64,000 bases of DNA. It comes from Phycisphaera sp. Its GTDB lineage: Bacteria > Planctomycetota > Phycisphaerae > Phycisphaerales > SM1A02. Position 1 is the first letter of the stretch. The number at the start of each line of letters is the position of its first letter. This document shows, in pieces, positions 1 to 64,000 of the stretch. Location: NCBI GenBank assembly GCA_016124975.1, contig WGMP01000013.1, forward strand, positions 44,926 through 108,925. The letters run 5' to 3'. The translations under genes and the position numbers were made by a program. The notes below the pieces were generated by a model. The model saw only the letters and a list, made by a program, of their open reading frames with translations. It was not told the DNA's origin and did no database searches.

Positions 1-303
1 ATCGTGCTGTGGGAGCCCGTCGATGGCGCGATTCCCGAGTCGGAGCCTTTCGCGGTCGCGATTGGCGTCGCGCGCGTCGATGGCCGCGCGCTCGCCGACG
101 ACGCCGTCGTCGGCTTCGATGCCGAGATGCCGCACCACGGGCACGGCATGAACCTCGTGCCCGTCATCGAGCGCGGCGCGCAGGCAGGGGCCTTCACGGC
201 CTCGGGCGTCCTGCTGCACATGCCCGGACGCTGGGTGATCGCGGTCGATGTCTCCGAAGATGGAATCCTCGAACGGGCGCAATGGGATGCTGAGATCGAG
301 TGA
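1..303 (+). CDS. YtkA/FixH-like domain protein (5' partial, runs off window start)
   Basis: Open frame from base 1; 'MPHHGHGM...GAFTASGVLLHMPGRWVI' resembles YtkA/FixH-like domains; overlaps the next CDS. Confidence 0.55.
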   Translation: MVLWEPVDGAIPESEPFAVAIGVARVDGRALADDAVVGFDAEMPHHGHGMNLVPVIERGAQAGAFTASGVLLHMPGRWVIAVDVSEDGILERAQWDAEIE

Positions 304-1693
304 GCGGTCGATCGTGGTTCGCGCCACGCGCGCGGTCGCGTCCCTCGCGGCCGCCGCGCTCGTCGTGGCCCCGTCCGACGCCGCGCCGCAGGCGATTCCG
401 CCCGAGCGGCTGCCGGCGGAGCTCTCGCATCTCACGGCCGAGGAAGTCGCCCGCATCGCGCGCATGTCGCCGCTGCCCGCGGTTCCCGCGGATCCGACGA
501 ACCGCTGGGCCGACGACGAGGCCGCCGCAGAGCTCGGCCACCATCTCTTCTTCGACACGCGCATCTCCCCGAAGGGCGTCTCCTGCGCCACCTGCCACGA
601 GCCTGCGCGCTTCTTCACCGATGGCCGCGCGCTCGCGCAGGGCGTCGGCACGGCGCGCCGCAACGCGCCGACGGTCGTCGACTCCGCGCGCCGCCGATGG
701 GTCGGCTGGGACGGGAAGTTCGACTCGCTCTGGTCGCAAGCGCTCTCGCCGATCGAGCACCCCGACGAGATGGGTTCCGATCGCGCGACCTTCGTCCGCG
801 TGGTGCGCGACGACGCTGCGCTGCGCGCGCGATATGAACGCGTCTTCGGCGCGTTCCCCGCGGATCTCGCGCGCACCGCGGCATCCGATCCGCTGGAATC
901 TTCCGCCGAACGGAACGCGGCGGTGGCGCGGTCGCTCGACGCGGCCACCGTGCATCTCCTGAAGGCGCTCGGCGCCTACCAGCGCAGGCTGCTGTCGGGA
1001 GAGGCCCCGATCGACCGCTTCGTGGCCGCGCTCAGGACGGCAGACGGTGGGGCTGGGCGCGCGTCGCCCGATTCCGCGGCACCGGAGATCACCGCCCTCG
1101 ACGCCTCCGCGATGCGAGGCCTCGCGACCTTCGTCTCCCGCGGCGGCTGCTTCCAGTGCCACCGCGGCGCGAGCTTCACCGACGAGGAGTTCCACACGCT
1201 CGGCCTCGTCGGCGCGAACGGGCGTGTCGCGGACGACCCAGCACGGCTCGCCGCGATCGACTTCCTGCAGGCGAATCCCTTCAACGCAGCAGGCCCGCAC
1301 AGCGATGCGCCGGGCTCTCCGAAGGCCGCGATGGTGCGCGGGCTGCGGCGCTCGGGCGAACTGTTCGGACAGTTCCGCACGCCGCCGTTGCGCGGCGTGG
1401 CCGACACCGCGCCGTACATGCACGACGGGCGCTTCGACTCGCTCGAGGCGGTCGTCCGCTTCTACGACACCCTCGAGGGCTCGAACCCCGTCGGGCATCA
1501 CGGCGAGATGGTCCTCGAGCCGCTCGAGCTCGGCGAAGCGGGGCGCGCCGATCTCATTGCGTTCCTCCGGGCGCTGTCGCCGACCCCGCCGAAGGCTGGC
1601 GACCCCGCCGCGCGCTGGTGGTCACCCCCGAAGGACCTCGCGGACGCGGGGGCGAAGACAGGGCGGCCCGCCGCGGCCGATTCCGCCCCATAA
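287..1693 (+). CDS. Di-heme cytochrome c peroxidase / MauG family protein
   Basis: Two CxxCH motifs (CATCHEP, CFQCHRG), 'ARRNAPTV', 'MHDGRFDSLEAVVRFYD'; N-terminal hydrophobic segment; start chosen at ATG 287 within the ORF 248..1693. Confidence 0.88.
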   Translation: MLRSSERSIVVRATRAVASLAAAALVVAPSDAAPQAIPPERLPAELSHLTAEEVARIARMSPLPAVPADPTNRWADDEAAAELGHHLFFDTRISPKGVSCATCHEPARFFTDGRALAQGVGTARRNAPTVVDSARRRWVGWDGKFDSLWSQALSPIEHPDEMGSDRATFVRVVRDDAALRARYERVFGAFPADLARTAASDPLESSAERNAAVARSLDAATVHLLKALGAYQRRLLSGEAPIDRFVAALRTADGGAGRASPDSAAPEITALDASAMRGLATFVSRGGCFQCHRGASFTDEEFHTLGLVGANGRVADDPARLAAIDFLQANPFNAAGPHSDAPGSPKAAMVRGLRRSGELFGQFRTPPLRGVADTAPYMHDGRFDSLEAVVRFYDTLEGSNPVGHHGEMVLEPLELGEAGRADLIAFLRALSPTPPKAGDPAARWWSPPKDLADAGAKTGRPAAADSAP

Positions 1694-2031
1694 CGGGCGG
1701 CCTCGATGCCTCTTCGCCTTCCTGACTCGACAGGCGTCCCGCGAGATGCGTCGTTCGCGAGTCGTCCGCCAATCCCGCGTTCGATTCGGCGGAAATCGTG
1801 GCATAGTGAGGGTTCGACCGCACATCCTCCGCCCATCGGGGCGGTCGCGGTCGATCGTTGCGCCCGCCGGCTCCTCCAAAGTCATCTTTCAGTTCTTGGC
1901 CCTTCTCGCGCGTCGGGGGCAACGCTCCCGCGCCGCCTCGCGTACCTTCCGCACTCCGACTGTCTTCTGACAGTCGTGCCGCGACAGTGCTTCCGCCCGC
2001 GGAAGCGTCCAGCAACTTCAGCACGATTCCC

Positions 2032-4317
2032 ATGACGCCGACCGCCACTCCCCGTCGTTTCCACGGTGCAGCACCGCTTCTCTGCGCGCTGCTCGCAGCA
2101 GGTTCGTTCCTCTCGGCCGCCGAGCGCGCCTTCGCGCACGAGGACGACGGCAAGGTCCGCGACCGCCAGAAGGCCGTGCGCGGCAAGGTCTGGCGCGAGG
2201 GCGTGAGCGACGAGGGCGGCGCAGCGGGCGGGTTCCTCTCGTCGGGCATCCAGCTCAAGTCGTGGCACCCGCTCAACACGATCGATGCAGGGGCCACCAG
2301 CGGCAACGACTGCTGGGGCTATGTCTCGCCGTCTGGGCGCGAGTACGCGCTGATGTGCGTGTCGAACGGCATGGCCGTCTACGAGGTCACCGACCCCGTG
2401 AACGCGACCAAGATCGGGTTCATCCCAGGGCCGTCGAGCCTGTGGCGCGATGTGAAGGTCTTCGGAACGCGCGCCTATGTCGTCACAGAGGGCGGCGCGG
2501 GCATCCAGGTCGTCAGCCTCGCGTCGGTCGACCAGGGCCAGGTGACGCTCGTCAACACCGTGACGACGGGCGGCGGACTCGCCACGCACAATGTGGCCAT
2601 CGACGAGCAGAGCGGCTTCCTCTACCGCTGCGGCGGAGGTTCCAACGGGCTCCGCATCTACGACCTCAATGCGAATCCAGACAACCCCCCCTATGTCGGC
2701 GCTTGGAGCACCCACTATGTGCACGACGCCCAGATCGTGACCTACACCACGGGTCCGTTCGCGGGCAAGCAGATCGCATTCTGCTGCGCAGGCCTCAACG
2801 GCGGATACGGCGAGACCGGGCTCTACATCGTCGATGTCACCAACAAGGCGGCGCCCGTACAGATCTCGCGCGTGCTCTATCCCGCAGCGCGCTACAGCCA
2901 CCAGGGCTGGCTGACCGAGGACCGCCGCTTCTTCCTCCTTGGCGACGAGCTCGACGAGGGCGACAGCCAGCAGTTCACGACCACCCATGTGATCAATGTC
3001 GAGAATCTCCTGAGCCCCGCGTATGTCGGGCAGTTCCAGAACTCGACGCCTGCGATCACCCACAACTGCTACACCCACAACGGGCTGATGTTCCAGGCGA
3101 ACTACCGCTCGGGCATGCGGGTCTTCGATGTCTCGAACGCGGGGGCGCCCTCGGCGGTCAACGAGGTCGCGTACTTCGACACCTATCCAGGCGACGACAA
3201 CGCCAACTTCAACGGCCTCTGGAGCTGCTACCCGTACTTCCCGAGCGGCACCATCATCGGCAGCGACCTTGAGCGTGGCCTGTTCGTGTGGCGCCTCGGC
3301 GGCCCAGTGGCCACCATCGACCTCGTCTCGGCGGCGCCCGACCTCGTCGCGCCGACGGGCGGGACCGAACTCCTCGTCGAGATCGAGCCAGGCCTCGGAC
3401 AGACGCTCGACCTCTCGACCGCCGCGATGCGCGTGTCGTGGGCGGGCGACGAGGCGACCGTTCCGCTGACGCAGGTGAAGGGGAGCACCTTCCGCGCGGT
3501 CTTCCCCGCGACGCCATGCGCCGAAACCGTGACCTATCGCTTCGAGGTCTCGAATGTGAAGGGCGACTCGATCAGCTCGGCCCCACGCACGGCGCTGTCG
3601 GCGTTCGGGCTCGAGGTCGCGTTCGACGACGCCTTCGAGACGAACCTCGGCTGGCAGGCGGGCGTCGCAGGCGACACCGCGACCTCGGGCCAGTGGGTGC
3701 GGGTCGATCCCGTCGGCACCACCGCGCAGCCTGAGGACGACCACACCGTGAACGGCACGCAGTGCTTCGTCACGGGGCAGGGCGTTGTCGGCGGCGGTGC
3801 TGGCGCGGCGGATGTCGATGGCGGCGTCACCACGCTTCTCTCGCCCACGCTGAACCTCGCGGGCAGCCCTGAGGCCGTGATCGAGTACTGGTACTGGTAT
3901 TCGAACAACCTCGGCGCCGCAGCAAACGCGGATTCCATGCCCGTCTCTGTCTCGAACGACAACGGCGCGACCTGGACTCTCGTCGAGAACATCGCCACCA
4001 ACAACGCCGCGTGGGCCTTCCGCTCCTTCCGCGTCGCCGACTTCGTGACGCCCACCGCGCAGGTGCGCGTGCGCTTCGTCGCGCGCGACCTCGACCAGGG
4101 CTCGCTCGTCGAGGCGGGCGTCGACGACTTCCGTGTCGTCGACATCGATTGCACGGCGCCCGTCACCGGCGACCTGAATGGCGACGGCGCCGTGAACGCG
4201 AGCGACCTCGGCATTCTGCTCGGCGCGTGGGGAAGCTCGAACGCGGCTGCGGACATCGACGGCGACGGCATCGTCGGCGGCGGCGACCTCGCGCTTCTCC
4301 TCTCGGCGTGGCAGTGA
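2032..4317 (+). CDS. Secreted choice-of-anchor B / LVIVD-repeat protein with C-terminal dockerin type I-like repeats
   Basis: Signal peptide-like N-terminus from ATG 2032; LVIVD-like repeats; ends [49 protein letters not shown]. Confidence 0.82.
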
Positions 4318-4376
4318 GCGCTCGGCACACGCGCCGCGGTTGATTTTCGCGGCCTCGCCCGCGACAATCCCCGGCC

Positions 4377-5264
4377 ATGCCGATGTGCAGCCCGCGTGGT
4401 GCGTTCGTTTGTCTTCTGAGCCTCCTCGCGGCGTCTCAGGCCGCACCCGTGCTTGCGGCGGCGGCGCCAGCACCCGCAGCGACGTCGAGCGGCTTCCGTC
4501 AGGAAGTCGACGGGTCGACCTTCGTCATCGAGCTCGTTCCGTTCGAGGCACCTGCAGAGGGCGGCGGAACCCGCACGCTGCATGTCTCGACCACGGAGAT
4601 CCCGTGGGAACTCTTCGATGTCTTCGTCTACGGCACCGACAAAGCCGATGGAAAGTCGAACGAGAAGGCCGACGCTGTCACCAAGCCGACCAAGCCCTAC
4701 ATCGGGATGGACCGCGAGTTCGGGCATGTCGGCTTCCCCGTGATCTCGCCGAGCTTCCTCAGCGCGAAGCAGTTCTGCGAGTGGCTCTCGGCGAAGACGG
4801 GCCGCACCTATCGCCTGCCGACCGCGGCCGAGTGGACCGCGCTCTGCGAGCAGTCTGGCATCGACCCGAAGAACTCGGGCGACTATGCGTGGGTGAAGGA
4901 GAACTCGAACGAGAAGACGCACAGGCTTGCGTCGAAGAAGGCCGACAAGCTCGGCCTCTACGACCTCTTCGGCAACGCCTGCGAGTGGGTCGACGACGGC
5001 TCGAAGCTCGGCGTGGTGGCGGGGGGCTCGTACCTCGACTCGATGGCCGACCTCGGCTGCGCGGTCTTCCAGCCCTGCAAGCCCGTCGAGTGGAACGAGA
5101 TCGACCCGCAGTTCCCGAAGAGCAAGTGGTGGTACTCGAGCGGAGGCTTCGTGGGCTTCCGCGTGGTGTGCGAGCCATCGGCGCCCGCGGCGCCCGCAAC
5201 GACATCGCCCGCCGCCGCCGACGCGGCCGCGACAAACCCATCAGGAGCTCCCCGTGCAGATTGA
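4377..5264 (+). CDS. SUMF1/formylglycine-generating-enzyme-like domain protein
   Basis: AKQFCEWLSAKTGRTYRLPTAAEW, LYDLFGNACEWVDD, GGFVGFRVV motifs; signal peptide. Confidence 0.85.
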   Translation: MPMCSPRGAFVCLLSLLAASQAAPVLAAAAPAPAATSSGFRQEVDGSTFVIELVPFEAPAEGGGTRTLHVSTTEIPWELFDVFVYGTDKADGKSNEKADAVTKPTKPYIGMDREFGHVGFPVISPSFLSAKQFCEWLSAKTGRTYRLPTAAEWTALCEQSGIDPKNSGDYAWVKENSNEKTHRLASKKADKLGLYDLFGNACEWVDDGSKLGVVAGGSYLDSMADLGCAVFQPCKPVEWNEIDPQFPKSKWWYSSGGFVGFRVVCEPSAPAAPATTSPAAADAAATNPSGAPRAD

Positions 5265-6516
5265 CCGACGCGCCTTCGTCGCCGCAGCAGCGGCGTCTCC
5301 GATCCTTCTCGGCGCGCCGCGCGCCTTCGCGCATCTCTCGCGCGAGCCCGTCCTCCGCGTCGCGGTCATCGGCTGCGGCGGCCGCGGCACGGGCGCGATG
5401 CTCAACGCGATCTCCGCGGGCAAGACCACGGGGTGCCGCATCGAGGTCGCCGCGCTCGCGGATCTCTTCGAGGACAGACTCGTGCGCGCGAACGGCGCGC
5501 TGACCGAGATGGGCCTTCCCGCGGTGTCGAGCGACAGGCTCTTCACGGGTTTCGACGCCTACAAGAAGGCCTGCGCGAGCGACTGCGACATCGTCATCCT
5601 CGCGACTCCGCCCGGGTTCCGCCCGATCCACTTCAAGGAGGCGACCGAGCGCGGCAAGCATGTCTTCTGCGAGAAGCCCGTCGCGGTCGACGCGCCCGGC
5701 GTGCGCAGCTTCGTCGAGAGCGCGGCCGCGTCGCGCGCGAAGAACCTGAAGGTGGTCGCGGGCACGCAGCGCAGGCACGAGCAGTGCTACATCGAGTGCA
5801 TCGAGCGCATCCACCGCGGCGACATCGGCAAGGTCGTCGCGGGCCGCGTCTACTGGAACATGGGAAGCCTCTGGCATGTCGACCCCGACGCGTCGCGGAC
5901 GGAGGTCGAGAACCAGGTGCGCAACTGGCTCTACCACTCGTGGCTCTCGGGCGACCACATCGTGGAACAGCATGTCCACCAGCTCGATGTGATGCGCTGG
6001 GTGATGGGCGGGAACCCCACGATGGTGCGCGGCGTCGGCGGGCGACAGGTGCGCACCGATCCGCGCTTCGGCCACATCTTCGACCACTTCGGGCTCGAGT
6101 TCCAGTTCCCTGGAGACCGCTTCGTCTTCTCGATGTGCCGCCAGCAGGACGGCACCGACGGCAAGGTCGAGGAGGTCTTCCACGGATCGGAGGGCGTGGC
6201 GACGATGCGATCGGGCTTCGCCGAGATCGGCGGCCCCAACGCGTGGCGATTCGCGGGCAAGCAGCGCGACCCGTACACGCAGGAGCACATCAACCTGCAG
6301 AACGCGATCCTCAAGGACCAGCCGCTCAACGAGGCGGAGCAGGTCGCGCTCAGCTCCATGTGCGCGATCATGGGCCGCATGGCCGCCTACACCGGCAAGG
6401 ACCTCTCGTGGGACGAGGCCTACAACTCGAAGGAAGTCCTCATGCCCGACTCCGTGGACTTTGGCCCGCGTCCCGAGGCGCCGGTTGCGGTGCCGGGTAA
6501 GACGAAATTTGAGTGA
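5254..6516 (+). CDS. Gfo/Idh/MocA family oxidoreductase with N-terminal export signal
   Basis: LRVAVIGCGGRGTGAM Rossmann motif, HVFCEKPVAVD; GTG start 5254 overlaps the upstream stop; DRRAFVAAAAASPILLGAPRAFA export signal. Confidence 0.85.
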   Translation: MQIDRRAFVAAAAASPILLGAPRAFAHLSREPVLRVAVIGCGGRGTGAMLNAISAGKTTGCRIEVAALADLFEDRLVRANGALTEMGLPAVSSDRLFTGFDAYKKACASDCDIVILATPPGFRPIHFKEATERGKHVFCEKPVAVDAPGVRSFVESAAASRAKNLKVVAGTQRRHEQCYIECIERIHRGDIGKVVAGRVYWNMGSLWHVDPDASRTEVENQVRNWLYHSWLSGDHIVEQHVHQLDVMRWVMGGNPTMVRGVGGRQVRTDPRFGHIFDHFGLEFQFPGDRFVFSMCRQQDGTDGKVEEVFHGSEGVATMRSGFAEIGGPNAWRFAGKQRDPYTQEHINLQNAILKDQPLNEAEQVALSSMCAIMGRMAAYTGKDLSWDEAYNSKEVLMPDSVDFGPRPEAPVAVPGKTKFE

Positions 6517-6577
6517 CGGGGTTTGAGTGACGCGGTTTGAGTGATGCGGTTTGAGTGACGCGGTTTCAGTGAAGCGG
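6508..6577. repeat. Tandem repeat, five 14-bp units (TTTGAGTGACGCGG) spanning both convergent stop codons
   Basis: Units 6508-6521, 6522-6535, 6536-6549, 6550-6563, 6564-6577 read directly; holds TGA of the + gene (6514-6516) and of the - gene (6566-6568). Confidence 0.95.
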
Positions 6578-7642
6578 GCTTGGCGGACGCAGCGGCTCCT
6601 CCGCGCCGTTCCGCGCGGTTGCGCCGATCCACGACACAACGCCGCTGCGCTCGATGCGCGCGCTGTGGTGCGGAAATCGCGCGAGGATCGTGGCGGCCTC
6701 CGCGTCGTCGCGCGTGAGCGCGAGCGCCGTGCCCAGCGCGTCGACCGAGGAGTCGAGCGGCCCGACGACCGTGACCTGCGCGGGCGACTGCGCGCCGAGG
6801 CCCGTGCGCGGGTCGACGATGTGGGCGTACCGCACGCCGTCGATCTCGACCCACTGCACGGATGCACCCGAGGTGCTGGCCGCGCCGCTCTCGAGCACCA
6901 CGCGCTCGGCACCGAGCGCGGGCGACTCCGCGGCGATCTCGACCGACCACGCAGGTCCGTCGCGCGGCGCGTCACCCGCCGCGATGTCTCCCGCCACAGC
7001 GACGAGGACACGCGGCGCACCCGCGCGGCGCGCCGCCTCGACCGCGCGCACCGCGCCATATCCCTTGCCGATGCCGCCGAAATCGAGCTCGACCGTCGTG
7101 TCTGCGCGGACGATGTCGGGCCCGTCGATGGAAAGCCCGCGCCAGCCGACGCGCGCGCGCGCGGACTCGAGCGTCGCGGCGTCGGGGAGCGCGCCCGTCG
7201 CACGGCTCGCGCGCCAGAGCTTCACGAGCGGGCCGATCGTCGGGTCGTAGAGGCCGTTCGTCCTCTCGGCCACCTCGAGGGCGCGCGCCAGCACGGCGCG
7301 GAGATCTTCGCTGGCGGAGACACGGGCCGCCGTCGAACGATTGAACTGCGACAGCTCCGAGGTCGACTTCCAGTCGCTCAGCGTGAAGTCGAGCCGCTCG
7401 AGCTCGACGAGCGCCGCGCGCGCAGCAGCCCGCGCGCGCTCGCGCCCCGCGGCGTCGTCTGTCTCCTCGATCACGATCTCGACGGCCGCTCCCATCGCGG
7501 AGCCTGTGAAGCGGTGGCGCGTTGCCGCGACCTCCCCGACGGGCGGCTGCGCCGCGCGCCCGACGCCCGTCGCGCAGCCCAGAGCGGGCGCCAACGCCAG
7601 TGCGCACGCAACGAAGACGCCTGCGGCGCGCGCGGCCGTCAC
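6566..7642 (-). CDS. apbE: FAD:protein FMN transferase (ApbE family)
   Basis: [51 protein letters not shown] start 7642 overlaps upstream stop. Confidence 0.85.
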
Positions 7643-8931
7643 GGCGTCTGCGCGGCCGCGGGGGCCGTCGGCGCAGCGGGGGCGGCGGCGACGGCGGGCC
7701 ATGCCTCGGTGGGCTCCTGCTTGAGCGTCCACCACGGCTTCGACAGCGCGCATCCGCGCGTCGGATTCCGCTCGAGGTAGTCCTGGTGATAGGGCTCCGC
7801 CACGAAGAACTCCGCGGCGGGCTCGATCTCGGTCACGATCTTGCGCGGCCCGAAGAGGCTCTTCGTGGCGAGCGACGCCACGAACGCCCGCGCATCGGCT
7901 TCCTGCGCCGCGTCGACCGTGTAGAGGCCCGAGCGGTACTGCGTGCCGAAGTCGGGGCCCTGGCGGTTGAGCGTCGTCGGGTCGATCATCTGGAAGAAGC
8001 CCTCGAGGAGCTGGCGGTACGAGATGACCGTCGGGTCGTACACGACCTTCACCGCCTCGACATGCGGCTTGAAGCCGGCGGGACGCTCGGCGGCGGGAAT
8101 CGAGTCCTGCTTGCAGATGTCGTCGTAGGTCGGGTTCGGCTGCGAGCCCTGCATGTAGCCGCTCACAGCGCTCACGACGCCCGGAGCCTGCTGGAAGTAG
8201 TGCTCGACGCCCCAGAAGCAGCCGCCGCCGAAGTATGCGGTCGCCGTCTTCACAGGCTGCGACTCGGGCGGGAACTCCGTGCCCTTCTCATGGAAGGTGA
8301 GCGCCGCGCCGTTCAGGCAGAAGCGCAGGCCCGTCGGGCGCGGGCCGTCGTCGAAGACATGGCCGAGGTGCGCGTTGCAGCGCGTGCACACGATCTCGAC
8401 GCGCTGCATGCCGTGCGAGTTGTCTTCCTTTGCGCCGACATGCGCCACGTCGTAGGGCGCGAAGAAGCTCGGCCAGCCCGTGCCCGAGTTGAACTTGTGC
8501 GAGCTCGAGAAGAGCGGCAGGCCGCAGACGACGCAGCAGTAGGTGCCGTCCTTCTTGTTGTCGAGGAGCGTTCCGCAGAAGGCGGGCTCGGTGCCCGCGT
8601 TCTGGGTGATGCGGTAGGCCTCGGGCGAGAGCTTCTTGGCGAGCTCGGCCACGCGCTCGCGCGAGAGCGGCGTGACATCGTGGCCCGTGCGCGAGAGCTG
8701 CTTGATCTGACGGGCGGGCGTCGCACTGGTCGGCACGGCGGTGTCCTTTGCCGCGTCTGCGGCGGAGTCTTGCGGAGTTCGTTCTTGCGGGGCGGTGTTC
8801 GGGCGCGGGTTCCAGATCGGCAGCGGCTCCACGGGCGCGGTGTTTGCGGGAAGCACGCTCCGCGCATAGAGGACCGCGGTCGCTGGGATCAGGAACATGC
8901 ACACGAGCAGGATGGCGAAGATGTAGCGCAT
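7639..8931 (-). CDS. Bifunctional methionine sulfoxide reductase MsrB-MsrA fusion, membrane-anchored/exported
   Basis: Msr[23 protein letters not shown]; Msr[17 protein letters not shown]-terminal [23 protein letters not shown]. Confidence 0.9.
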
Positions 8932-9059
8932 GGTGGGCTCCGGGCGGCGGCGGGAAGGCCGAGTGTAGGGCGGGGAGGTTCGGCCGCGCTCGCGCCGCGG
9001 ATGCGCGGACGCGCGACGATGCGTCACGGCGGCACGGCGGCACGGCGTCATGCGCTCAA

Positions 9060-9141
9060 TGGGCCCGGTGGGAATCGAACCCACACGCCTTGCGGCCGCA
9101 GATTTTAAGTCCGCTGCGTCTGCCAGTTTCGCCACGGGCCC
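9060..9141 (-). tRNA. tRNA-Leu (anticodon UAA)
   Basis: GGGCCCG/CGGGCCC acceptor, CTTAAAA anticodon loop, variable arm, GTGGGTTCGATTCCCAC T-arm; CCA not encoded. Confidence 0.93.
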
Positions 9142-9195
9142 GATCGGAGGGATGCTACCCGCAGCGGGCGCGGTGCCGCGCTCCCTTTCGGGCGT

Positions 9196-10224
9196 TCACT
9201 TGTCCGCGTGCGTCTCGGCGTGCTTCTCGAGATGCCCGCCGAAGGCGAAGCGCTGGGCGCTCATGACCTTGTTCATGAAGTCGCCGTTGCCGCGCGAGCT
9301 GAAGCGGCCGAAGAGGGCCGCCGCGAGGACGGGGGCTGGAACACCTTCATCGTTCGCGGCGGCGAGCGTCCAGCGGCCTTCGCCCGAATCGCTCACGCGG
9401 CCGCCGAACTGGGCGAGCGACTGGTCCTTCGCCATCGCCTGCGCGGTGAGATCGAGGAGCCACGAGCCGACCACACTGCCGCGGCGCCAGAGCTCCGTGA
9501 CCGCGGCGAGGTCGAAGTCGTACTGGTAGTGCTCGGGGTGGCGCAGCGGCGTCGTCTCGGCGTCCTTCTCGTAGGCGTGCTTGCCGATGTCGGCGTGCTT
9601 CAGGATGTTGAGGCCCTCGGCGTAGGCGGCCATCAGGCCGTACTCGATCCCGTTGTGGACCATCTTCACGAAGTGCCCCGCGCCCGAGGGACCGCAGTGG
9701 AGGTAGCCCTTCTCCGCGGTGCCGAGCGAAGCCGCGTCGGGGTTGCGCGCGATCGTTCCAACGCCTGGCGCGAGCGTGGCGAACACCCCGTCTAGGCGCG
9801 CGACCGCGGTCGAGTCGCCGCCGATCATCTGGCAGTAGCCGCGCTCGAGCCCCCACACGCCGCCCGAGACGCCGACATCGACATAGTGGATGCCGCGTGC
9901 GGCGAGCGCCTTCGCGCGGCGGATGTCGTCGATGTAGTGCGTGTTGCCGCCGTCGATGATGCAGTCGTCGTCGCCGAGATGCTTCGCCACCTCGTCGATG
10001 GTGGCGTCGACGAACGCGACGGGAAGCATCAGCCACACATGGCGGGGGCCCTTCAGCTTCGCGCAGAGGTCGGCGATGCTCGACGCGGGCGTCGCGCCCT
10101 CCTTCGCGAGGTCCGCGACGGCCTGCTGGTTGACATCGAACGCGACCACGGCGTGGCCTCCGCGCACGAGCCTGCGAACCATGTTTGCGCCCATGCGCCC
10201 GAGTCCGACCATTCCAATCTGCAT
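9196..10224 (-). CDS. gnd: 6-phosphogluconate dehydrogenase (decarboxylating), YqeC/Gnd-like
   Basis: MQIGMVGLGRMGANMVRRL, DDCIIDGGNTHY, HCGPSGAGHFVKMVHNGIEYG. Confidence 0.93.
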   Translation of the reverse strand: MQIGMVGLGRMGANMVRRLVRGGHAVVAFDVNQQAVADLAKEGATPASSIADLCAKLKGPRHVWLMLPVAFVDATIDEVAKHLGDDDCIIDGGNTHYIDDIRRAKALAARGIHYVDVGVSGGVWGLERGYCQMIGGDSTAVARLDGVFATLAPGVGTIARNPDAASLGTAEKGYLHCGPSGAGHFVKMVHNGIEYGLMAAYAEGLNILKHADIGKHAYEKDAETTPLRHPEHYQYDFDLAAVTELWRRGSVVGSWLLDLTAQAMAKDQSLAQFGGRVSDSGEGRWTLAAANDEGVPAPVLAAALFGRFSSRGNGDFMNKVMSAQRFAFGGHLEKHAETHADK

Positions 10225-10249
10225 GGGGCGGAATGTAGCGGAGCGCCCG

Positions 10250-10975
10250 TCAGGGCGCGTCGCCGAGAAGTTCGCCCGCGAGCCACCGCGCGAACGACTC
10301 CTTTGGCACGCGCTCGCCCTGTGGTGCCGCGCGGCGCGCGCCGCCGTCGCGGAGATAGAGCGTCCCGTCGATGTCGGGCGCGTTCATCGTCTCGAGCGGG
10401 TTGGCCACGATCGCATCGAGCGACTTGCGCGCCAGCTTCTCGCGCGCCGAGGGCTCGAGGCGCTCCGCGGGCTCGAGCGCGAAGCCGACGATGCGCGCCT
10501 CGGGTCGGCGGAACCCCGCGGTCGTCGCCAGCAGATCCTCGACGGGCTCGAGCTCGAGCGTCATGGCGCCGCCGCGACGGAGCTTTCCATCCGCGAACGC
10601 CTTCGGACGGAAGTCGGCGACGGCGGCCGCCATCACCACGAGCTGCGCCGCCGGCAGTTCCCGGCGGAGGATCGCCGCGAGATCGACCGCCGTGCGGAAG
10701 CGCTCGACCGTCACGCGGCCCGCCCACGCGGAGGGCAGTGCCGATTGGACGGGGCCAAGCGCCAGTACCACCTCGGCCCCGCGCGCCGCAAGCGCGTCCG
10801 CGATCGCGATTCCAAGCCGCCCCGACGAGCGGTTTCCGATGAAGCGGACCTCGTCGATCGGCTCCTCGGTCGGGCCCGCCGTCACCAGTGCGCGGACGGG
10901 GGGCGCGAAGGGCGCAACCGATCGGCGTTCCTGCGCGGATGATGCGGGTTCTCGGCGTGTCGCGGCGTCGCGCAT
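10250..10975 (-). CDS. coaB: Phosphopantothenate-cysteine ligase / DFP C-terminal (CoaB) domain protein
   Basis: VTAGPTEEPIDEVRFIGNRSSGRLGIAIADAL, MAAAVADFRP; no CoaC half in the same ORF from ATG 10975. Confidence 0.82.
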   Translation of the reverse strand: MRDAATRREPASSAQERRSVAPFAPPVRALVTAGPTEEPIDEVRFIGNRSSGRLGIAIADALAARGAEVVLALGPVQSALPSAWAGRVTVERFRTAVDLAAILRRELPAAQLVVMAAAVADFRPKAFADGKLRRGGAMTLELEPVEDLLATTAGFRRPEARIVGFALEPAERLEPSAREKLARKSLDAIVANPLETMNAPDIDGTLYLRDGGARRAAPQGERVPKESFARWLAGELLGDAP

Positions 10976-10977
10976 GC

Positions 10978-11047
10978 GCCGAGGGTAGCCGAGGGCAGCC
11001 GAGGAGGGCAGCCGAGGAGGGCAGCCGAGGAGGGTGCCGAGGAGGGC
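10978..11047. repeat. Tandem repeat, six 10-13 bp units (GCCGAGGAGGGCA)
   Basis: Read directly; immediately upstream of the coaB start, in the divergent coaB/gspE intergenic region. Confidence 0.93.
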
Positions 11048-11174
11048 GCCCGTCAGCCGCTGCAGGTTGCGGCGGAGGCGACGAACGGCGATACTGCAAT
11101 GCTCCCGTCCGTCTGGCGGGAGGGCCCGCGCCCGAGCGCCTTCGGCGGGGCGGCATGACTTCGGAGACGCGACC

Positions 11175-12938
11175 TTGGCCAAGCGCAGCAAGAAGAAAAT
11201 CGGCGAGATCCTGATCGAGCAGGGCGCCGTCGGACAGGCCCAGCTCGTCTCCGCCATCAACGAGGCCAAGTCCTCGGGGAAGCGGGTCGGCGAGGTCCTG
11301 ATCGAGCAGGGGACCTGCAACGAGAAGCAGATCGCCAAGGCCCTCGCCGAGCAGTTCGGGGTCGAGTTCATCGACCTCGAGAAGCCCGAGGCCCTCACCA
11401 AGATCGACCGCGGCCTCCTGAAGGAGGACCTCCAGCGCAAGTACTCGGTGCTGCCCCTCCGCAAGGAGCGCGGGACGCTCCTCCTCTGCGTGCACGACCC
11501 GCTCGAGATCGAGGCGTTCGACCTGATCGGCATGGTCGCGGGCGGCCGAGCCGACGTGGGCGCCATCTCGACGCGCAGCCAGATCACGGGCTTCATCTCG
11601 GGCGACCAGAGCGGCCCCGACCTCTCGCGCTCGCGCCTCGTGACCGCGTCGATGGACTCGACCGTCGACAAGTCGATGGACCGCTCGCAGGACCGCTCGC
11701 AGGACAGGTCGATGGACCGCTCGCTCGACTCCGACGCGAACGAGTCCGGCATCGTGCGCCTCGTCGAGCGCATGATCGTCGAGGCCGTCACCGGCCGCGC
11801 GAGCGACATCCACATCGAGCCGCGCAAGGACAATGTCCTCCTGCGCTACCGCATCGACGGCGTGTGCATCGAGCGCGACCTCATCCCGAAGTCGATGCAG
11901 AACCAGCTGCTTGCGCGCGTCAAGCTGATGGCGGGCGTGAACATCTCCGAGCGCCGTGTGCCGCAGGACGGCCGCATCAAGCAGACGATCGACGGAAAGG
12001 TCGTCGACTTCCGCGTCTCGAGCTGCCCCGCGGTCCACGGCGAGAGCATCGTCCTCCGCATCCTCCGCCCCGACAGCGCGCGCATCGGCCTCGCGGGCCT
12101 CGGCTTCGAGCAGGACAACCTCGACAACTTCAACAAGATCATCCGCCGCCCGAACGGCATCTTCCTCGTCACGGGCCCCACGGGCTCGGGCAAGACGACG
12201 ACGCTCTACTCGGCGCTCAACGACCTCAACGCGCCCGACCGCAAGATCATCACGGCCGAGGATCCCGTCGAGTACGCCTTCAAGGGCATCAACCAGGTGC
12301 AGGTGCGCGACCACATCGGCCTCACCTTCTCGACGATCCTGAAGTCGATGCTGCGCCAGGCGCCGAACATCATCCTCGTCGGCGAAATCCGAGATCGCGA
12401 AGTCGCCGACATCGCCATCCAGGCGGCGCTCACGGGCCACATGGTGTTCTCGACGCTCCACACGAACGACGCCCCGAGCGCGATCACGCGACTCATCGAC
12501 ATGGGCGTGAAGCCGTTCCTCGTGGCGAGCTCGATCCAGGCGGTCATGGGCCAGCGCCTCGTCCGCATTCTGTGCGAGAAGTGCAAGGCGCCCGAGGACA
12601 ACCCCGACCGCAAGGTGCTCCGCCTCATCGGCATGACCGAGGAAGAGGTCGCGCGCGGCGGCATGATGAAGGCCGTCGGCTGCCAGGCCTGCGGCGGCAC
12701 GGGCTACCGCGGCCGTCGCGCCATCTTCGAGCTGATGAAGATGAACCCCGAGATCCGCGACCTCGCGTTCAACCGCTCGAGCGTCGGCAAGCTCCGCGCG
12801 GCGGCCGTGCGCGGCGGCATGCGCAGCCTCGTCGAGGACGGCAAGATCAAGATCCTCCGCGGCATGACGACGCCCGTCGAGATCGCGAACTTCGCGCAGA
12901 TCGAGGGGTTCTCGCCTGAAGAGATCCACGCGACCTGA
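11175..12938 (+). CDS. GspE/PilB-type assembly ATPase with MshEN-like N-terminus
   Basis: GPTGSGKTTTLYSAL Walker A, ILVGEIRDREVADIAIQAALTGH, CxxC zinc site (CEKCKAP...CQACGGTGYRGR); probable TTG start at 11175. Confidence 0.9.
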   Translation: MAKRSKKKIGEILIEQGAVGQAQLVSAINEAKSSGKRVGEVLIEQGTCNEKQIAKALAEQFGVEFIDLEKPEALTKIDRGLLKEDLQRKYSVLPLRKERGTLLLCVHDPLEIEAFDLIGMVAGGRADVGAISTRSQITGFISGDQSGPDLSRSRLVTASMDSTVDKSMDRSQDRSQDRSMDRSLDSDANESGIVRLVERMIVEAVTGRASDIHIEPRKDNVLLRYRIDGVCIERDLIPKSMQNQLLARVKLMAGVNISERRVPQDGRIKQTIDGKVVDFRVSSCPAVHGESIVLRILRPDSARIGLAGLGFEQDNLDNFNKIIRRPNGIFLVTGPTGSGKTTTLYSALNDLNAPDRKIITAEDPVEYAFKGINQVQVRDHIGLTFSTILKSMLRQAPNIILVGEIRDREVADIAIQAALTGHMVFSTLHTNDAPSAITRLIDMGVKPFLVASSIQAVMGQRLVRILCEKCKAPEDNPDRKVLRLIGMTEEEVARGGMMKAVGCQACGGTGYRGRRAIFELMKMNPEIRDLAFNRSSVGKLRAAAVRGGMRSLVEDGKIKILRGMTTPVEIANFAQIEGFSPEEIHAT

Positions 12939-13030
12939 GACCTTCCCTCACACCCCGACCCCCGCCCCAGCCACGCGGCGTCCACCGCGAGCGACTTCCA
13001 GACACGATCACTTCCATTGCGAGCATTTCC

Positions 13031-14146
13031 ATGTCGACCATGCAGATTGACCGTCTTCTCGACAGCATCGTCACCCTCGGGGCGTCGGACCTGCACATCT
13101 CGACGGGCCGCCCGCCGACGATCCGCCTGCACGGCAGCCTGAAGAGCCTTGCGACGAAGACGATCGAGCCCGACGACGCGACGGCGCTCATGAAGTCGAT
13201 CACGCCTGAGAAGAACCAGGCCGAGCTCGCCGAGATGGGCGGCACCGACTTCGGCTTCAGCTTCCAGGGCCGCGCGCGCTTCCGCGTGTCTGTCTTCCGC
13301 CAGCGCCAGCACATCTCGATGGTGCTTCGACTGATCCCGAACAAGCTGCTCTCGTTCGACGAGATCGGTCTCCCCAAGATCGTCGAGGAGCTCTGCCGCC
13401 GTCCGCGCGGCCTCTTCCTCGTGACGGGCCCGACGGGTTCGGGCAAGTCGACCACCCTCGCCTCGATGGTGAACTGGATCAACGAGTTCTACGACCGCCA
13501 CATCGTGACGATCGAGGACCCGATCGAGTACTACCACTACCACAAGAAGTCGGTCGTGAACCAGCGCGAGGTCGGACAGGATGTGCCGAGCTTCGCCGAG
13601 GCGCTCCGCCGCGTGCTCCGCTCCGACCCCGACGTGATCCTCGTCGGCGAAATGCGAGACCTCGAGACGATCGAGTCCGCGATCCGCGCGGCCGAGACGG
13701 GCCACCTCGTGTTCGGCACCCTCCACACCTCGGGCGCGGCCAGCACCATCAACCGAGTCATCGACGCCTTCCCCGTGAGCCAGCAGGAGCAGGTCCGCGT
13801 CCAGCTGTCGACCTCGCTCATCGCGGTGCTCTCGCAGCAGCTGTGCGCCCGCGCCGACAAGCCCGGGCGCTGCGCGGCCTACGAGTTCCTCGTGGTCACG
13901 CCCGCGATCTCGAACCTCATCCGCGAGAACAAGACCTTCCGCATCGACTCGGCCATCCAGACTGGCCGCAAGTTCGGCATGCAACTCCTCGACGACCACC
14001 TCTGGAAGCTCTACGCCGACGGCAAGGTCTCCGCGGAGGAGGTCATCGACAAGTGCAAGAACCCCGGCGACATGAAGGACAAGATCCATCGTGCGGGCGG
14101 GGTGATCGGACGCACGGAACTCGATTCGGACCACGATGCGGGCTGA
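13031..14146 (+). CDS. pilT: PilT-type twitching/retraction ATPase
   Basis: DRLLDSIVTLGASDLHISTGRPPTIRLHG, GPTGSGKSTTLASM, AIRAAETGHLVFGTLHT. Confidence 0.93.
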   Translation: MSTMQIDRLLDSIVTLGASDLHISTGRPPTIRLHGSLKSLATKTIEPDDATALMKSITPEKNQAELAEMGGTDFGFSFQGRARFRVSVFRQRQHISMVLRLIPNKLLSFDEIGLPKIVEELCRRPRGLFLVTGPTGSGKSTTLASMVNWINEFYDRHIVTIEDPIEYYHYHKKSVVNQREVGQDVPSFAEALRRVLRSDPDVILVGEMRDLETIESAIRAAETGHLVFGTLHTSGAASTINRVIDAFPVSQQEQVRVQLSTSLIAVLSQQLCARADKPGRCAAYEFLVVTPAISNLIRENKTFRIDSAIQTGRKFGMQLLDDHLWKLYADGKVSAEEVIDKCKNPGDMKDKIHRAGGVIGRTELDSDHDAG

Positions 14147-14379
14147 GTCTGGACGCGCTCGGAGCCCTTCGTGCGGTCGCGGTCTGGCCGCGCCCCGAAG
14201 CGCGTCCGAACCGCGTTCTTCGGCTGCGGGCCGTACGCAGCAATCCAAGTGTCCACACCTCCACCCCCGTTGCGCCGCGATGCCGGGGGGGTGCGCGTGC
14301 CGTATAGCACGCAGTGGGAGCGTCGCCGCACGGTGCGGCGGGGCGAGTCTGGCCAGTCGCGGCCGATCCGAGTGACCCG

Positions 14380-16152
14380 ATGTCCATCATCTCGACTGAG
14401 CAGGAGCAGCTTCTCACGATCCTCAAGGGAGCCCGCATCGGGCGCGCCTTGCGGAAGCTCGGCTACATCACGCGCGAGCAGGCTGAGGAAGCGGCCGCGC
14501 TCCAGCTCGAGGGTCGGAAGGGCGAGCTGCTCGGCCAGATCCTCGTCAGCCTCGGCCGCTGCGACCAGCGCGCCGTCGACCACGCGCTCGCGGTCACCAA
14601 GGGCATGGCGTATGTCGACCTCGACAAGTTCGACATCTCCCAGGACGCCATCAACGCCGTGGACGCGCGCCTCGTGCGCATGGGGCAGTTCGCGCCCGTC
14701 GATGTGGACATCGCGGCGCGCCGTCTCGTGATCGCCGTCAAGGATGTGAACAACTTCGGCGCCGCCGACAACCTCAAGCAGATGGGCAACTGGCGGCGGG
14801 TCACCGTCGTGGTCGCGCCCGCTGCGCAGGTCGACCGCATCATCGCCGAGAAGTATCCCGAGCGCGGCGGCGGAGGGGCCTCCGCGCTCGAGGGGATCGG
14901 AGAGGGCGGCGCGGCGGTCTCCGTCCTCGAGGGCCGCGGCGAGTCTCTCGACCTCGCGTCGCTGGAGATGGCGGCGAACGACAACGCGGTCGTGCAGCTT
15001 GTGCAGCGCCTGCTTCTCGTCGCCATCGAGGACAAGGCGAGCGACATCCACCTCGAGCCCTTCGAGGACGAGTTCAAGGTGCGCTACCGCATCGACGGCG
15101 TCCTCTACGACATGCATGCGCCAGCGAAGTCGCTGGCGACGGCGCTCGTCTCGCGCGTGAAGGTCATGTCGAAGCTCGACATCGCCGAGCGCCGCCTCCC
15201 GCAGGACGGCCGCATCGAGTTCATGCTGCCGACGGGGCCGATCGACCTCCGCGTCGCCGTGCTTCCCACGATGTTCGGCGAGTCGGTGGTGCTCCGTATC
15301 CTCGACCGCTCGAATGTGCAGCTCTCGCTCGACAAGGTCGGCATGGCGCCCGACGACCTCGAGAGGTTCCGCACGCTGATCAACAAGCCGAACGGCATCG
15401 TCGTCGTCACGGGCCCGACGGGCTCGGGCAAGACGACCACGCTCTACGCAGCGCTCAACGAGCTGAACGACCCGGGCGTCAAGATCCTCACCGCGGAGGA
15501 TCCCGTCGAGTACGACGTGCAGGGCCTCATCCAGTGCCAGGTCAACCTCGAGCAGGAGCTGACCTTCGCGAAGCTCCTCCGAAGCTTCCTCCGCCAGGAC
15601 CCCGACATCATCCTCGTCGGCGAAATCCGTGACCTCGAGACCGCGCAGATCGCCATCCAGGCATCGCTGACGGGCCACCTCGTGCTCACCACGCTCCACA
15701 CGAACGACGCGCCGAGCACCATCCTGCGTCTCGTCGACCTCGGAGTGGAGACCTTCCTCCTCACCGCGACGATCGAGGCGATCGTGGCGCAGCGGCTCGT
15801 GCGCCGCGTGTGCGTGAAGTGCAAGGAGGCGTACACGCCCAACGAGGAGCAGCTGATGGAGCTCGCGCTCCGTCCGCGCGACGTCGAGGGCAAGCAGTTC
15901 TACCGAGGCCGCGGCAAGGGCTGCGACTTCTGCCGTCGCTCGGGCTACAAGGGCCGAAAGGGCCTCTACGAGATCATGGCGATGGACGACGACCTGCGCG
16001 AACTCGTCATGAAGCAGGCCTCGACCTCCGTGCTCAGGCAGGAAGCCAAGAAGCGCGGCATGCGCACCCTCCGCGAGGCGGGCCTCAACGCGATCTACAA
16101 CGGCGAGACCACGATCGACGAGGTCGTGCGCGAGACGATGACGGACGAGTGA
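14380..16152 (+). CDS. Second GspE/PilB-type assembly ATPase
   Basis: GPTGSGKTTTLYAAL, LVGEIRDLETAQIAIQASLTGH, CVKCKEAY...CDFCRRSGYKGR. Confidence 0.93.
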   Translation: MSIISTEQEQLLTILKGARIGRALRKLGYITREQAEEAAALQLEGRKGELLGQILVSLGRCDQRAVDHALAVTKGMAYVDLDKFDISQDAINAVDARLVRMGQFAPVDVDIAARRLVIAVKDVNNFGAADNLKQMGNWRRVTVVVAPAAQVDRIIAEKYPERGGGGASALEGIGEGGAAVSVLEGRGESLDLASLEMAANDNAVVQLVQRLLLVAIEDKASDIHLEPFEDEFKVRYRIDGVLYDMHAPAKSLATALVSRVKVMSKLDIAERRLPQDGRIEFMLPTGPIDLRVAVLPTMFGESVVLRILDRSNVQLSLDKVGMAPDDLERFRTLINKPNGIVVVTGPTGSGKTTTLYAALNELNDPGVKILTAEDPVEYDVQGLIQCQVNLEQELTFAKLLRSFLRQDPDIILVGEIRDLETAQIAIQASLTGHLVLTTLHTNDAPSTILRLVDLGVETFLLTATIEAIVAQRLVRRVCVKCKEAYTPNEEQLMELALRPRDVEGKQFYRGRGKGCDFCRRSGYKGRKGLYEIMAMDDDLRELVMKQASTSVLRQEAKKRGMRTLREAGLNAIYNGETTIDEVVRETMTDE

Positions 16153-16190
16153 GTGGACCGACGAGTGAGTGACCGACGAGTGAGCGGGCC
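16144..16190. repeat. Tandem repeat, three 15-16 bp units (GACGAGTGAGTGACC) over the PilB stop codon
   Basis: Units 16144-16159, 16160-16174, 16175-16190; each carries a copy of the Asp-Glu-stop codons GAC GAG TGA. Confidence 0.92.
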
Positions 16191-16268
16191 GCCGAACGAG
16201 CCGACCAACACACCTGATTGACCGAGGCCGCGCACGCGGCCGACCCGAGACGAATCACGGAGCACACC

Positions 16269-17561
16269 ATGCCCACCTACGCGTACGACGCGATGAACAA
16301 CGCAGGCAAGAAGACCTCAGGAACGGTCGAGGCCACCACCGCCGAGGAGGCGGTGAAGAAGATCCGTTCGCAGGGGCTCTTCCCGAGCAGCGTGAAGGAG
16401 CAGAAGGTCGCGGGCGGCACGGGCGGCGGCGGCGCCAAGAAGGTGCGCGACGTCAAGAAGAAGAAGAAGGGGTTCAACATCTCCTTCGGCGGCGTGAGCA
16501 CCAAGAAGCTCACGCTCTTCACGCGCCAGCTGTCGACGCTGCAGGACGCAGGCCTGCCGCTTCTCCGCTCGATCCAGATCCTCGAGAGCCAGCAGCGCCC
16601 CGGCGCCCTGAAGAATGTGCTCCAGGGCGTGGCCGAGGAGGTCGAGTCGGGCACCAGCCTCTCGGAGTCGATGGCGAAGTTCCCGCGCTGCTTCGACCGC
16701 CTCTACACCAAGATGGTGGCGGCGGGCGAGGTCGGCGGCGTGCTCGATGTGATCCTCCAGCGTCTCGCGGAGTTCATGGAGAAGGGCCAGCGCCTCAAGC
16801 GGCGCATCATCGGCGCCCTCATCTATCCCGCGGTCGTCATCTTCATCGCCGTCCTCATCGTGACGGGCATCATGTACTTCGTCATCCCGAAGTTCCAGGA
16901 GATCTTCGAGGACTTCGACGTGAAGCTTCCGCAGCTCACGATCTTCATGATCAACAGCTCGAAGTGGGTCGCGGGCACGGCGTCGAAGGACCAGGTGGTG
17001 CCGGGCGCGATCTGGGTGCTCTGTTCTCCCATCATCATCTTCCTGTTCTTCAAGCTGATCAGGAAGACGAACCCTGGAAGGGCGGTGACCGACATCATCG
17101 TGCTGCGCGTGCCCGTGATCGGGACGCTCTTGAGAAAGACGGCGATCGCGCGCTTCACGCGGACGCTGGGAACGCTCATCAGCGCGGGCGTGCCCATCCT
17201 CGAGGCGATCCTCATCACCCGCGACACCTCGGGCAACTATGTGTTCGAGCGCGCGCTCACCAAGGTCCATGACTCGATCCGCGAGGGCGAGACCTTCGCC
17301 GTGCCGCTGCGCGAGGCCAAGGTCTGCGATGCCATCGTCGTCAACATGATCGACGTCGGCGAGGAGACGGGCGACCTCGATGTGATGCTCATGAAGATCG
17401 CCGACAACTACGACGAAGAAGTCGATGTCGCGGTCGCGAGCCTCCTGTCGCTCCTCGAGCCGTTCATGGTCGTCATCCTCGGCGGCATCGTGCTCATCAT
17501 CGTCCTCGCGCTCTTCCTTCCGCTCGTCTCCATGATCGAGTCGGTGTCGGGCGGCAAGTGA
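16269..17561 (+). CDS. PilC/GspF inner-membrane platform protein
   Basis: MPTYAYDAMNNAGKKTSGTVEA, FTRQLSTLQDAGLPLLRSI, GEVGGVLDVILQRLAEFMEK, VGEETGDLD. Confidence 0.93.
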   Translation: MPTYAYDAMNNAGKKTSGTVEATTAEEAVKKIRSQGLFPSSVKEQKVAGGTGGGGAKKVRDVKKKKKGFNISFGGVSTKKLTLFTRQLSTLQDAGLPLLRSIQILESQQRPGALKNVLQGVAEEVESGTSLSESMAKFPRCFDRLYTKMVAAGEVGGVLDVILQRLAEFMEKGQRLKRRIIGALIYPAVVIFIAVLIVTGIMYFVIPKFQEIFEDFDVKLPQLTIFMINSSKWVAGTASKDQVVPGAIWVLCSPIIIFLFFKLIRKTNPGRAVTDIIVLRVPVIGTLLRKTAIARFTRTLGTLISAGVPILEAILITRDTSGNYVFERALTKVHDSIREGETFAVPLREAKVCDAIVVNMIDVGEETGDLDVMLMKIADNYDEEVDVAVASLLSLLEPFMVVILGGIVLIIVLALFLPLVSMIESVSGGK

Positions 17562-17659
17562 CAGTGGCGGCCCGAAGGCAGCAGGAAGCGGGGGCGGTTC
17601 GCCGCCCCTCGCTCCGAAGGCGGGATGTTGCGGCCGAAAGGCCCCAGTCAGGAGATTCC

Positions 17660-18736
17660 ATGCATCGCGAACCGAGCCCATTCCATCACGCGCGCGCCCG
17701 TCGGGCGGGCTTCACGCTCACGGAGCTCCTCGTGGTGGTCGCGATCATCGTGATCCTCATCGGGTCCCTCGTGGTCGCGCTCGGCGCGGCCGCGAAGCGC
17801 GCCCAGGCCGCGAACACGACCGCGCTCATGAACGCGATCTCGACGGGCCTCGGAAAGTTCGAGGGCGACTTCGGCTATCTACCGCCCGTGCTCGGCCCGC
17901 GTGACACGGGCGCGCCTGCGGAGGGCCGCGGCCGTGATGTGGTGCGCATCGGCGATGTCGGCTCGGGCGGCGTCGTGCAGCGCCAGCAGGACTGGCTCTC
18001 CTACACCACGCTCGCCGAGTATCTCATCGGCTACGGCCACCGCGGTCAGGACGGCTACGGCCGCGTTCCGGGTGGCGCAGCGGGCCCAGGCGACCGCGAG
18101 GCGCCGCCGTTCGGCATCCGCTCGCCAGGGCCCGACGGCGCGTTCGGCTCGATCGACTCGCCGCAGCCCGCGCTCGCCGCGAACCCCGCCTTCCGAGGCT
18201 ACTACCGCGCGCGGAACCCCGCGCGCCTCGCCACGCCTCCCGCGATCAACAACACGAACTGGAACACCCAGCCCGTCGAGGGCCGCGTCTTCGGGCCCTA
18301 CATCGACCAGATCGACGACCGCCTTCTCGGCGGCGTCACGGGCTACCAGGCGAACGGTCGACCGACGATCGTGACCGCCGACCAAGGCGTGCCCAACTTC
18401 GACCAGCTTCCGAAGGTCCTCCTCGACTACTGGGGTGAGCCGATCGCCTACTACCGCCGGCCCTACGGAGGCGACGACCTGCGCAGCACGGTCTCCGACG
18501 CGAACGGCAACCTCGCGAACCTCGGCGACATCTATGTGCTCCGCGGCTGGGAGATCGCGCCAGGCGACCAGGCTGTGGGCGCTCCCGACGCCTCGGGCGA
18601 CGACAGCTCGAGCGCGCACCTGAAGGGCGCGTCGTTCGCCCTCGTCTCGACGGGCCCAGACCGCTCGTTCAACCGCGCCGTGCGCCGCGACGACCCCGAG
18701 TTTAACAAGGACAACATCGTGCAGACGGGCCGCTGA
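17660..18736 (+). CDS. Pseudopilin 1 (type II secretion GspG-like)
   Basis: Prepilin motif RRAG|FTLTELLVVVAIIVILIGSLVVAL. Confidence 0.85.
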   Translation: MHREPSPFHHARARRAGFTLTELLVVVAIIVILIGSLVVALGAAAKRAQAANTTALMNAISTGLGKFEGDFGYLPPVLGPRDTGAPAEGRGRDVVRIGDVGSGGVVQRQQDWLSYTTLAEYLIGYGHRGQDGYGRVPGGAAGPGDREAPPFGIRSPGPDGAFGSIDSPQPALAANPAFRGYYRARNPARLATPPAINNTNWNTQPVEGRVFGPYIDQIDDRLLGGVTGYQANGRPTIVTADQGVPNFDQLPKVLLDYWGEPIAYYRRPYGGDDLRSTVSDANGNLANLGDIYVLRGWEIAPGDQAVGAPDASGDDSSSAHLKGASFALVSTGPDRSFNRAVRRDDPEFNKDNIVQTGR

Positions 18737-18766
18737 CGCTCGACGGCACGCGCCACTGGAACCGCC

Positions 18767-19594
18767 ATGGACCGAACCAACCGACAACTCCCGACCGAGG
18801 CCCGCGCGCGCGGCTTCACGCTGATCGAGCTCCTCGTCGTGCTCGGCATCATCGTCCTCCTCGCGAGCCTGGTGCTTGCGGTGTCGGGCAGCGTGATCCG
18901 CGCAAGCGAAGAGCGCGCTACGCGCAACACGCTTGAGATCCTGAACGCGGCCACCGAGGAGTTCGAGCGCACGCTCGATCGGCGCGTGACCTACCGCCAT
19001 GCGGCGACGGTGAACGGGATCACGGCCGATCCGACGACGGTCGGCGGTATCTCGCAGCGCTACGACATCGACGGTGCCGCAACCGTGCCGGTCGCGGGCA
19101 GCGGCGCAGCGAACTGGAACAACCTGCAGGTGCCGTATGTGAGCCCGGGGACCAACGGCCTTCCCGCCTACTCGAACCTTCCTGCGCGCCGCACCGCGAA
19201 CCTCCTGTGGGTGATGAGCCAGACGGAGGCTGTCGCGCCCATCCTGCAGAAGCTTCCCGACAGCGTGCTTCGCAACATCCGCTTCACGACGGGCGTGAAC
19301 TACAGCACGCTCCGCCACTGCGTCGACAGCTGGGAGACGCCGATCATCGCCATCTTCCCGGGCCGCGAGGCCACGCAGGCCGAGATCGAGGGCTCGCCGA
19401 ACGCGGTCGACGAGGACGGCACCATCAAGTCGGACAGCGAGTGGGCCGCCGCCACCGCGGGCGGACTGCGGCTGTCGTGCAAGGACCGCCGCATCCTCTG
19501 GGTGTCTGCGGGCAACGACACGCGCTTCAGCGACACGCCCGTGAGCGGCGTGTCGAACCCGAGCGCCGACAACCTCTACAGCTACGAACCGTGA
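18767..19594 (+). CDS. Pseudopilin 2
   Basis: RARG|FTLIELLVVLGIIVLLASLVLAV. Confidence 0.85.
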   Translation: MDRTNRQLPTEARARGFTLIELLVVLGIIVLLASLVLAVSGSVIRASEERATRNTLEILNAATEEFERTLDRRVTYRHAATVNGITADPTTVGGISQRYDIDGAATVPVAGSGAANWNNLQVPYVSPGTNGLPAYSNLPARRTANLLWVMSQTEAVAPILQKLPDSVLRNIRFTTGVNYSTLRHCVDSWETPIIAIFPGREATQAEIEGSPNAVDEDGTIKSDSEWAAATAGGLRLSCKDRRILWVSAGNDTRFSDTPVSGVSNPSADNLYSYEP

Positions 19595-19602
19595 GGACCT
19601 CC

Positions 19603-20580
19603 ATGCGCGACGAGCGGCACGACATCCTCCCGACCCGAAGGCCGCGCGCCGCGCGCGCGGCGGGCTTCACCATCATCGAGCTCCTCGTCGTCATCGGCGT
19701 GATCGGCATCCTCGCCGTCATCACCACGCTCGGCGCCCGCAGGCTCACCGCAAGTTCGCGCCTCGCCTCTGGCACGAACGCCGTCACCAACGCGCTCGGC
19801 ATCGCGCGCGCGGCCGCCATCCGCGACTCCGCGCCCACCGCGCTCATCTTCCGCCCCGTGTGGGACCCGACGAAGCCGTTCATCCCGCAGCGGGTCGAGA
19901 TGGTCGTGGTGCGCTGGACGGGCGAGCAGCCGCCCTTCCTGAACAGTGCGGGCGATGTCATCGGCTACAAGCAGCGCTATCGCCCCGTGGCGGGAATCCC
20001 CGCGATCCAGCTGCCCGAGGGGATCAAGGTCGCGGCTCCGATCTACCAGTATCCGCCGGGCGGCAACGCCTTCCCCGAAGGCTCCGTGCTGGTCACCCAG
20101 GCGGAGCTTCCGCTGATGGCCACCTGCGCCGAGAGCGCGACCTGCAACAGGCAGATCGCCGTCCTCTTCGGCCCGCGCGGCGAGTTCCTCACGCGTCCGC
20201 CCGACACGACCCTCCTCGACGCGATGATGTTCGTCGACTGGAACAACGACGGCGCGCTGGCGACGCCGAACGACCCCGCGAACCCGAACGACGACCCGCT
20301 CGATGTGCAGGACGCGAGCGAGGGTGGCTGCGCGGACTCTTCGTCGAACTACGAGAAGTTCTGGTGGCAGGACCACCCCAACGACGAGAACAACATCCTG
20401 CTCGTTCCGTTCCTCATCGTCTACGACGACAAGGCCGCGCGCGAGCTGAAGGGGACCAACTGGTCCAACGACACCAACCTGATCAACGAACTCACGGGCC
20501 CGACGGGCTACATCGCGCAGTTCGGCGACCGAATCACCTTCAACCGCTTCAGCGGCATTCCCGAACGGAGGGTCCGTTGA
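19603..20580 (+). CDS. Pseudopilin 3 (GspH-like)
   Basis: RAAG|FTIIELLVVIGVIGILAVITTLGARRL. Confidence 0.85.
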   Translation: MRDERHDILPTRRPRAARAAGFTIIELLVVIGVIGILAVITTLGARRLTASSRLASGTNAVTNALGIARAAAIRDSAPTALIFRPVWDPTKPFIPQRVEMVVVRWTGEQPPFLNSAGDVIGYKQRYRPVAGIPAIQLPEGIKVAAPIYQYPPGGNAFPEGSVLVTQAELPLMATCAESATCNRQIAVLFGPRGEFLTRPPDTTLLDAMMFVDWNNDGALATPNDPANPNDDPLDVQDASEGGCADSSSNYEKFWWQDHPNDENNILLVPFLIVYDDKAARELKGTNWSNDTNLINELTGPTGYIAQFGDRITFNRFSGIPERRVR

Positions 20581-21899
20581 TGCACGGAACCGCATCGATC
20601 CCCGCACGCGCCTTGCGCGCGCCGCGCGGCTTCTCGCTCGTCGAGATGCTGCTCGCGGTCTTCATCCTCGGAATCGGCGTGATCTCGATCGCGGCGCTCT
20701 TCCCGGCGGGCATTGCCCTGCAGCGGCAGGCGACCGACGACACGCTCGGCCCGATCATCGCGAAGAACGCCTTCGCGACGATCCGCTCGAAGCTGTCGCA
20801 GGACGACTTCGGCGGGTTCAACGACTTCGGGCTCGCGCCCGTCTACGCGGCGGGAGTCGGCCCAGCTGGCACGATCCGCCCTGTGGGCGGCACCGACCTC
20901 CCGCAGCTCGGCGGCGACTGGGGCTGGATGCGCCCCGCGTTCTACACGAACAACAACAGCGCGGCCGTCGGAACGATCGACATCTTCTCCGCGAGCTTCG
21001 CGCGCCAGCAGGCGCCGTTCAACCTGCCTGCGCGCCCGCAGACCCCTGGCGTCGCGTGGGCGACCGAGATGCCTGACGGCCACCCGGGTGGACCGCTCTT
21101 CGGCATTCCCTACAACAGGGCGAAGTACCCGCTCTTCGACATCGCGGCGTCGGATCCCGCGGCGGTTCCCGCGTCGCTCGACCTCCAGGCGCTGCTCGAG
21201 CCCGCGATCACCTTCTCGCAGGCAGAGCGCTCGTTCCCGCAGATCGGAAGCGGCGATGTCGCCGTCCCGACCTACTACTGGGAATGCATGTTCCGTCGCA
21301 CGGGTGGCAAGGTCGAGGTCGCGGTGTTCGTCTTCCGCGTCAGCGTGCCTGGCGGTGACACGCAGCCCTATGCGACGCGCGCGCTCAACAACTCGGTCCT
21401 TGTCGGCACGCCCGCCGCGCCAGGCGGTTCTTTCGAGGCGGGCCCGCAGACGCCGCCGATTCCAGCGCTCTACCTCGCGCCGAACTTCGGGCAGGCGACC
21501 TCGTGGCCGAACCGAAGCAACGCCGCCGCCGCCCGTGACGAGATCCCAGGCACGCAGGTGAACAGCGCCTTCGCCCCAAATCTGATCTGGGACGACTGGC
21601 AGCTGCCGAACGCTTGGTGGATCGACAACCACGGCACCGTGCACCGCGTGCTGCAGGGCCGCTCGCGCAGCACGCAGGGCCCCGTCAAGCTGCAGCGCCC
21701 GATTCCCATCCTGCCGAACTCGCCCGTGCACGGCTACAACCCAGCGCCCGCCGTCTCAGGGACCTATCCGCAGCTTCCCGAGGCGAACAACAGGCGCGTC
21801 GGCCCGAACGGCTGGATCCAGGGGATCTGGTTCGTGCCCCAGCGCGACGCGCGCGGCAACATCCTGACGCCGATCTTCGCGGCGGTGGAGGAACTCTGA
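20580..21899 (+). CDS. Pseudopilin 4 (PilV/GspI-like)
   Basis: APRG|FSLVEMLLAVFILGIGVISIAALFPAGI; start ATG overlaps previous stop (TGATG). Confidence 0.83.
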   Translation: MHGTASIPARALRAPRGFSLVEMLLAVFILGIGVISIAALFPAGIALQRQATDDTLGPIIAKNAFATIRSKLSQDDFGGFNDFGLAPVYAAGVGPAGTIRPVGGTDLPQLGGDWGWMRPAFYTNNNSAAVGTIDIFSASFARQQAPFNLPARPQTPGVAWATEMPDGHPGGPLFGIPYNRAKYPLFDIAASDPAAVPASLDLQALLEPAITFSQAERSFPQIGSGDVAVPTYYWECMFRRTGGKVEVAVFVFRVSVPGGDTQPYATRALNNSVLVGTPAAPGGSFEAGPQTPPIPALYLAPNFGQATSWPNRSNAAAARDEIPGTQVNSAFAPNLIWDDWQLPNAWWIDNHGTVHRVLQGRSRSTQGPVKLQRPIPILPNSPVHGYNPAPAVSGTYPQLPEANNRRVGPNGWIQGIWFVPQRDARGNILTPIFAAVEEL

Positions 21900-23560
21900 T
21901 GGCACGCCGAGCATCCAGCCCATCGAGGCGCAGCGCCTTCACGCTCACCGAACTGCTCATCGCCGTCGGCGTCCTCGTCGTCGTCGTCGTCGCGGCGGCG
22001 CGCATCTTCGGCGCCGCGTCGAAGGTGTCGTCGGTCGCGGAGGCGAACGCAGACCTCCTCCAGACGGCGGCCGCGATCGAGTCGCAGATCCGCGCCGACT
22101 TCGCAAACATTCCGCAGAACAGCTTCCTCGTCCTGCAGCAGGTCGAGGTGAACCGGCGCGGCACGCTGCAGACGCTCGACCCGTCGCTTGGGAGCTCCGA
22201 GATCCGCGCCGACCAGATCGCCTTCTTCAGCCGCGGCGCGCAGCCGACGCAGCAGTTCGTGGGCTACGACCAGCTGCAGCCGCTCGGCTCGACGGTCGCC
22301 CCCGCGTGGCCGCCCGAGTCGACCGTGGCGCGCATCTACTACGGCCACGGGCTTCTCGCCTCGACGCTGCAGCAGGGCTTTGGCCCGCTCAGCTACGACG
22401 GCACGAACGCGCCCGTGGTGCCTTGGATCAGCGGCGCGGTCGAGACGCAGAACTGGCTGACGGGCGCCCCGCAGTCGGGCACCCCGCGCATCACCGCCGC
22501 GAAGCCGAGCCTCTGGCCGCTCGCGCGCATCGCGACGCTGATGACGACCGACGGGCTTCTCAACCAGCGCTTCGCCTCGACGGGCGCCAACAACGCCACG
22601 CAGCGCCTCTTCACGGGCTCGGGCAACCTCAGCGTCCAGCTTGGCCCGCTCAGCTCTGTGGCTCCGACGGGCGCCACCCCGTTTGACCCGCTCTGGACCT
22701 CGTCGCGCGTCGACATCTGCAAGTGGCAGATGGACGACCTGCTGACGCAGATGGCCTATCAGTACAACACCTCTGGCATTCCCAGCTCGCTGCCGTTCGC
22801 GCGCGCGGTGGGGCCGTGGCAGGGGCCGTCGACGCGCCTGCGCATGCTGCAGACGCTCGCGCCATGGGGCATCAACGCCACGAAGGCGTCGCCCGCGGAC
22901 GCGAGCAACCCGAACTCGAACCACTTCGTCGGCTATCCGCGCGTCGAGAAGGCCGCGCTCGGTTCTGCGCGCGCGGAGCAGATGATCGCGGCGCCTGTCC
23001 TCGCTGCGAACTGCTCGAGCTTCAAGGTCGAGTGGACCTATGACGACGGCGTGGGGCGCTCGTGGGTCGGCCCCACGGGCTTCGGCCCGAGCGGCGCGAT
23101 CTCGGGTGCCGAGCCAATCGGCATGTACATCCGCCCAGGCGCCGAGCGCCCGTGGTTCGGCCTCGACGACGGCACCGCCAGCAGCGCTGTGCGACCGCTG
23201 TCGAACGCGCCGCTCTTCACGAACGCTGGAACGATCGGCTCATGGGGCGCGGTCGGACTTCCCCTCGTCGTCTCGGACGGCACCCAACCGCTGACATCGT
23301 CGATCGAAGGCGCGCTCAATCCATCAGGCGGTGCGCCGATCTGGACGACGAGCAGCGCGCAGGGCTCGAAGCGCGTCTACCAGGCCGTCTTCGGCATGAA
23401 TCAGAGCGACCCCGCGATCACCTCGCCCGCCGCCACCGCGCGCGGCCCGTACACGCCGCTTCCGAGCGCGCTGCGCATCACCATGCGTCTGCATGACCCG
23501 CTCGGCCGCATCGAAGGCGGCCGCGAATTCCAGTTCATCGTGAACCTGCCCAAGCGTTGA
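21899..23560 (+). CDS. Pseudopilin 5 (PilW/GspJ-like)
   Basis: RRSA|FTLTELLIAVGVLVVVVVAAARIF; TGATG overlap with previous gene; Ala rather than Gly at -1. Confidence 0.82.
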   Translation: MARRASSPSRRSAFTLTELLIAVGVLVVVVVAAARIFGAASKVSSVAEANADLLQTAAAIESQIRADFANIPQNSFLVLQQVEVNRRGTLQTLDPSLGSSEIRADQIAFFSRGAQPTQQFVGYDQLQPLGSTVAPAWPPESTVARIYYGHGLLASTLQQGFGPLSYDGTNAPVVPWISGAVETQNWLTGAPQSGTPRITAAKPSLWPLARIATLMTTDGLLNQRFASTGANNATQRLFTGSGNLSVQLGPLSSVAPTGATPFDPLWTSSRVDICKWQMDDLLTQMAYQYNTSGIPSSLPFARAVGPWQGPSTRLRMLQTLAPWGINATKASPADASNPNSNHFVGYPRVEKAALGSARAEQMIAAPVLAANCSSFKVEWTYDDGVGRSWVGPTGFGPSGAISGAEPIGMYIRPGAERPWFGLDDGTASSAVRPLSNAPLFTNAGTIGSWGAVGLPLVVSDGTQPLTSSIEGALNPSGGAPIWTTSSAQGSKRVYQAVFGMNQSDPAITSPAATARGPYTPLPSALRITMRLHDPLGRIEGGREFQFIVNLPKR

Positions 23561-23604
23561 CCGCAGGGCAGGGCGCACAGCGTCAACCGTCAGGAGCAAC
23601 CGAC

Positions 23605-26600
23605 ATGAAGCCGCACGCCATCAAGGGCACCAGTTCGAACCGCACGCGCCGTGGCAACACGATCGTGCTGGTCACGGCGATCCTCGTGCTCCTCGTGATC
23701 ATCGCGACGGCCTTCGTGGGCCGCACGCGCGCCGTGCGCCAGATCTCCGCGGCGCAGCAGTCGTCGGCGGGCCGCGACGGCCGCGCAGAGTCGATCGCGC
23801 GCAATGTGGCAGCCGAGATCGGCGAGGCGCTCTTCGCAAAGCCCGTCGATACAAGCGATCCGTTCGCGCGCACCGACAATTCTGTCACGCCGCCCGTCGG
23901 AGTCGCAAGCTCCTCGTGGCCGCGCCTCGCGCCCGCGCTCGACGCGCCGCGCTACTCGATCGACCGCGATGTGCTGCCCGTCGCGGGCGCGACGAACCCC
24001 GTCGCCGGTGACGGCGTCCCCGACTTCCCCTACAACATCGCGCCCTTCGAGACGAAGGCGTGGACGAACTGGCCCGACCAGTTCGGCGGCGCGAGCCCGT
24101 GGCCCTTCGGCGCGGGTGCCCCGGGCGGAACGCTCGTCGACGCGAACGGCAACGCCATCGGCGACGGCAACCCCTACGGCAACCCCGGCATGGGCGACTC
24201 GCGCTGGCTCCGCTCGACAGAGCCCGTGCGCGTGGGCGTCGACCAGAACGCAGACGGCATCTCCGACCTCTTCACCTTCTCGCATTGGCAGCACCTCTCG
24301 TGGCTGCCGAGCGCGAACAACGGCTGGCGCGTGGTCGCCGACATCTCCGACATCGGCGCCAATGTCGTCGACAACATGAACGAGGCAAGCGCGCCGCCCT
24401 ACGCGGTGGCGTGGCCCTACGAGCAGTGGCTGCCAGGCGTCGTGCCGAACCCGATCGCGAACACGGCCGACTTCATCTCGCGCCGCAACCAGTGGTTCTT
24501 CGACTATCCGAGCGTCTACGCGAACCCTGCGCTCGCGCTGCCGAACTTCTTCCGCCTGCGCGACCTCGGCCGCCCGACCGACGAGTTCAAGCCCGACACC
24601 GCGCGCAATGTGATCTCGCGCACCTTCGCGGACTCGGACGGCGATGGCTTCACGGACAGCTTCTGGTTCCTCGCGCCCGTCGGCGCAGACCGCGGCGTGC
24701 GCACGCTCGTGGGCGTGTCGGTCGTCGACAACTCGGCGCTCCTCAATGCGAATGTCGCCACGAAGTTCAGCTTCGGCTACGGCGCAGACCCCTCGATCGG
24801 CCTGAACAACCCGATCGACGGCACCGCGGGCCACACGCCCGCAGACCTCGCGCTTGTGACGAGCAACGCCGAGTTCGAGCCGTTCTTCGACGAGCGCAAC
24901 ACGGTGGGCTTCTTCGATGGGCCGATCAACCAGAGCGCGACCAACCCAACGGGCGGGACCTTCCCCACCTACTGGACGGGCACGCCGCAGGTCGCGCTTC
25001 CGAACAGCCAGATCCGCTTCGACCGCGAGCGCTTCGGCGACCGTGTGAACCAGCTCGGAAACCCGATCAACGCGCCGATGTCGTTCCTGCAGGCGATCGG
25101 CATGCGCACCGCGAACGGCCTCACCGATGGCGGCGTGCCGCTCGCTGGTCTCTCGCTGCGCGACACCACGCTTCCTGCGCCGCTGCAGGGCTCGTTCGAG
25201 AGCCAGCGCGAGCGTCTCTCCTACTTCAAGATCGCGGGCCTCGACCCCGAGAAGCCCGCCTTCGGACTCACGCCCTTCGACGCGGCCGACGAGTACGAGC
25301 TGCGCGCGCTCCACGGGAACAACCTCCCGTTCAGCCTCTCGCGCTTCGAGCAGGCCGTCAGCTACTACAGCCCGTCGCTGCAGGGCGTCGCCGCGGGCGA
25401 CTTCCAGTTCCTCCGCGCCTCCCCGATGCGCGAGGAGTCGAGCGAATACCTCGACCAGCTCGACGCGCGCCAGCTCCTCCTTGACAACCGCCGCAAGCTG
25501 ACCATGTTCAACGGCGCGCGCAACGAGACGATGCCGCCCGCGCTGTGGCCGAGCCCGTACTACGAGGAGACCTTCAACTACCTCAACCCGCGCGGCACGG
25601 TCCCTGCGCCGACGAGCCCCGACTGGGCGCCGTTCCAGCAGGCGAACCGCGCGGAGTTCGAGCGCCAGAAGCTCAAGATCGACCTGCGGCGCCCGATGTT
25701 CGTCGGCGCAAACGGCGCCCCGCAGATCACGCGCAACCCGTTCCGCGGCCTCCAGTGGCGCCGCGACCTCGCGCGCGTCCTCGAGAACTCGCTCGCCCGC
25801 GCCATCGACGCGAACGGCGACGGCGTGCTCGACACCTGGAAGAGCTACTTCGGCACGCGCGAGGCCGACTACAACCGCACGCTGTCGATGATCGCAAGCT
25901 TCACCGCGAACCTCGACACGGCGAGCGACGAGCCCGTGACGCTCGGAACCTCTGGCGTCGCGCTCGACCTTCCGCTCTATCCGAACCAGCCCATCATCGA
26001 TCCGAGCGGCTACTTCCCGCCGCAGACCGATGCGTCGCCCGACCCCTTCGACGCGGACCGCTTCTACATCGGCATGGAGAAGCAGCCCTTCATCATGGAG
26101 GTCTTCGTCGGCGTGGTGTGGCCGAAGAGCGACTTCAACGAGGCCGAGTGGGTCTCTGCGGGCGGCCAGGCGCCGCCGGCTGGGCAGGAGGAGCTGCCGC
26201 CCGATGTCGACGACGGCGGCGAGAACTTCGTCGACCGGACGAGCAGCCCCACGCTCATCGCCGCGGTGCAGATCGCGAACCCCTACGACACGCCGATCTC
26301 GCTTGGCGACATCCGCCTGCGCTTCTACGGCCAGAACTTCAACTTTACGGCCGCAGCGATCGCTGCGGGCAGCCCGCCGCTCAGCGAGCTCGTGCTGCCG
26401 CCCGCCACGCTCGGCAGGCCGAGCACGGCGATCGTCTACGCGGTCTCGGGCGGCGCAGTCGGCAGCTACCCCGCGGGCGCGTTCCGCGCGGCGGTGCTTG
26501 ACTTCTTCGACCTCGAGCGCGGCGAAATGCAGGGAACGACCTTCCAGCCGAACACCGACACCGACGGCGACGGCATCATCGAGCACGCCGCGCTCCACGA

Positions 26601-28803
26601 CACGCGCGGCGTCGAGCCCGATGTCGACGAGCAGGACCGCACGCTCGTCTTTGACGCCACGGGTTCCTGGAATGTGAACCTGTCGGGCACCTTTGGCCCC
26701 TACACGAACAACTCGCAGCAGCCCGTCGAGATCGTGCGCAACATCCTTCCGCCCGCGGGTGTCGGCGGCGGGCCGAAGGCGATCGTGGTCGACCGCTTCG
26801 ACAACGACATCAGCGGGCCAGAGGTCCGCTTCAACGAGGCCGCCAACCGCCTCTTCACCGACCCGCAGTTCCTGCCGCCCGAGAAGGCCTACAACTGGGA
26901 CATCAACCCCGCGCGGCGCTATGTGGCGGGCATCCGCATCCGCGACGACGACTTCTACATGACCTGGTGCCGCGCGAGCCGCATCTGGGCCTTCGACCTC
27001 GATACCTGGGACGACCCGAGCGTTCCGCTTGACCAGAAGCGGATCTCTGCCGTCGAGCGGTCTCCGCGCTATGTCTTCAGCATGGCCACCGAGCCCGTGC
27101 GCGCCACGCGCGCGCTCGAGGGCGTCGACACGGGCGGCGCGCGCCTGACGGGCGCGGGCGCCTACAAGGGCGACACCTTCAAGGTCGGACAGGACCCCGA
27201 CGGCGACGCCTCGGGCGCTGGCCGCTGGGCGAACCTCGCGTGGGTCGACATGTTCGGCCGCACGCTCCGCTCGAAGCCCGTCTTCTTCACGAACCTGACC
27301 GTGATCCCCGCGGGCGGCGACGAGGTCATCTCCGCGACCTCCCCGACCGAGCCGATGCCGTTCCTTCCTGCGCTCGGGCTTCCCGACGCTGCGGCCGACA
27401 TCTACTTCCAGGATTGCCACGGCGCCGTCGAGTACAACGGCACCACCTACGAGTGGATGATCGGAAACAAGGGCGCGAGCGCGGCGGACTGGAACCGCTT
27501 CAAGGATGTCGCGGTCGCCACGATTCCCTTCCAGATGACGCAGAAGGACGGCGACTTCGAGCAGATCGGCGAGGTCCTCGATGTGTTCCTGTGGGGCCAT
27601 GTCCTCGAGAACTGGGCCACGCCGAGCACCTTCCGCACCTTCTCCGAGATCATGCTGATCGAGGACGAGGACGACCAGTTCTACCCGGGCTCGGGCGTCT
27701 ACACGAACCGCCTCGAGATCCGCGCGCCGCAGGAGATCGACGCGGACGACCCCGGCACCGTCGTGCTCGGCCCGCGCTTTGAGCCGACGGCCACCACGGT
27801 GCCGCCGACCCCGATCGCAGGATTCGCCGCGTGGCAGCCCGCGCTTCCCGCGGGCATCGGCTTCCTCGACGCGCTGACGATCGACGGCTCGGGGCGCAAC
27901 AGCTTCGACCGCAACGGGAACAGCAGCTACGACACGATCGCGGGTAACCCAGGCATCGCGAACACCGACGAGGCGCTCGCCGAGGAACGCCGCTTCCGTC
28001 TCTCGCACGGCTACCTCGGCCGCAAGACCTCGGGCCTCATCAACCTGAACACGGCGCTGCCGGAGGTGATGCAGGCGCTGCCGATGGCGACGCGACTTCC
28101 GCGCGTGAACGGCATCACGCCGTACTCGCGCTTCGCCGACGCCGTGCGTCTTTACCGCGACCACCAGGTGCCCGGCGCGCCGTTCGGCATTCCGCTCGCG
28201 GCGGTGCCGAACTACCGCGACCGCGGCCTGACGCCGACGCAGCTCTCGAGCACCGCGCCGACCTTCTACGCGGGCATGCGCAATGAGCAGGGTTTCTCGT
28301 CGATCGGCGAGCTGCTCCTTCTCCAGCGCATTCCGCCCGACACGATTGCGCCGCACCTGCGCGCGGCCTACAGCGCGCGCTGGATGGGCTTCGACCCGTA
28401 CGCCGACCTCGCGGGCAACTTCAGCGGCTTCGACATCGGGTATTCGTGGTCGACCGACCGCACCAACCCGCGGCCGCGGCAGCTGCCCGCCGATGTCCTC
28501 TTCGGGATCGGCGGCAACACGAATGTGCCGACGAAGCAGCACGAGGAGCCGCTCGGCGACGCCGAGGACCTCAACCTCCTCTTCAAGGGCGTGTCGAACC
28601 TCGTCACCACGCGCAGCGATGTCTTCACGGTCTACCTGCGCGTGCGACAGGTGCGGCAGAACCCCGTGAACGGCCGCTGGGACGCCATGAACCCCGACCT
28701 GATCGTCGACGAGTCGCGCTATGTGCTGTGCGTCGACCGCAGCGAGGTGAACTCGCCGAGCGACGAGCCGAGGATCGTGTACTTCCAGCGCGTGCCGAAC
28801 TGA
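23605..28803 (+). CDS. Giant GspK-like minor pseudopilin / pilus-tip candidate (~1,730 aa)
   Basis: N-term TRRGNTIVLVTAILVLLVIIATAFVGRTRA; C-term SGLINLNTALPEVMQALP and FSSIGELLLLQRIPPDTI resemble GspK helix-hairpin-helix signatures; last gene of the pseudopilin run. Confidence 0.75.
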   Translation: MKPHAIKGTSSNRTRRGNTIVLVTAILVLLVIIATAFVGRTRAVRQISAAQQSSAGRDGRAESIARNVAAEIGEALFAKPVDTSDPFARTDNSVTPPVGVASSSWPRLAPALDAPRYSIDRDVLPVAGATNPVAGDGVPDFPYNIAPFETKAWTNWPDQFGGASPWPFGAGAPGGTLVDANGNAIGDGNPYGNPGMGDSRWLRSTEPVRVGVDQNADGISDLFTFSHWQHLSWLPSANNGWRVVADISDIGANVVDNMNEASAPPYAVAWPYEQWLPGVVPNPIANTADFISRRNQWFFDYPSVYANPALALPNFFRLRDLGRPTDEFKPDTARNVISRTFADSDGDGFTDSFWFLAPVGADRGVRTLVGVSVVDNSALLNANVATKFSFGYGADPSIGLNNPIDGTAGHTPADLALVTSNAEFEPFFDERNTVGFFDGPINQSATNPTGGTFPTYWTGTPQVALPNSQIRFDRERFGDRVNQLGNPINAPMSFLQAIGMRTANGLTDGGVPLAGLSLRDTTLPAPLQGSFESQRERLSYFKIAGLDPEKPAFGLTPFDAADEYELRALHGNNLPFSLSRFEQAVSYYSPSLQGVAAGDFQFLRASPMREESSEYLDQLDARQLLLDNRRKLTMFNGARNETMPPALWPSPYYEETFNYLNPRGTVPAPTSPDWAPFQQANRAEFERQKLKIDLRRPMFVGANGAPQITRNPFRGLQWRRDLARVLENSLARAIDANGDGVLDTWKSYFGTREADYNRTLSMIASFTANLDTASDEPVTLGTSGVALDLPLYPNQPIIDPSGYFPPQTDASPDPFDADRFYIGMEKQPFIMEVFVGVVWPKSDFNEAEWVSAGGQAPPAGQEELPPDVDDGGENFVDRTSSPTLIAAVQIANPYDTPISLGDIRLRFYGQNFNFTAAAIAAGSPPLSELVLPPATLGRPSTAIVYAVSGGAVGSYPAGAFRAAVLDFFDLERGEMQGTTFQPNTDTDGDGIIEHAALHDTRGVEPDVDEQDRTLVFDATGSWNVNLSGTFGPYTNNSQQPVEIVRNILPPAGVGGGPKAIVVDRFDNDISGPEVRFNEAANRLFTDPQFLPPEKAYNWDINPARRYVAGIRIRDDDFYMTWCRASRIWAFDLDTWDDPSVPLDQKRISAVERSPRYVFSMATEPVRATRALEGVDTGGARLTGAGAYKGDTFKVGQDPDGDASGAGRWANLAWVDMFGRTLRSKPVFFTNLTVIPAGGDEVISATSPTEPMPFLPALGLPDAAADIYFQDCHGAVEYNGTTYEWMIGNKGASAADWNRFKDVAVATIPFQMTQKDGDFEQIGEVLDVFLWGHVLENWATPSTFRTFSEIMLIEDEDDQFYPGSGVYTNRLEIRAPQEIDADDPGTVVLGPRFEPTATTVPPTPIAGFAAWQPALPAGIGFLDALTIDGSGRNSFDRNGNSSYDTIAGNPGIANTDEALAEERRFRLSHGYLGRKTSGLINLNTALPEVMQALPMATRLPRVNGITPYSRFADAVRLYRDHQVPGAPFGIPLAAVPNYRDRGLTPTQLSSTAPTFYAGMRNEQGFSSIGELLLLQRIPPDTIAPHLRAAYSARWMGFDPYADLAGNFSGFDIGYSWSTDRTNPRPRQLPADVLFGIGGNTNVPTKQHEEPLGDAEDLNLLFKGVSNLVTTRSDVFTVYLRVRQVRQNPVNGRWDAMNPDLIVDESRYVLCVDRSEVNSPSDEPRIVYFQRVPN

Positions 28804-28804
28804 G

Positions 28805-29842
28805 TCAGGGCCGGCCGTTGCCGCGCATCGCCGCAAGCCGGGCCACTGCGCGCTCGACGAGGAGCGGGTGGCCGGCGACGACGCCCTTGTTGGCCGAGAG
28901 CTCGCGTCCGCGACCGAAGTCGAGCGGGAAGCCCTCTGTGTCGACGACCTTGGCGCCCGCCTCCGACGCGACGAGCGCGCCTGCGGCGTGGTCCCAGATC
29001 TTCTCGCGGTAGTCGGGGCGCGTCGGAAGCCGCAGATAGAGGTCTGCGCCGCCGCGGGCGACAACGACATACTTGCACTGGCTGTCGAGGCGCGCGGGCC
29101 TGCCTGCCGCGCCAAGCGAGGCGAGGAGCTGCGCCGAGAGATCCTGCCGCGAGTGCGCGCTCTCGACCGACTCGCAGGCGCGGATGGGCTGGCCCGCGCG
29201 CCAGTCTGCGATGCGAAGCGGCGTCGGCTCGCCGTGGTCGCGCTCGATCCAGGCGCCGCCGTCCTTGACGGCGAACGCGACGCACCCGACGGGGTCGGCG
29301 CGGTCGAAGCGGTCGCCAGAGGCGGGGAGGTTCGGGCAGCCGACGACGCCGTAACGCACGGAGCCCTGCTCGATCAGTGCAAGCGAGATCGCGTACTGCT
29401 CGCCGCGGAGGAACCCCTTCGTGCCGTCGACGGGGTCGAGCGTGAAGAACGCATCCTTCGTGGGGGCGCCTCTCCCGCGGTCGATCGCCGTCAGGCACTC
29501 CTCGCGCGTCACGCGATGTCCGACGCCGAGCGCGACGGCCTCGACGACTTCGGCCAAGAGCGGCACGCTTTCGGGCGCGCGCAGCCGCGCAGCCTCCTCC
29601 TCGCCGACAAGGGGAAGCCCCGCGAGCGCGGGCGCCGTCGCCGCGAGGCGGCCAAGCTCGAGCGCGACGACCGCCTGGCTCGCCCAGTCCGCGACCGTGA
29701 CGGGGGAGCGGTCGTCCTTCTCGATCGCTGCGCCAGCCTGTGGCCCCGCCGCGCCGCGACGCGCCTGGACATGGCGCGTGGCGCGCATCGCGGCGCGCAC
29801 CGCGCGGAGCATGAAGAGGAGATCAAGGCCGTCGTCCTGCAT
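28805..29842 (-). CDS. cysQ: 3'(2'),5'-bisphosphate nucleotidase / inositol monophosphatase family (CysQ-like)
   Basis: LVGEEEA, TLDPVDGTKGFLRGEQYAISLALIE, WDHAAGALVASEAGAKV. Confidence 0.8.
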   Translation of the reverse strand: MQDDGLDLLFMLRAVRAAMRATRHVQARRGAAGPQAGAAIEKDDRSPVTVADWASQAVVALELGRLAATAPALAGLPLVGEEEAARLRAPESVPLLAEVVEAVALGVGHRVTREECLTAIDRGRGAPTKDAFFTLDPVDGTKGFLRGEQYAISLALIEQGSVRYGVVGCPNLPASGDRFDRADPVGCVAFAVKDGGAWIERDHGEPTPLRIADWRAGQPIRACESVESAHSRQDLSAQLLASLGAAGRPARLDSQCKYVVVARGGADLYLRLPTRPDYREKIWDHAAGALVASEAGAKVVDTEGFPLDFGRGRELSANKGVVAGHPLLVERAVARLAAMRGNGRP

Positions 29843-29863
29843 GGATTGGTCCTCGCGCGGGCG

Positions 29864-31663
29864 TCAGGGAAGTTCGGCGGCGGGCGCCACGGGCATCGCA
29901 AGCCAGATCGCGACGACCGCGGTCGCGCCCACGAGAAGCCCGAGCGGCAGACCCACGCGCAGATAGTCCGTGAAGCGGTAGCCGCCCGGGCCCTGCACCA
30001 TCAGGTTCGTCTGGTAGCCGATCGGGGTCGCGAAGCTCGCGCTCGCGGCGACCATGGTGACAAGCGCTGCGGCCCGCGGATCGAGGCCTGCGCTTGCGGC
30101 GGCGCCCATCGCGATCGGGAACATCAGCGCGGCGGCGGTCACGTTCGAGAGAAGCTCGGTGAGGAGGAAGGTCGCAAGCCACAGGATCGCGAGCGTCAGT
30201 AGCGCGTGCCCGCCCGAGAGCGCGAGGAGTCCGTCCGCGATCGCAGCCGCGACGCCTGTCTTCGCAAGCGCGGCTCCGAGCGCGATCGAGCCTGCGATCA
30301 CGAAGAGGAGCCGCACATTGAGGGCCTTGCGCGCCTGCGGCCCCGTGCAGCAGCGCGTGGCGATCATCAGGCATGCGCCCGCGAGCGCGCCGTGGAACAT
30401 CGTGTAGCCGAAGGGCTCGAGCGCGGCGACGAGGACCACGCCCGCGAGGATGAGCGCCGCGATCGGCGCGCGCTCGTGGCGGATGGGCGCAGAGTCCTCG
30501 ATGCGGCGCACGAGCAGGAAGTCGCGCGACTCGCCGAACGCCTTCAGGAACGACTCCTGCGTCTCGAGAAGGAGCACATCGCCTGCGCGCAGCGTGATCG
30601 CGCCGATCTTCGTGTTCGACAGGCGCTCGCCGTTGCGCGACACGGCGATGACGACTGCGTCGTAGGTGTTGCGGAAACGCGCCTCGCGGATGGTGCGGCC
30701 GAGCAGGGGGCTCGAGTCGGACACGACCGCCTCGACGAGGAAGCGCCGGAAGCGCTCGTGCGCGAGTTTCGAGCGCTGGTCGGTGGCGTCGCCAAGCCCG
30801 CGCATCCGCTGGAGCGACACGACCGCGCGCACATCGCCGATGAAGACGAGGACATCGCCCTCCGCGAGGCGCGTCGACGGCTCGACGGGCGCGATGAGCT
30901 CGTCGCCGCGGCGGATCTCCGTGAGGTAGAGCCCATCAAGCCCGCGCAGGCTCGCCTCCTCGACCGTGCGGCCCGCGATCGGCGCACCCGTCACCTGCAT
31001 CTCGACCGAATAGCTGCGCGGGTCGGCCGACGCGAGCGGCTCGCGGCCCGAGTCGGGAAGCAGCCACCGCCCGGCGATGACGAGGTAGAGGATTCCCACG
31101 AACGCGACGGGAATCCCGACGGGCGCGAGGTCGAAGAGGCGGAACGATTCCCGCCCCGACGCGACCCACATCTCGTTGACGACGAGGTTCGTGCTCGTTC
31201 CGATCAGCGTGCAGACGCCGCCGAGCGAACCCGCGAATGCGAGCGGGATGAAGAGCTTCCCGGGCGCGATGCGCGAGCGCCGCGACAGGTCCTCGACCAC
31301 GGGGATCGACATCGCCACGAGCGGCGTGTTGTTGATGAAGGCGCTCAGCGCCGCGACAGGCGCCATGACGCGCAGTTGGGCGACCGCCACGCTGCGGCCG
31401 CGGCCGAAAAGCGCGGGGCCGATCCACTGGACGAGTCCCGTCTCGATCACCCCTTGTGACACGACGAGAAGCGCCGCGATCGTGATGATCGACGGGCTTG
31501 CGAGGCCAGCGAACGCCTCCTTCGGCTCGAGCACGCCCGCGAGGAGGAGCAGCACGATGCCGCCCGCCATGGCGAGGTCGCTCGCCACGCGCCCGCGCAC
31601 GAGGACTCCGAGCGTGACGAGCACGCAGAGGACGGCGAGGGTCGGCGGGAGGAACTCGTTCAT
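29864..31663 (-). CDS. SLC13/DASS family permease with central TrkA-C (RCK_C)-like domains
   Basis: Multiple TM helices; AFINNTPLVAMSIPVV, GGVCTLIGTSTNLVV; two RCK_C-like segments between TM blocks. Confidence 0.85.
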   Translation of the reverse strand: MNEFLPPTLAVLCVLVTLGVLVRGRVASDLAMAGGIVLLLLAGVLEPKEAFAGLASPSIITIAALLVVSQGVIETGLVQWIGPALFGRGRSVAVAQLRVMAPVAALSAFINNTPLVAMSIPVVEDLSRRSRIAPGKLFIPLAFAGSLGGVCTLIGTSTNLVVNEMWVASGRESFRLFDLAPVGIPVAFVGILYLVIAGRWLLPDSGREPLASADPRSYSVEMQVTGAPIAGRTVEEASLRGLDGLYLTEIRRGDELIAPVEPSTRLAEGDVLVFIGDVRAVVSLQRMRGLGDATDQRSKLAHERFRRFLVEAVVSDSSPLLGRTIREARFRNTYDAVVIAVSRNGERLSNTKIGAITLRAGDVLLLETQESFLKAFGESRDFLLVRRIEDSAPIRHERAPIAALILAGVVLVAALEPFGYTMFHGALAGACLMIATRCCTGPQARKALNVRLLFVIAGSIALGAALAKTGVAAAIADGLLALSGGHALLTLAILWLATFLLTELLSNVTAAALMFPIAMGAAASAGLDPRAAALVTMVAASASFATPIGYQTNLMVQGPGGYRFTDYLRVGLPLGLLVGATAVVAIWLAMPVAPAAELP

Positions 31664-31705
31664 CGTGTCAGCGGGCGCACAGGCGCGGCACCGCCGCGCG
31701 GGCTG

Positions 31706-33235
31706 TCAGCGGGGGGCGGGCGGCGCCAGCTCGCGCACGATGCGGCGAACCATCGCCTCCTGCATGCTGCGTGCACGGGCGATCTGGTCGCCTTGCGCGA
31801 GGTTGTTGCCGAGGATGCTGAAGGCGATCGCGCGGCCGTCGGGGGCGATGGCGAGGCCGCTCAGCGTGCTCACTCCGCGGATGTAGCCCGTCTTGCAGCG
31901 CACCTCGACGGGTCCGTCCGCGAGGTCGGGGAAGCGGCGCCGCACGGTGCCTGTCTTGCCCGCGATGGCGAGGCTTCCGAAGTAGACGGGCGCGAGCTTC
32001 GGGTCGCGCGCGAAGGTCGCGTGCCACTCGGTGAGCCCCGACGCCGTGAGCCTGTTTTCCTGCGAGAGGCCGCTGCCGTCGTCGAGCGTCCATTCGGAGA
32101 GGATCTCGGGGCCGAGCACCTCGGCGATCGCGGCGCGCAGCGCGGCGCGGCCGTTCGTCCAGCTTCCCGACGCGAACGATGCATCGGGGCGCGTGTCCGC
32201 GGCTGCGGCGGAGACATTGGCGATCGCGGCGCCCATCCGCTTGAGGAGCGCCTCGGCGTAGAGGTTCTCGCTGTCTGTGTTCGCGCGCTCGAGCACCGTC
32301 GCGATCGGCGTGGCGTGGACGGGGGGGACGATCACGCCCGCAGCGCGGGGGTCGTCCGCCCGCGCAACGCGCGCAGACATCACGGCGACGCCATGCTGCG
32401 CGAGGCGCCGCTGCAGGAGTTCCGCCGTCAGGACGGGCGTGTTGTGCACGGTCAGGCCGAGCGGCGCGGTGGGGCGCTTGTCGACGTTGCCGCGGAGCGT
32501 CAGCGTGTTCGAGTCGAACGGGCGCGACGCCGAGAAGCTGAACTTCGCCTTCGCGTTCGAGGTCGCGTTGTTGCGCGCGATGGGCAGCTCGAAGGCGGGG
32601 GTGAAGCTGACCGACGGTTTGCCTCCCGATGCGGGATTCGGCGTGATGCCGACCACATTGCGGGCGAGGTTGAGGCCCCACACCTCGGCGCAGTAGGCGT
32701 TCGGATACTGCTCCTTCGGCCACGAGGGGTGGTAGCCCTCCGAGTCGAAGATGCGTGCGTCGACGACGAGTTCGTCGACGCGCGTCACGCCCTGGGCGCG
32801 CAGCGCCTCTGCCCAGAGCTTGGAGAGCTCCTCGATCCCGTGCGGGTCGCGCGCGCGGAGCTCGGGGTCGTCAAGCGCGGGGTCGCCGCTGCCGACGAGC
32901 GTGAGGCGCACGGTTCCGTTCGCGCGGTCGAGCCAGAGCGTCGTCTCGAAGCGGAAGTCGCTCCCGAGCGCGACAAGCGCGGCGCCCGTGGTCACGACCT
33001 TCATGTTCGAGGCGGGCGCCATGGGCGCGAGCGCGTTCAGGCCCGCGAGGTCCTGGTTGAGGCGCACATCGTGGACCGAGTAGGCGATGCGCTGCGTCGC
33101 GATGCCCGACTTGCGCGCGATCTCGGCGAGGTCCGCAGCGAGGTCGGCGCAAGCAACCGAAGCGCCGCCTGCGATGGCGACGACAAGGACGATGCAGGCA
33201 AGGACGGAACGGGACAGTCGGTCGTGGAAACGCAT
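31706..33235 (-). CDS. dacB: D-alanyl-D-alanine carboxypeptidase/endopeptidase (PBP4, DacB family)
   Basis: MAPASNMKVVTTGAAL (SxxK), DDGSGLSQENRLTA (SxN-like region), AGKTGTVRRRF (KTG), signal peptide. Confidence 0.88.
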   Translation of the reverse strand: MRFHDRLSRSVLACIVLVVAIAGGASVACADLAADLAEIARKSGIATQRIAYSVHDVRLNQDLAGLNALAPMAPASNMKVVTTGAALVALGSDFRFETTLWLDRANGTVRLTLVGSGDPALDDPELRARDPHGIEELSKLWAEALRAQGVTRVDELVVDARIFDSEGYHPSWPKEQYPNAYCAEVWGLNLARNVVGITPNPASGGKPSVSFTPAFELPIARNNATSNAKAKFSFSASRPFDSNTLTLRGNVDKRPTAPLGLTVHNTPVLTAELLQRRLAQHGVAVMSARVARADDPRAAGVIVPPVHATPIATVLERANTDSENLYAEALLKRMGAAIANVSAAAADTRPDASFASGSWTNGRAALRAAIAEVLGPEILSEWTLDDGSGLSQENRLTASGLTEWHATFARDPKLAPVYFGSLAIAGKTGTVRRRFPDLADGPVEVRCKTGYIRGVSTLSGLAIAPDGRAIAFSILGNNLAQGDQIARARSMQEAMVRRIVRELAPPAPR

Positions 33236-33350
33236 GGCCTTCCTCCGCAACATGGGAGGTAGTATCGGCCGACGCGCATGAATTGCGCGAGTCAATCGGC
33301 ATCGGAAGCGGCGATGCCACGATCCGCCCGCCACGGCGGCGACCCGCGCC

Positions 33351-33379
33351 AAGAAAAACCGCCCCGCAAGCGGGGCGGT
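33351..33379 (-). terminator. Intrinsic terminator (distal copy) downstream of tsf
   Basis: Minus strand ACCGCCCCGC-TT-GCGGGGCGGTTTTTCTT. Confidence 0.93.
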
Positions 33380-33427
33380 CAAAATCAACATTCACGCCAG
33401 AGGGAGCCGCCGCAGCGGTGCCACGCC

Positions 33428-33457
33428 AAGAAAAACCGCCCCGCAGAGCGGGGCGGT
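33428..33457 (-). terminator. Intrinsic terminator (proximal copy) downstream of tsf
   Basis: Minus strand ACCGCCCCGC-TCT-GCGGGGCGGTTTTTCTT. Confidence 0.94.
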
Positions 33458-33510
33458 GGAAGGCATGATTCACGCCAGAGGAAGCCGCCGCAGCGGCGAC
33501 CGCTCAAACC

Positions 33511-34320
33511 TCACTCTTGCCCAAGCCGCACACGCACGAACTTCACGAGCTTGACGCCCTTCGGCACGACCTGGCCGACCTGCATCTTGTCGTCGCGGAC
33601 ATAGGGCTGGCCGAGGAGGGTGACTTCCTCGAAGAACTTGCGGAGCTTGCCTTCCGCCATCTTCTCTGCGATCTGGGCGGGCTTGCCCGAGGCCTGCGCC
33701 TCGGCGACGGCTTCCGCGCGCTTCGCGGCCACGACGGCGGGGTCGAGGCGGTCGGCGTCGATCGCCGACGGCGTCGGAACAGCAGCCGCGATGTGCTGGC
33801 AGATGCCCGTGCCCACATCGGCGGGGATCTCGCCGCCCTCATACTGGAGGACGACGCCGAGCTTCGAGTCGTGGTGGACATAGCTCGCGAACGAGCCGCC
33901 CTCGAGGACCTCGCCGCGGGCGAACGAGATGTTCTCGCCCGTCTTGAGGCGCACGACATCGACGCGGTCGGTGATGGCCTGGTTGGCCGTGATCGGGCCG
34001 GCGGGGTGGCCGAGGGCGAGCTTGGCGACATCAGCCGCCATGGCGCGGAACTCCTCGTTGCGGGCGGTGAAGTCGGTCTCCGAGCGGATCTCGACGATCG
34101 CGGCCTTGCCGTTCGCCATCGCGACGGCCACGCAGCCTTCGCCCGCGGCGCGGTCGGTGCGGGCGTCCATCTTGCCCTTCATCTTCTCGCGGATGAGCTT
34201 CTCGGCGGCCTCCATGTCGCCGTTCGTCTCGACGAGGGCGTTCTTGCAGTCGCCCATGCCGAGACCCGTGCGGTCGCGGAGCTTCATGACATCCTTGGGG
34301 CTGATATTGACAGTGCTCAT
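33511..34320 (-). CDS. tsf: Translation elongation factor Ts
   Basis: VMKLRDRTGLGMGDCKNALVETNGDMEAAEKLIREK; ETDFTARNEEF. Confidence 0.96.
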   Translation of the reverse strand: MSTVNISPKDVMKLRDRTGLGMGDCKNALVETNGDMEAAEKLIREKMKGKMDARTDRAAGEGCVAVAMANGKAAIVEIRSETDFTARNEEFRAMAADVAKLALGHPAGPITANQAITDRVDVVRLKTGENISFARGEVLEGGSFASYVHHDSKLGVVLQYEGGEIPADVGTGICQHIAAAVPTPSAIDADRLDPAVVAAKRAEAVAEAQASGKPAQIAEKMAEGKLRKFFEEVTLLGQPYVRDDKMQVGQVVPKGVKLVKFVRVRLGQE

Positions 34321-34413
34321 AGGTTCCTCTTTCTGACGGAGCCGCCGCGCAGGGCGCTGGCGCCGCGTCGAACTGTGCGTGGAATGCTTGCCCGATCGCT
34401 CGGGCACTCGAGA

Positions 34414-35292
34414 TCAGGCGCCTTCGGTGGGTTCCGTCGTCGCGACGGCGTCGCCATCGGCGCGGAAGCGGCTGCGCGAGGAGCGGCGGCGCGGAGCGCC
34501 GGCGGCGTCGCGGCCTTCGCCACGACCTTCGCCACGACCCTCTCCACGACCCTCTCCACGCGCGGCGCCGTCGCCGCCCTCGGCGCCGGGAGCCTCGCCC
34601 GCGGAGGTCGCGCGGCCTTCCTTGCCCTTCTTCACCGCGTCGCAGAGCTCGCGGATCACGACATCGATGGTGCGCATCGAGTCGTCGTTGCCGGGGATCG
34701 GGATGTTGACGAGATCAGGGTCGCCGTCGGTGTCGACGAGGCAGACCGTGGGGATTCCGAGCGAACGCGCCTCGAGGAGCGCGTTCTTCTCGCGGTTGGT
34801 GTCGACCACGACGAGCGCGCCGGGAAGCCGCGTCATCGCGCGCACGCCGCCGAGGTTGCGCTGGATCTTCTTGCGCTCGCGCATCAGCTGCGATTCCATC
34901 TTCTTCGAGTAGTTCTTCATCTCGCCGCTCTCGACGAGGCGGTCGAGCTCGTCGAGCCGCTTGAGCCGCTCGCGGATGGTGCGGAAGTTCGTCAGGGTGC
35001 CGCCGAGCCAACGCTCGGTCACGAACGGCATCTGCACATCGGCCGCGTACTGCTCGATGGGGCCGCGGGCCTGGCGCTTCGTGCCGACGAAGCAGACATC
35101 CTTGCCCTGGCCGACGGTCTTCTCGATGAAGCGCTTCGCGAGGAGGAGGCCCTTGATCGACTCGCGAACATCCACGATGTGGATCTGGTTGCGGACGCCG
35201 TGGATGTACGGCGCCATCTTCGGGTTCCAGTTGCTGCGACGCTGACCGAAGTGGATGCCTGCCTCGATGAGTTCCTGAACAAGAGATGCCAT
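34414..35292 (-). CDS. rpsB: 30S ribosomal protein S2 with Gly-Arg-Glu-rich C-terminal extension
   Basis: ELIEAGIHFGQRRSNWNPKMAPYIHGVRNQIHIVD, TNREKNALLEARSLGIPTVCLVDTDGDPDLVNIPIPGNDDS. Confidence 0.97.
   Translation of the reverse strand: MASLVQELIEAGIHFGQRRSNWNPKMAPYIHGVRNQIHIVDVRESIKGLLLAKRFIEKTVGQGKDVCFVGTKRQARGPIEQYAADVQMPFVTERWLGGTLTNFRTIRERLKRLDELDRLVESGEMKNYSKKMESQLMRERKKIQRNLGGVRAMTRLPGALVVVDTNREKNALLEARSLGIPTVCLVDTDGDPDLVNIPIPGNDDSMRTIDVVIRELCDAVKKGKEGRATSAGEAPGAEGGDGAARGEGRGEGRGEGRGEGRDAAGAPRRRSSRSRFRADGDAVATTEPTEGA
34514..34561. repeat. Four 12-bp units encoding (GEGR)n in the S2 C-terminus
   Basis: CCTTCGCCACGA / CCCTCTCCACGA units read directly. Confidence 0.92.
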
Positions 35293-35578
35293 GATTGGTC
35301 TCCAGCGACACCGACGCGACGGGTGTGGCGGCCCGCCCGTCCAAAGGGCGCTTGTGGGGTGCGGCGGGATCGTCCCGCCGCGTTCTCGTGACTGCCCCGC
35401 GCTGCCACGCGCACGGGCTGTGCCTCGGGCGAACGCTCGCCGCGAAGAATCGACAAGGATAGCGAAATCGGGCGGTGATTTGGAGGCCTGAAATCGCAGG
35501 GTCCGCGGAAGGCCGAATCTTCACGCGAGGCGCAATTCCTCCCCCACGCGAGGGCATGCGTCCGATAGAAACCACCCC

Positions 35579-36976
35579 ATGCTCGCCAAAGTCTTCAAGG
35601 CCTACGACATCCGCGCCATCTACCCGAAGCCGCTCGACGAGGGCATCGCCTGGCAGGTCGGTTTCGCCACCGCCCAGTACCTGCTCGCAGAGGCCGCGGC
35701 GGCGGGGCTCCTCGACCCGATGTCGCGCACGGTCTGCGTCGGGCGCGACATGCGCAAGAGCTCTCCGAGCCTCGCGAAGGAGCTGAAGCAGGGGATGCGC
35801 GACGCGGGCGCCGATGTCGTCGACCTCGGGCTCGTCGACACGCCGTTCGTGTCGTTCGCGATCAACCACCTTGGGTGCGCGGGCGGCGTGCAGGTGACCG
35901 CCTCGCACAATCCCGCGAACTACAACGGCTTCAAGATCTCGAAGGCGCGCGCGAAGCCCGTCGGGCAGGCGACGGGGCTCGCCGAGATTCAGCGCCTCGC
36001 CGCGCTCACCGAGCGCGAGAAGGCGAAGCCGCTCGGTGGCCGCGAGGAGACGCGCGACCTCTGGGCCGACTACCGCGCGCATCTCCTCTCGTTCGTCGAC
36101 GCGCGCGTCCTCTCGGGCGAGCGCACACTGAAGATCGCCGTCGACGCCTCGAACGGCATGGCGGGCACGATGATGCCGAAGGTCTTCGACGGCATCAAGG
36201 GACTCGAGGTCGAGAAGATCCACTTCGACAACTCGAAGGGCGAGTTCGTCCACGAGCCGAACCCGCTGGTCGAGTCGAATCTGCGCGACCTGCAGGGCGT
36301 GATGGCGAAGGGCGGATTCGACGCGGGGTTCTGCTTCGACGGCGACGCCGACCGCTGCATCGTGCTCGACGAGAAGGGGCGGCCGATCGGATGCGACCTG
36401 CTCCTCGCGTGGCTCGTCTCGGACGCGCTCGCCCAGGCTCCGGGCAGTGCGGTCGTCTACGACCTCCGCAGCTCGCGCAGCGTGCCCGAGATCATCCGCG
36501 AGCACGGCGGCGTGCCCGTCGAAAGCAAGGTCGGGCATGTCTTCATGAAGGCGAGGCTCGCGGAGTCGCGCGGTGTGATCGGCGGCGAGCTGTCGGGCCA
36601 CTTCTACTTCGCCGACATGTGGAACACCGACTCGGGCGCCCGCGCGTTCGCGGCCGTGGTGACGGCGCTCGCGGGCGCGCGGCAGCCGCTCTCGAAGCTG
36701 ATCGCGCCGTGCAGGCGCTATGTCCAGTCGGGCGAGATCAACTTCGAGAACGAGGACAAGCTCGGCGCGCTCGCGCGGCTGAAGGCCGCGTATCCGCGCG
36801 CGAAGACGCACGAGCTCGACGGCCTCTCGATCGACGCGGGCGACTGGTGGGCCAACATCCGAATGTCGAACACCGAGCCCTTGCTGCGCCTCAACCTCGA
36901 GGCGCGCGACGAGGCGACGGTGGCCGCGAAGGTCGCCGAGGTGTCCGAGTTCCTCGGCCACCGCGTGGAGCACTGA
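35579..36976 (+). CDS. Phosphomannomutase/phosphoglucomutase
   Basis: FKAYDIRAIYPKPLDE, VTASHNPANYNGFKI, FDGDADRC, NIRMSNTEPLLRLNLEA. Confidence 0.93.
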   Translation: MLAKVFKAYDIRAIYPKPLDEGIAWQVGFATAQYLLAEAAAAGLLDPMSRTVCVGRDMRKSSPSLAKELKQGMRDAGADVVDLGLVDTPFVSFAINHLGCAGGVQVTASHNPANYNGFKISKARAKPVGQATGLAEIQRLAALTEREKAKPLGGREETRDLWADYRAHLLSFVDARVLSGERTLKIAVDASNGMAGTMMPKVFDGIKGLEVEKIHFDNSKGEFVHEPNPLVESNLRDLQGVMAKGGFDAGFCFDGDADRCIVLDEKGRPIGCDLLLAWLVSDALAQAPGSAVVYDLRSSRSVPEIIREHGGVPVESKVGHVFMKARLAESRGVIGGELSGHFYFADMWNTDSGARAFAAVVTALAGARQPLSKLIAPCRRYVQSGEINFENEDKLGALARLKAAYPRAKTHELDGLSIDAGDWWANIRMSNTEPLLRLNLEARDEATVAAKVAEVSEFLGHRVEH

Positions 36977-36983
36977 TTTGAGC

Positions 36984-37008
36984 GCTCGCCGCTGCTGCGG
37001 CGAGCTTT
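36984..37008. terminator. Terminator-like hairpin between convergent genes
   Basis: GCTCGCCGC-TGCT-GCGGCGAGC followed by TTT. Confidence 0.65.
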
Positions 37009-37055
37009 GGCGCGGATGACGACGGCCGCCCCGGCCTGGCCGCGGGCCCGTGTCG

Positions 37056-37661
37056 TCATGCCCGCGCGATCAGATCGCGAGCCTTCGCCTCGCACGCGTG
37101 CAGCGCGGCCTCGGTGCGCGCAGAGATCGAAGCGCGTTCTCCTTCGTCGGAGATCGACGGCAGGTTGATGCGCACATTCTCCTGCGCCGCGCGCGCGGCG
37201 GCGGCCGCGAGGTCGACGGCGATGCGGAGGTCGCTCGCGAGGCTCGCGCTCGTCGTCCCGACGAGGAGTTCGAGCGCGTCGAGGGTCGACTTCGCGAGGA
37301 GCAGCGTCTCCTCGGGCGCGCGGATCGCGGCGCGCACGGCGTCTGCGAAGCCCGCGCGCAGCGGGTCTTCCTTCGGCAGCTTCCACAGCCGATTCAGGTG
37401 CTCGTAGGCCACCGCATCCTCGCGCGCGAAATCGATCGCGGCGCGGCGGCCCTTCTCGAAGCGCTCATGCGCCGCGCGGTGGACGGCGTCATGCGCCGCG
37501 AACTTCGCCTTTCCGATCGCGTAGCCGGCCACCATCGACCCGAGCGCATTGGCCTGCGCGAGCGTCATGCCCGCGACCGCGCCGCCGCCGGGCACTGGCT
37601 GCGCCGCGGCGAGCGCGTCGAGATAGCCGGCGACCGTCATCGCGCCGAGGTCGCCCGTCAC
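37056..37661 (-). CDS. Cyclodeaminase/cyclohydrolase (FTCD C-terminal-like) family protein
   Basis: PVPGGGAVAGMTLAQANALGSMVAGYAIGKAKF; GTG start 37661 overlaps the pheT stop (GTGA). Confidence 0.85.
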   Translation of the reverse strand: MTGDLGAMTVAGYLDALAAAQPVPGGGAVAGMTLAQANALGSMVAGYAIGKAKFAAHDAVHRAAHERFEKGRRAAIDFAREDAVAYEHLNRLWKLPKEDPLRAGFADAVRAAIRAPEETLLLAKSTLDALELLVGTTSASLASDLRIAVDLAAAAARAAQENVRINLPSISDEGERASISARTEAALHACEAKARDLIARA

Positions 37662-39727
37662 GAGCGGACCTCCGCGCCGAGCGCCTCGCGCAGCCGTTGA
37701 ATCGCGCGTGCGACGGACGCGTCGGCCTCGTCGCTCGTCATCGTGCCGTCGGGCTTGCGGAAGACCAGGCGCAGCGACACGCTCTTCCTGCCGTCGCCGA
37801 TCTGCTTGCCGCGGAAGGTCGTCACGAACGAGATCCGTTCGAGGTTCGCGAGTCCGAGCCCGCCGATCTCGCGCTCGATGTCGCCATAGCGCACGCTCTC
37901 GCCGACGATCGCGGAGATGTCGCGGTCGGCGGCGGGGAACGCGGGAAGTTCGACCGCTGCGTTTTCGGGCGGGAACGCGGCGAGAAGCGCGCGCAGCTCG
38001 AGTTCCGCCGCCGCGGTCGGCCGTTCGACGCCGTGCATCTTCGCGACGCGCGCGTCGACGACGCCGACGCAGCCGATGTCGGTGCCGTCGACGACGACCC
38101 GCGCGCCGACGGAGAGCCACGCGGCGCCGCCTGCGCCCTGCGGCGCGAACTCAACGCGCGCGGTGCGCGGGGCGACGAGCCTCAGCATCCGCTCGACCGC
38201 GCCGCGCATCAGTCGATAGGCGCCCTGCGCGTCGCGGGATTCAGGTGGCGCATCGGCCACGAGCGCGACGGTCGGGCGCTCGACATGCGCGCCGCCCGCG
38301 AAGTGGAACGCGCTCGCGCACTCGAAGAGCCGCAGGTTCGCGGCACCCTGGTCCTCGGCGCGGTCCTCGTTGTGCCGGCGCACTCGGAGCAGGCTCGTGA
38401 CCACGCTCGGCCTGAGCGCGGGCTCGCCGCCCGCGCGCTCGTCGTCGACCTTGAGGAGCGTGGCGCCCGCGGGAAGGAACGCCTCGGCCGAGCGCTCGCC
38501 GACGAGCGAGTGCGTGACGGTCTCGACGAAGCCCATGCCGACAAGAAGGTCCTTGACGGCGCGTGTGCCGCGCTCGACGGGGCTCTGGCGCTGCACGCGG
38601 ATCGGAAGCGTGTCAGCGACGGGCACGGCGTCGAGGCCGTTGAGGCGGCAGATCTCCTCGATGAGGTCGATCTCGCGCTCGACATCGACGCGCCGCGCGG
38701 GTGCGACGGTGTGGATGACTTCGCCGGCGCCCGATCCCTCGACGCGCGGCGCGAATCCAAGCGTCGTGAGAAGCTCGACCATGCGCGCGGTCGAGATGTC
38801 AAAGCCAAGGATCTGGCGCGCACGCGCGGGTCGAAGTGCGATCGCGCGCGGCGCGGGAAGCGGGGCGCCATCGGCGACGACGCCCTCGAGGAGCGTGCCG
38901 CCCGCGATCTCGAGGATCAGCGCCGCGAGGCGATCGGCCGCGGGGTCGACCTCGGCGGCATGCACCACGCGCTCGAAGCGATACGACGAATCCGATGCGA
39001 TTCCGTGGCGGCGGCTCGTGTTGCGCACGCTGACGGGGTCGAAGGTCGCGGCCTCGAGGACGAGGTCAGTCGTCGCGGCGGTGACGCCTGCAAGCGCGCC
39101 GCCCTTCACGCCTGCGAGCGCGACGGCGCGGTCGCGGTCGGCGATCACGAGATCGGCTGTTCCGAGCTTCACTTCCTTGGCGTCGGCGCCGAGCGGCAGG
39201 AACGCCTCGCCATCGCGGGCGCGGCGGATGTGGATCTCGCGGCCCGCGAGGGTCGCGAGGTCGAACACATGCGTCGGCTGGCCGAGCTCGAACAGGACGA
39301 AGTTCGTGGCGTCGACGACGTTGTTGCGGGGGACCTGCCCGATCGCGACGAGCCGCCGCTGCAGCCATTCGGGGCTCGGGCCGACCTTCACGCCCGTGAT
39401 GACGCGCGCGGTGTAGCGCGGGCAGAGCGTGTGCTCGTGGTTCGTCACGCGGATCAGGTCGGCCGCAGCGCCGCCAGAGGCCTTCGGGCTGGCGCCGGGC
39501 ATGCGCACAGAGCGACCCGTCACCGCCGCCACCTCGCGCGCCATGCCCACATGGCAGAGGCAGTCGCCGCGGTTTGAGGTGGTCTCGATTTCCTGCCAAG
39601 GCTCGCCGTTCTCCGCGGTGTCGCCGCCATCGAAGGGAAGCCCGGCCGAGGTGAGCGCCGCGGCCTGCTCGGAGGCATCGGCGGGGCGATCGAGGTAGTC
39701 GTTGATCCAAAGGACGCTCGTGCGCAT
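37658..39727 (-). CDS. pheT: Phenylalanine-tRNA ligase beta subunit
   Basis: ETTSNRGDCLCHVGMAREVAA, NNVVDATNFVLFELGQPTHVFD, RRHGIASDSSYRFERVV, C-terminal anticodon-binding-like domain. Confidence 0.95.
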   Translation of the reverse strand: MRTSVLWINDYLDRPADASEQAAALTSAGLPFDGGDTAENGEPWQEIETTSNRGDCLCHVGMAREVAAVTGRSVRMPGASPKASGGAAADLIRVTNHEHTLCPRYTARVITGVKVGPSPEWLQRRLVAIGQVPRNNVVDATNFVLFELGQPTHVFDLATLAGREIHIRRARDGEAFLPLGADAKEVKLGTADLVIADRDRAVALAGVKGGALAGVTAATTDLVLEAATFDPVSVRNTSRRHGIASDSSYRFERVVHAAEVDPAADRLAALILEIAGGTLLEGVVADGAPLPAPRAIALRPARARQILGFDISTARMVELLTTLGFAPRVEGSGAGEVIHTVAPARRVDVEREIDLIEEICRLNGLDAVPVADTLPIRVQRQSPVERGTRAVKDLLVGMGFVETVTHSLVGERSAEAFLPAGATLLKVDDERAGGEPALRPSVVTSLLRVRRHNEDRAEDQGAANLRLFECASAFHFAGGAHVERPTVALVADAPPESRDAQGAYRLMRGAVERMLRLVAPRTARVEFAPQGAGGAAWLSVGARVVVDGTDIGCVGVVDARVAKMHGVERPTAAAELELRALLAAFPPENAAVELPAFPAADRDISAIVGESVRYGDIEREIGGLGLANLERISFVTTFRGKQIGDGRKSVSLRLVFRKPDGTMTSDEADASVARAIQRLREALGAEVRS

Positions 39728-39800
39728 GGGGCCGCAGCGTAGCGGCTCGGGGTGGCCATCGGGCGCGCATCGGGCGCGCGGCTTCCGCTACCCTGCAGAC

Positions 39801-40514
39801 ATGCTTCTTCACGCGCGAACGGCGAGCATGTTCCTGGTCTTCGTGGCGCTTGGCGCGTGCATGGCGGTGCCCGTCGGATGCGCCTCGACGGACGCCGATC
39901 GAGCCTCGTCGGGTGGCGCCGCCGTCGACCCGCTTGCGGCCGCTCCCGCCGACTTCTGGCTCGAGATCCGCACAAGCCCCGGCCGCGGAGTGGCGAACCG
40001 CCCCAAGGTCGAGGAGCGCGCGACGAGGTTCGTGCTTCTTCCTGACGGATCTCTGCACGGCGAGACCGACCGCGTGCCCGAGCCAGGCGCGCGCCCTGCG
40101 CGGCTGCGTCGGCTGTCGCGCGAGCAGATGGGCGATGTCTGGTCGCTGCTTGTCTCGGCGGGCTTCGCAGACCCCGCGCTCGCCGACTCGCGCGGAAACC
40201 CCGCGCTTCTCGAGGCGGCTGCGGGCGAGGTGCTCGCCACGCTTGAGGTGCACGCAGACGGCGAACGCTACGCTTTCGTGCGCCGCTACACCGCGGGCGG
40301 CGAGCAGGAGAAGGCTCTGCGCGGGGTGATCCGCGCGGTCGCGTCTCTCGGCTGGGCGAGCGACGAGGCCTTCGCGGAGTTCGCCGAACTGCCGCTGCGC
40401 TACGACCTCGGCCCGGATCCGTACGCGCGTTTCGCGGCGCCCGCCGCGAACGCAGCGCCCGCAGGCGACGCTGCGAACGGCAGGGGCGCCGCAGGCGCGA
40501 GGGCTCCGCGATGA
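39801..40514 (+). CDS. Putative lipoprotein, unknown function
   Basis: MLLHARTASMFLVFVALGACMAVPVGCAS lipobox-like N-terminus. Confidence 0.65.
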   Translation: MLLHARTASMFLVFVALGACMAVPVGCASTDADRASSGGAAVDPLAAAPADFWLEIRTSPGRGVANRPKVEERATRFVLLPDGSLHGETDRVPEPGARPARLRRLSREQMGDVWSLLVSAGFADPALADSRGNPALLEAAAGEVLATLEVHADGERYAFVRRYTAGGEQEKALRGVIRAVASLGWASDEAFAEFAELPLRYDLGPDPYARFAAPAANAAPAGDAANGRGAAGARAPR

Positions 40515-41002
40515 CGCGCGACTTCGCAGCGGGTCTTGCGTTGCTGGCCGCAGCGGGCGCCTGCGTGCTCGGAGGATGCGCGGCCGGTCCCGCGAAGGTC
40601 GACCGCACCGAGGGCCTCGAGCTCTCCTATCGCTGGACGCTCAAGGATGAGGACCGCGCGGCGTACTACGAGGTCGCGCGGGATGGCTCGTTCGGCGCAA
40701 GCGGCGGCGCGCCCGCATCGATGCGCGAGGTTCGCTTTCGCACGCAGCTTGACGCGGAAGATCTCGCGGAGTTCCTCGCGCGCGTGCGCGCGACGGAGTT
40801 CGCGACGCGTCCGTCCGAGTCGGGCGCTGGCGCCGCGCGTTCCGAGCTGAGGGTGGTCGAGCGCGGACGCGAGTCGAAGTTCGTGGTGCTCGGCGAAGAC
40901 GAGTCCGTGGAGGCGCTTCGGCGCTGGTGCGCGGAGATCGCGATGCGCCAGTTCCGCGATGTCATCGACGCGCAGCCCGAGGCGGGTCCGCGCCGCAGAT
41001 AG
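40511..41002 (+). CDS. Putative lipoprotein, unknown function (overlaps previous gene, ATGA)
   Basis: LALLAAAGACVLGGCAAGP lipobox; ATG within the preceding stop. Confidence 0.7.
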   Translation: MTRDFAAGLALLAAAGACVLGGCAAGPAKVDRTEGLELSYRWTLKDEDRAAYYEVARDGSFGASGGAPASMREVRFRTQLDAEDLAEFLARVRATEFATRPSESGAGAARSELRVVERGRESKFVVLGEDESVEALRRWCAEIAMRQFRDVIDAQPEAGPRRR

Positions 41003-41368
41003 CGCGCGGCGCAGGCAGCGGGCGATGGAAGGTGGCGAAAGAGATTCCCTTCTCGGGGAGTTCTCCGTGTGTGCGGTGCAGGGATGCGCCGCGCGAACGA
41101 GTCGGAGGCTTCCGACGCAGCACGGGCGCACGGACCGCGCCCGCATGCAACACGAGGGACGGCGCGGACTCGCGTGGCGCGCCGATCCGACATGCGAGAT
41201 GGAGCAGTGTGCGAGGCCGCGACGGACCGCGGCTCCGCGGTGACCGCGTCCGTGGCACGGATGCCACCGACGCCGTCGCCAAACCCTGCGTGCGCATGTC
41301 CGTCGAGGAGGTCGCTCGGCGAACCTGGCGCCGCAGACCCGCCCGCTTGGTGTCAATGAAACTCTCCG

Positions 41369-41404
41369 AGCGCCCGTGCGACACCTCTGCGCGGGCGCTT
41401 TTTG
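41369..41404 (+). terminator. Intrinsic terminator
   Basis: AGCGCCCG-(N15)-CGGGCGCT followed by TTTT. Confidence 0.75.
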
Positions 41405-41738
41405 CGTTGCGCATTCCAAAGCGCGTGCGCGTTCGCAGAATTCCGCGAATCGACCGAAAGCACGGGCCCAGTCGCGAGATTTGCCTTCGTGGCGCGCGTG
41501 GTGGATGGCAGCGCCACGGGGCTCGCTCGCGAGCGCCCTGGGATCGCACGCGTCGCCGTGGATCCGCGTCCACCGAGGAGCGCGACCCATGCAGATGCGA
41601 CGAATGCCCGTGGATCGAGTTCCCGCAGATCGAGGCGCTGGCCCCGGACACCGCGCCCGCCCTGGCGTGGAGCCCGTCGAGTCGGATGACCTGCGGCATG
41701 GCGGTGGATTCTCGGCCGCGAGCGCGCGATTCCTGCGC

Positions 41739-41784
41739 GATTCGCAGGCTTCCGAGCGGGTTTCCGCTCCGAGCGCTGCGAATC
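41739..41784 (+). promoter_or_regulatory. Two-tier dyad/hairpin about 50 bp upstream of a sigma factor start
   Basis: GATTCGCAG-gcttcc-GAGCGG-gttt-CCGCTC-cgagcg-CTGCGAATC; outer 9 bp and inner 6 bp arms perfectly complementary. Confidence 0.6.
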
Positions 41785-41834
41785 ACCGGTCTACGCGGCA
41801 GGGCGCGCGCGAGGCGGGGGTAGAGTCCACGCCC

Positions 41835-42527
41835 ATGCAAGCGACCGTGACGCAGGGATGCGGACCCGATCGACCGAGCCACGGCGGCGAGGCGGGCGGT
41901 GGCGCGCGCGCGGAGCTGGTGGCCAGCCTCTACCGTGACGCCTACCACAGGGTCTACGCCTTCGTGAGGCGCTCCGTCAGCGACATCGAGGCGGAGGAAA
42001 TCGCCCACGAGGCCTTCATCCGACTGTTCCGCGTGAGGAATCTCGAAAGGATGACGGTCTCCGTGGCTTATCTCCTCCGTATCGCTGAGAACCTGCTCAA
42101 GCGGCGGCACGAGCGGGCTGCGCGGTACAAGGTCGTCCTTGAGGAGTCTGCCCGTGCGGCCGCCGCCGCGCGCGGCGAGTGGATTGTGGACGCGGGGGCT
42201 TCGGGTGGCTGCGAAGCCGATGTCCCTGCGGGCTCGGCGTCCGCCGAGGCGCGGGCGGGAAGCCACGGCGCCTCGGGTGCGGCCACGCCCGAGGCTGTGC
42301 TCGTTGCCGTGCTCGAGGCCATGCAGGATCGCCTCACCTCGGAGGAACAGGCAGCCATCCGCTTGATCGTGTGCGAAGGCCTCGACTATCAATCCGCCGC
42401 CCGATCGTTGGGCGTCCCAGTCTCGACCATCAACAACTGGAAGCACCGTGGAATCGCCAAACTCAAGCAGTTCGTCGGATGCGATGCGGGGGGGGCCGCC
42501 GCTCGGTGCCTCTCGGCCGCTGTCTGA
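41835..42527 (+). CDS. ECF/sigma-70 family RNA polymerase sigma factor
   Basis: Region 2: RDAYHRVYAFVRRSVSDIEAEEIAHEAFIRLFR; region 4: LTSEEQAAIRLIVCEGLDYQSAARSLGVPVSTINNWKHRGIAKLKQ. Confidence 0.87.
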   Translation: MQATVTQGCGPDRPSHGGEAGGGARAELVASLYRDAYHRVYAFVRRSVSDIEAEEIAHEAFIRLFRVRNLERMTVSVAYLLRIAENLLKRRHERAARYKVVLEESARAAAAARGEWIVDAGASGGCEADVPAGSASAEARAGSHGASGAATPEAVLVAVLEAMQDRLTSEEQAAIRLIVCEGLDYQSAARSLGVPVSTINNWKHRGIAKLKQFVGCDAGGAAARCLSAAV

Positions 42528-42753
42528 GAGCCCGGGTGACGATGCGGTCCTGGGTGAGGCGTTGGAGAGCAAGCTGAGGGTGCGGGAAAGGCTCGAGCGC
42601 GCGCTCCGTCAGCGGGTCGAGAAGGCCTCGGACGAAGAGCCTGCCGTTGCCCACGAGGGTGCGCCCGTTGCCAACGAGGGTGCACTTCGCGCGCACGCTC
42701 GGCAGGCCCTCGCTGAGGCGATTCGCACGGAGTCGTTCGGCGCGCCTCGCTGA
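42448..42753 (+). CDS. Small hypothetical protein overlapping the sigma factor 3' end
   Basis: Low-confidence ORF; 21-bp in-frame repeat (PVAHEGA/PVANEGA); start uncertain. Confidence 0.35.
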   Translation: MESPNSSSSSDAMRGGPPLGASRPLSESPGDDAVLGEALESKLRVRERLERALRQRVEKASDEEPAVAHEGAPVANEGALRAHARQALAEAIRTESFGAPR

Positions 42754-42894
42754 AGTGCCCCGCTGAAGCGCCCAACCAAAGACACCTCGTTCGGCCCAGC
42801 CAGTTGAATTCACCCGCGTGCTTCCCGCGTGTGATACGCGCGTCGTCGCGGCGTCACGCCCGAAGGCTGCGGCCCGATGACCGGAGGAACCGGC

Positions 42895-43617
42895 TCAGCG
42901 CGATCCGCGGCGCCGCCGCGAGCCGAGCAGCGCAACGCCGAGCACGGCCACGGCGCCCGGCGCAGGCACGAACCCCTGCACGGATTGCAGACGGATGGTG
43001 TAGTCACCGACCGCGCCCGAGCCGTCCCACTCGCTGAGCTCGCGCTCCTCGCCACTCACGGTCTCGCCGAACTGGCCGAAGTCCTCCCAGATCGAGTCGT
43101 CGAGGTTCGAGATCGCCTCCATGCCCGACCCGGTGATGGCCACGAAGTAGATGCCGCGGTTCAGGTAGACGACATTCGAGTTCGCCGCGCCCTCGCCGAT
43201 GCGGGAGCCGAACGAGTCGTCGGACGCATCGTCGTTTGCCTTCAGCGCCACGGCGCGCTGGTTGCTGCCGTTGCCGCCCTTCTTGCGGAAGAGGAAGAGC
43301 TGCGTGTCGAAGTTCGCCTCGCCGCCGAGGGCTCCACCCGCGGTCGAGATGGTGTAGAACGACGGCGTCGTCACCTCGAAAGCGTACATGTCGACGAGGT
43401 CGGTGCCCGTGAGGCCGTACCCCGTCAGCCGCCCGAAGATGTTGATGATGGGGGAGTTGATGGTGATCAGCTGCGCGGTGGGCGCAGTCTGACCCGCGTC
43501 GTCGTCGTAGTCGACATCCCAGGTGGGCCCTGCAAGCGCGCAAGTGGCGATCGAGGCAGCGACCACCGATGCCAGAGACGACCGTGCGTTCAGATGCTGC
43601 ATGCTCATGTGTGCCAT
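42895..43617 (-). CDS. PEP-CTERM-like surface protein, paralogue A
   Basis: Signal peptide, AGPTWDVDYDDDA, FDTQLFLFR, C-term VPAPGAVAVLGVALLGSRRRRGSR. Confidence 0.82.
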   Translation of the reverse strand: MAHMSMQHLNARSSLASVVAASIATCALAGPTWDVDYDDDAGQTAPTAQLITINSPIINIFGRLTGYGLTGTDLVDMYAFEVTTPSFYTISTAGGALGGEANFDTQLFLFRKKGGNGSNQRAVALKANDDASDDSFGSRIGEGAANSNVVYLNRGIYFVAITGSGMEAISNLDDSIWEDFGQFGETVSGEERELSEWDGSGAVGDYTIRLQSVQGFVPAPGAVAVLGVALLGSRRRRGSR

Positions 43618-43846
43618 CCTGAGGGTTTGCTGGAGGGGTTTGATCGAGTGGCGCCCGACAAGCGGCGCGCCGCGATCTCGGCAGTGTCCCCGCTGCGGGG
43701 CACTGGACAAGGCGTGAACCTTACCTGATCGTTCAGAGCCTTCCGCAATGGTTGTGGCGGAATGGGGTGAAAACCGAAGGAAAGGGCACGCGGCATCGGT
43801 GATCGAGGCGCTGTGCGCGCGGTGATCTCCTACCATCGCGCCCCGC

Positions 43847-45727
<1,881 letters not shown>

Positions 45728-45814
45728 CCGTTTCACGCCATGCCCGGGCCCAATCGGCCTGTCCGTGCCTCCGATGGGTTCTATTCGGGGTGCGGCCGCT
45801 GTTAGACTGTGCGG

Positions 45815-46462
45815 ATGGACCTCGAGCGAACCACGACGGCTCTTCTGGTCGGTCTCTTCGACCCCGCGAACGCCGCTGCGTGGGAGCTCTTCGACAGGCG
45901 GTATCGACCGATCCTGATCGGCTTCGCGCGCAACTGCGGGCTGAACGACGGTGACGCGGCCGAACTCGCGCAGGCGACGATCGTCCGTTTCGTCGAGGAG
46001 TACCGCGCGGGGAAGTACGACCGTGGGCGGGGACGCCTCGGTGCGTGGCTCGTGACGATCGCCCGCTACCGCATGATCGACCTCAAGCGCCGCGGCGCGA
46101 CCGCCCGCATCGCGCGCGGCGAGAGCGCGATGGTCGACCTTGACGACGAGCGGTCGGTGTCCGCGGTCTATGAGGCCGAGCGTCGCATGGCCGTCCTCCG
46201 CGAGGCGCTCGACGAGCTGCGCACGCGGACGAAGACCGACCCGAAGACGATCCGCGCGTTCGAGCTCCTCTTCTACCAGGGGATGAGCGTGCAGGCGGTG
46301 GCCGCGGACCTCGGGATGAGCGCCCACGATGTCTACCTCGCGAAGAGCCGCGTGGCCGGCAAGCTGCGCGAGATCGTGGCCCGCATCGAGAGCGAGTACG
46401 AGGAGGCCCCAGGGGACTGGGAGTCGACGGGATCGCGGCCCTCCGCGGCGATCGGGAGCTGA
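45815..46462 (+). CDS. ECF-type RNA polymerase sigma factor
   Basis: DPANAAAWELFDRRYRPILIGFARNCGLNDGDAAELAQATIVRFVEEY; C-terminal HTH QAVAADLGMSAHDVYLAKSRV. Confidence 0.85.
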   Translation: MDLERTTTALLVGLFDPANAAAWELFDRRYRPILIGFARNCGLNDGDAAELAQATIVRFVEEYRAGKYDRGRGRLGAWLVTIARYRMIDLKRRGATARIARGESAMVDLDDERSVSAVYEAERRMAVLREALDELRTRTKTDPKTIRAFELLFYQGMSVQAVAADLGMSAHDVYLAKSRVAGKLREIVARIESEYEEAPGDWESTGSRPSAAIGS

Positions 46463-46470
46463 GAACGCCC

Positions 46471-48732
46471 GTGGCGCCCGACGACCGCGACCAGCCGGCG
46501 GATGACGCGACGAAGACCTACTTCGCGCCGCTTGGCTGCGGGAAGTTCCCGCGCGAGCAGCTCGAGCTCGCCGCGATCGCGCGGCATGAGAAGTCGGTGG
46601 TCGTCGACGAGCGCGTGGCCGCGCACCTCGTGATCTGCACGCAGTGCTCCGACGCGGTGCAGCGGCTCGACGCAGACAACGCGCTGCTCTCGGAGCTCGC
46701 GGGCGCTCTCAAGCCGCGCAGCGGGCGGCGCGGGGACGCCGCGGCGCCTGCGACGGCCACGGCGCCCGAGGAGACCGGCCCGATCCCTGGATATCGCCTC
46801 GGCGACGAGCTCCACAGGGGCGGGCAGGGCGCCGTGTTCCTGGCCGAGCAGCTGGCCACGCGCCGCCGCTGCGCCGTGAAGATGCTTCTCGGCGGCCGCT
46901 TCGCCTCGCCGATGCAGCGCGTGCGCTTTGAGCGCGAGGTCGAGGTCGTCGCGGCGCTGCGCCACCCGTCGATCGTCACGCTCTACGAGAGCGGGATCTC
47001 GACGGCGGGGTCGCCGTGGTTCGCGATGGAGTTTGTCGAGGGCGAGCGGCTCGACCACTTCGTGACGCGGACGAAGCCCTCGGCGCGCGCGCTGGTCGAG
47101 CTCTTCCTGCGGATCGCCGACGCCATCGCCTACGCCCATCGGCGCGGCGTGATCCACCGCGACCTGAAGCCAGGCAACATCCTCGTCGACAGGGACGGGG
47201 TTCCGCGCGTCCTCGACTTCGGCCTTGCGCGCGCGGAGTCCGAGCAGGACGCGAGGACCGACCCGAAGTCGGGCACCACGCTTGCGGGCGAGTTCCTCGG
47301 CACCTTCGCCTATGCGGCGCCCGAACAGCTCGCGGGCGACCCGAGCGCGGTCGACTCGCGGTGCGACCTCTACGCGCTCGGCGTCGTGCTCTACGAGTGC
47401 CTCGCGGGCCGCAAGCCCTTCGAGAACGCGCGCTCGATCGCGGAGGTGGTCGAGCAGAAGCTCCTGCGCACGCCGGTGCGGCCGAGCGAGGTGCGTCGCC
47501 AGACCATGCCGCGGGCGGATGCGGCGATCGACTCCGATCTCGATGTGATCGCGCTCAGGCTTCTCGCGGCCGATCCGTCGCGCCGCTACGACACGGCCGA
47601 CGCGCTGGCCGAGGACCTGACGCGCCATCTCGAGGGGCGCCCGATCCTCGCGCGCGAGGACAGCGTGACCTATGTCATGCGGCGCACGCTGCGAAGGAAC
47701 TGGATTCCCGCGACGGCCGTCGCGCTCGTGGCCTGCACGGTGCTCGGCGCAGGCATCGCGCTCGCCTTCGCCTATGCGAACGCCGAGCGCGAGCGCGACC
47801 GCGCGGAGAAGTCGCTGCGCGCCTTCCGCGACGCGCTCGAGTCGATCGACCCCGAGCTTGGCCAAGGGTCGAGCGCGATGAATGTCGGCGAGTTCCTCGC
47901 GCTCGTCGAGGAGCAGGTCGACACGGACCTCATCGAGGAGCCAGAGCTCCTCGCCGGCATCCTGCGCACGATCGGCCTCGTCCACCTCGGCTTCGAGCGG
48001 CTCGATCTCGCGGCCACCGCCCTCGAGCGCGCGCACGCCCTCGCCCTCGCCGCGCACGAGGCGGGGAGGGGGAGCGATGTCGAGCTTGCGGATGCGTCGA
48101 TCGCGCTGGCAATGCTGCGCTTCAACCAGGGCGACTTCGACGCCGCTGAGGCCGCGTATCGACGAACCATCGAGCTGCGCGAGCGCGCGCTCGGGCCGAA
48201 CGCGATCGGAACGGTCGATGCGCTCCGCCAGCTTGCGAGCACGAAGCGCGCCCAGGGGCGCCTCGATCTCTCGCGCGCCGCGCTCGACGAGGCGCTGCGG
48301 CGCGCGAGGTTCTTCCCTGAAGGGAGGGCGTCGGCCATCACGCGCGCGGCGGTCCTCAACGGCAGCGGCGTGCTCTGGGCTGCGCAGGGCGACGACCTTC
48401 GCGCGCTCTCGGACTTCAAGGCGGCGCTCGACACCGTGGGGCGCTTCGTGAACGAGGACGACTTCCGCATCGGAAGAACGCTCGCGTCGATCGCTTCCGC
48501 CGAGGAGCGGCTCGGGCGTTTCGAATCGGCGCTCGCCAACGCCGAGCGGAGTATCGCGATCATCAGGCAGCGAAAGGGCGAACTCGCGCGATCGACCCAG
48601 CGGGGCACGGCGCAGGTCGAGCGGATCCGCGCCAAGATCGCGGCCCGCGGGGTCCCTTCGGGTGCGGCCGACGGCGACGCAGGCGGCGACGCATCGACCA
48701 CGCCAGGCGTGCCGATCGCCGAGGATCTGTGA
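46471..48732 (+). CDS. Ser/Thr protein kinase with N-terminal zinc-finger-like motif, TM helix and TPR-like C-terminus
   Basis: N-term AHLVICTQC (Hx3Cx2C); kinase: GYRLGDELHRGGQGAVFLAE, VIHRDLKPGNILVD, DFGLA; TM WIPATAVALVACTVLGAGIALAFAY; TPR-like repeats. Confidence 0.9.
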   Translation: MAPDDRDQPADDATKTYFAPLGCGKFPREQLELAAIARHEKSVVVDERVAAHLVICTQCSDAVQRLDADNALLSELAGALKPRSGRRGDAAAPATATAPEETGPIPGYRLGDELHRGGQGAVFLAEQLATRRRCAVKMLLGGRFASPMQRVRFEREVEVVAALRHPSIVTLYESGISTAGSPWFAMEFVEGERLDHFVTRTKPSARALVELFLRIADAIAYAHRRGVIHRDLKPGNILVDRDGVPRVLDFGLARAESEQDARTDPKSGTTLAGEFLGTFAYAAPEQLAGDPSAVDSRCDLYALGVVLYECLAGRKPFENARSIAEVVEQKLLRTPVRPSEVRRQTMPRADAAIDSDLDVIALRLLAADPSRRYDTADALAEDLTRHLEGRPILAREDSVTYVMRRTLRRNWIPATAVALVACTVLGAGIALAFAYANAERERDRAEKSLRAFRDALESIDPELGQGSSAMNVGEFLALVEEQVDTDLIEEPELLAGILRTIGLVHLGFERLDLAATALERAHALALAAHEAGRGSDVELADASIALAMLRFNQGDFDAAEAAYRRTIELRERALGPNAIGTVDALRQLASTKRAQGRLDLSRAALDEALRRARFFPEGRASAITRAAVLNGSGVLWAAQGDDLRALSDFKAALDTVGRFVNEDDFRIGRTLASIASAEERLGRFESALANAERSIAIIRQRKGELARSTQRGTAQVERIRAKIAARGVPSGAADGDAGGDASTTPGVPIAEDL

Positions 48733-48781
48733 CGGCAAGCCCTGCGAGCGACTTCAGGCAAAACCGAGATCGCCTCGGCCG

Positions 48782-49522
48782 TCACGCGCGGCGCGAGCGG
48801 CCTGTGCGCACGGGTGCCGCGAGAAGAGCGCCGAGGAGGGCGATCGCGCCCGGCGCGGGGACGCCGCTCACGGCCTCGACGCGAATCGAGTAGGAGCCCG
48901 TCGCGCCCTGTCCGGCCCAGTCTGCGAGCTCCTTCTCGCCGCCGAACACGATCGCGCCGGGCGTGCTGAGACCCGTGAAGATCGACTCGCCCGACTCGCC
49001 GACCGCGGAGACACCGAGGCCTGCGATCGCGATGTAGTAGAAGCCGGGCGTCACGAGCGAGAAGCCGCTGCCGTCGTTCGCCGAGTTTCCGAGCCACGAG
49101 CCCACGAGCCCCGCGGCCGCGTTGTCGTTGGCGAGGAGGCCGAGCGCACGGGGAGCGTCAGCGTTGCCCACGCGACGGAAGAGGAAGAGCTGCGTGTCGA
49201 AGCTGGCGTCGCCTCCGAGGTCGCCGCCCGCGGTCGAGAGGCGAAGGAGGGTGGGCGTGCGGATGTCGACGAGGTACATGTCGACGAAGTCGGGCTCGCC
49301 GTCAAAGCCGACACCCGTGAGGTTGCCCGCGATGTTCAGGACGGGGCCGGTCAGGGTGATCGCCTGGGCCGTGGCGGGCGTCGCCTTGGCGTCGTCGTTG
49401 TAGTCGACATCCCAGGTCGGGCCGGCGTGTGCGGTGCCCGCTGCGAGCGTCGCGAGCGCGACGGGAAGGGCGAGCAGGTTGCAACGAAGCGCGTGGGAGC
49501 GCGGGCGCGAAATCGGCTGCAT
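48782..49522 (-). CDS. PEP-CTERM-like surface protein, paralogue B
   Basis: AGPTWDVDYNDDA, GGDLGGDASFDTQLFLFRR, C-term VPAPGAIALLGALLAAPVRTGRSRRA. Confidence 0.82.
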   Translation of the reverse strand: MQPISRPRSHALRCNLLALPVALATLAAGTAHAGPTWDVDYNDDAKATPATAQAITLTGPVLNIAGNLTGVGFDGEPDFVDMYLVDIRTPTLLRLSTAGGDLGGDASFDTQLFLFRRVGNADAPRALGLLANDNAAAGLVGSWLGNSANDGSGFSLVTPGFYYIAIAGLGVSAVGESGESIFTGLSTPGAIVFGGEKELADWAGQGATGSYSIRVEAVSGVPAPGAIALLGALLAAPVRTGRSRRA

Positions 49523-49855
49523 GGAGGGAACTCGAGGGGACTGCAGGGTGAGGGGACGCAGGGGAGGGACGACGCGCGGCCGCAGCGGGGAGGGAGGAGG
49601 CCGCGGAGCGCTGTTGGAAGGTACCGCACGGTCGGCGCGGAACAAACTTCTCCGCGCTGATTTCTCGCGAAGGCGTCCGCGCGGCGGGGAGGCGCGATCT
49701 CAGCCATCTGCGGCGGAACGCATCGATTGGGCGCCCGCTTCGCCTATCATGGCGGCTTCCCCCGCGAAACCTTCGCACCAACCGCGGGAGCCGTCTTCGC
49801 GGGGTTCCGAGAAGGAGCCCGCCCCGACGGCCTGAAAGGACGGTCCACGACTTCG

Positions 49856-51898
49856 ATGTCACAGGTTCTTCCTCCCTCGTCGCCTGCAGCGCAGGCAGCC
49901 CAGTCCGCCCAGTCCGCCCAGTCCGCCTCGAACCCGACGGCGCGCGTGAAGGCGGGCATCGAGCCGTGGTCGGTCGACGACGCGGCCGATCTCTACAACC
50001 TCCGCGGCTGGGGCAAGGGCTTCTTCGAGATCTCGAAGAGCGGGCAGGTCATTGTCCGTCCGACGCGGACTCCGGGGCATGAGGTGAATCTCTTCGAGGT
50101 CGTCAAGGGACTTCGCGAGCGCGGGCTTCGCACGCCCGTCCTGCTCCACTTCAGCGACCTCCTCCATCGGCGCCTCCGCGACCTGCACGACGCCTTCGAT
50201 GTCGCGATCCGCGACAACGGCTACAAGGGCAAGTACACCGCGGTCTACCCGATCAAGGTGAACCAGCAGCGCCGCGTGGTGCAGGAGATCCGCGAGTACG
50301 GCGAGCAGTACGGCTTCGGCCTCGAGGTCGGCTCGAAGCCCGAGCTCCTCGCGGTGATGGGCCTCACGAGCGACTCGCCCGACCGCCTCATCATCTGCAA
50401 CGGCTTCAAGGAAGACCGCTACATCGAGTTCGTCACGCTTGCCGCGAAGCTCGGCCGCAACATCATTCCCGTCATCGAGAACCTCGCGGAACTGCGGCTG
50501 ATCGTGAAGTACGCGGAGAAGTACCAGATCCGCCCGAAGATCGGCGTGCGCGTCAACCTCGCCACCCCCGGCGCGGGCCGCTGGCGCCACAGCTCGGGCG
50601 TCAAGGCGAAGTTCGGCCTCTCGCTCACCGAGGTGATCGATGTGCTCGAGTACCTGAAGGCGCGCGGCATGGCCGACTGCCTGCAGCTCCTGCACTGCCA
50701 CATGGGCTCGCAGATCCACGACATCCGCCAGGTGAGCTCGGGCGTGAACGAGCTCGCGCGCATCTACACCGAGCTCGCCAAGATGGGCGCGGGCATGCGC
50801 TACCTCGATGTCGGAGGCGGCCTCGGCATCGACTACGACGGCAGCCAGACCAACTTCGAGTTCTCGACGAACTACACGCTCCAGGAGTACGCGGCGAACG
50901 TGGTCTACAAGATCATGTCGGTCTGCGACGAGGAGGGCGTGGCGCACCCGACGATCGTCACCGAGTCGGGCCGCGCGATGGTGGCGCAGCAGAGCGTGCT
51001 CGTCTTCGATGTCCTCGGCGCGAACCGACTCGACCGCTTCACGGTGCCCGCGTCGCTCGACGCGGTGTCGAAGGACGAGCACGGCGAGATTCCGCGCCCG
51101 ATCGTCGACCTCTTCGAGGCCTACAACTCGATCACCGAGCGCAGGCTCCTCGAGTGCTACCACGACGCGCTCCAGTCGCGCGACGAGGCGATGAACCTCT
51201 TCTCGGTCGGCTACCTGAGCCTCGAGCACCGCGCGCTCGCCGAGCGGATGTTCTGGGCGACCTGCGCCAAGGTCCGCGACAAGGCGAAGGAGATGCGCAG
51301 CGTGCCCGAGGAGCTGCAGGACCTCGAGACGAACACGAGCGACACCTACTTCTGCAACCTGTCGATCTTCCAGTCGCTTCCCGACATCTGGGCGATCAAC
51401 CAGCTCTTCCCGATCATGCCGATCCACAGGCTCGACGAGCGCCCGACCCGCAAGGCCACGCTCGCCGACATGACCTGCGATTCCGACGGCAAGATCGACC
51501 GGTTCGTCGACGACCACGATGTGAAGAAGTTCGTCGAGCTCCACGACATCAAGGACGGCGACGAGTACTTCCTCGGCGCGTTCCTCGTGGGCGCCTACCA
51601 GGAGACGCTCGGCGACCTCCACAACCTCTTCGGCGACACGCATGTGGCGCATGTGCGTCTCGACGACAACGGCAACTGGTGGATCGACGAGATCGTCGAG
51701 GGCGACTCGGTGCGCGAGGTGCTGCAGTATGTGCAGTACGACGTGCATCGGCTCGGCCAGGCCATCCGCCACGAGTGCGAGCGCGCGGTGCGCGACAAGC
51801 ACATGACGGTGGCCGAGTCGAACGCGCTCGTGCGCAACTACGAGGCGGGCCTCGCCGGCTACACCTATCTCGAGACGGAGAACGGCGCCGCGATGTAG
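49856..51898 (+). CDS. speA: Biosynthetic arginine decarboxylase
   Basis: YNLRGWGKGFFEISKSGQVIVRP, YPIKVNQQRRVVQEI, LEVGSKPELLAV, YLDVGGGLGIDYDGS, TESGRAMVAQQSVLVFDV. Confidence 0.95.
   Translation: MSQVLPPSSPAAQAAQSAQSAQSASNPTARVKAGIEPWSVDDAADLYNLRGWGKGFFEISKSGQVIVRPTRTPGHEVNLFEVVKGLRERGLRTPVLLHFSDLLHRRLRDLHDAFDVAIRDNGYKGKYTAVYPIKVNQQRRVVQEIREYGEQYGFGLEVGSKPELLAVMGLTSDSPDRLIICNGFKEDRYIEFVTLAAKLGRNIIPVIENLAELRLIVKYAEKYQIRPKIGVRVNLATPGAGRWRHSSGVKAKFGLSLTEVIDVLEYLKARGMADCLQLLHCHMGSQIHDIRQVSSGVNELARIYTELAKMGAGMRYLDVGGGLGIDYDGSQTNFEFSTNYTLQEYAANVVYKIMSVCDEEGVAHPTIVTESGRAMVAQQSVLVFDVLGANRLDRFTVPASLDAVSKDEHGEIPRPIVDLFEAYNSITERRLLECYHDALQSRDEAMNLFSVGYLSLEHRALAERMFWATCAKVRDKAKEMRSVPEELQDLETNTSDTYFCNLSIFQSLPDIWAINQLFPIMPIHRLDERPTRKATLADMTCDSDGKIDRFVDDHDVKKFVELHDIKDGDEYFLGAFLVGAYQETLGDLHNLFGDTHVAHVRLDDNGNWWIDEIVEGDSVREVLQYVQYDVHRLGQAIRHECERAVRDKHMTVAESNALVRNYEAGLAGYTYLETENGAAM
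49901..49927. repeat. Three perfect 9-bp units (CAGTCCGCC) in the SpeA N-terminus
   Basis: Encodes QSAQSAQSA; read directly. Confidence 0.95.
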
Positions 51899-52036
51899 GC
51901 GCGTCGGGGGCGGCTCGCTGATGTCTCGCTGATATCTCGACGGCATCCCGGCGCCATCCCAGCGGCGTCTCGTCGGAGGAGCCCTGTGGGGCCGCGCGCG
52001 TAGCGGCCGCGGAGCGCTGTCGCTACGCTTCGCCCG

Positions 52037-53275
52037 ATGTCGGACTGGCGCGATCTCTCCGTCTGGGAGCGGCTCGAGGCGGAGGGCGCGGAGCTCCTCG
52101 CGCTGGCGGATGCCGCGCTTCCCGAAGGCGCTGTCGCCGCCACACCCGCTGTGACCGCGCGTCTGCGCAGGGGCCGCGACGCGGCGCTCGTCTCGGCAGC
52201 GCTCGAGCTCGTCGCGGCGCGGCGCAAGGCGCGGCTGAAGTTGGACGGAGCGGACCAACTCTGGTGCGACCTCGCGGGCGTCGAGCAGGCGTCCGACGGG
52301 CGTGTCGCCGCATGGAAGGCCGCGCGCATGCGGGAGACCCTCGGCGAGGGCGGCGAGATCCTTGACCTCTGCTCGGGAATCGGCGGAGACGCGATGGCGC
52401 TCTGCGCTGCGGGCCTCACCGTGACGGCGGTCGATCTCGACGCGCGCCGCGCATGGATGACCGCGCGCAACGCGCGATGCAGGACCGTGGTCGGGGAGGC
52501 GGAGTCGATCGCGATCGCGGGCGTCGCCATGCACGCGGACCCCGCGCGGCGCGACGAGAAGGGCGGCGGGCGCTCGTGGAGCCTCGACGACCATCGTCCT
52601 GGCCGCGCGTGGATCGAGCGCGCGCTGCGCGAGCCGTCTGCGGCCGCGATCAAGTTCTCCCCGGGCGTCGATCGCGCTGCGTTCGGCGGCGCGCCCGTCG
52701 AGTGGGAGTGGATCGAGTCGGACGGCTCCCTCGTGCAGGCCGTCGCGTGGTGCGGGCGGTTTGCACGCGCGCCGAGGTCGACCCGCGCCACGCGGCTTTC
52801 GCGTGCGGGCGAGCCGATGACGATCGCCGGGGCCCCTGACGACGCGCGGGCGGATGCGCTTCGGGCGGACGGTGCGCTTCGCGCGGGCCAGTGGCTCGGC
52901 GAGCCGAGCCCCGCGCTCGAGCGCGCGCGGCTCCTCACGGAGGCGCTCGCTGGAAGCGGCTCCCGCGAGATCGCGCCCGCGCTCGGCCTTGTCGCCTGCG
53001 ACGGACGCAGCCCTTCGCCGTGGTTCGAGTGGTTCCGCTTCGTGGGAGAGGTGACGGGCCGCGCCGACGCCATCCCGAGGCTCGTCGTGGAGCTCGCGGC
53101 GACGCACGGCGCGACGGGCGAGGTCCGAAGCGTGCGCGTGCGTGGTGGCGCGGTCGACGCCGACGCGCTGACGCGCGCGCTCTCCTGCAGGCCGCAGGGG
53201 CGATTCGTCGTCTTCGCATGGCGCGACGGCGGGAAGGCGCGCGTCGCCCTCACCGAGATGGCGGACCACCCCTAG
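52037..53275 (+). CDS. Class I SAM-dependent methyltransferase (THUMP-like C-terminus)
   Basis: ILDLCSGIGGDAMALCAAGLTVTAVDLD motif I; ADQLWCDLAGVEQAS. Confidence 0.78.
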   Translation: MSDWRDLSVWERLEAEGAELLALADAALPEGAVAATPAVTARLRRGRDAALVSAALELVAARRKARLKLDGADQLWCDLAGVEQASDGRVAAWKAARMRETLGEGGEILDLCSGIGGDAMALCAAGLTVTAVDLDARRAWMTARNARCRTVVGEAESIAIAGVAMHADPARRDEKGGGRSWSLDDHRPGRAWIERALREPSAAAIKFSPGVDRAAFGGAPVEWEWIESDGSLVQAVAWCGRFARAPRSTRATRLSRAGEPMTIAGAPDDARADALRADGALRAGQWLGEPSPALERARLLTEALAGSGSREIAPALGLVACDGRSPSPWFEWFRFVGEVTGRADAIPRLVVELAATHGATGEVRSVRVRGGAVDADALTRALSCRPQGRFVVFAWRDGGKARVALTEMADHP

Positions 53276-53306
53276 GGAGGGGGAGGCGCGCCGAGCGGAT
53301 CGGCGA

Positions 53307-56300
53307 TCACTTCTTCTGCGGGGCCTTCGCGGGCGCCTTCTCTGCAGACGAGCGGGTGACCGCCTCGAGGTGCGCGGCGCCTCGCTCGTCGAGGAAGCCG
53401 CCCTCGATCATCGACTCGACGGTCGACTGGTCGACACCGCCCGCCACCGAGCCGCAGCCGCAGAAGGTCTGCGCGAGGATCACGCAGGTGGTGTCCCACT
53501 CGCTGATGCAGCAGGTCTCGTCGAAGCTGCACACGAGCACGCAGCACTTGGCGTCGTTGCAGTAGGGCTCGTCGTGCTCGTTGCAGCAGCTGCCCGCCTC
53601 GGGATCGCCGCAGCTCAGGCCGCCCTCGCAGACATCGCACTCGCTGATGGCGATCGCGGCGCATGCGCCGTCCCATACCACGTCGCAGCAGAACGGGTCG
53701 ATGTCGCACACCGCCTCGCAGCAGGTCTCGTCATCGCAGTTCGCGTTGTCATGCGGGAAGCAGCAGCTGCCCGCCGCGGGGTCACCGCACGGCGGATCGG
53801 GGCACACGCGCGAGCAGGCGGGATTCGTGTTGGCCGTGGCGGCGCAGAACTCGTCCCAACGGACATCGCAGCAGAAGATGTCGATGTTGCAGATCGCGTC
53901 GCAGCACGCCTCGTCGTTGCACCACGGGGTGTCGTGGGCCTCGCAGCAGTTGCCCGCGCACGCGCTGCCGCAGCCGTACTGGTAGCGCTCGCAGCCGCGC
54001 GTCGAGTAGATCATCTCGACGCAGGTCTCGTCCCACTCGCTCTCGCAGCAGAAGCTGTCGATGGCGCAGACCGCCTCGCAGCAGTCCTCGTCGCTGCACG
54101 CGGGCCCGCGGCGCGCGATGTTGCAGCCAGGAAGCCCGATCTGTCCGCACTCGGGGCGGTTGTCCTCGCAGAGCGCTTCCGCGCGCTCGACGCAGTCGGC
54201 GTCCCAGCGGATCTCGCAGCAGTAGGAGAACTCCTCGGCGGCGCAGACCGCGAGGCAGCAGGAGGCGTCGGCGCAGCCAGGGGTCGGGCTCGTCGAGTAG
54301 CAGTTGCCCGAGGAGGGGAGGCCGCAGCCGCCCGCGCAGGTGATCTGCGCAGCGGCGACGCACGAGGAATCCCAGCGGACATCGCAGCAGTAGGGCTCGA
54401 AGCGGCACACGGCGAGGCAGCACGATGCGTCGCTGCAGAAGGGCGTCGCGTGCGGGGTGAAGCAGTCGCCCGCGCAGTTGTCGCCGCACTCGGGGAAGCC
54501 GCAGCAGACAGTGCGGGCGATGGTCACGCAGCCGCTGTCCCACGACTGGTCGCAGCATGTCGGGTCGATGGAGCAGACGCCCGTGCAGCAGACCTCGTCG
54601 TTGCAGCCGGCGGAATCCGAGCGCGCCTCGAAGCAGCTGCCGCCGCAGGGGCAGCGGGTCGTCGAGTCGGGCACGCACAGCGTGCGCGCGAGGCTGACGC
54701 AGGTCGAGCTCCACGCCTGTTCGCAGCAGAGCGGGTCGGCCGCGCAGACGATGTTGCAGCAGGTCGCGTCCTGGCAGCCCGGGGTCGAGCGGCTCTCGTC
54801 GCAGCGCCCCGTGCTCGGACAGGTCTCGAGCGTGATGCAGAGCGCCTTCGCGATGTCGACGCAGCGCTCGTTCCAGCCGAAGTTGCAGCACACGGGGTCG
54901 ACCGCGCACACGGTCTCGCAGCAGATCTCGTTGGCGCAGCCCGGATTCCCGTGCACGACGAGCGGCGACCCAGGCGCGGGGCACGCGGAGAAGTCGATGT
55001 CGCAGGAGATGCTCGCGGCGAGCGCGCAGGTCTCGTCCCATGCGCGCTGGCAGCAGGTCGGGTCGATCGCGCACTGCACTTCGCAGCACTCGCGATCCTC
55101 GCAGCCAGGCACGAAGCTGGCGACCGAGCACGGGCGACCGCGCGGAGTGCCGCAGCTCGAGGCGCTGTCGAGGCAGATCGTGCCCGCGTTCAGCACGCAG
55201 AAGAGGTCCCACTCGACCGTGCAGCAGAGCGGGTCGATGCTGCACACGCGGTCGCAGCAGTCGCCGTCGAAGCAGCCCGTGCCGCCGTGCGGCCAGAAGC
55301 AGCTGCCCGCCTCGATGTCGCCGCACCCGTTGCAGAGGAGTTCGGCCGTGTCGACGCAGTTGTTGTCCCAGCCGATGGTGCAGCAGAGCGGGTCGGCGGC
55401 GCAGACGCGCGCGCAGCAGGCGTCGTCGGAGCAGCCCGGGAGCTCATGCTTCACGAAGCAGCTGCCCGACGCCGACGAGCAGATCGCGTCGATCGCGGGG
55501 TCGCCCGAGAGCGCGCACTGCGAGCGGGCGAGCTGCGTGCAGGTGTTGTCCCAGCTGACGGTGCAGCAGAACGCGTCGAGGTAGCACACGCTGTCGCAGC
55601 ACCGCGCGTCGCTGCAGCCTGGAGCGTTGTGCTCAACGAGGCAGGAGAGGTTCTGGCCGGGGATCGGGGTGGTGACGCCGCAGCGGCACTTCGGCAGGTT
55701 GCAGACGCTGCCCGGCCCCGTCGCGAGGCCCGCGCACACGCTGTCCCAGCGGGTTTGGCAGCAGAAGGGGTCGACCTCGCACACGGCCTCGCAGCAGAGG
55801 CGATCGTCGCAGAAGGGCGTGTCGTTCTGGTAGCAGCAGCTTCCCGCGCGCGCGTTGCCGCAGGTGAAGCAGTACTGGCTCGCCCAGTCGACGCAGGTCT
55901 GGTCCCAGGTCGTCTCGCAGCAGCGCGGGTCGATGCCGCAGACCGTCTCGCAGCACGCGGGGTCGTTGCAGTTCGGGTTCTCGTGCGGAACGAGGCAGCT
56001 TCCCGTGGCGGGCTCGCCGCAGTCGTCGGTGAGCTCGATCGCGATCTTCACGCAGCCCTCGTCCCAGCCCGTCTCGCAGCAGGTGGGATCGACATTGCAG
56101 ACGGCCTCGCAGAGGACGCCGTTGTTGCAGTTCGCGCCTGCGTGCGGCTCGAAGCAGCTGTCCTTCGAGTTGCCGCAGTCCGAGCAGAACTTCACCGCGA
56201 GCGAGACGCAGAGGTCGTCCCACGCGATCTCGCAGCAGGCCGGCTCCACCGTGCACACGATCGAGCAGCAGGCGGCGTTGTTGCAGCCGCCTGCGCCGAG

Positions 56301-56435
56301 GTTGGTCGTGAAGCAGTCATTCGTCGCGTTGGCGCAGCCCTGCGCGTGCGCGGCCTGCGTGCCCGAGAGAAGCGCCGTGGCCGCTGCGAGGCCCGTGAGC
56401 GCGCTGCGGAGGATCGTGGTGAAGCGGTGAAGCAT
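53307..56435 (-). CDS. Secreted protein with 17 Cys-rich CC..VC..DP.CC...WD..C modules
   Basis: Signal peptide then 17 modules of about 45-70 aa counted by reading the translation. Confidence 0.88.
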   Translation of the reverse strand: MLHRFTTILRSALTGLAAATALLSGTQAAHAQGCANATNDCFTTNLGAGGCNNAACCSIVCTVEPACCEIAWDDLCVSLAVKFCSDCGNSKDSCFEPHAGANCNNGVLCEAVCNVDPTCCETGWDEGCVKIAIELTDDCGEPATGSCLVPHENPNCNDPACCETVCGIDPRCCETTWDQTCVDWASQYCFTCGNARAGSCCYQNDTPFCDDRLCCEAVCEVDPFCCQTRWDSVCAGLATGPGSVCNLPKCRCGVTTPIPGQNLSCLVEHNAPGCSDARCCDSVCYLDAFCCTVSWDNTCTQLARSQCALSGDPAIDAICSSASGSCFVKHELPGCSDDACCARVCAADPLCCTIGWDNNCVDTAELLCNGCGDIEAGSCFWPHGGTGCFDGDCCDRVCSIDPLCCTVEWDLFCVLNAGTICLDSASSCGTPRGRPCSVASFVPGCEDRECCEVQCAIDPTCCQRAWDETCALAASISCDIDFSACPAPGSPLVVHGNPGCANEICCETVCAVDPVCCNFGWNERCVDIAKALCITLETCPSTGRCDESRSTPGCQDATCCNIVCAADPLCCEQAWSSTCVSLARTLCVPDSTTRCPCGGSCFEARSDSAGCNDEVCCTGVCSIDPTCCDQSWDSGCVTIARTVCCGFPECGDNCAGDCFTPHATPFCSDASCCLAVCRFEPYCCDVRWDSSCVAAAQITCAGGCGLPSSGNCYSTSPTPGCADASCCLAVCAAEEFSYCCEIRWDADCVERAEALCEDNRPECGQIGLPGCNIARRGPACSDEDCCEAVCAIDSFCCESEWDETCVEMIYSTRGCERYQYGCGSACAGNCCEAHDTPWCNDEACCDAICNIDIFCCDVRWDEFCAATANTNPACSRVCPDPPCGDPAAGSCCFPHDNANCDDETCCEAVCDIDPFCCDVVWDGACAAIAISECDVCEGGLSCGDPEAGSCCNEHDEPYCNDAKCCVLVCSFDETCCISEWDTTCVILAQTFCGCGSVAGGVDQSTVESMIEGGFLDERGAAHLEAVTRSSAEKAPAKAPQKK

Positions 56436-56476
56436 GGAATCTGTTCTGGAGGGTCGGCCGGCTGCGGCGGTCGGAC

Positions 56477-56505
56477 GGCGATGGGTCGGCGATGGGTCGG
56501 CGGGT
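56477..56505. repeat. 11-bp tandem repeat (GATGGGTCGGC x2 plus flanks) in leader of the Cys-rich gene
   Basis: ...ACGGCGATGGGTCGGCGATGGGTCGGCGGGT... Confidence 0.85.
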
Positions 56506-56513
56506 TCGTGCAC

Positions 56514-59318
56514 TTACGGCGTGATGAGGATTCGCGACATGCCTGCGTTGAGGCCACCGTCGTCGTCGAACGGTGCGCCGAGGATCGAGAAGCCCTCGAC
56601 CCCAGAGACGGAGTAGCCGAACTCGTCACCCGCGGACGGAGAGAACGCCGTACGCGACTGGAGAAGGACCGCGCCTTGTGCGCCCGTCGTCTTGCGCAGG
56701 AAGTAGACGCGGCCTGCGTCGACGCGAGGCGTGGTCACGACCGTCACATCGCTTGCGGGCGCGCCGACGGTGATCGTGAACTGCGCAGGATCCGCGGTCG
56801 GGGCGATGGCGATCGAGGCGCCGAACGCGTCGCCTGGCTGCGCGTCGGGCGGCGTGAAGAAGCCACGGTAGCTCCAGGCGGTGGTGATGCCCGTGCCGTT
56901 GCCGCGCTCCCAGAAGTGAACGCGGCCGCGGCCGTCGCCGTAGCCGGGCGCGCCGACGGCGATGAGCTTCTTGTGGATCGCGACGGCCTCGCCGAAGCGG
57001 TCGCCCTCCGCGAGCGTCGCGCCCGCGCCCGAGGGGATCAGAAGCCGCGGCGAACTCCAGGTGCCAAAGCTCAGGCTCGAGACGGGTCGCTCGTAGACCG
57101 CCACGGCGCCTGTGTCGTCGTCGCGGCCAGGTGCGCCTGCCACGAACGCGACGCGCGAATTGCCCGTCGTCGTGATGAGCGTCTCCTGCGCCACGGCGTA
57201 GCCGAACTGGTCGCCTGGCTGGCCGTTCGCGAGCACGCGCACGGTGTGAACCTGCGGTTGGTTCGTCGCTGGGTTGCGGATGATGTAGACGCCGCCGCGC
57301 GAGTCGTTGCGGCCGGGCGCGCCGACGATGATCGATTCCGACGCCTCGCTCGGGCTGCGGCCGAGCGCAAGCGAGTAGCCGAAGAGCGAGTAGGCGCCCG
57401 CCGCAAGGCCGCCCGTCGCGGGCGGCGTGTAGCGCCACGGGGTGTTCGCGCCGCCATAGGTCACCTGCGACCAGACGCCGTCGTCGCCCTGCGCGAACAG
57501 GTAGATCGCGCCCTTCGAGAGGAAGGTCCCCTGCGACGGCGAGTGCGTGAAGCGGTGTGCGCCCACCGCGGCCATGTTGCGCGCGGGGTAGGCGGGCGAG
57601 CCGTTCGCGGGGCGCTTGAAGACAGAGAGGCCGCGGCCGAAGAAGGCGTTCGCGAGCGGGTCCGATGGGCGCAGCGTCTGGACGAGCGACTGATCGACCG
57701 TGCCGCCGACGACGGGAAGCACATATGCGACGCCTGCGTTCGACGCGCCGATGTCGTTGCCGGGTGCGCCGATGCCGAAGAGGACCTCGGGGTCGCCCGT
57801 GCGCGACGACGCGCTGACGGCCGCGCCGAAGGTGTCGAGGAAGGTGATGCCTCCCGCGACGAGCTCCGTATCGGTGAGGGGGCACTCGTCGGGGATGCCG
57901 TCTGCGTTCAGGTCGACGCTGATCCCGAGCGCGATGTCGCAGCTGTCGGGGAATCCCGTGCGGTTGCAGTCAGGGACGAGGCCCGCTGCGATGGCGTCCG
58001 AGTCGTTGACGCCGTCGCCGTCGCAGTCGTCGTCGGCCGTCGTCGCGCAGCGATACCGCGCCACCGTCTGCGCGGTCATGCCGATGGTGCGCGCGTTGTT
58101 GGCGGTCGCTGTGCCCGTCGCCGCGCCGAGATAGCTGACGAGCGGGTTCGAGTATCGCGCGAGGCGCTCTCCGGGGCTGTAGGCCATGATCGTGCGGTAG
58201 AGCGTTCCTGCCGCGTTGAAGCGCCAGCCGTTCGAGAAGGAGTACAGCCCGCCGCTCTCGCAGCCACCGCCGTCGCCGACCGCGTGGCAGCAGCCGAGGT
58301 TGTGGCCGAGCTCATGCGCGAGGATCGAGTTGCCGTCGCCGCCGGCCGACCCGACCACGGAGAACCCGAGCGCGGGGTTGCCGACGCCGAGATAGGCGAT
58401 GCCGCCTGCATCGACATCGGAGTAGAGCGCGACGAGGTCCGCCTGCAGCGCGTCGCGCACAGCGTGCACATTGTCCCAGATGCCGTCGTTCGTCGTGGCG
58501 AGCGCGTCGAGGTCGGTCGAGATCGAGCCCGAGGAGTTGGCGTCGAGGACGATGATGCCCGCGTTCGCGTCGTCTGGGTCGCTCACGATGCGGAAGCGCG
58601 TGAAGCAGAACGAGGCCGAGAGCGCGGAGTTGCCAAAGGCGATGTCCTGGAGGAGCGACGCCCGCATGTCGGCCTCGCTCGGGAACTGCGCCGCGAACGC
58701 GGGCGTCACGCAGAGAAGGAGGTCGATCGTCTCGCCCGTGTCGGGGCACTCTGAGGCAATGCCGCCTTCACCCTCACCGCCCGCGCCGAAGAGGCCCTTC
58801 GGAGGCGTGGCGACGCCCTCGCACTCGCTGCCCTCGCGCGGCTCTGACAGCCACTGCGCGCCGTCGCGCGTCTCGAGGTTCCATGACTGCGGCTTGCCGT
58901 CGACGACCGCCTCGATCCGACCGAGCACGATCCCGTCGTGCAGCGTGATGACGGCGTGCGCGCCGCTGTCGCCGTCTGAAAAGATGAAGGTGACCGCCGA
59001 CGGGCTCAGGAGCTGCCGCTCGAGGAGCGGGATCTCGACCGTGCGTCCACCTGTGAGGGGAAAGGCGAGCCGTTCGCCCACCTCAAGCTGCGCCGCGCGC
59101 AGCGCGGGAAAGGTCCAGCGGCGGTCCCAGTCCTGCACGAAGTCGGTGTCGGAGTGGAGGCGCGAGTCGATGCCCATGCGGGCGACGCGCGCCGAGTCCT
59201 CGTCGATCAAAGGCGGCGCCGCGAGCGCGCCTGCCGCGTGCGCGAGGACTGCCACGGTGGAGACGGCCGCCGCGAACGCAAGCGGGGTGGAACGGGCGGA
59301 GCTCTTGATGAAGATCAT
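56514..59318 (-). CDS. Secreted metzincin-type zinc metalloprotease with FG-GAP/integrin-like repeats
   Basis: HELGHNLGCCH (HExxHxxGxxH); six GAPxxD-type repeats; DLNADGIPDECP motif; signal peptide. Confidence 0.85.
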   Translation of the reverse strand: MIFIKSSARSTPLAFAAAVSTVAVLAHAAGALAAPPLIDEDSARVARMGIDSRLHSDTDFVQDWDRRWTFPALRAAQLEVGERLAFPLTGGRTVEIPLLERQLLSPSAVTFIFSDGDSGAHAVITLHDGIVLGRIEAVVDGKPQSWNLETRDGAQWLSEPREGSECEGVATPPKGLFGAGGEGEGGIASECPDTGETIDLLLCVTPAFAAQFPSEADMRASLLQDIAFGNSALSASFCFTRFRIVSDPDDANAGIIVLDANSSGSISTDLDALATTNDGIWDNVHAVRDALQADLVALYSDVDAGGIAYLGVGNPALGFSVVGSAGGDGNSILAHELGHNLGCCHAVGDGGGCESGGLYSFSNGWRFNAAGTLYRTIMAYSPGERLARYSNPLVSYLGAATGTATANNARTIGMTAQTVARYRCATTADDDCDGDGVNDSDAIAAGLVPDCNRTGFPDSCDIALGISVDLNADGIPDECPLTDTELVAGGITFLDTFGAAVSASSRTGDPEVLFGIGAPGNDIGASNAGVAYVLPVVGGTVDQSLVQTLRPSDPLANAFFGRGLSVFKRPANGSPAYPARNMAAVGAHRFTHSPSQGTFLSKGAIYLFAQGDDGVWSQVTYGGANTPWRYTPPATGGLAAGAYSLFGYSLALGRSPSEASESIIVGAPGRNDSRGGVYIIRNPATNQPQVHTVRVLANGQPGDQFGYAVAQETLITTTGNSRVAFVAGAPGRDDDTGAVAVYERPVSSLSFGTWSSPRLLIPSGAGATLAEGDRFGEAVAIHKKLIAVGAPGYGDGRGRVHFWERGNGTGITTAWSYRGFFTPPDAQPGDAFGASIAIAPTADPAQFTITVGAPASDVTVVTTPRVDAGRVYFLRKTTGAQGAVLLQSRTAFSPSAGDEFGYSVSGVEGFSILGAPFDDDGGLNAGMSRILITP

Positions 59319-59522
59319 CGTCGCGGGTCTATCGGAGTTCGGCGCGCCGTCGGCGGGTCGGTCGCACGAGGCGAACGAACCACCCGCCGAAACCGCGCGG
59401 CACCGCATCATCCCCTCTTCGCGGCACATTGCAAGCCAACCGCAGCGTGGGGCGGGATTTCCGCAACATTCCCGCGTTTGGACTCGTTGCGCGCGCGGCG
59501 CGGGACGGGGCGGTCGCGGCGC

Positions 59523-60305
59523 TCAGCGCAGCCCGCCGAAGCGCCTGTCGCGGCCCGCGTAGGCGAGGATCGCCGCCGCAAGGTCGTCGGTGCCGAAGTC
59601 TGGCCAGAGGACCTCGGTCACATGGATCTCGGCATAGGAGATCTGCCAGAGCAGGTAGTTCGACACGCGGAGCTCTCCCGCGGTCCGCACGAGGAGATCT
59701 GGGTCGGGAATCCCTGCCGTGTAGAGACGCGAGGCGACCGCGCCCTCGTCGATCGACTCAGGGTCGAGCCGCCCCGCGGCGACTTCTCGGGCGAGGGCCC
59801 GTGCTGCGTCCGCGATCTCAGTCCGAGAGCCGTAGTTGAGCGCGAGGCAGAGCGTGAGGCCGCTGCAGTGGGCGGTGGCGCGCTCTGTCTCGTCGAGTTC
59901 CGCGAGGACCTCCGCCGGCAGCCCGTCGCGGCGGCCGATCCTGACGAAACGGATCGACTCGCGAAGGAGCCGCGGCCGCTCGCAGCGGAGGAACTCCGCG
60001 CAGAGCGCCATCAACGCCTCGACCTCCTCGGCGGGGCGCTTCCAGTTCTCGCTCGAGAAGGAGTAGAGCGTGATCGCGCCGAGCCTGAGCCGCGCGGCTT
60101 CCGTGACGATGGCGCGGACCGTCTCGACTCCCTGTCGGTGCCCCGCCGCGCGCGGAAGCCCGCGCGCCTGCGCCCAGCGGCCGTTGCCGTCCATGATGAA
60201 GGCGATGTGCGCGGGCCAACGCTCGCGCGGCAGCGCCGCCAGCGCGTCCGCGACGGCCGTGGCTTCTGTCGCGCTTCCATCCTGCGGAGTTGTGAACTCT
60301 GCCAT
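59523..60305 (-). CDS. uppS: Isoprenyl transferase (undecaprenyl diphosphate synthase family)
   Basis: HIAFIMDGNGRWAQARGLPRAAGHRQGVETV, SFSSENWKRP, LALNYGSRTEI, PDPDLLVRTAGELRVSNYLLWQISYAE. Confidence 0.95.
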   Translation of the reverse strand: MAEFTTPQDGSATEATAVADALAALPRERWPAHIAFIMDGNGRWAQARGLPRAAGHRQGVETVRAIVTEAARLRLGAITLYSFSSENWKRPAEEVEALMALCAEFLRCERPRLLRESIRFVRIGRRDGLPAEVLAELDETERATAHCSGLTLCLALNYGSRTEIADAARALAREVAAGRLDPESIDEGAVASRLYTAGIPDPDLLVRTAGELRVSNYLLWQISYAEIHVTEVLWPDFGTDDLAAAILAYAGRDRRFGGLR

Positions 60306-60356
60306 GGGCACTCCGTCGCCGATCGCCTTCGACAACTCCCCACGCACGCCGCGCGG

Positions 60357-61739
60357 CTAGATCGCCGAGGCGAGGCCGCCCGCGCGCTCGAAGGTCTGGT
60401 TGCGCTCGGGCCCCACGCTCACGAGCTCGACGGGAATTCCCACGAACGACTCGACGAAGGCGAGGTAACGCTGCGCCTCGGGCGGAAGTTCGTCGCGGTC
60501 GGTGCAGTCGGTGAGTTCGCGGCCCCAGCCTGCGAGCGTCTCGTAGACGGGGGTGAAGCCCTGCATCCGCTCGGCGTCGGGAATGAAGCGGTCGGTCACG
60601 GTTCCGTCGGCGCGGCGATATCCGACGCAGACCTTCAGCTCGTCGAAGCCAGAGAGGACATCGAGGAGCGTGCAGGCGATCGCGTCGGCGCCGCAGACCA
60701 TGACGGAGTACTTGACGGCCACGAGGTCGAGCCAGCCGCAGCGGCGGGGGCGCCCCGTGGTCGTTCCGAACTCGCGGCCGCGGGTGCGGATGCGGTCGCC
60801 CGTCGCGTCGAGGAGCTCGGTGACGAAAGGCCCGCCTCCGACGCGCGTCGAGTAGGCCTTCATGATCCCGTAGACCTTGTCGATCATCCGCCCGGGCACG
60901 CCCGAACCCGCGGGAATGCCGAGCGTCGAGCAGTTCGAGCTCGTCACATAGGGGAAGGTACCGTGGTCGATGTCGAGGAGGCACGCGTTCGCGCCCTCGA
61001 AGAGGACGCTGCGGCCCGCGCGCATCTCGTCGTGGACGAGGTAGACGGTGTCTGTGATGTGGGGGCGCAGGCGCTCGCCCGCGGCCGCGAAGCGGTCTGC
61101 GAGTTCGCGCGGCACGAGCGGCGTCACGTTCGCGCCGAGCGCCTCGAGCTCCGCCATGCGCAGGCCGCAGATCGTCTCAAGCTTGCGCAGGAGAAGCGCG
61201 TGGTCGAGGAGATCGCCCATCCGAAGCGCCGTCGAGCGGCGCACCTTGTCGGAGTAGGCAGGGCCGATGCCGCGGCGGGTGGTGCCGATCTGGCCCGCAC
61301 CCGACTTCCCCGAGCGCTTCTCGAGGAGTTCCTCGAGCGCGGCGTCCTGCTCCTTGTGATAGGGCATGACGACATGGGCGCGGTCTGAGACGCGGAGGTT
61401 CTCGGCGACCTCGACCCCGCGCTTGCGGAGTCCGTCGATTTCATCGAGGAGCTTCTCGGGGTCGACCACCACCCCGTTGCCGACGATGTTGATCTTGCCC
61501 TGGCTGAGGATGCCCGAAGGGATGAGATGGAGCGCATAGCGCTCGCGTCCGACCTGGACGGTGTGGCCCGCGTTCGCGCCGCCGTTGTAGCGGACGATGC
61601 AGTCGTAGCGGCTCGTCAGGAGGTCGACGATCTTGCCCTTGCCCTCGTCGCCCCATTGGAGGCCGACGACGGCGGCATGGCGCGGGCTTCGGCTCGAGCT
61701 TGCGCTCGTGCGTTGGTTCGTGGGTGGCGTCTGATGCAA
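60357..61739 (-). CDS. purA: Adenylosuccinate synthetase
   Basis: VVGLQWGDEGKGKIVDLL, YNGGANAGHTV, GTTRRGIGPAYSDK, FEGANACLLDIDHGTFPYVTSSN; TTG start possible. Confidence 0.96.
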   Translation of the reverse strand: MHQTPPTNQRTSASSSRSPRHAAVVGLQWGDEGKGKIVDLLTSRYDCIVRYNGGANAGHTVQVGRERYALHLIPSGILSQGKINIVGNGVVVDPEKLLDEIDGLRKRGVEVAENLRVSDRAHVVMPYHKEQDAALEELLEKRSGKSGAGQIGTTRRGIGPAYSDKVRRSTALRMGDLLDHALLLRKLETICGLRMAELEALGANVTPLVPRELADRFAAAGERLRPHITDTVYLVHDEMRAGRSVLFEGANACLLDIDHGTFPYVTSSNCSTLGIPAGSGVPGRMIDKVYGIMKAYSTRVGGGPFVTELLDATGDRIRTRGREFGTTTGRPRRCGWLDLVAVKYSVMVCGADAIACTLLDVLSGFDELKVCVGYRRADGTVTDRFIPDAERMQGFTPVYETLAGWGRELTDCTDRDELPPEAQRYLAFVESFVGIPVELVSVGPERNQTFERAGGLASAI

Positions 61740-61793
61740 GCGCGCAGTGTAGCACCGCCCGCAGACGCCTTCGGCCCGCGCGTCTCCGCGCGA

Positions 61794-61982
61794 TCAGGCC
61801 GCGGGCTTCTTCTGCTGCCCGCTCTGATCGCCGCCCGTGCCCTTGGCCACGGGAATGCGGATGTTCGACCCGCAGCCCCTGCAGCGGACGACCTTGCCGC
61901 GAGCGGCCGCGGGAACCGCGAGGACGCGCTGGCATCCGAGGTTCGGGCACATGATCCGCACAACGTCTTCACTGGCACCCAT
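61794..61982 (-). CDS. Small zinc-ribbon protein (62 aa)
   Basis: MCPNLGCQRVLAVPAAARGKVVRCRGCGSNIRIPV. Confidence 0.7.
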   Translation of the reverse strand: MGASEDVVRIMCPNLGCQRVLAVPAAARGKVVRCRGCGSNIRIPVAKGTGGDQSGQQKKPAA

Positions 61983-62126
61983 AGTGACTCCTTCTCCTGC
62001 CCACCCAATGCAGCCGGGCTCAGCGGAAATCGGGCGGCAGGGCGCCGTCCTTGAGCGGGAGTCTGGAGAAGCCGCGAAAGGGGGCCGGGCCGTCCCGTCC
62101 TTCGGCGTCGACCCTATCCTGCGGCG

Positions 62127-63404
62127 GTGACGACCCTCAGGCTCCACGGCGAAGGCGCGGGCGACGACCCCCATGTCGGGGCGCGGGCGCTCGGCGAGGT
62201 GCTCAGCGGGGTGCTCAGCGGGGTGCTCGAGGGTGCCGTGGGGCGCGCAGGCGGCGCGCCAAGGAAGTTTCCCGTCCGCGGGCTCTACGCCCATGTCCCG
62301 TTCTGCTTCCACAAGTGCCACTACTGCGACTTCTACTCGTTCGTCGACCGCGAGGGGAGGAGCGGCGCGTTCCTCGATCGGTTCGAGGCCGATGTCGCGT
62401 GGGCGTGCGAGCGGATCGAGGGCGAGATCGACACCGTGTTCGTCGGCGGCGGTACGCCGACCCTCCTGACGGCGGACGAACTGCGCAGGCTGACCGCCGC
62501 GATCGCGCGGCTGCCGCTCGCGCGCGGGGCCGAGTGGACCGTCGAGGCGAACCCAGAGACGATCGATCGCGAGAAGGCGGATGTCCTCGCGGCGGGAGGC
62601 GTGAACCGCGTCTCGATCGGCGCGCAGAGCTTCGACCCGAAGCACCTCAAGACGCTCGAGCGCTGGCATGATCCTGCGAATGTCGCGCGCGCGGCCGAGA
62701 CGCTGCGCGCGGCGGGGCTTGTGAACTTCAACCTCGACCTCATCTTCGGCGTGCCTGGCCAGACCCTCGACGAGTGGCGCGACGACCTCGCGCAGGCGCT
62801 CGCGCTTCGCCCCGAGCACCTCTCGTGCTACGGGCTCACCTACGAGCCGAACACGGCGATGACGAAGAGGCTCCAGAAGGGCGAGTTCGACCCGTGCGAC
62901 GACGAGGTCGAGGCCGCGATGTACGACGCGACGCGCACGACGCTCGCGGCGGCTGGCTTCGCGCAGTACGAGATCTCGAACTTCGCGCGCGCGGGCCGCG
63001 AGTGCCGTCACAACCTCGTCTACTGGCGCAACGAGCCGTGGTGGGCGATCGGCCCGAGCGCAAGCGGCTTCGTCGCGGGGCATCGGTTCAAGGTGGTGCC
63101 GCGGCTCGGCGACTGGCTTGCGCGCGGAGTCGAAGCGGGGGGCGATGGTTCGCAGCCCGTCGTCGATGTCGAGCCACCCGACGAGAAGCGCCACACGAGC
63201 GAGGCACTGATGCTTGGACTCCGCCTGATGGAAGGCATCGACGCCGCGCTCGAGCGCCGCGCTGTCGAACTTGAGCCCGCGCGCGCGGCGGTGTTTGCGC
63301 GCGCGATCGCCGACGGTCTCCTCGAGCGCACCGCGGAGGCGCGGCTTCGCTTCACCCACCGCGGCGCGGCGCTTGCCAACGAAGTGCTCGCGGAGATCGT
63401 GTGA
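62127..63404 (+). CDS. hemW: Radical SAM heme chaperone HemW (coproporphyrinogen III oxidase-like)
   Basis: YAHVPFCFHKCHYCDFYSF (CxxxCxxC), VFVGGGTPTLL, RVSIGAQSFDPKHLK, NFNLDLIFGVPGQTLDEW. Confidence 0.93.
   Translation: MTTLRLHGEGAGDDPHVGARALGEVLSGVLSGVLEGAVGRAGGAPRKFPVRGLYAHVPFCFHKCHYCDFYSFVDREGRSGAFLDRFEADVAWACERIEGEIDTVFVGGGTPTLLTADELRRLTAAIARLPLARGAEWTVEANPETIDREKADVLAAGGVNRVSIGAQSFDPKHLKTLERWHDPANVARAAETLRAAGLVNFNLDLIFGVPGQTLDEWRDDLAQALALRPEHLSCYGLTYEPNTAMTKRLQKGEFDPCDDEVEAAMYDATRTTLAAAGFAQYEISNFARAGRECRHNLVYWRNEPWWAIGPSASGFVAGHRFKVVPRLGDWLARGVEAGGDGSQPVVDVEPPDEKRHTSEALMLGLRLMEGIDAALERRAVELEPARAAVFARAIADGLLERTAEARLRFTHRGAALANEVLAEIV
62198..62233. repeat. 12-bp tandem repeat (GGTGCTCAGCGG) in the HemW N-terminal extension
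   Basis: Encodes EVLSGVLSGVLEG. Confidence 0.9.
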
Positions 63405-63430
63405 GATTGTGGCGGCGACGACGCGCGGGC

Positions 63431-63470
63431 TTTTCTCTCTCTCTCTCTCTCCCTCTTGCGCGCGCGCGCG
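63431..63470. repeat. Adjacent (CT)n polypyrimidine tract and (GC)n tract
   Basis: TTTTCTCTCTCTCTCTCTCTCCCTCTTGCGCGCGCGCGCG. Confidence 0.93.
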
Positions 63471-63520
63471 TCGGTGGCGGAAGGCATGAGGGCTGGAAGA
63501 CCTCGCGGCTGTGGGCGCGG

Positions 63521-63718
63521 TCAGTCGCTCTCTTGCGCAGCCACATGGTCTCGGACAGATGAAGTGCACGCATGTGGCTGAACTTCTGCGCGATGAGCCA
63601 AGTGTCCAAACGCCCTGATCGGGGGCATCCCGCCTTTCGAAGGGCAGGGCTTTGACAAATTTTCGAGTTCATCCGTCAATGACTTGATGCCCGCCTCATC
63701 TTGCGTAGATTCGGGCAT
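63521..63718 (-). CDS. Hypothetical small ORF in an AT-richer patch
   Basis: 65-aa ORF MPESTQDEAGIKSLTDELENLSKPC...; composition less Arg-rich than shadow ORFs. Confidence 0.25.
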   Translation of the reverse strand: MPESTQDEAGIKSLTDELENLSKPCPSKGGMPPIRAFGHLAHRAEVQPHACTSSVRDHVAAQESD

Positions 63719-63775
63719 CGGCTCAGCCGGGAAAGGCAGGATCGGATGGCAATGACTCGGGCGAGGATCGGCATG

Positions 63776-63800
63776 GGACCAAGGACCAAGGACCAAGGAC
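63776..63800. repeat. 7-bp tandem repeat (GGACCAA, ~3.6 copies)
   Basis: GGACCAAGGACCAAGGACCAAGGAC. Confidence 0.95.
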
Positions 63801-63818
63801 AGAGCACCTTTCTACCCT

Positions 63819-64000
63819 GTGAAGCTCATCTCACAGGCGCGCGGGGGCTTCCCCGCGTCGGCGTCATGCGACCCGATCTCGGACCTGAACTGCGACGGGC
63901 TCGTGAACGCCGCGGACCTGTCGACCCTTCTCGCCAACTGGGGCAACGGCGCAGGAACAGCGGCGGCGACCCGAGGCGGCGATCCCGTGCCCGAGGCCAT
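63819..64000 (+). CDS. Partial reading frame with dockerin type I-like motif, running off the window end
   Basis: CDPISDLNCDGLVNAADLSTLLANWGNG; no upstream coding context; may be a gene start or a remnant. Confidence 0.4.
   Translation, partial: MKLISQARGGFPASASCDPISDLNCDGLVNAADLSTLLANWGNGAGTAAATRGGDPVPEA

Follow-up and report, generated by a model that had tools for sequence, protein, structure and literature searches.

What a type 4 filament does is decided by its minor-pilin tip complex, in which the K protein is usually a small cap. In GspK, XcpX and PulK (PF03934, NF037980; PDB 3CI0 and 5VTM), chains of about 300-600 aa encoded by the last pseudopilin gene of their cluster, a stem without Glu+5 is accompanied by two hairpin motifs, the second of the INxNTA type, and a C-terminal pilin sheet. 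In characterised filaments it is the subunit without Glu5 that caps the tip complex (PMC10191384), and the type IVa tip complex, PilHIJK with PilY1, is likewise a minor-pilin complex with an E5-lacking cap, on a filament that PilT retracts. In modular type IV pilins of the Streptococcus sanguinis PilB/PilC type a GFxxxE pilin bears an added functional module. A bulky module of this kind could be reconciled only with a tip location of its minor pilin, and it acted as an adhesin; the most extreme modular pilin quoted in the published census has 860 residues (PMC8179133). The Verrucomicrobia ‘Verru_Chthon cassette' (proteins A-D), for which we found no characterised function, includes a very long protein A (TIGR02600) beside prepilin-like proteins B, C and D.

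The 64,000-nucleotide stretch of Phycisphaera sp. DNA analysed here (the window) encodes a protein that shares with GspK the stem, both hairpin motifs, the C-terminal sheet and the position at the end of the pseudopilin cluster. It differs in its length of 1,732 aa (950-2,846 aa in the class), in three large inserts, in scoring below all curated GspK cut-offs, and in adjoining PilT without GspC/D/L/M. Its features are as follows.

23605 to 28803, forward strand: giant GspK-type minor pilin, 1,732 aa (translation, profile-profile matches, models and controls).
23653 to 23832, forward strand: single N-terminal helix, residues 17-76, a pilin stem without Glu+5 (model and GspK stem profile, E 3.8e-6).
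24628 to 24666, forward strand: ADSDGDGFTDSFW, residues 342-354, a possible Ca-binding loop (conservation among 28 relatives).
24709 to 24768, forward strand: first GspK-type strand/hairpin, VGVSVVDNSALLNANVAT, residues 369-388 (collinear with GspK IxDExRKxNxN, E 0.0034).
24769 to 28029, forward strand: main insert, residues 389-1475 (model; weak Lamin-Tail-Domain matches in relatives).
28030 to 28164, forward strand: second helix-hairpin-helix motif, SGLINLNTALPEVMQALP...RLYRDH, residues 1476-1520 (GspK profile, E 2.6e-12).
28585 to 28800, forward strand: C-terminal pilin sheet, TTRSDVFTVYLRVR...RYVLCVDRS...PRIVYF, residues 1661-1732 (GspK profile, E 2.2e-10; three strands in the model).

The open reading frame runs without interruption from an ATG at 23605 to a stop codon ending at 28803, in agreement with the ∼1,730 aa given in the preliminary description of this DNA, and its GC content at the three codon positions (0.64/0.49/0.93) is that of coding genes of the window. 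A recent fusion or a frameshift artefact was ruled out because the relatives are intact and similar over their entire length, same-genus homologues sharing 59-66% identity from end to end. The N-terminus (...NRTRRG followed by NTIVLVTAILVLLVIIATAF) displays a prepilin-like basic stretch, Gly at -1 and one hydrophobic helix without Glu+5, as described previously, and it did not match Pfam N_methyl. Glu+5 is absent from all 79 giants inspected, relatives included, none of which has an acidic residue among its first 20 mature residues. The two C-terminal motifs quoted in the earlier description were located at residues 1476-1493 (SGLINLNTALPEVMQALP) and 1564-1581 (FSSIGELLLLQRIPPDTI). The loop ADSDGDGFTDSFW, in which D343, G346 and D351 are invariant and D345 and D347 are present in at least 90% of 28 relatives, resembles a calcium-binding loop and, with its nearly invariant acidic residues, is a candidate site. 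GspK itself binds calcium (PMC6211770), and equivalence of the two sites is only conceivable.

Searched singly, the protein had no family match in Pfam, PF03934 and PF21687 included, and single-protein sequence searches of Pfam, NCBIfam and the PDB returned nothing usable. PilX_N, sought across the whole genome, was without a match. A family profile built from 28 homologues gathered from related genomes retrieved only chance or generic helix-hairpin-helix matches from the PDB. The reference for profile-profile comparison was an alignment of 18 conventional GspK proteins of the phylum, which finds XcpX (5vtm, E 1e-27) and GspK (3ci0, E 1e-18) in the PDB. Against this profile the giant family aligned through four anchors in collinear order: the stem (E 3.8e-6); the first strand/hairpin, VxIVDNSAMLNxN in the giants versus IxDExRKxNxN in GspK, which is weak (E 0.0034); the second helix-hairpin-helix, PGLININTAPxEVLxALP...AIxxYRD (E 2.6e-12); and the C-terminal segment TTRSDVFTVYxRxR...RYVxxVDRS...PRIL (E 2.2e-10). 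When GspK was reversed or column-permuted the best value of any giant segment was 0.017. Some single relatives match GspK models directly, below cut-off, among them an 864-aa protein from another class (E 8e-7, the stem being the best stretch); the curated cut-offs of PF03934 and NF037980 were reached neither by the window protein, which has no match, nor by the relatives. The features that define GspK can nevertheless be read from the giant's sequence and model: a prepilin-type leader with Gly(-1), a single helix without Glu+5, an alpha domain with the helix-hairpin-helix INxNTA motif (the first motif being weak) and a C-terminal pilin beta sheet. Judged by sequence, the giant family descends from, or shares an ancestor with, GspK, because of the four collinear profile matches and the sub-cut-off matches of its relatives. 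The GspK similarity proposed for both ends of the protein was thus recovered, the N- and C-terminal parts each aligning to the validated GspK profile; the link came through profile-profile comparison, and neither PF03934 nor PF21687, the families suggested for checking it, matched directly.

Relative to GspK, the giant carries three insertions of about 260, 960 and 120 aa net. In aligned positions, the gap from stem to first hairpin spans 315 residues versus about 54 in GspK, that between the two hairpins about 1,090 versus about 127, and that before the C-terminal sheet about 140 versus about 23. The alignment portrays the protein as a GspK-type minor pilin inflated by these three insertions. 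An AlphaFold2 model of residues 1-700 was poor overall (pLDDT 57.8) and displayed one unbroken helix at residues 17-76, consistent with the single-helix stem described earlier; because this half is poor, closure of the giant's pieces into one pilin fold is not visible. The model of residues 533-1732 is better (pLDDT 71, pTM 0.77): from about 640 to 1320 it predicts a beta-rich body with confidence, and at the C-terminus a sheet of three strands. As it is predicted with good confidence, the main insert looks like a folded body rather than filler. Foldseek found no significant match for either model half in the PDB or for the second half among viral structures (BFVD), and no adhesin, lectin or enzyme fold was recognisable in the main insert. 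Weak matches to the Lamin-Tail-Domain in 5 of the 28 relatives, inside the insert where their position is shown, together with a possible similar stretch near residues 880-960 of the window protein, hint at an Ig-like sandwich in the insert.

The preliminary description placed the giant at the end of a five-pseudopilin operon, and the surrounding genes agree.

11034 to 12938, forward strand: PilB/GspE-family ATPase, start codon uncertain (TIGR02538, E 9.7e-175).
13031 to 14146, forward strand: PilT retraction ATPase (TIGR01420, 447.7 bits, above cut-off).
14314 to 16152, forward strand: PilB/GspE extension ATPase, likely ATG at 14377 (PF00437, E 3e-138; MshEN, 1.6e-9).
16218 to 17561, forward strand: PilC/GspF platform protein, likely ATG at 16269 (PF00482, two copies).
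17660 to 18736, forward strand: pseudopilin 1, GFTLTELL (N_methyl, 26.9 bits; weak GspG).
18767 to 19594, forward strand: pseudopilin 2, GFTLIELL (N_methyl, 25.7 bits).
19603 to 20580, forward strand: pseudopilin 3, GFTIIELL, GspH-like (GspH 28 bits and TIGR02596 34 bits, both below cut-off).
20580 to 21899, forward strand: pseudopilin 4, GFSLVEML, PilV/GspI-like (TIGR02523, 36 bits, below cut-off).
21899 to 23560, forward strand: pseudopilin 5, AFTLTELL, GspJ-like (weak TIGR02599/gspJ).
28805 to 29842, reverse strand: 3'(2'),5'-bisphosphate nucleotidase, adjoining the giant and convergent.

Five E5-bearing stems precede the giant, four of them above the Pfam N_methyl cut-off and the fifth just short of it (20.5 versus 21.2 bits), and the giant is the last gene of the operon because the next, the nucleotidase, is convergent. 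The flanking machinery, which comprises PilT, two PilB-type ATPases and PilC, resembles that of type 4 pili more than a complete type II secretion locus. PilB, PilC, PilT and pilins lie together in one locus, an arrangement characteristic of type IVa pili. Neither a secretin nor PilM/N/O/P/Q genes were recognised in the window. The ATPase at 11034-12938 carries an MshE-type N-terminal c-di-GMP-binding motif (NF053729, above cut-off), and both PilB/GspE-type ATPases of the operon have an MshE-type N-terminal match, which suggests that the giant's filament may be under c-di-GMP control.

The first survey covered 61 genomes, comprising that of the window itself and those of 60 relatives at genus, family or order level, and a single-sequence search matched the giant gene in 55 of these. 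Searches with a C-terminal profile also found it in three other families of the class, with weaker matches in scattered families of other classes. Within the order and class both the gene and the operon order are conserved (giants of 950-2,846 aa), while elsewhere in Planctomycetota the versions are shorter or more divergent; the best matches outside the class are frames of 842-1,582 aa, most of them preceded by co-directional PilB, PilC and pseudopilin genes. The suggested survey of relatives therefore confirmed the locus, and the term ‘lineage-specific' proved too narrow for a gene found through the order and class and reaching other classes of the phylum. Scanning public genomes yielded 78 loci from lakes and sea, nearly all labelled planctomycete, Phycisphaerae or metagenome-assembled genome (MAG), with full-length giants of 1,409 to 2,846 aa; the few titled Chloroflexi, Kuenenia or Singulisphaera are probably mislabelled bins. 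The longest giants, of 2,665-2,846 aa (L188, L198, L195, L225, L206 and L193), belong to Phycisphaerales/Phycisphaerae or planctomycete MAGs, and the labels of several point to the sea. Nearly all of the 34 loci of the order, some of which end early at contig or region borders, share one gene order, the number of pseudopilins varying from four to six.

Beyond the window, contig C7 of the genome encodes a conventional type II secretion system (T2SS) that includes a GspJ-like gene and a 578-aa GspK, with a secretin nearby.

9791 to 11524 of region L117 (contig C7), reverse strand: conventional GspK, 578 aa.

This GspK is above the cut-off of PF03934 and below that of NF037980 (E 1.5e-14). Between its two hairpin motifs it contains a long glycine-rich (GGRGGDGGG)n repeat, which occupies the same place as the main insert of the giant. 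As the T2SS on C7 has its own GspK, the giant is an additional K in a separate system. These data bear on whether the operon builds a type II-like pseudopilus, in which the giant K would be mainly periplasmic and would recognise or push large cargo, its insert serving as a substrate-docking platform. Such a role fits the position of the giant on the GspK side of the family, the likeness of its five neighbours to G/H/I/J pseudopilins and the lack of a recognisable PilT in line with the operon in the neighbourhoods checked outside Phycisphaerae. It is, however, rather unlikely given that almost every locus of the order includes PilT in the operon, that GspC/D/L/M were not recognised beside the giant within the window, and that the same genome already has the conventional system.

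Secretins are encoded on contigs C7, C15 and C18, and C15 bears a further type 4 filament-type cluster, read from open reading frames alone. The secretin on C18 is itself a giant.

30127 to 44628 of contig C18 (1628 to 16129 of region L252), reverse strand: giant secretin, 4,834-aa frame, carrying 39 Secretin_N stretches and, C-terminally, a single Secretin domain.

This frame has coding-type composition nearly throughout, and many relatives have open frames of about 2,500-5,100 aa that contain a secretin domain. If all its N-domains form rings, the protein could line a very long periplasmic tube. It was considered as a partner of the giant K: several genomes of the family with a giant K have only secretin frames <1,600 aa, and for this reason no coupling of the two is seen, within the limits set by fragmented assemblies.

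The only library match of the window protein was to TIGR02600, at the C-terminus, raising the question of whether the giant is protein A in a planctomycete branch of the Verru_Chthon cassette. Of 28 relatives, 12 match TIGR02600 in the corresponding C-terminal region (best E 8e-6); among the neighbours, pseudopilins 3, 4 and 5 match proteins D, B and C. The likeness, judged for the giant by HMM score alone, is nevertheless confined to about 50 residues (1663-1713) and reaches 14.9 bits against a cut-off of 332.3; the neighbours are also below theirs (B 16.2/51.4, C 16.0/256.5 and D 34.3/70 bits), and the giant, unlike protein A, is linked to PilB, PilT and PilC. We judge this assignment improbable; being one of family, it is compatible with a tip-cap mechanism and does not exclude it. 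A locus in another genome (L085, G044:C14:125000-144500) contains a 1,320-aa frame that aligns at its N-terminus with TIGR02600 positions 1-56 and may be a second long prepilin without E5 there.

The lengths of the operon's proteins were compared at 31 loci by phylogenetically independent contrasts on a tree derived from PilB and PilC. The length of K co-varies with pseudopilins 1, 4 and 5 (r 0.73, 0.74 and 0.63; permutation p 0.0002-0.0004), weakly with pseudopilin 3 (r 0.38) and without clear correlation with pseudopilin 2 (r 0.34, p 0.10), while at the same loci it is uncorrelated with PilB, PilC and PilT (r -0.08, 0.06 and -0.22). Co-variation with pseudopilins 1, 4 and 5 is expected if these pilins pack together with K, and it supports co-evolution of the giant with the pilins, short of proving contact. 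That pseudopilin 1, which is not I/J-like, is among the co-varying proteins counts against the tip-cap model. Co-variation with the pilins also speaks against the giant being no pilin but a protein of the surface or periplasm that an ordinary signal anchor holds in place and that resembles GspK only superficially. This explanation can point to the missing Pfam match and the weak GspK match at the first hairpin; set against the four collinear anchors, the clean controls and the strict operon position as well, it is very improbable.

From homology and synteny we infer, with moderate confidence, that the giant is a K minor pilin capping the tip complex of the type 4 filament built by its own operon, with the insert as receptor or adhesin. 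Prepilin peptidase would cut the giant after Gly17 and, because it lacks Glu+5, the protein could be only the topmost subunit of the filament. It would nucleate assembly with two partners, the I-like and J-like pseudopilins, both of which would have enlarged in parallel; PilB and PilC would extend the filament through a secretin encoded elsewhere, displaying the insert of roughly 1,000 residues outside, and PilT would retract the filament with any bound target. Exposure outside is assumed, since no secretin or PilM/N/O was recognised in the window, and a body of such size having to pass an outer-membrane channel speaks against the model. As in modular type IV pilins, a functional body would be carried by a minor pilin for which a tip position is expected; unlike in those proteins, the body, of about 1,100 residues, is inserted in an E5-lacking K, and the N-terminal GFxxxE signature (IPR012902) with an added module is lacking. 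The resemblance to the type IVa tip complex extends to the minor-pilin complex, the E5-lacking cap and PilT-driven retraction, whereas no PilY1-like gene was seen in the giant's operon; by analogy, the giant K may combine the roles of K and PilY1 in a single polypeptide. No paper describing a giant K was found among the open-access papers searched. Its newness is one of degree and architecture: the kind of tip pilin is known, and its size and internal-insert design were nowhere found described.

Other planctomycetes have pili-like fibres that bind dextran (PMC5394234). The giant is not equated with these fibres, because those species lie outside the group and crateriform structures were not observed in one Phycisphaerae isolate (PMC7783415). 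A bolder proposal, which we regard as speculative and rather doubtful, is a planctomycete retractable type 4 filament whose tip cap is a giant capture receptor of new fold, drawing in macromolecules or surfaces. Such a receptor would reach about 2,850 residues, growing in step with its partner pilins, and, if the proposal is true, could underlie macromolecule-binding pili-like fibres such as those on other planctomycetes (PMC5394234). Single-copy, operon-locked and retained throughout a class at about 950-2,850 residues, the giant K illustrates the extent to which the K alpha domain can expand. It would escape the IPR012902 filter used in the published census (PMC8179133), and censuses that require the GFxxxE motif would overlook it. 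For the question of what planctomycetal pili bind, it provides a concrete candidate.

Follow-up and report, generated by a model that had tools for sequence, protein, structure and literature searches.

CYS17, an exported protein of 17 cysteine-rich modules encoded in the window (the whole 64,000-nucleotide stretch analysed here), carries an array that, judged by sequence, has been retained as one and the same orthologue through much of the bacterial family, a result that is new here. It is an unusual long repeat protein in that its copy number hardly drifts, and this near-constancy suggests selection on length or module identity. Our leading, if tentative, reading is that this modular protein, exported, strongly acidic and locked by disulfides, could act as a long envelope scaffold or spacer. 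We infer both location and function, and this reading fits somewhat better than the alternatives because the protein is acidic, disulfide-locked and exported, has a near-fixed number and order of modules, and is encoded beside uppS.

The CYS17 gene and protein

The gene starts with an ATG at 56435 on the reverse strand and stops at 53307. Its features are:

53307..56435, reverse strand: CYS17, 17-module Cys-rich secreted protein, 1042 aa (ORF and translation, congener orthologues)
56340..56435, reverse strand: putative signal peptide, residues 1-32 (MLHRFTTILRSALTGLAAATALLSGTQAAHAQ; sequence by eye)
53460..56336, reverse strand: 17-module array, residues 34-992 (alignment and profile; colinear with arrays of other genera)
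Residues 72, 124, 177, 230, 295, 356, 409, 466, 521, 575, 632, 688, 744, 801, 860, 921 and 980: module Trp anchors
53310..53450, reverse strand: Lys/Ala/Pro-rich C-terminal tail, residues 996-1042 (absent from most congeners)

By eye, the N-terminus is of the export type, with a basic n-region, a hydrophobic core and an AxA-like site, in agreement with the signal peptide proposed in the earlier note. The Lys-rich tail described there is real in the window protein but is not a conserved feature, as most congeners stop 1-3 residues past module 17. No anchor motif was seen in CYS17. Cysteine makes up 17.2% of the protein, and the modules are acidic (131 D+E versus 31 K+R). TRF detected no DNA tandem repeat within the gene and the non-Cys identity between modules averages 31%, so the array is taken to be ancient, with no recent expansion. 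Between the CYS17 gene and the metallopeptidase gene upstream of it, an 11-bp unit is repeated 3.5 times at 56465-56502.

Module sequence and predicted disulfides and fold

Seventeen W[DNS]xxC anchors recur at a spacing of ~53 aa, and the module alignment spans 54 consensus positions, with seven columns invariant in all 17. A profile built from them recovers each copy with E values of 3e-21 to 3e-15, which bears out the 17 copies counted from the sequence originally. Two elements of the original consensus, the "D" after the second Cys and the "DP", are prevalent (~75% and 67-74%, respectively) but not invariant. The conserved non-Cys positions are D20, D31, D40 and H13.

Each module has ten cysteine positions. 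Correlated Cys loss was computed over 492 non-redundant modules and is strongest for 28/35 (phi 0.84; seen six times, each in another protein or position), followed by 9/18 (phi 0.64), 23/51 (phi 0.33) and 1/24 (phi 0.25, a call weakened by N-terminal alignment gaps), with the counts for all pairs inflated by losses shared through descent. These losses support four putative disulfides per module, 1-24, 9-18, 23-51 and 28-35. Cys 34 and Cys 43 are lost in none of the modules and, paired by elimination, imply a probable fifth disulfide, 34-43.

The cysteines bear on the reading that CYS17 binds or stores metal (Ca2+) through acidic residues or thiols. The modules hold about four acidic residues for each basic one, and the conserved D20, D31, D40 and H13 would suit such a role; the pairwise-correlated losses of exported cysteines, on the other hand, point to disulfides rather than thiolate metal sites, and the array contains no EF-hand detectable with Pfam. 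We regard metal binding as improbable.

A two-module AlphaFold model built with 112 related sequences is confident (mean pLDDT 92) and predicts three helices per module. The full-length model reached pLDDT 72 and pTM 0.40; at that pTM, the "rod" originally proposed for CYS17 is a conjectural shape.

The original note could name no characterised function for the module, and searches of Pfam, NCBIfam and the PDB, the last by sequence and by fold, gave it no characterised family. Pfam hmmscan of CYS17 returned no family up to E=1, a search in which HMMER filters may hide weak matches to Cys-rich proteins, and Pfam/NCBIfam searches with the whole protein, the modules and the profile gave no match under composition filters that penalise Cys-rich profiles. 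A PDB sequence search gave no relative of the module, its E~1 matches being due to chance. Foldseek with the two-module model found zero PDB matches at E<=10, small disulfide-rich folds being hard for this method, and gave only E>1 against a viral library. Plasmids and viral contigs searched for the module yielded none. A similar module, CCxxxWDxxCV, may occur in myxobacteria; this consensus had no match among plasmids. A literature search on the module found nothing reported.

The array as one conserved orthologue

Each of the ten congeners tested carries exactly 17 modules, and every window module (17/17) finds its best match in the module of the same number in each of them. The 18 arrays from other genera or records hold 16-19 modules, apart from G334, which a contig end truncates at 15. 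Register was tested on 28 arrays by removing general similarity and comparing the best diagonal against the window with 1000 shuffles. The observed value was reached by none of the 1000 shuffles for 27 arrays and by 21 for the exception, G026; among arrays from outside the congeners, 17 of 18 are significantly in register. Offsets in other genera fit extra or missing N-terminal modules. Non-Cys positions vary among modules and are kept within one module index.

Spacing is kept as well. Linker lengths correlate with those of the window (Spearman 0.59-0.84), and the linker from module 7 to 8 has five residues in nearly all 17-module arrays. For close pairs dN/dS is 0.04-0.30, most of them having a dS close to saturation, and the CYS17 array is under purifying selection. 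Other genera add N-terminal dockerin-/LTD-like or C-terminal domains; in the window genus the array stands without these accessory domains.

Cleavage of CYS17 as a polyprotein, releasing small disulfide-rich peptides from between its modules, is suggested by module size, which is that of secreted disulfide-rich peptides. It is highly improbable, given that many neighbouring modules have no linker between them (range -1 to 5 residues), that the linkers contain cysteines, and that a conserved register and length would be needless for such a precursor.

Gene neighbourhood

The window gene order is hemW-like (forward), then purA, uppS, metallopeptidase and CYS17 (reverse), then methyltransferase and arginine decarboxylase (forward); purA, hemW and arginine decarboxylase were identified by eye from sequence. 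The two nearest upstream genes are:

59523..60347, reverse strand: uppS, undecaprenyl diphosphate synthase (Pfam PF01255, E 9e-77)
56514..59429, reverse strand: reprolysin-like M12 metallopeptidase with FG-GAP repeats (Pfam, synteny), 78 bp upstream of CYS17

CYS17 falls within a family-wide 17-module orthologue group in register and with uppS upstream on the same strand, in this case with the peptidase gene between. Arrays were considered assessable where at least ~2 kb of sequence lay upstream, and 26 of 28 (the window and G031 included) have uppS in this arrangement; it is not seen in G030 or in G026, where the array is close to the end of a contig. In seven of the 26, purA and hemW lie on the opposite side of the array, so the pairing of uppS and array has outlasted rearrangement. 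The linkage is nonetheless suggestive rather than proof, since purA-uppS also occurs outside the family, in G037, and purA-uppS-hemW, found in f2 too, is itself an old linkage, so that the array may sit beside uppS through inherited synteny and not for a functional reason. In seven assessable members of the family, purA and uppS are present with no array beside uppS, one of them a single-contig genome with zero module matches, which shows the array to be dispensable to the family. Four members of the family that have no array (L140, L142, L147 and L148) carry a long opposite-strand ORF after uppS; in L140 and L142 it has a prepilin-like N-terminus and is GspK-like by eye, and in L142 more prepilin-like ORFs follow.

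CYS17 as a multi-headed inhibitor, its disulfide-rich modules serving as the heads, or as a partner or substrate of the adjacent metallopeptidase would be in line with a peptidase gene lying so close on the same strand, with a homologue at the same place in 10/10 congeners tested and in G031, G547 and G669. It is found there in these only, and twelve arrays of other genera adjoin uppS directly with no peptidase between, so that the array is kept without it; we give this reading an outside chance. Both the dockerin and the metallopeptidase links are dispensable to the array. An apparent metallopeptidase-array fusion in G547 was rejected as an out-of-frame ORF extension, the two genes being neighbours. 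The G547 homologue ORF itself holds one module (L096, 9204-11231).

Proposed role and comparison with known envelope proteins

As a scaffold or spacer, CYS17 would consist of 53-residue modules, each a set of small helices held together by as many as five disulfides (1-24, 9-18, 23-51, 28-35 and 34-43). Seventeen of these with linkers of set length would give a body that is elongated, resistant to proteases and fixed in size, located in the periplasm or at the surface. Fixed length or module identity may matter mechanically or for ordered binding, the targets of which could be polymers of the wall or surface whose synthesis uses the undecaprenyl carrier. The envelope role suggested in the earlier note gains circumstantial support from the uppS linkage and strict array conservation. 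A more far-reaching version is doubtful: that the module defines a disulfide-locked domain family not described before, with the 17-fold array serving as an envelope spacer of defined length in a planctomycete family, independent of YTV proteins and tied genetically to the undecaprenyl-carrier pathway.

Cys-rich proteins have long been proposed as planctomycete wall material. CYS17 adds a concrete, testable wall candidate, a different Cys-rich array that is uppS-linked and comes from a planctomycete lineage outside the Planctomycetales. YTV-domain proteins (PF07639) have been recovered from preparations of cell walls (PMC8567305, PMC10632474) and are reported only from Planctomycetales (PMC8567305). 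They resemble CYS17 in being exported, Cys-rich and planctomycete. CYS17 was rejected as a YTV protein, as Pfam hmmscan gave no match, and the PF07639 model, searched without a positive control, had no match in its own genome. Peptidoglycan genes are missing from most Planctomycetales (PMC8567305), whereas the CYS17 genome encodes two transpeptidase-domain proteins. As these transpeptidases are present, CYS17 is probably no replacement for peptidoglycan.

In chlamydiae, a related phylum, OmcB and other Cys-rich proteins of the outer-membrane complex stiffen the envelope in a disulfide-dependent manner. The analogy to CYS17 is one of working principle, a disulfide-reinforced envelope; OmcB is not known to be built as a 17-fold array of the CYS17 module, and OmcB-type families gave no Pfam match to CYS17 up to E=1. 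Disulfide dependence of the chlamydial envelope is documented (PMC6752827).

The module in other proteins and taxa

The genome encodes 42 module matches in 11 ORFs, CYS17 included. The ten others look exported and carry 1-9 modules, most with terminal DLNGDG repeats that resemble dockerin; Pfam identifies one as a subtilase, and weak Dockerin_1 matches occur among the paralogues. CYS17, in which Pfam finds no Dockerin_1 repeat pair, differs from these dockerin-tailed secreted paralogues in lacking a dockerin. The module is thus also a mobile domain of other secreted proteins.

This mobility is relevant to a rather unlikely alternative, in which CYS17 is an extracellular multivalent binder (an adhesin or polysaccharide binder) whose 17 differing modules offer many distinct sites, each module being a binding domain, as may also be the case in the dockerin-tailed paralogues. 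Single modules occur in secreted proteins of the subtilase, PPC-like, LTD-like and dockerin-tailed kinds (PPC and LTD assigned by eye), the accessory LTD/dockerin-like and C-terminal domains on arrays of other genera would suit binding, and so would non-Cys positions that differ between modules yet hold within an index. Binding arrays, however, often gain and lose copies, whereas CYS17 keeps number and order, and the window genus keeps its array free of any accessory domain.

The constancy that favours a scaffold or spacer is not general to the module. For a homogeneous 9-module dockerin paralogue on contig 19, 15 congeners yielded no recognisable orthologue, and the best matches in them were mostly to the 17-module protein itself; CYS17, in contrast to this one traced paralogue, is kept across the genus.

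Most of the window's family carries the module, as do several further families of the class; the other families sampled from the order (f2-f6) lack it. A restriction to one family, as seen in a phylum sample, was overturned by a class sample that shows the module in f105, f96 and f107; ORFs fetched from these hold 1-5 modules in unrelated architectures and are not the 17-module array. Overall, this secreted domain belongs to one bacterial class. Of the matching named records, 2/3 are titled Planctomycetia and Phycisphaerae MAGs, in keeping with the planctomycete occurrence given in the earlier note. Two architectures deserve mention: a 1889-aa ORF in family f105 (L088, 5427-11093) has five modules ~243-283 residues apart in a long-period repeat, and the ORF at L058, 5775-7652, has nine modules with constant 3-residue linkers and a dockerin-like tail and, unlike CYS17, is apparently homogenised.
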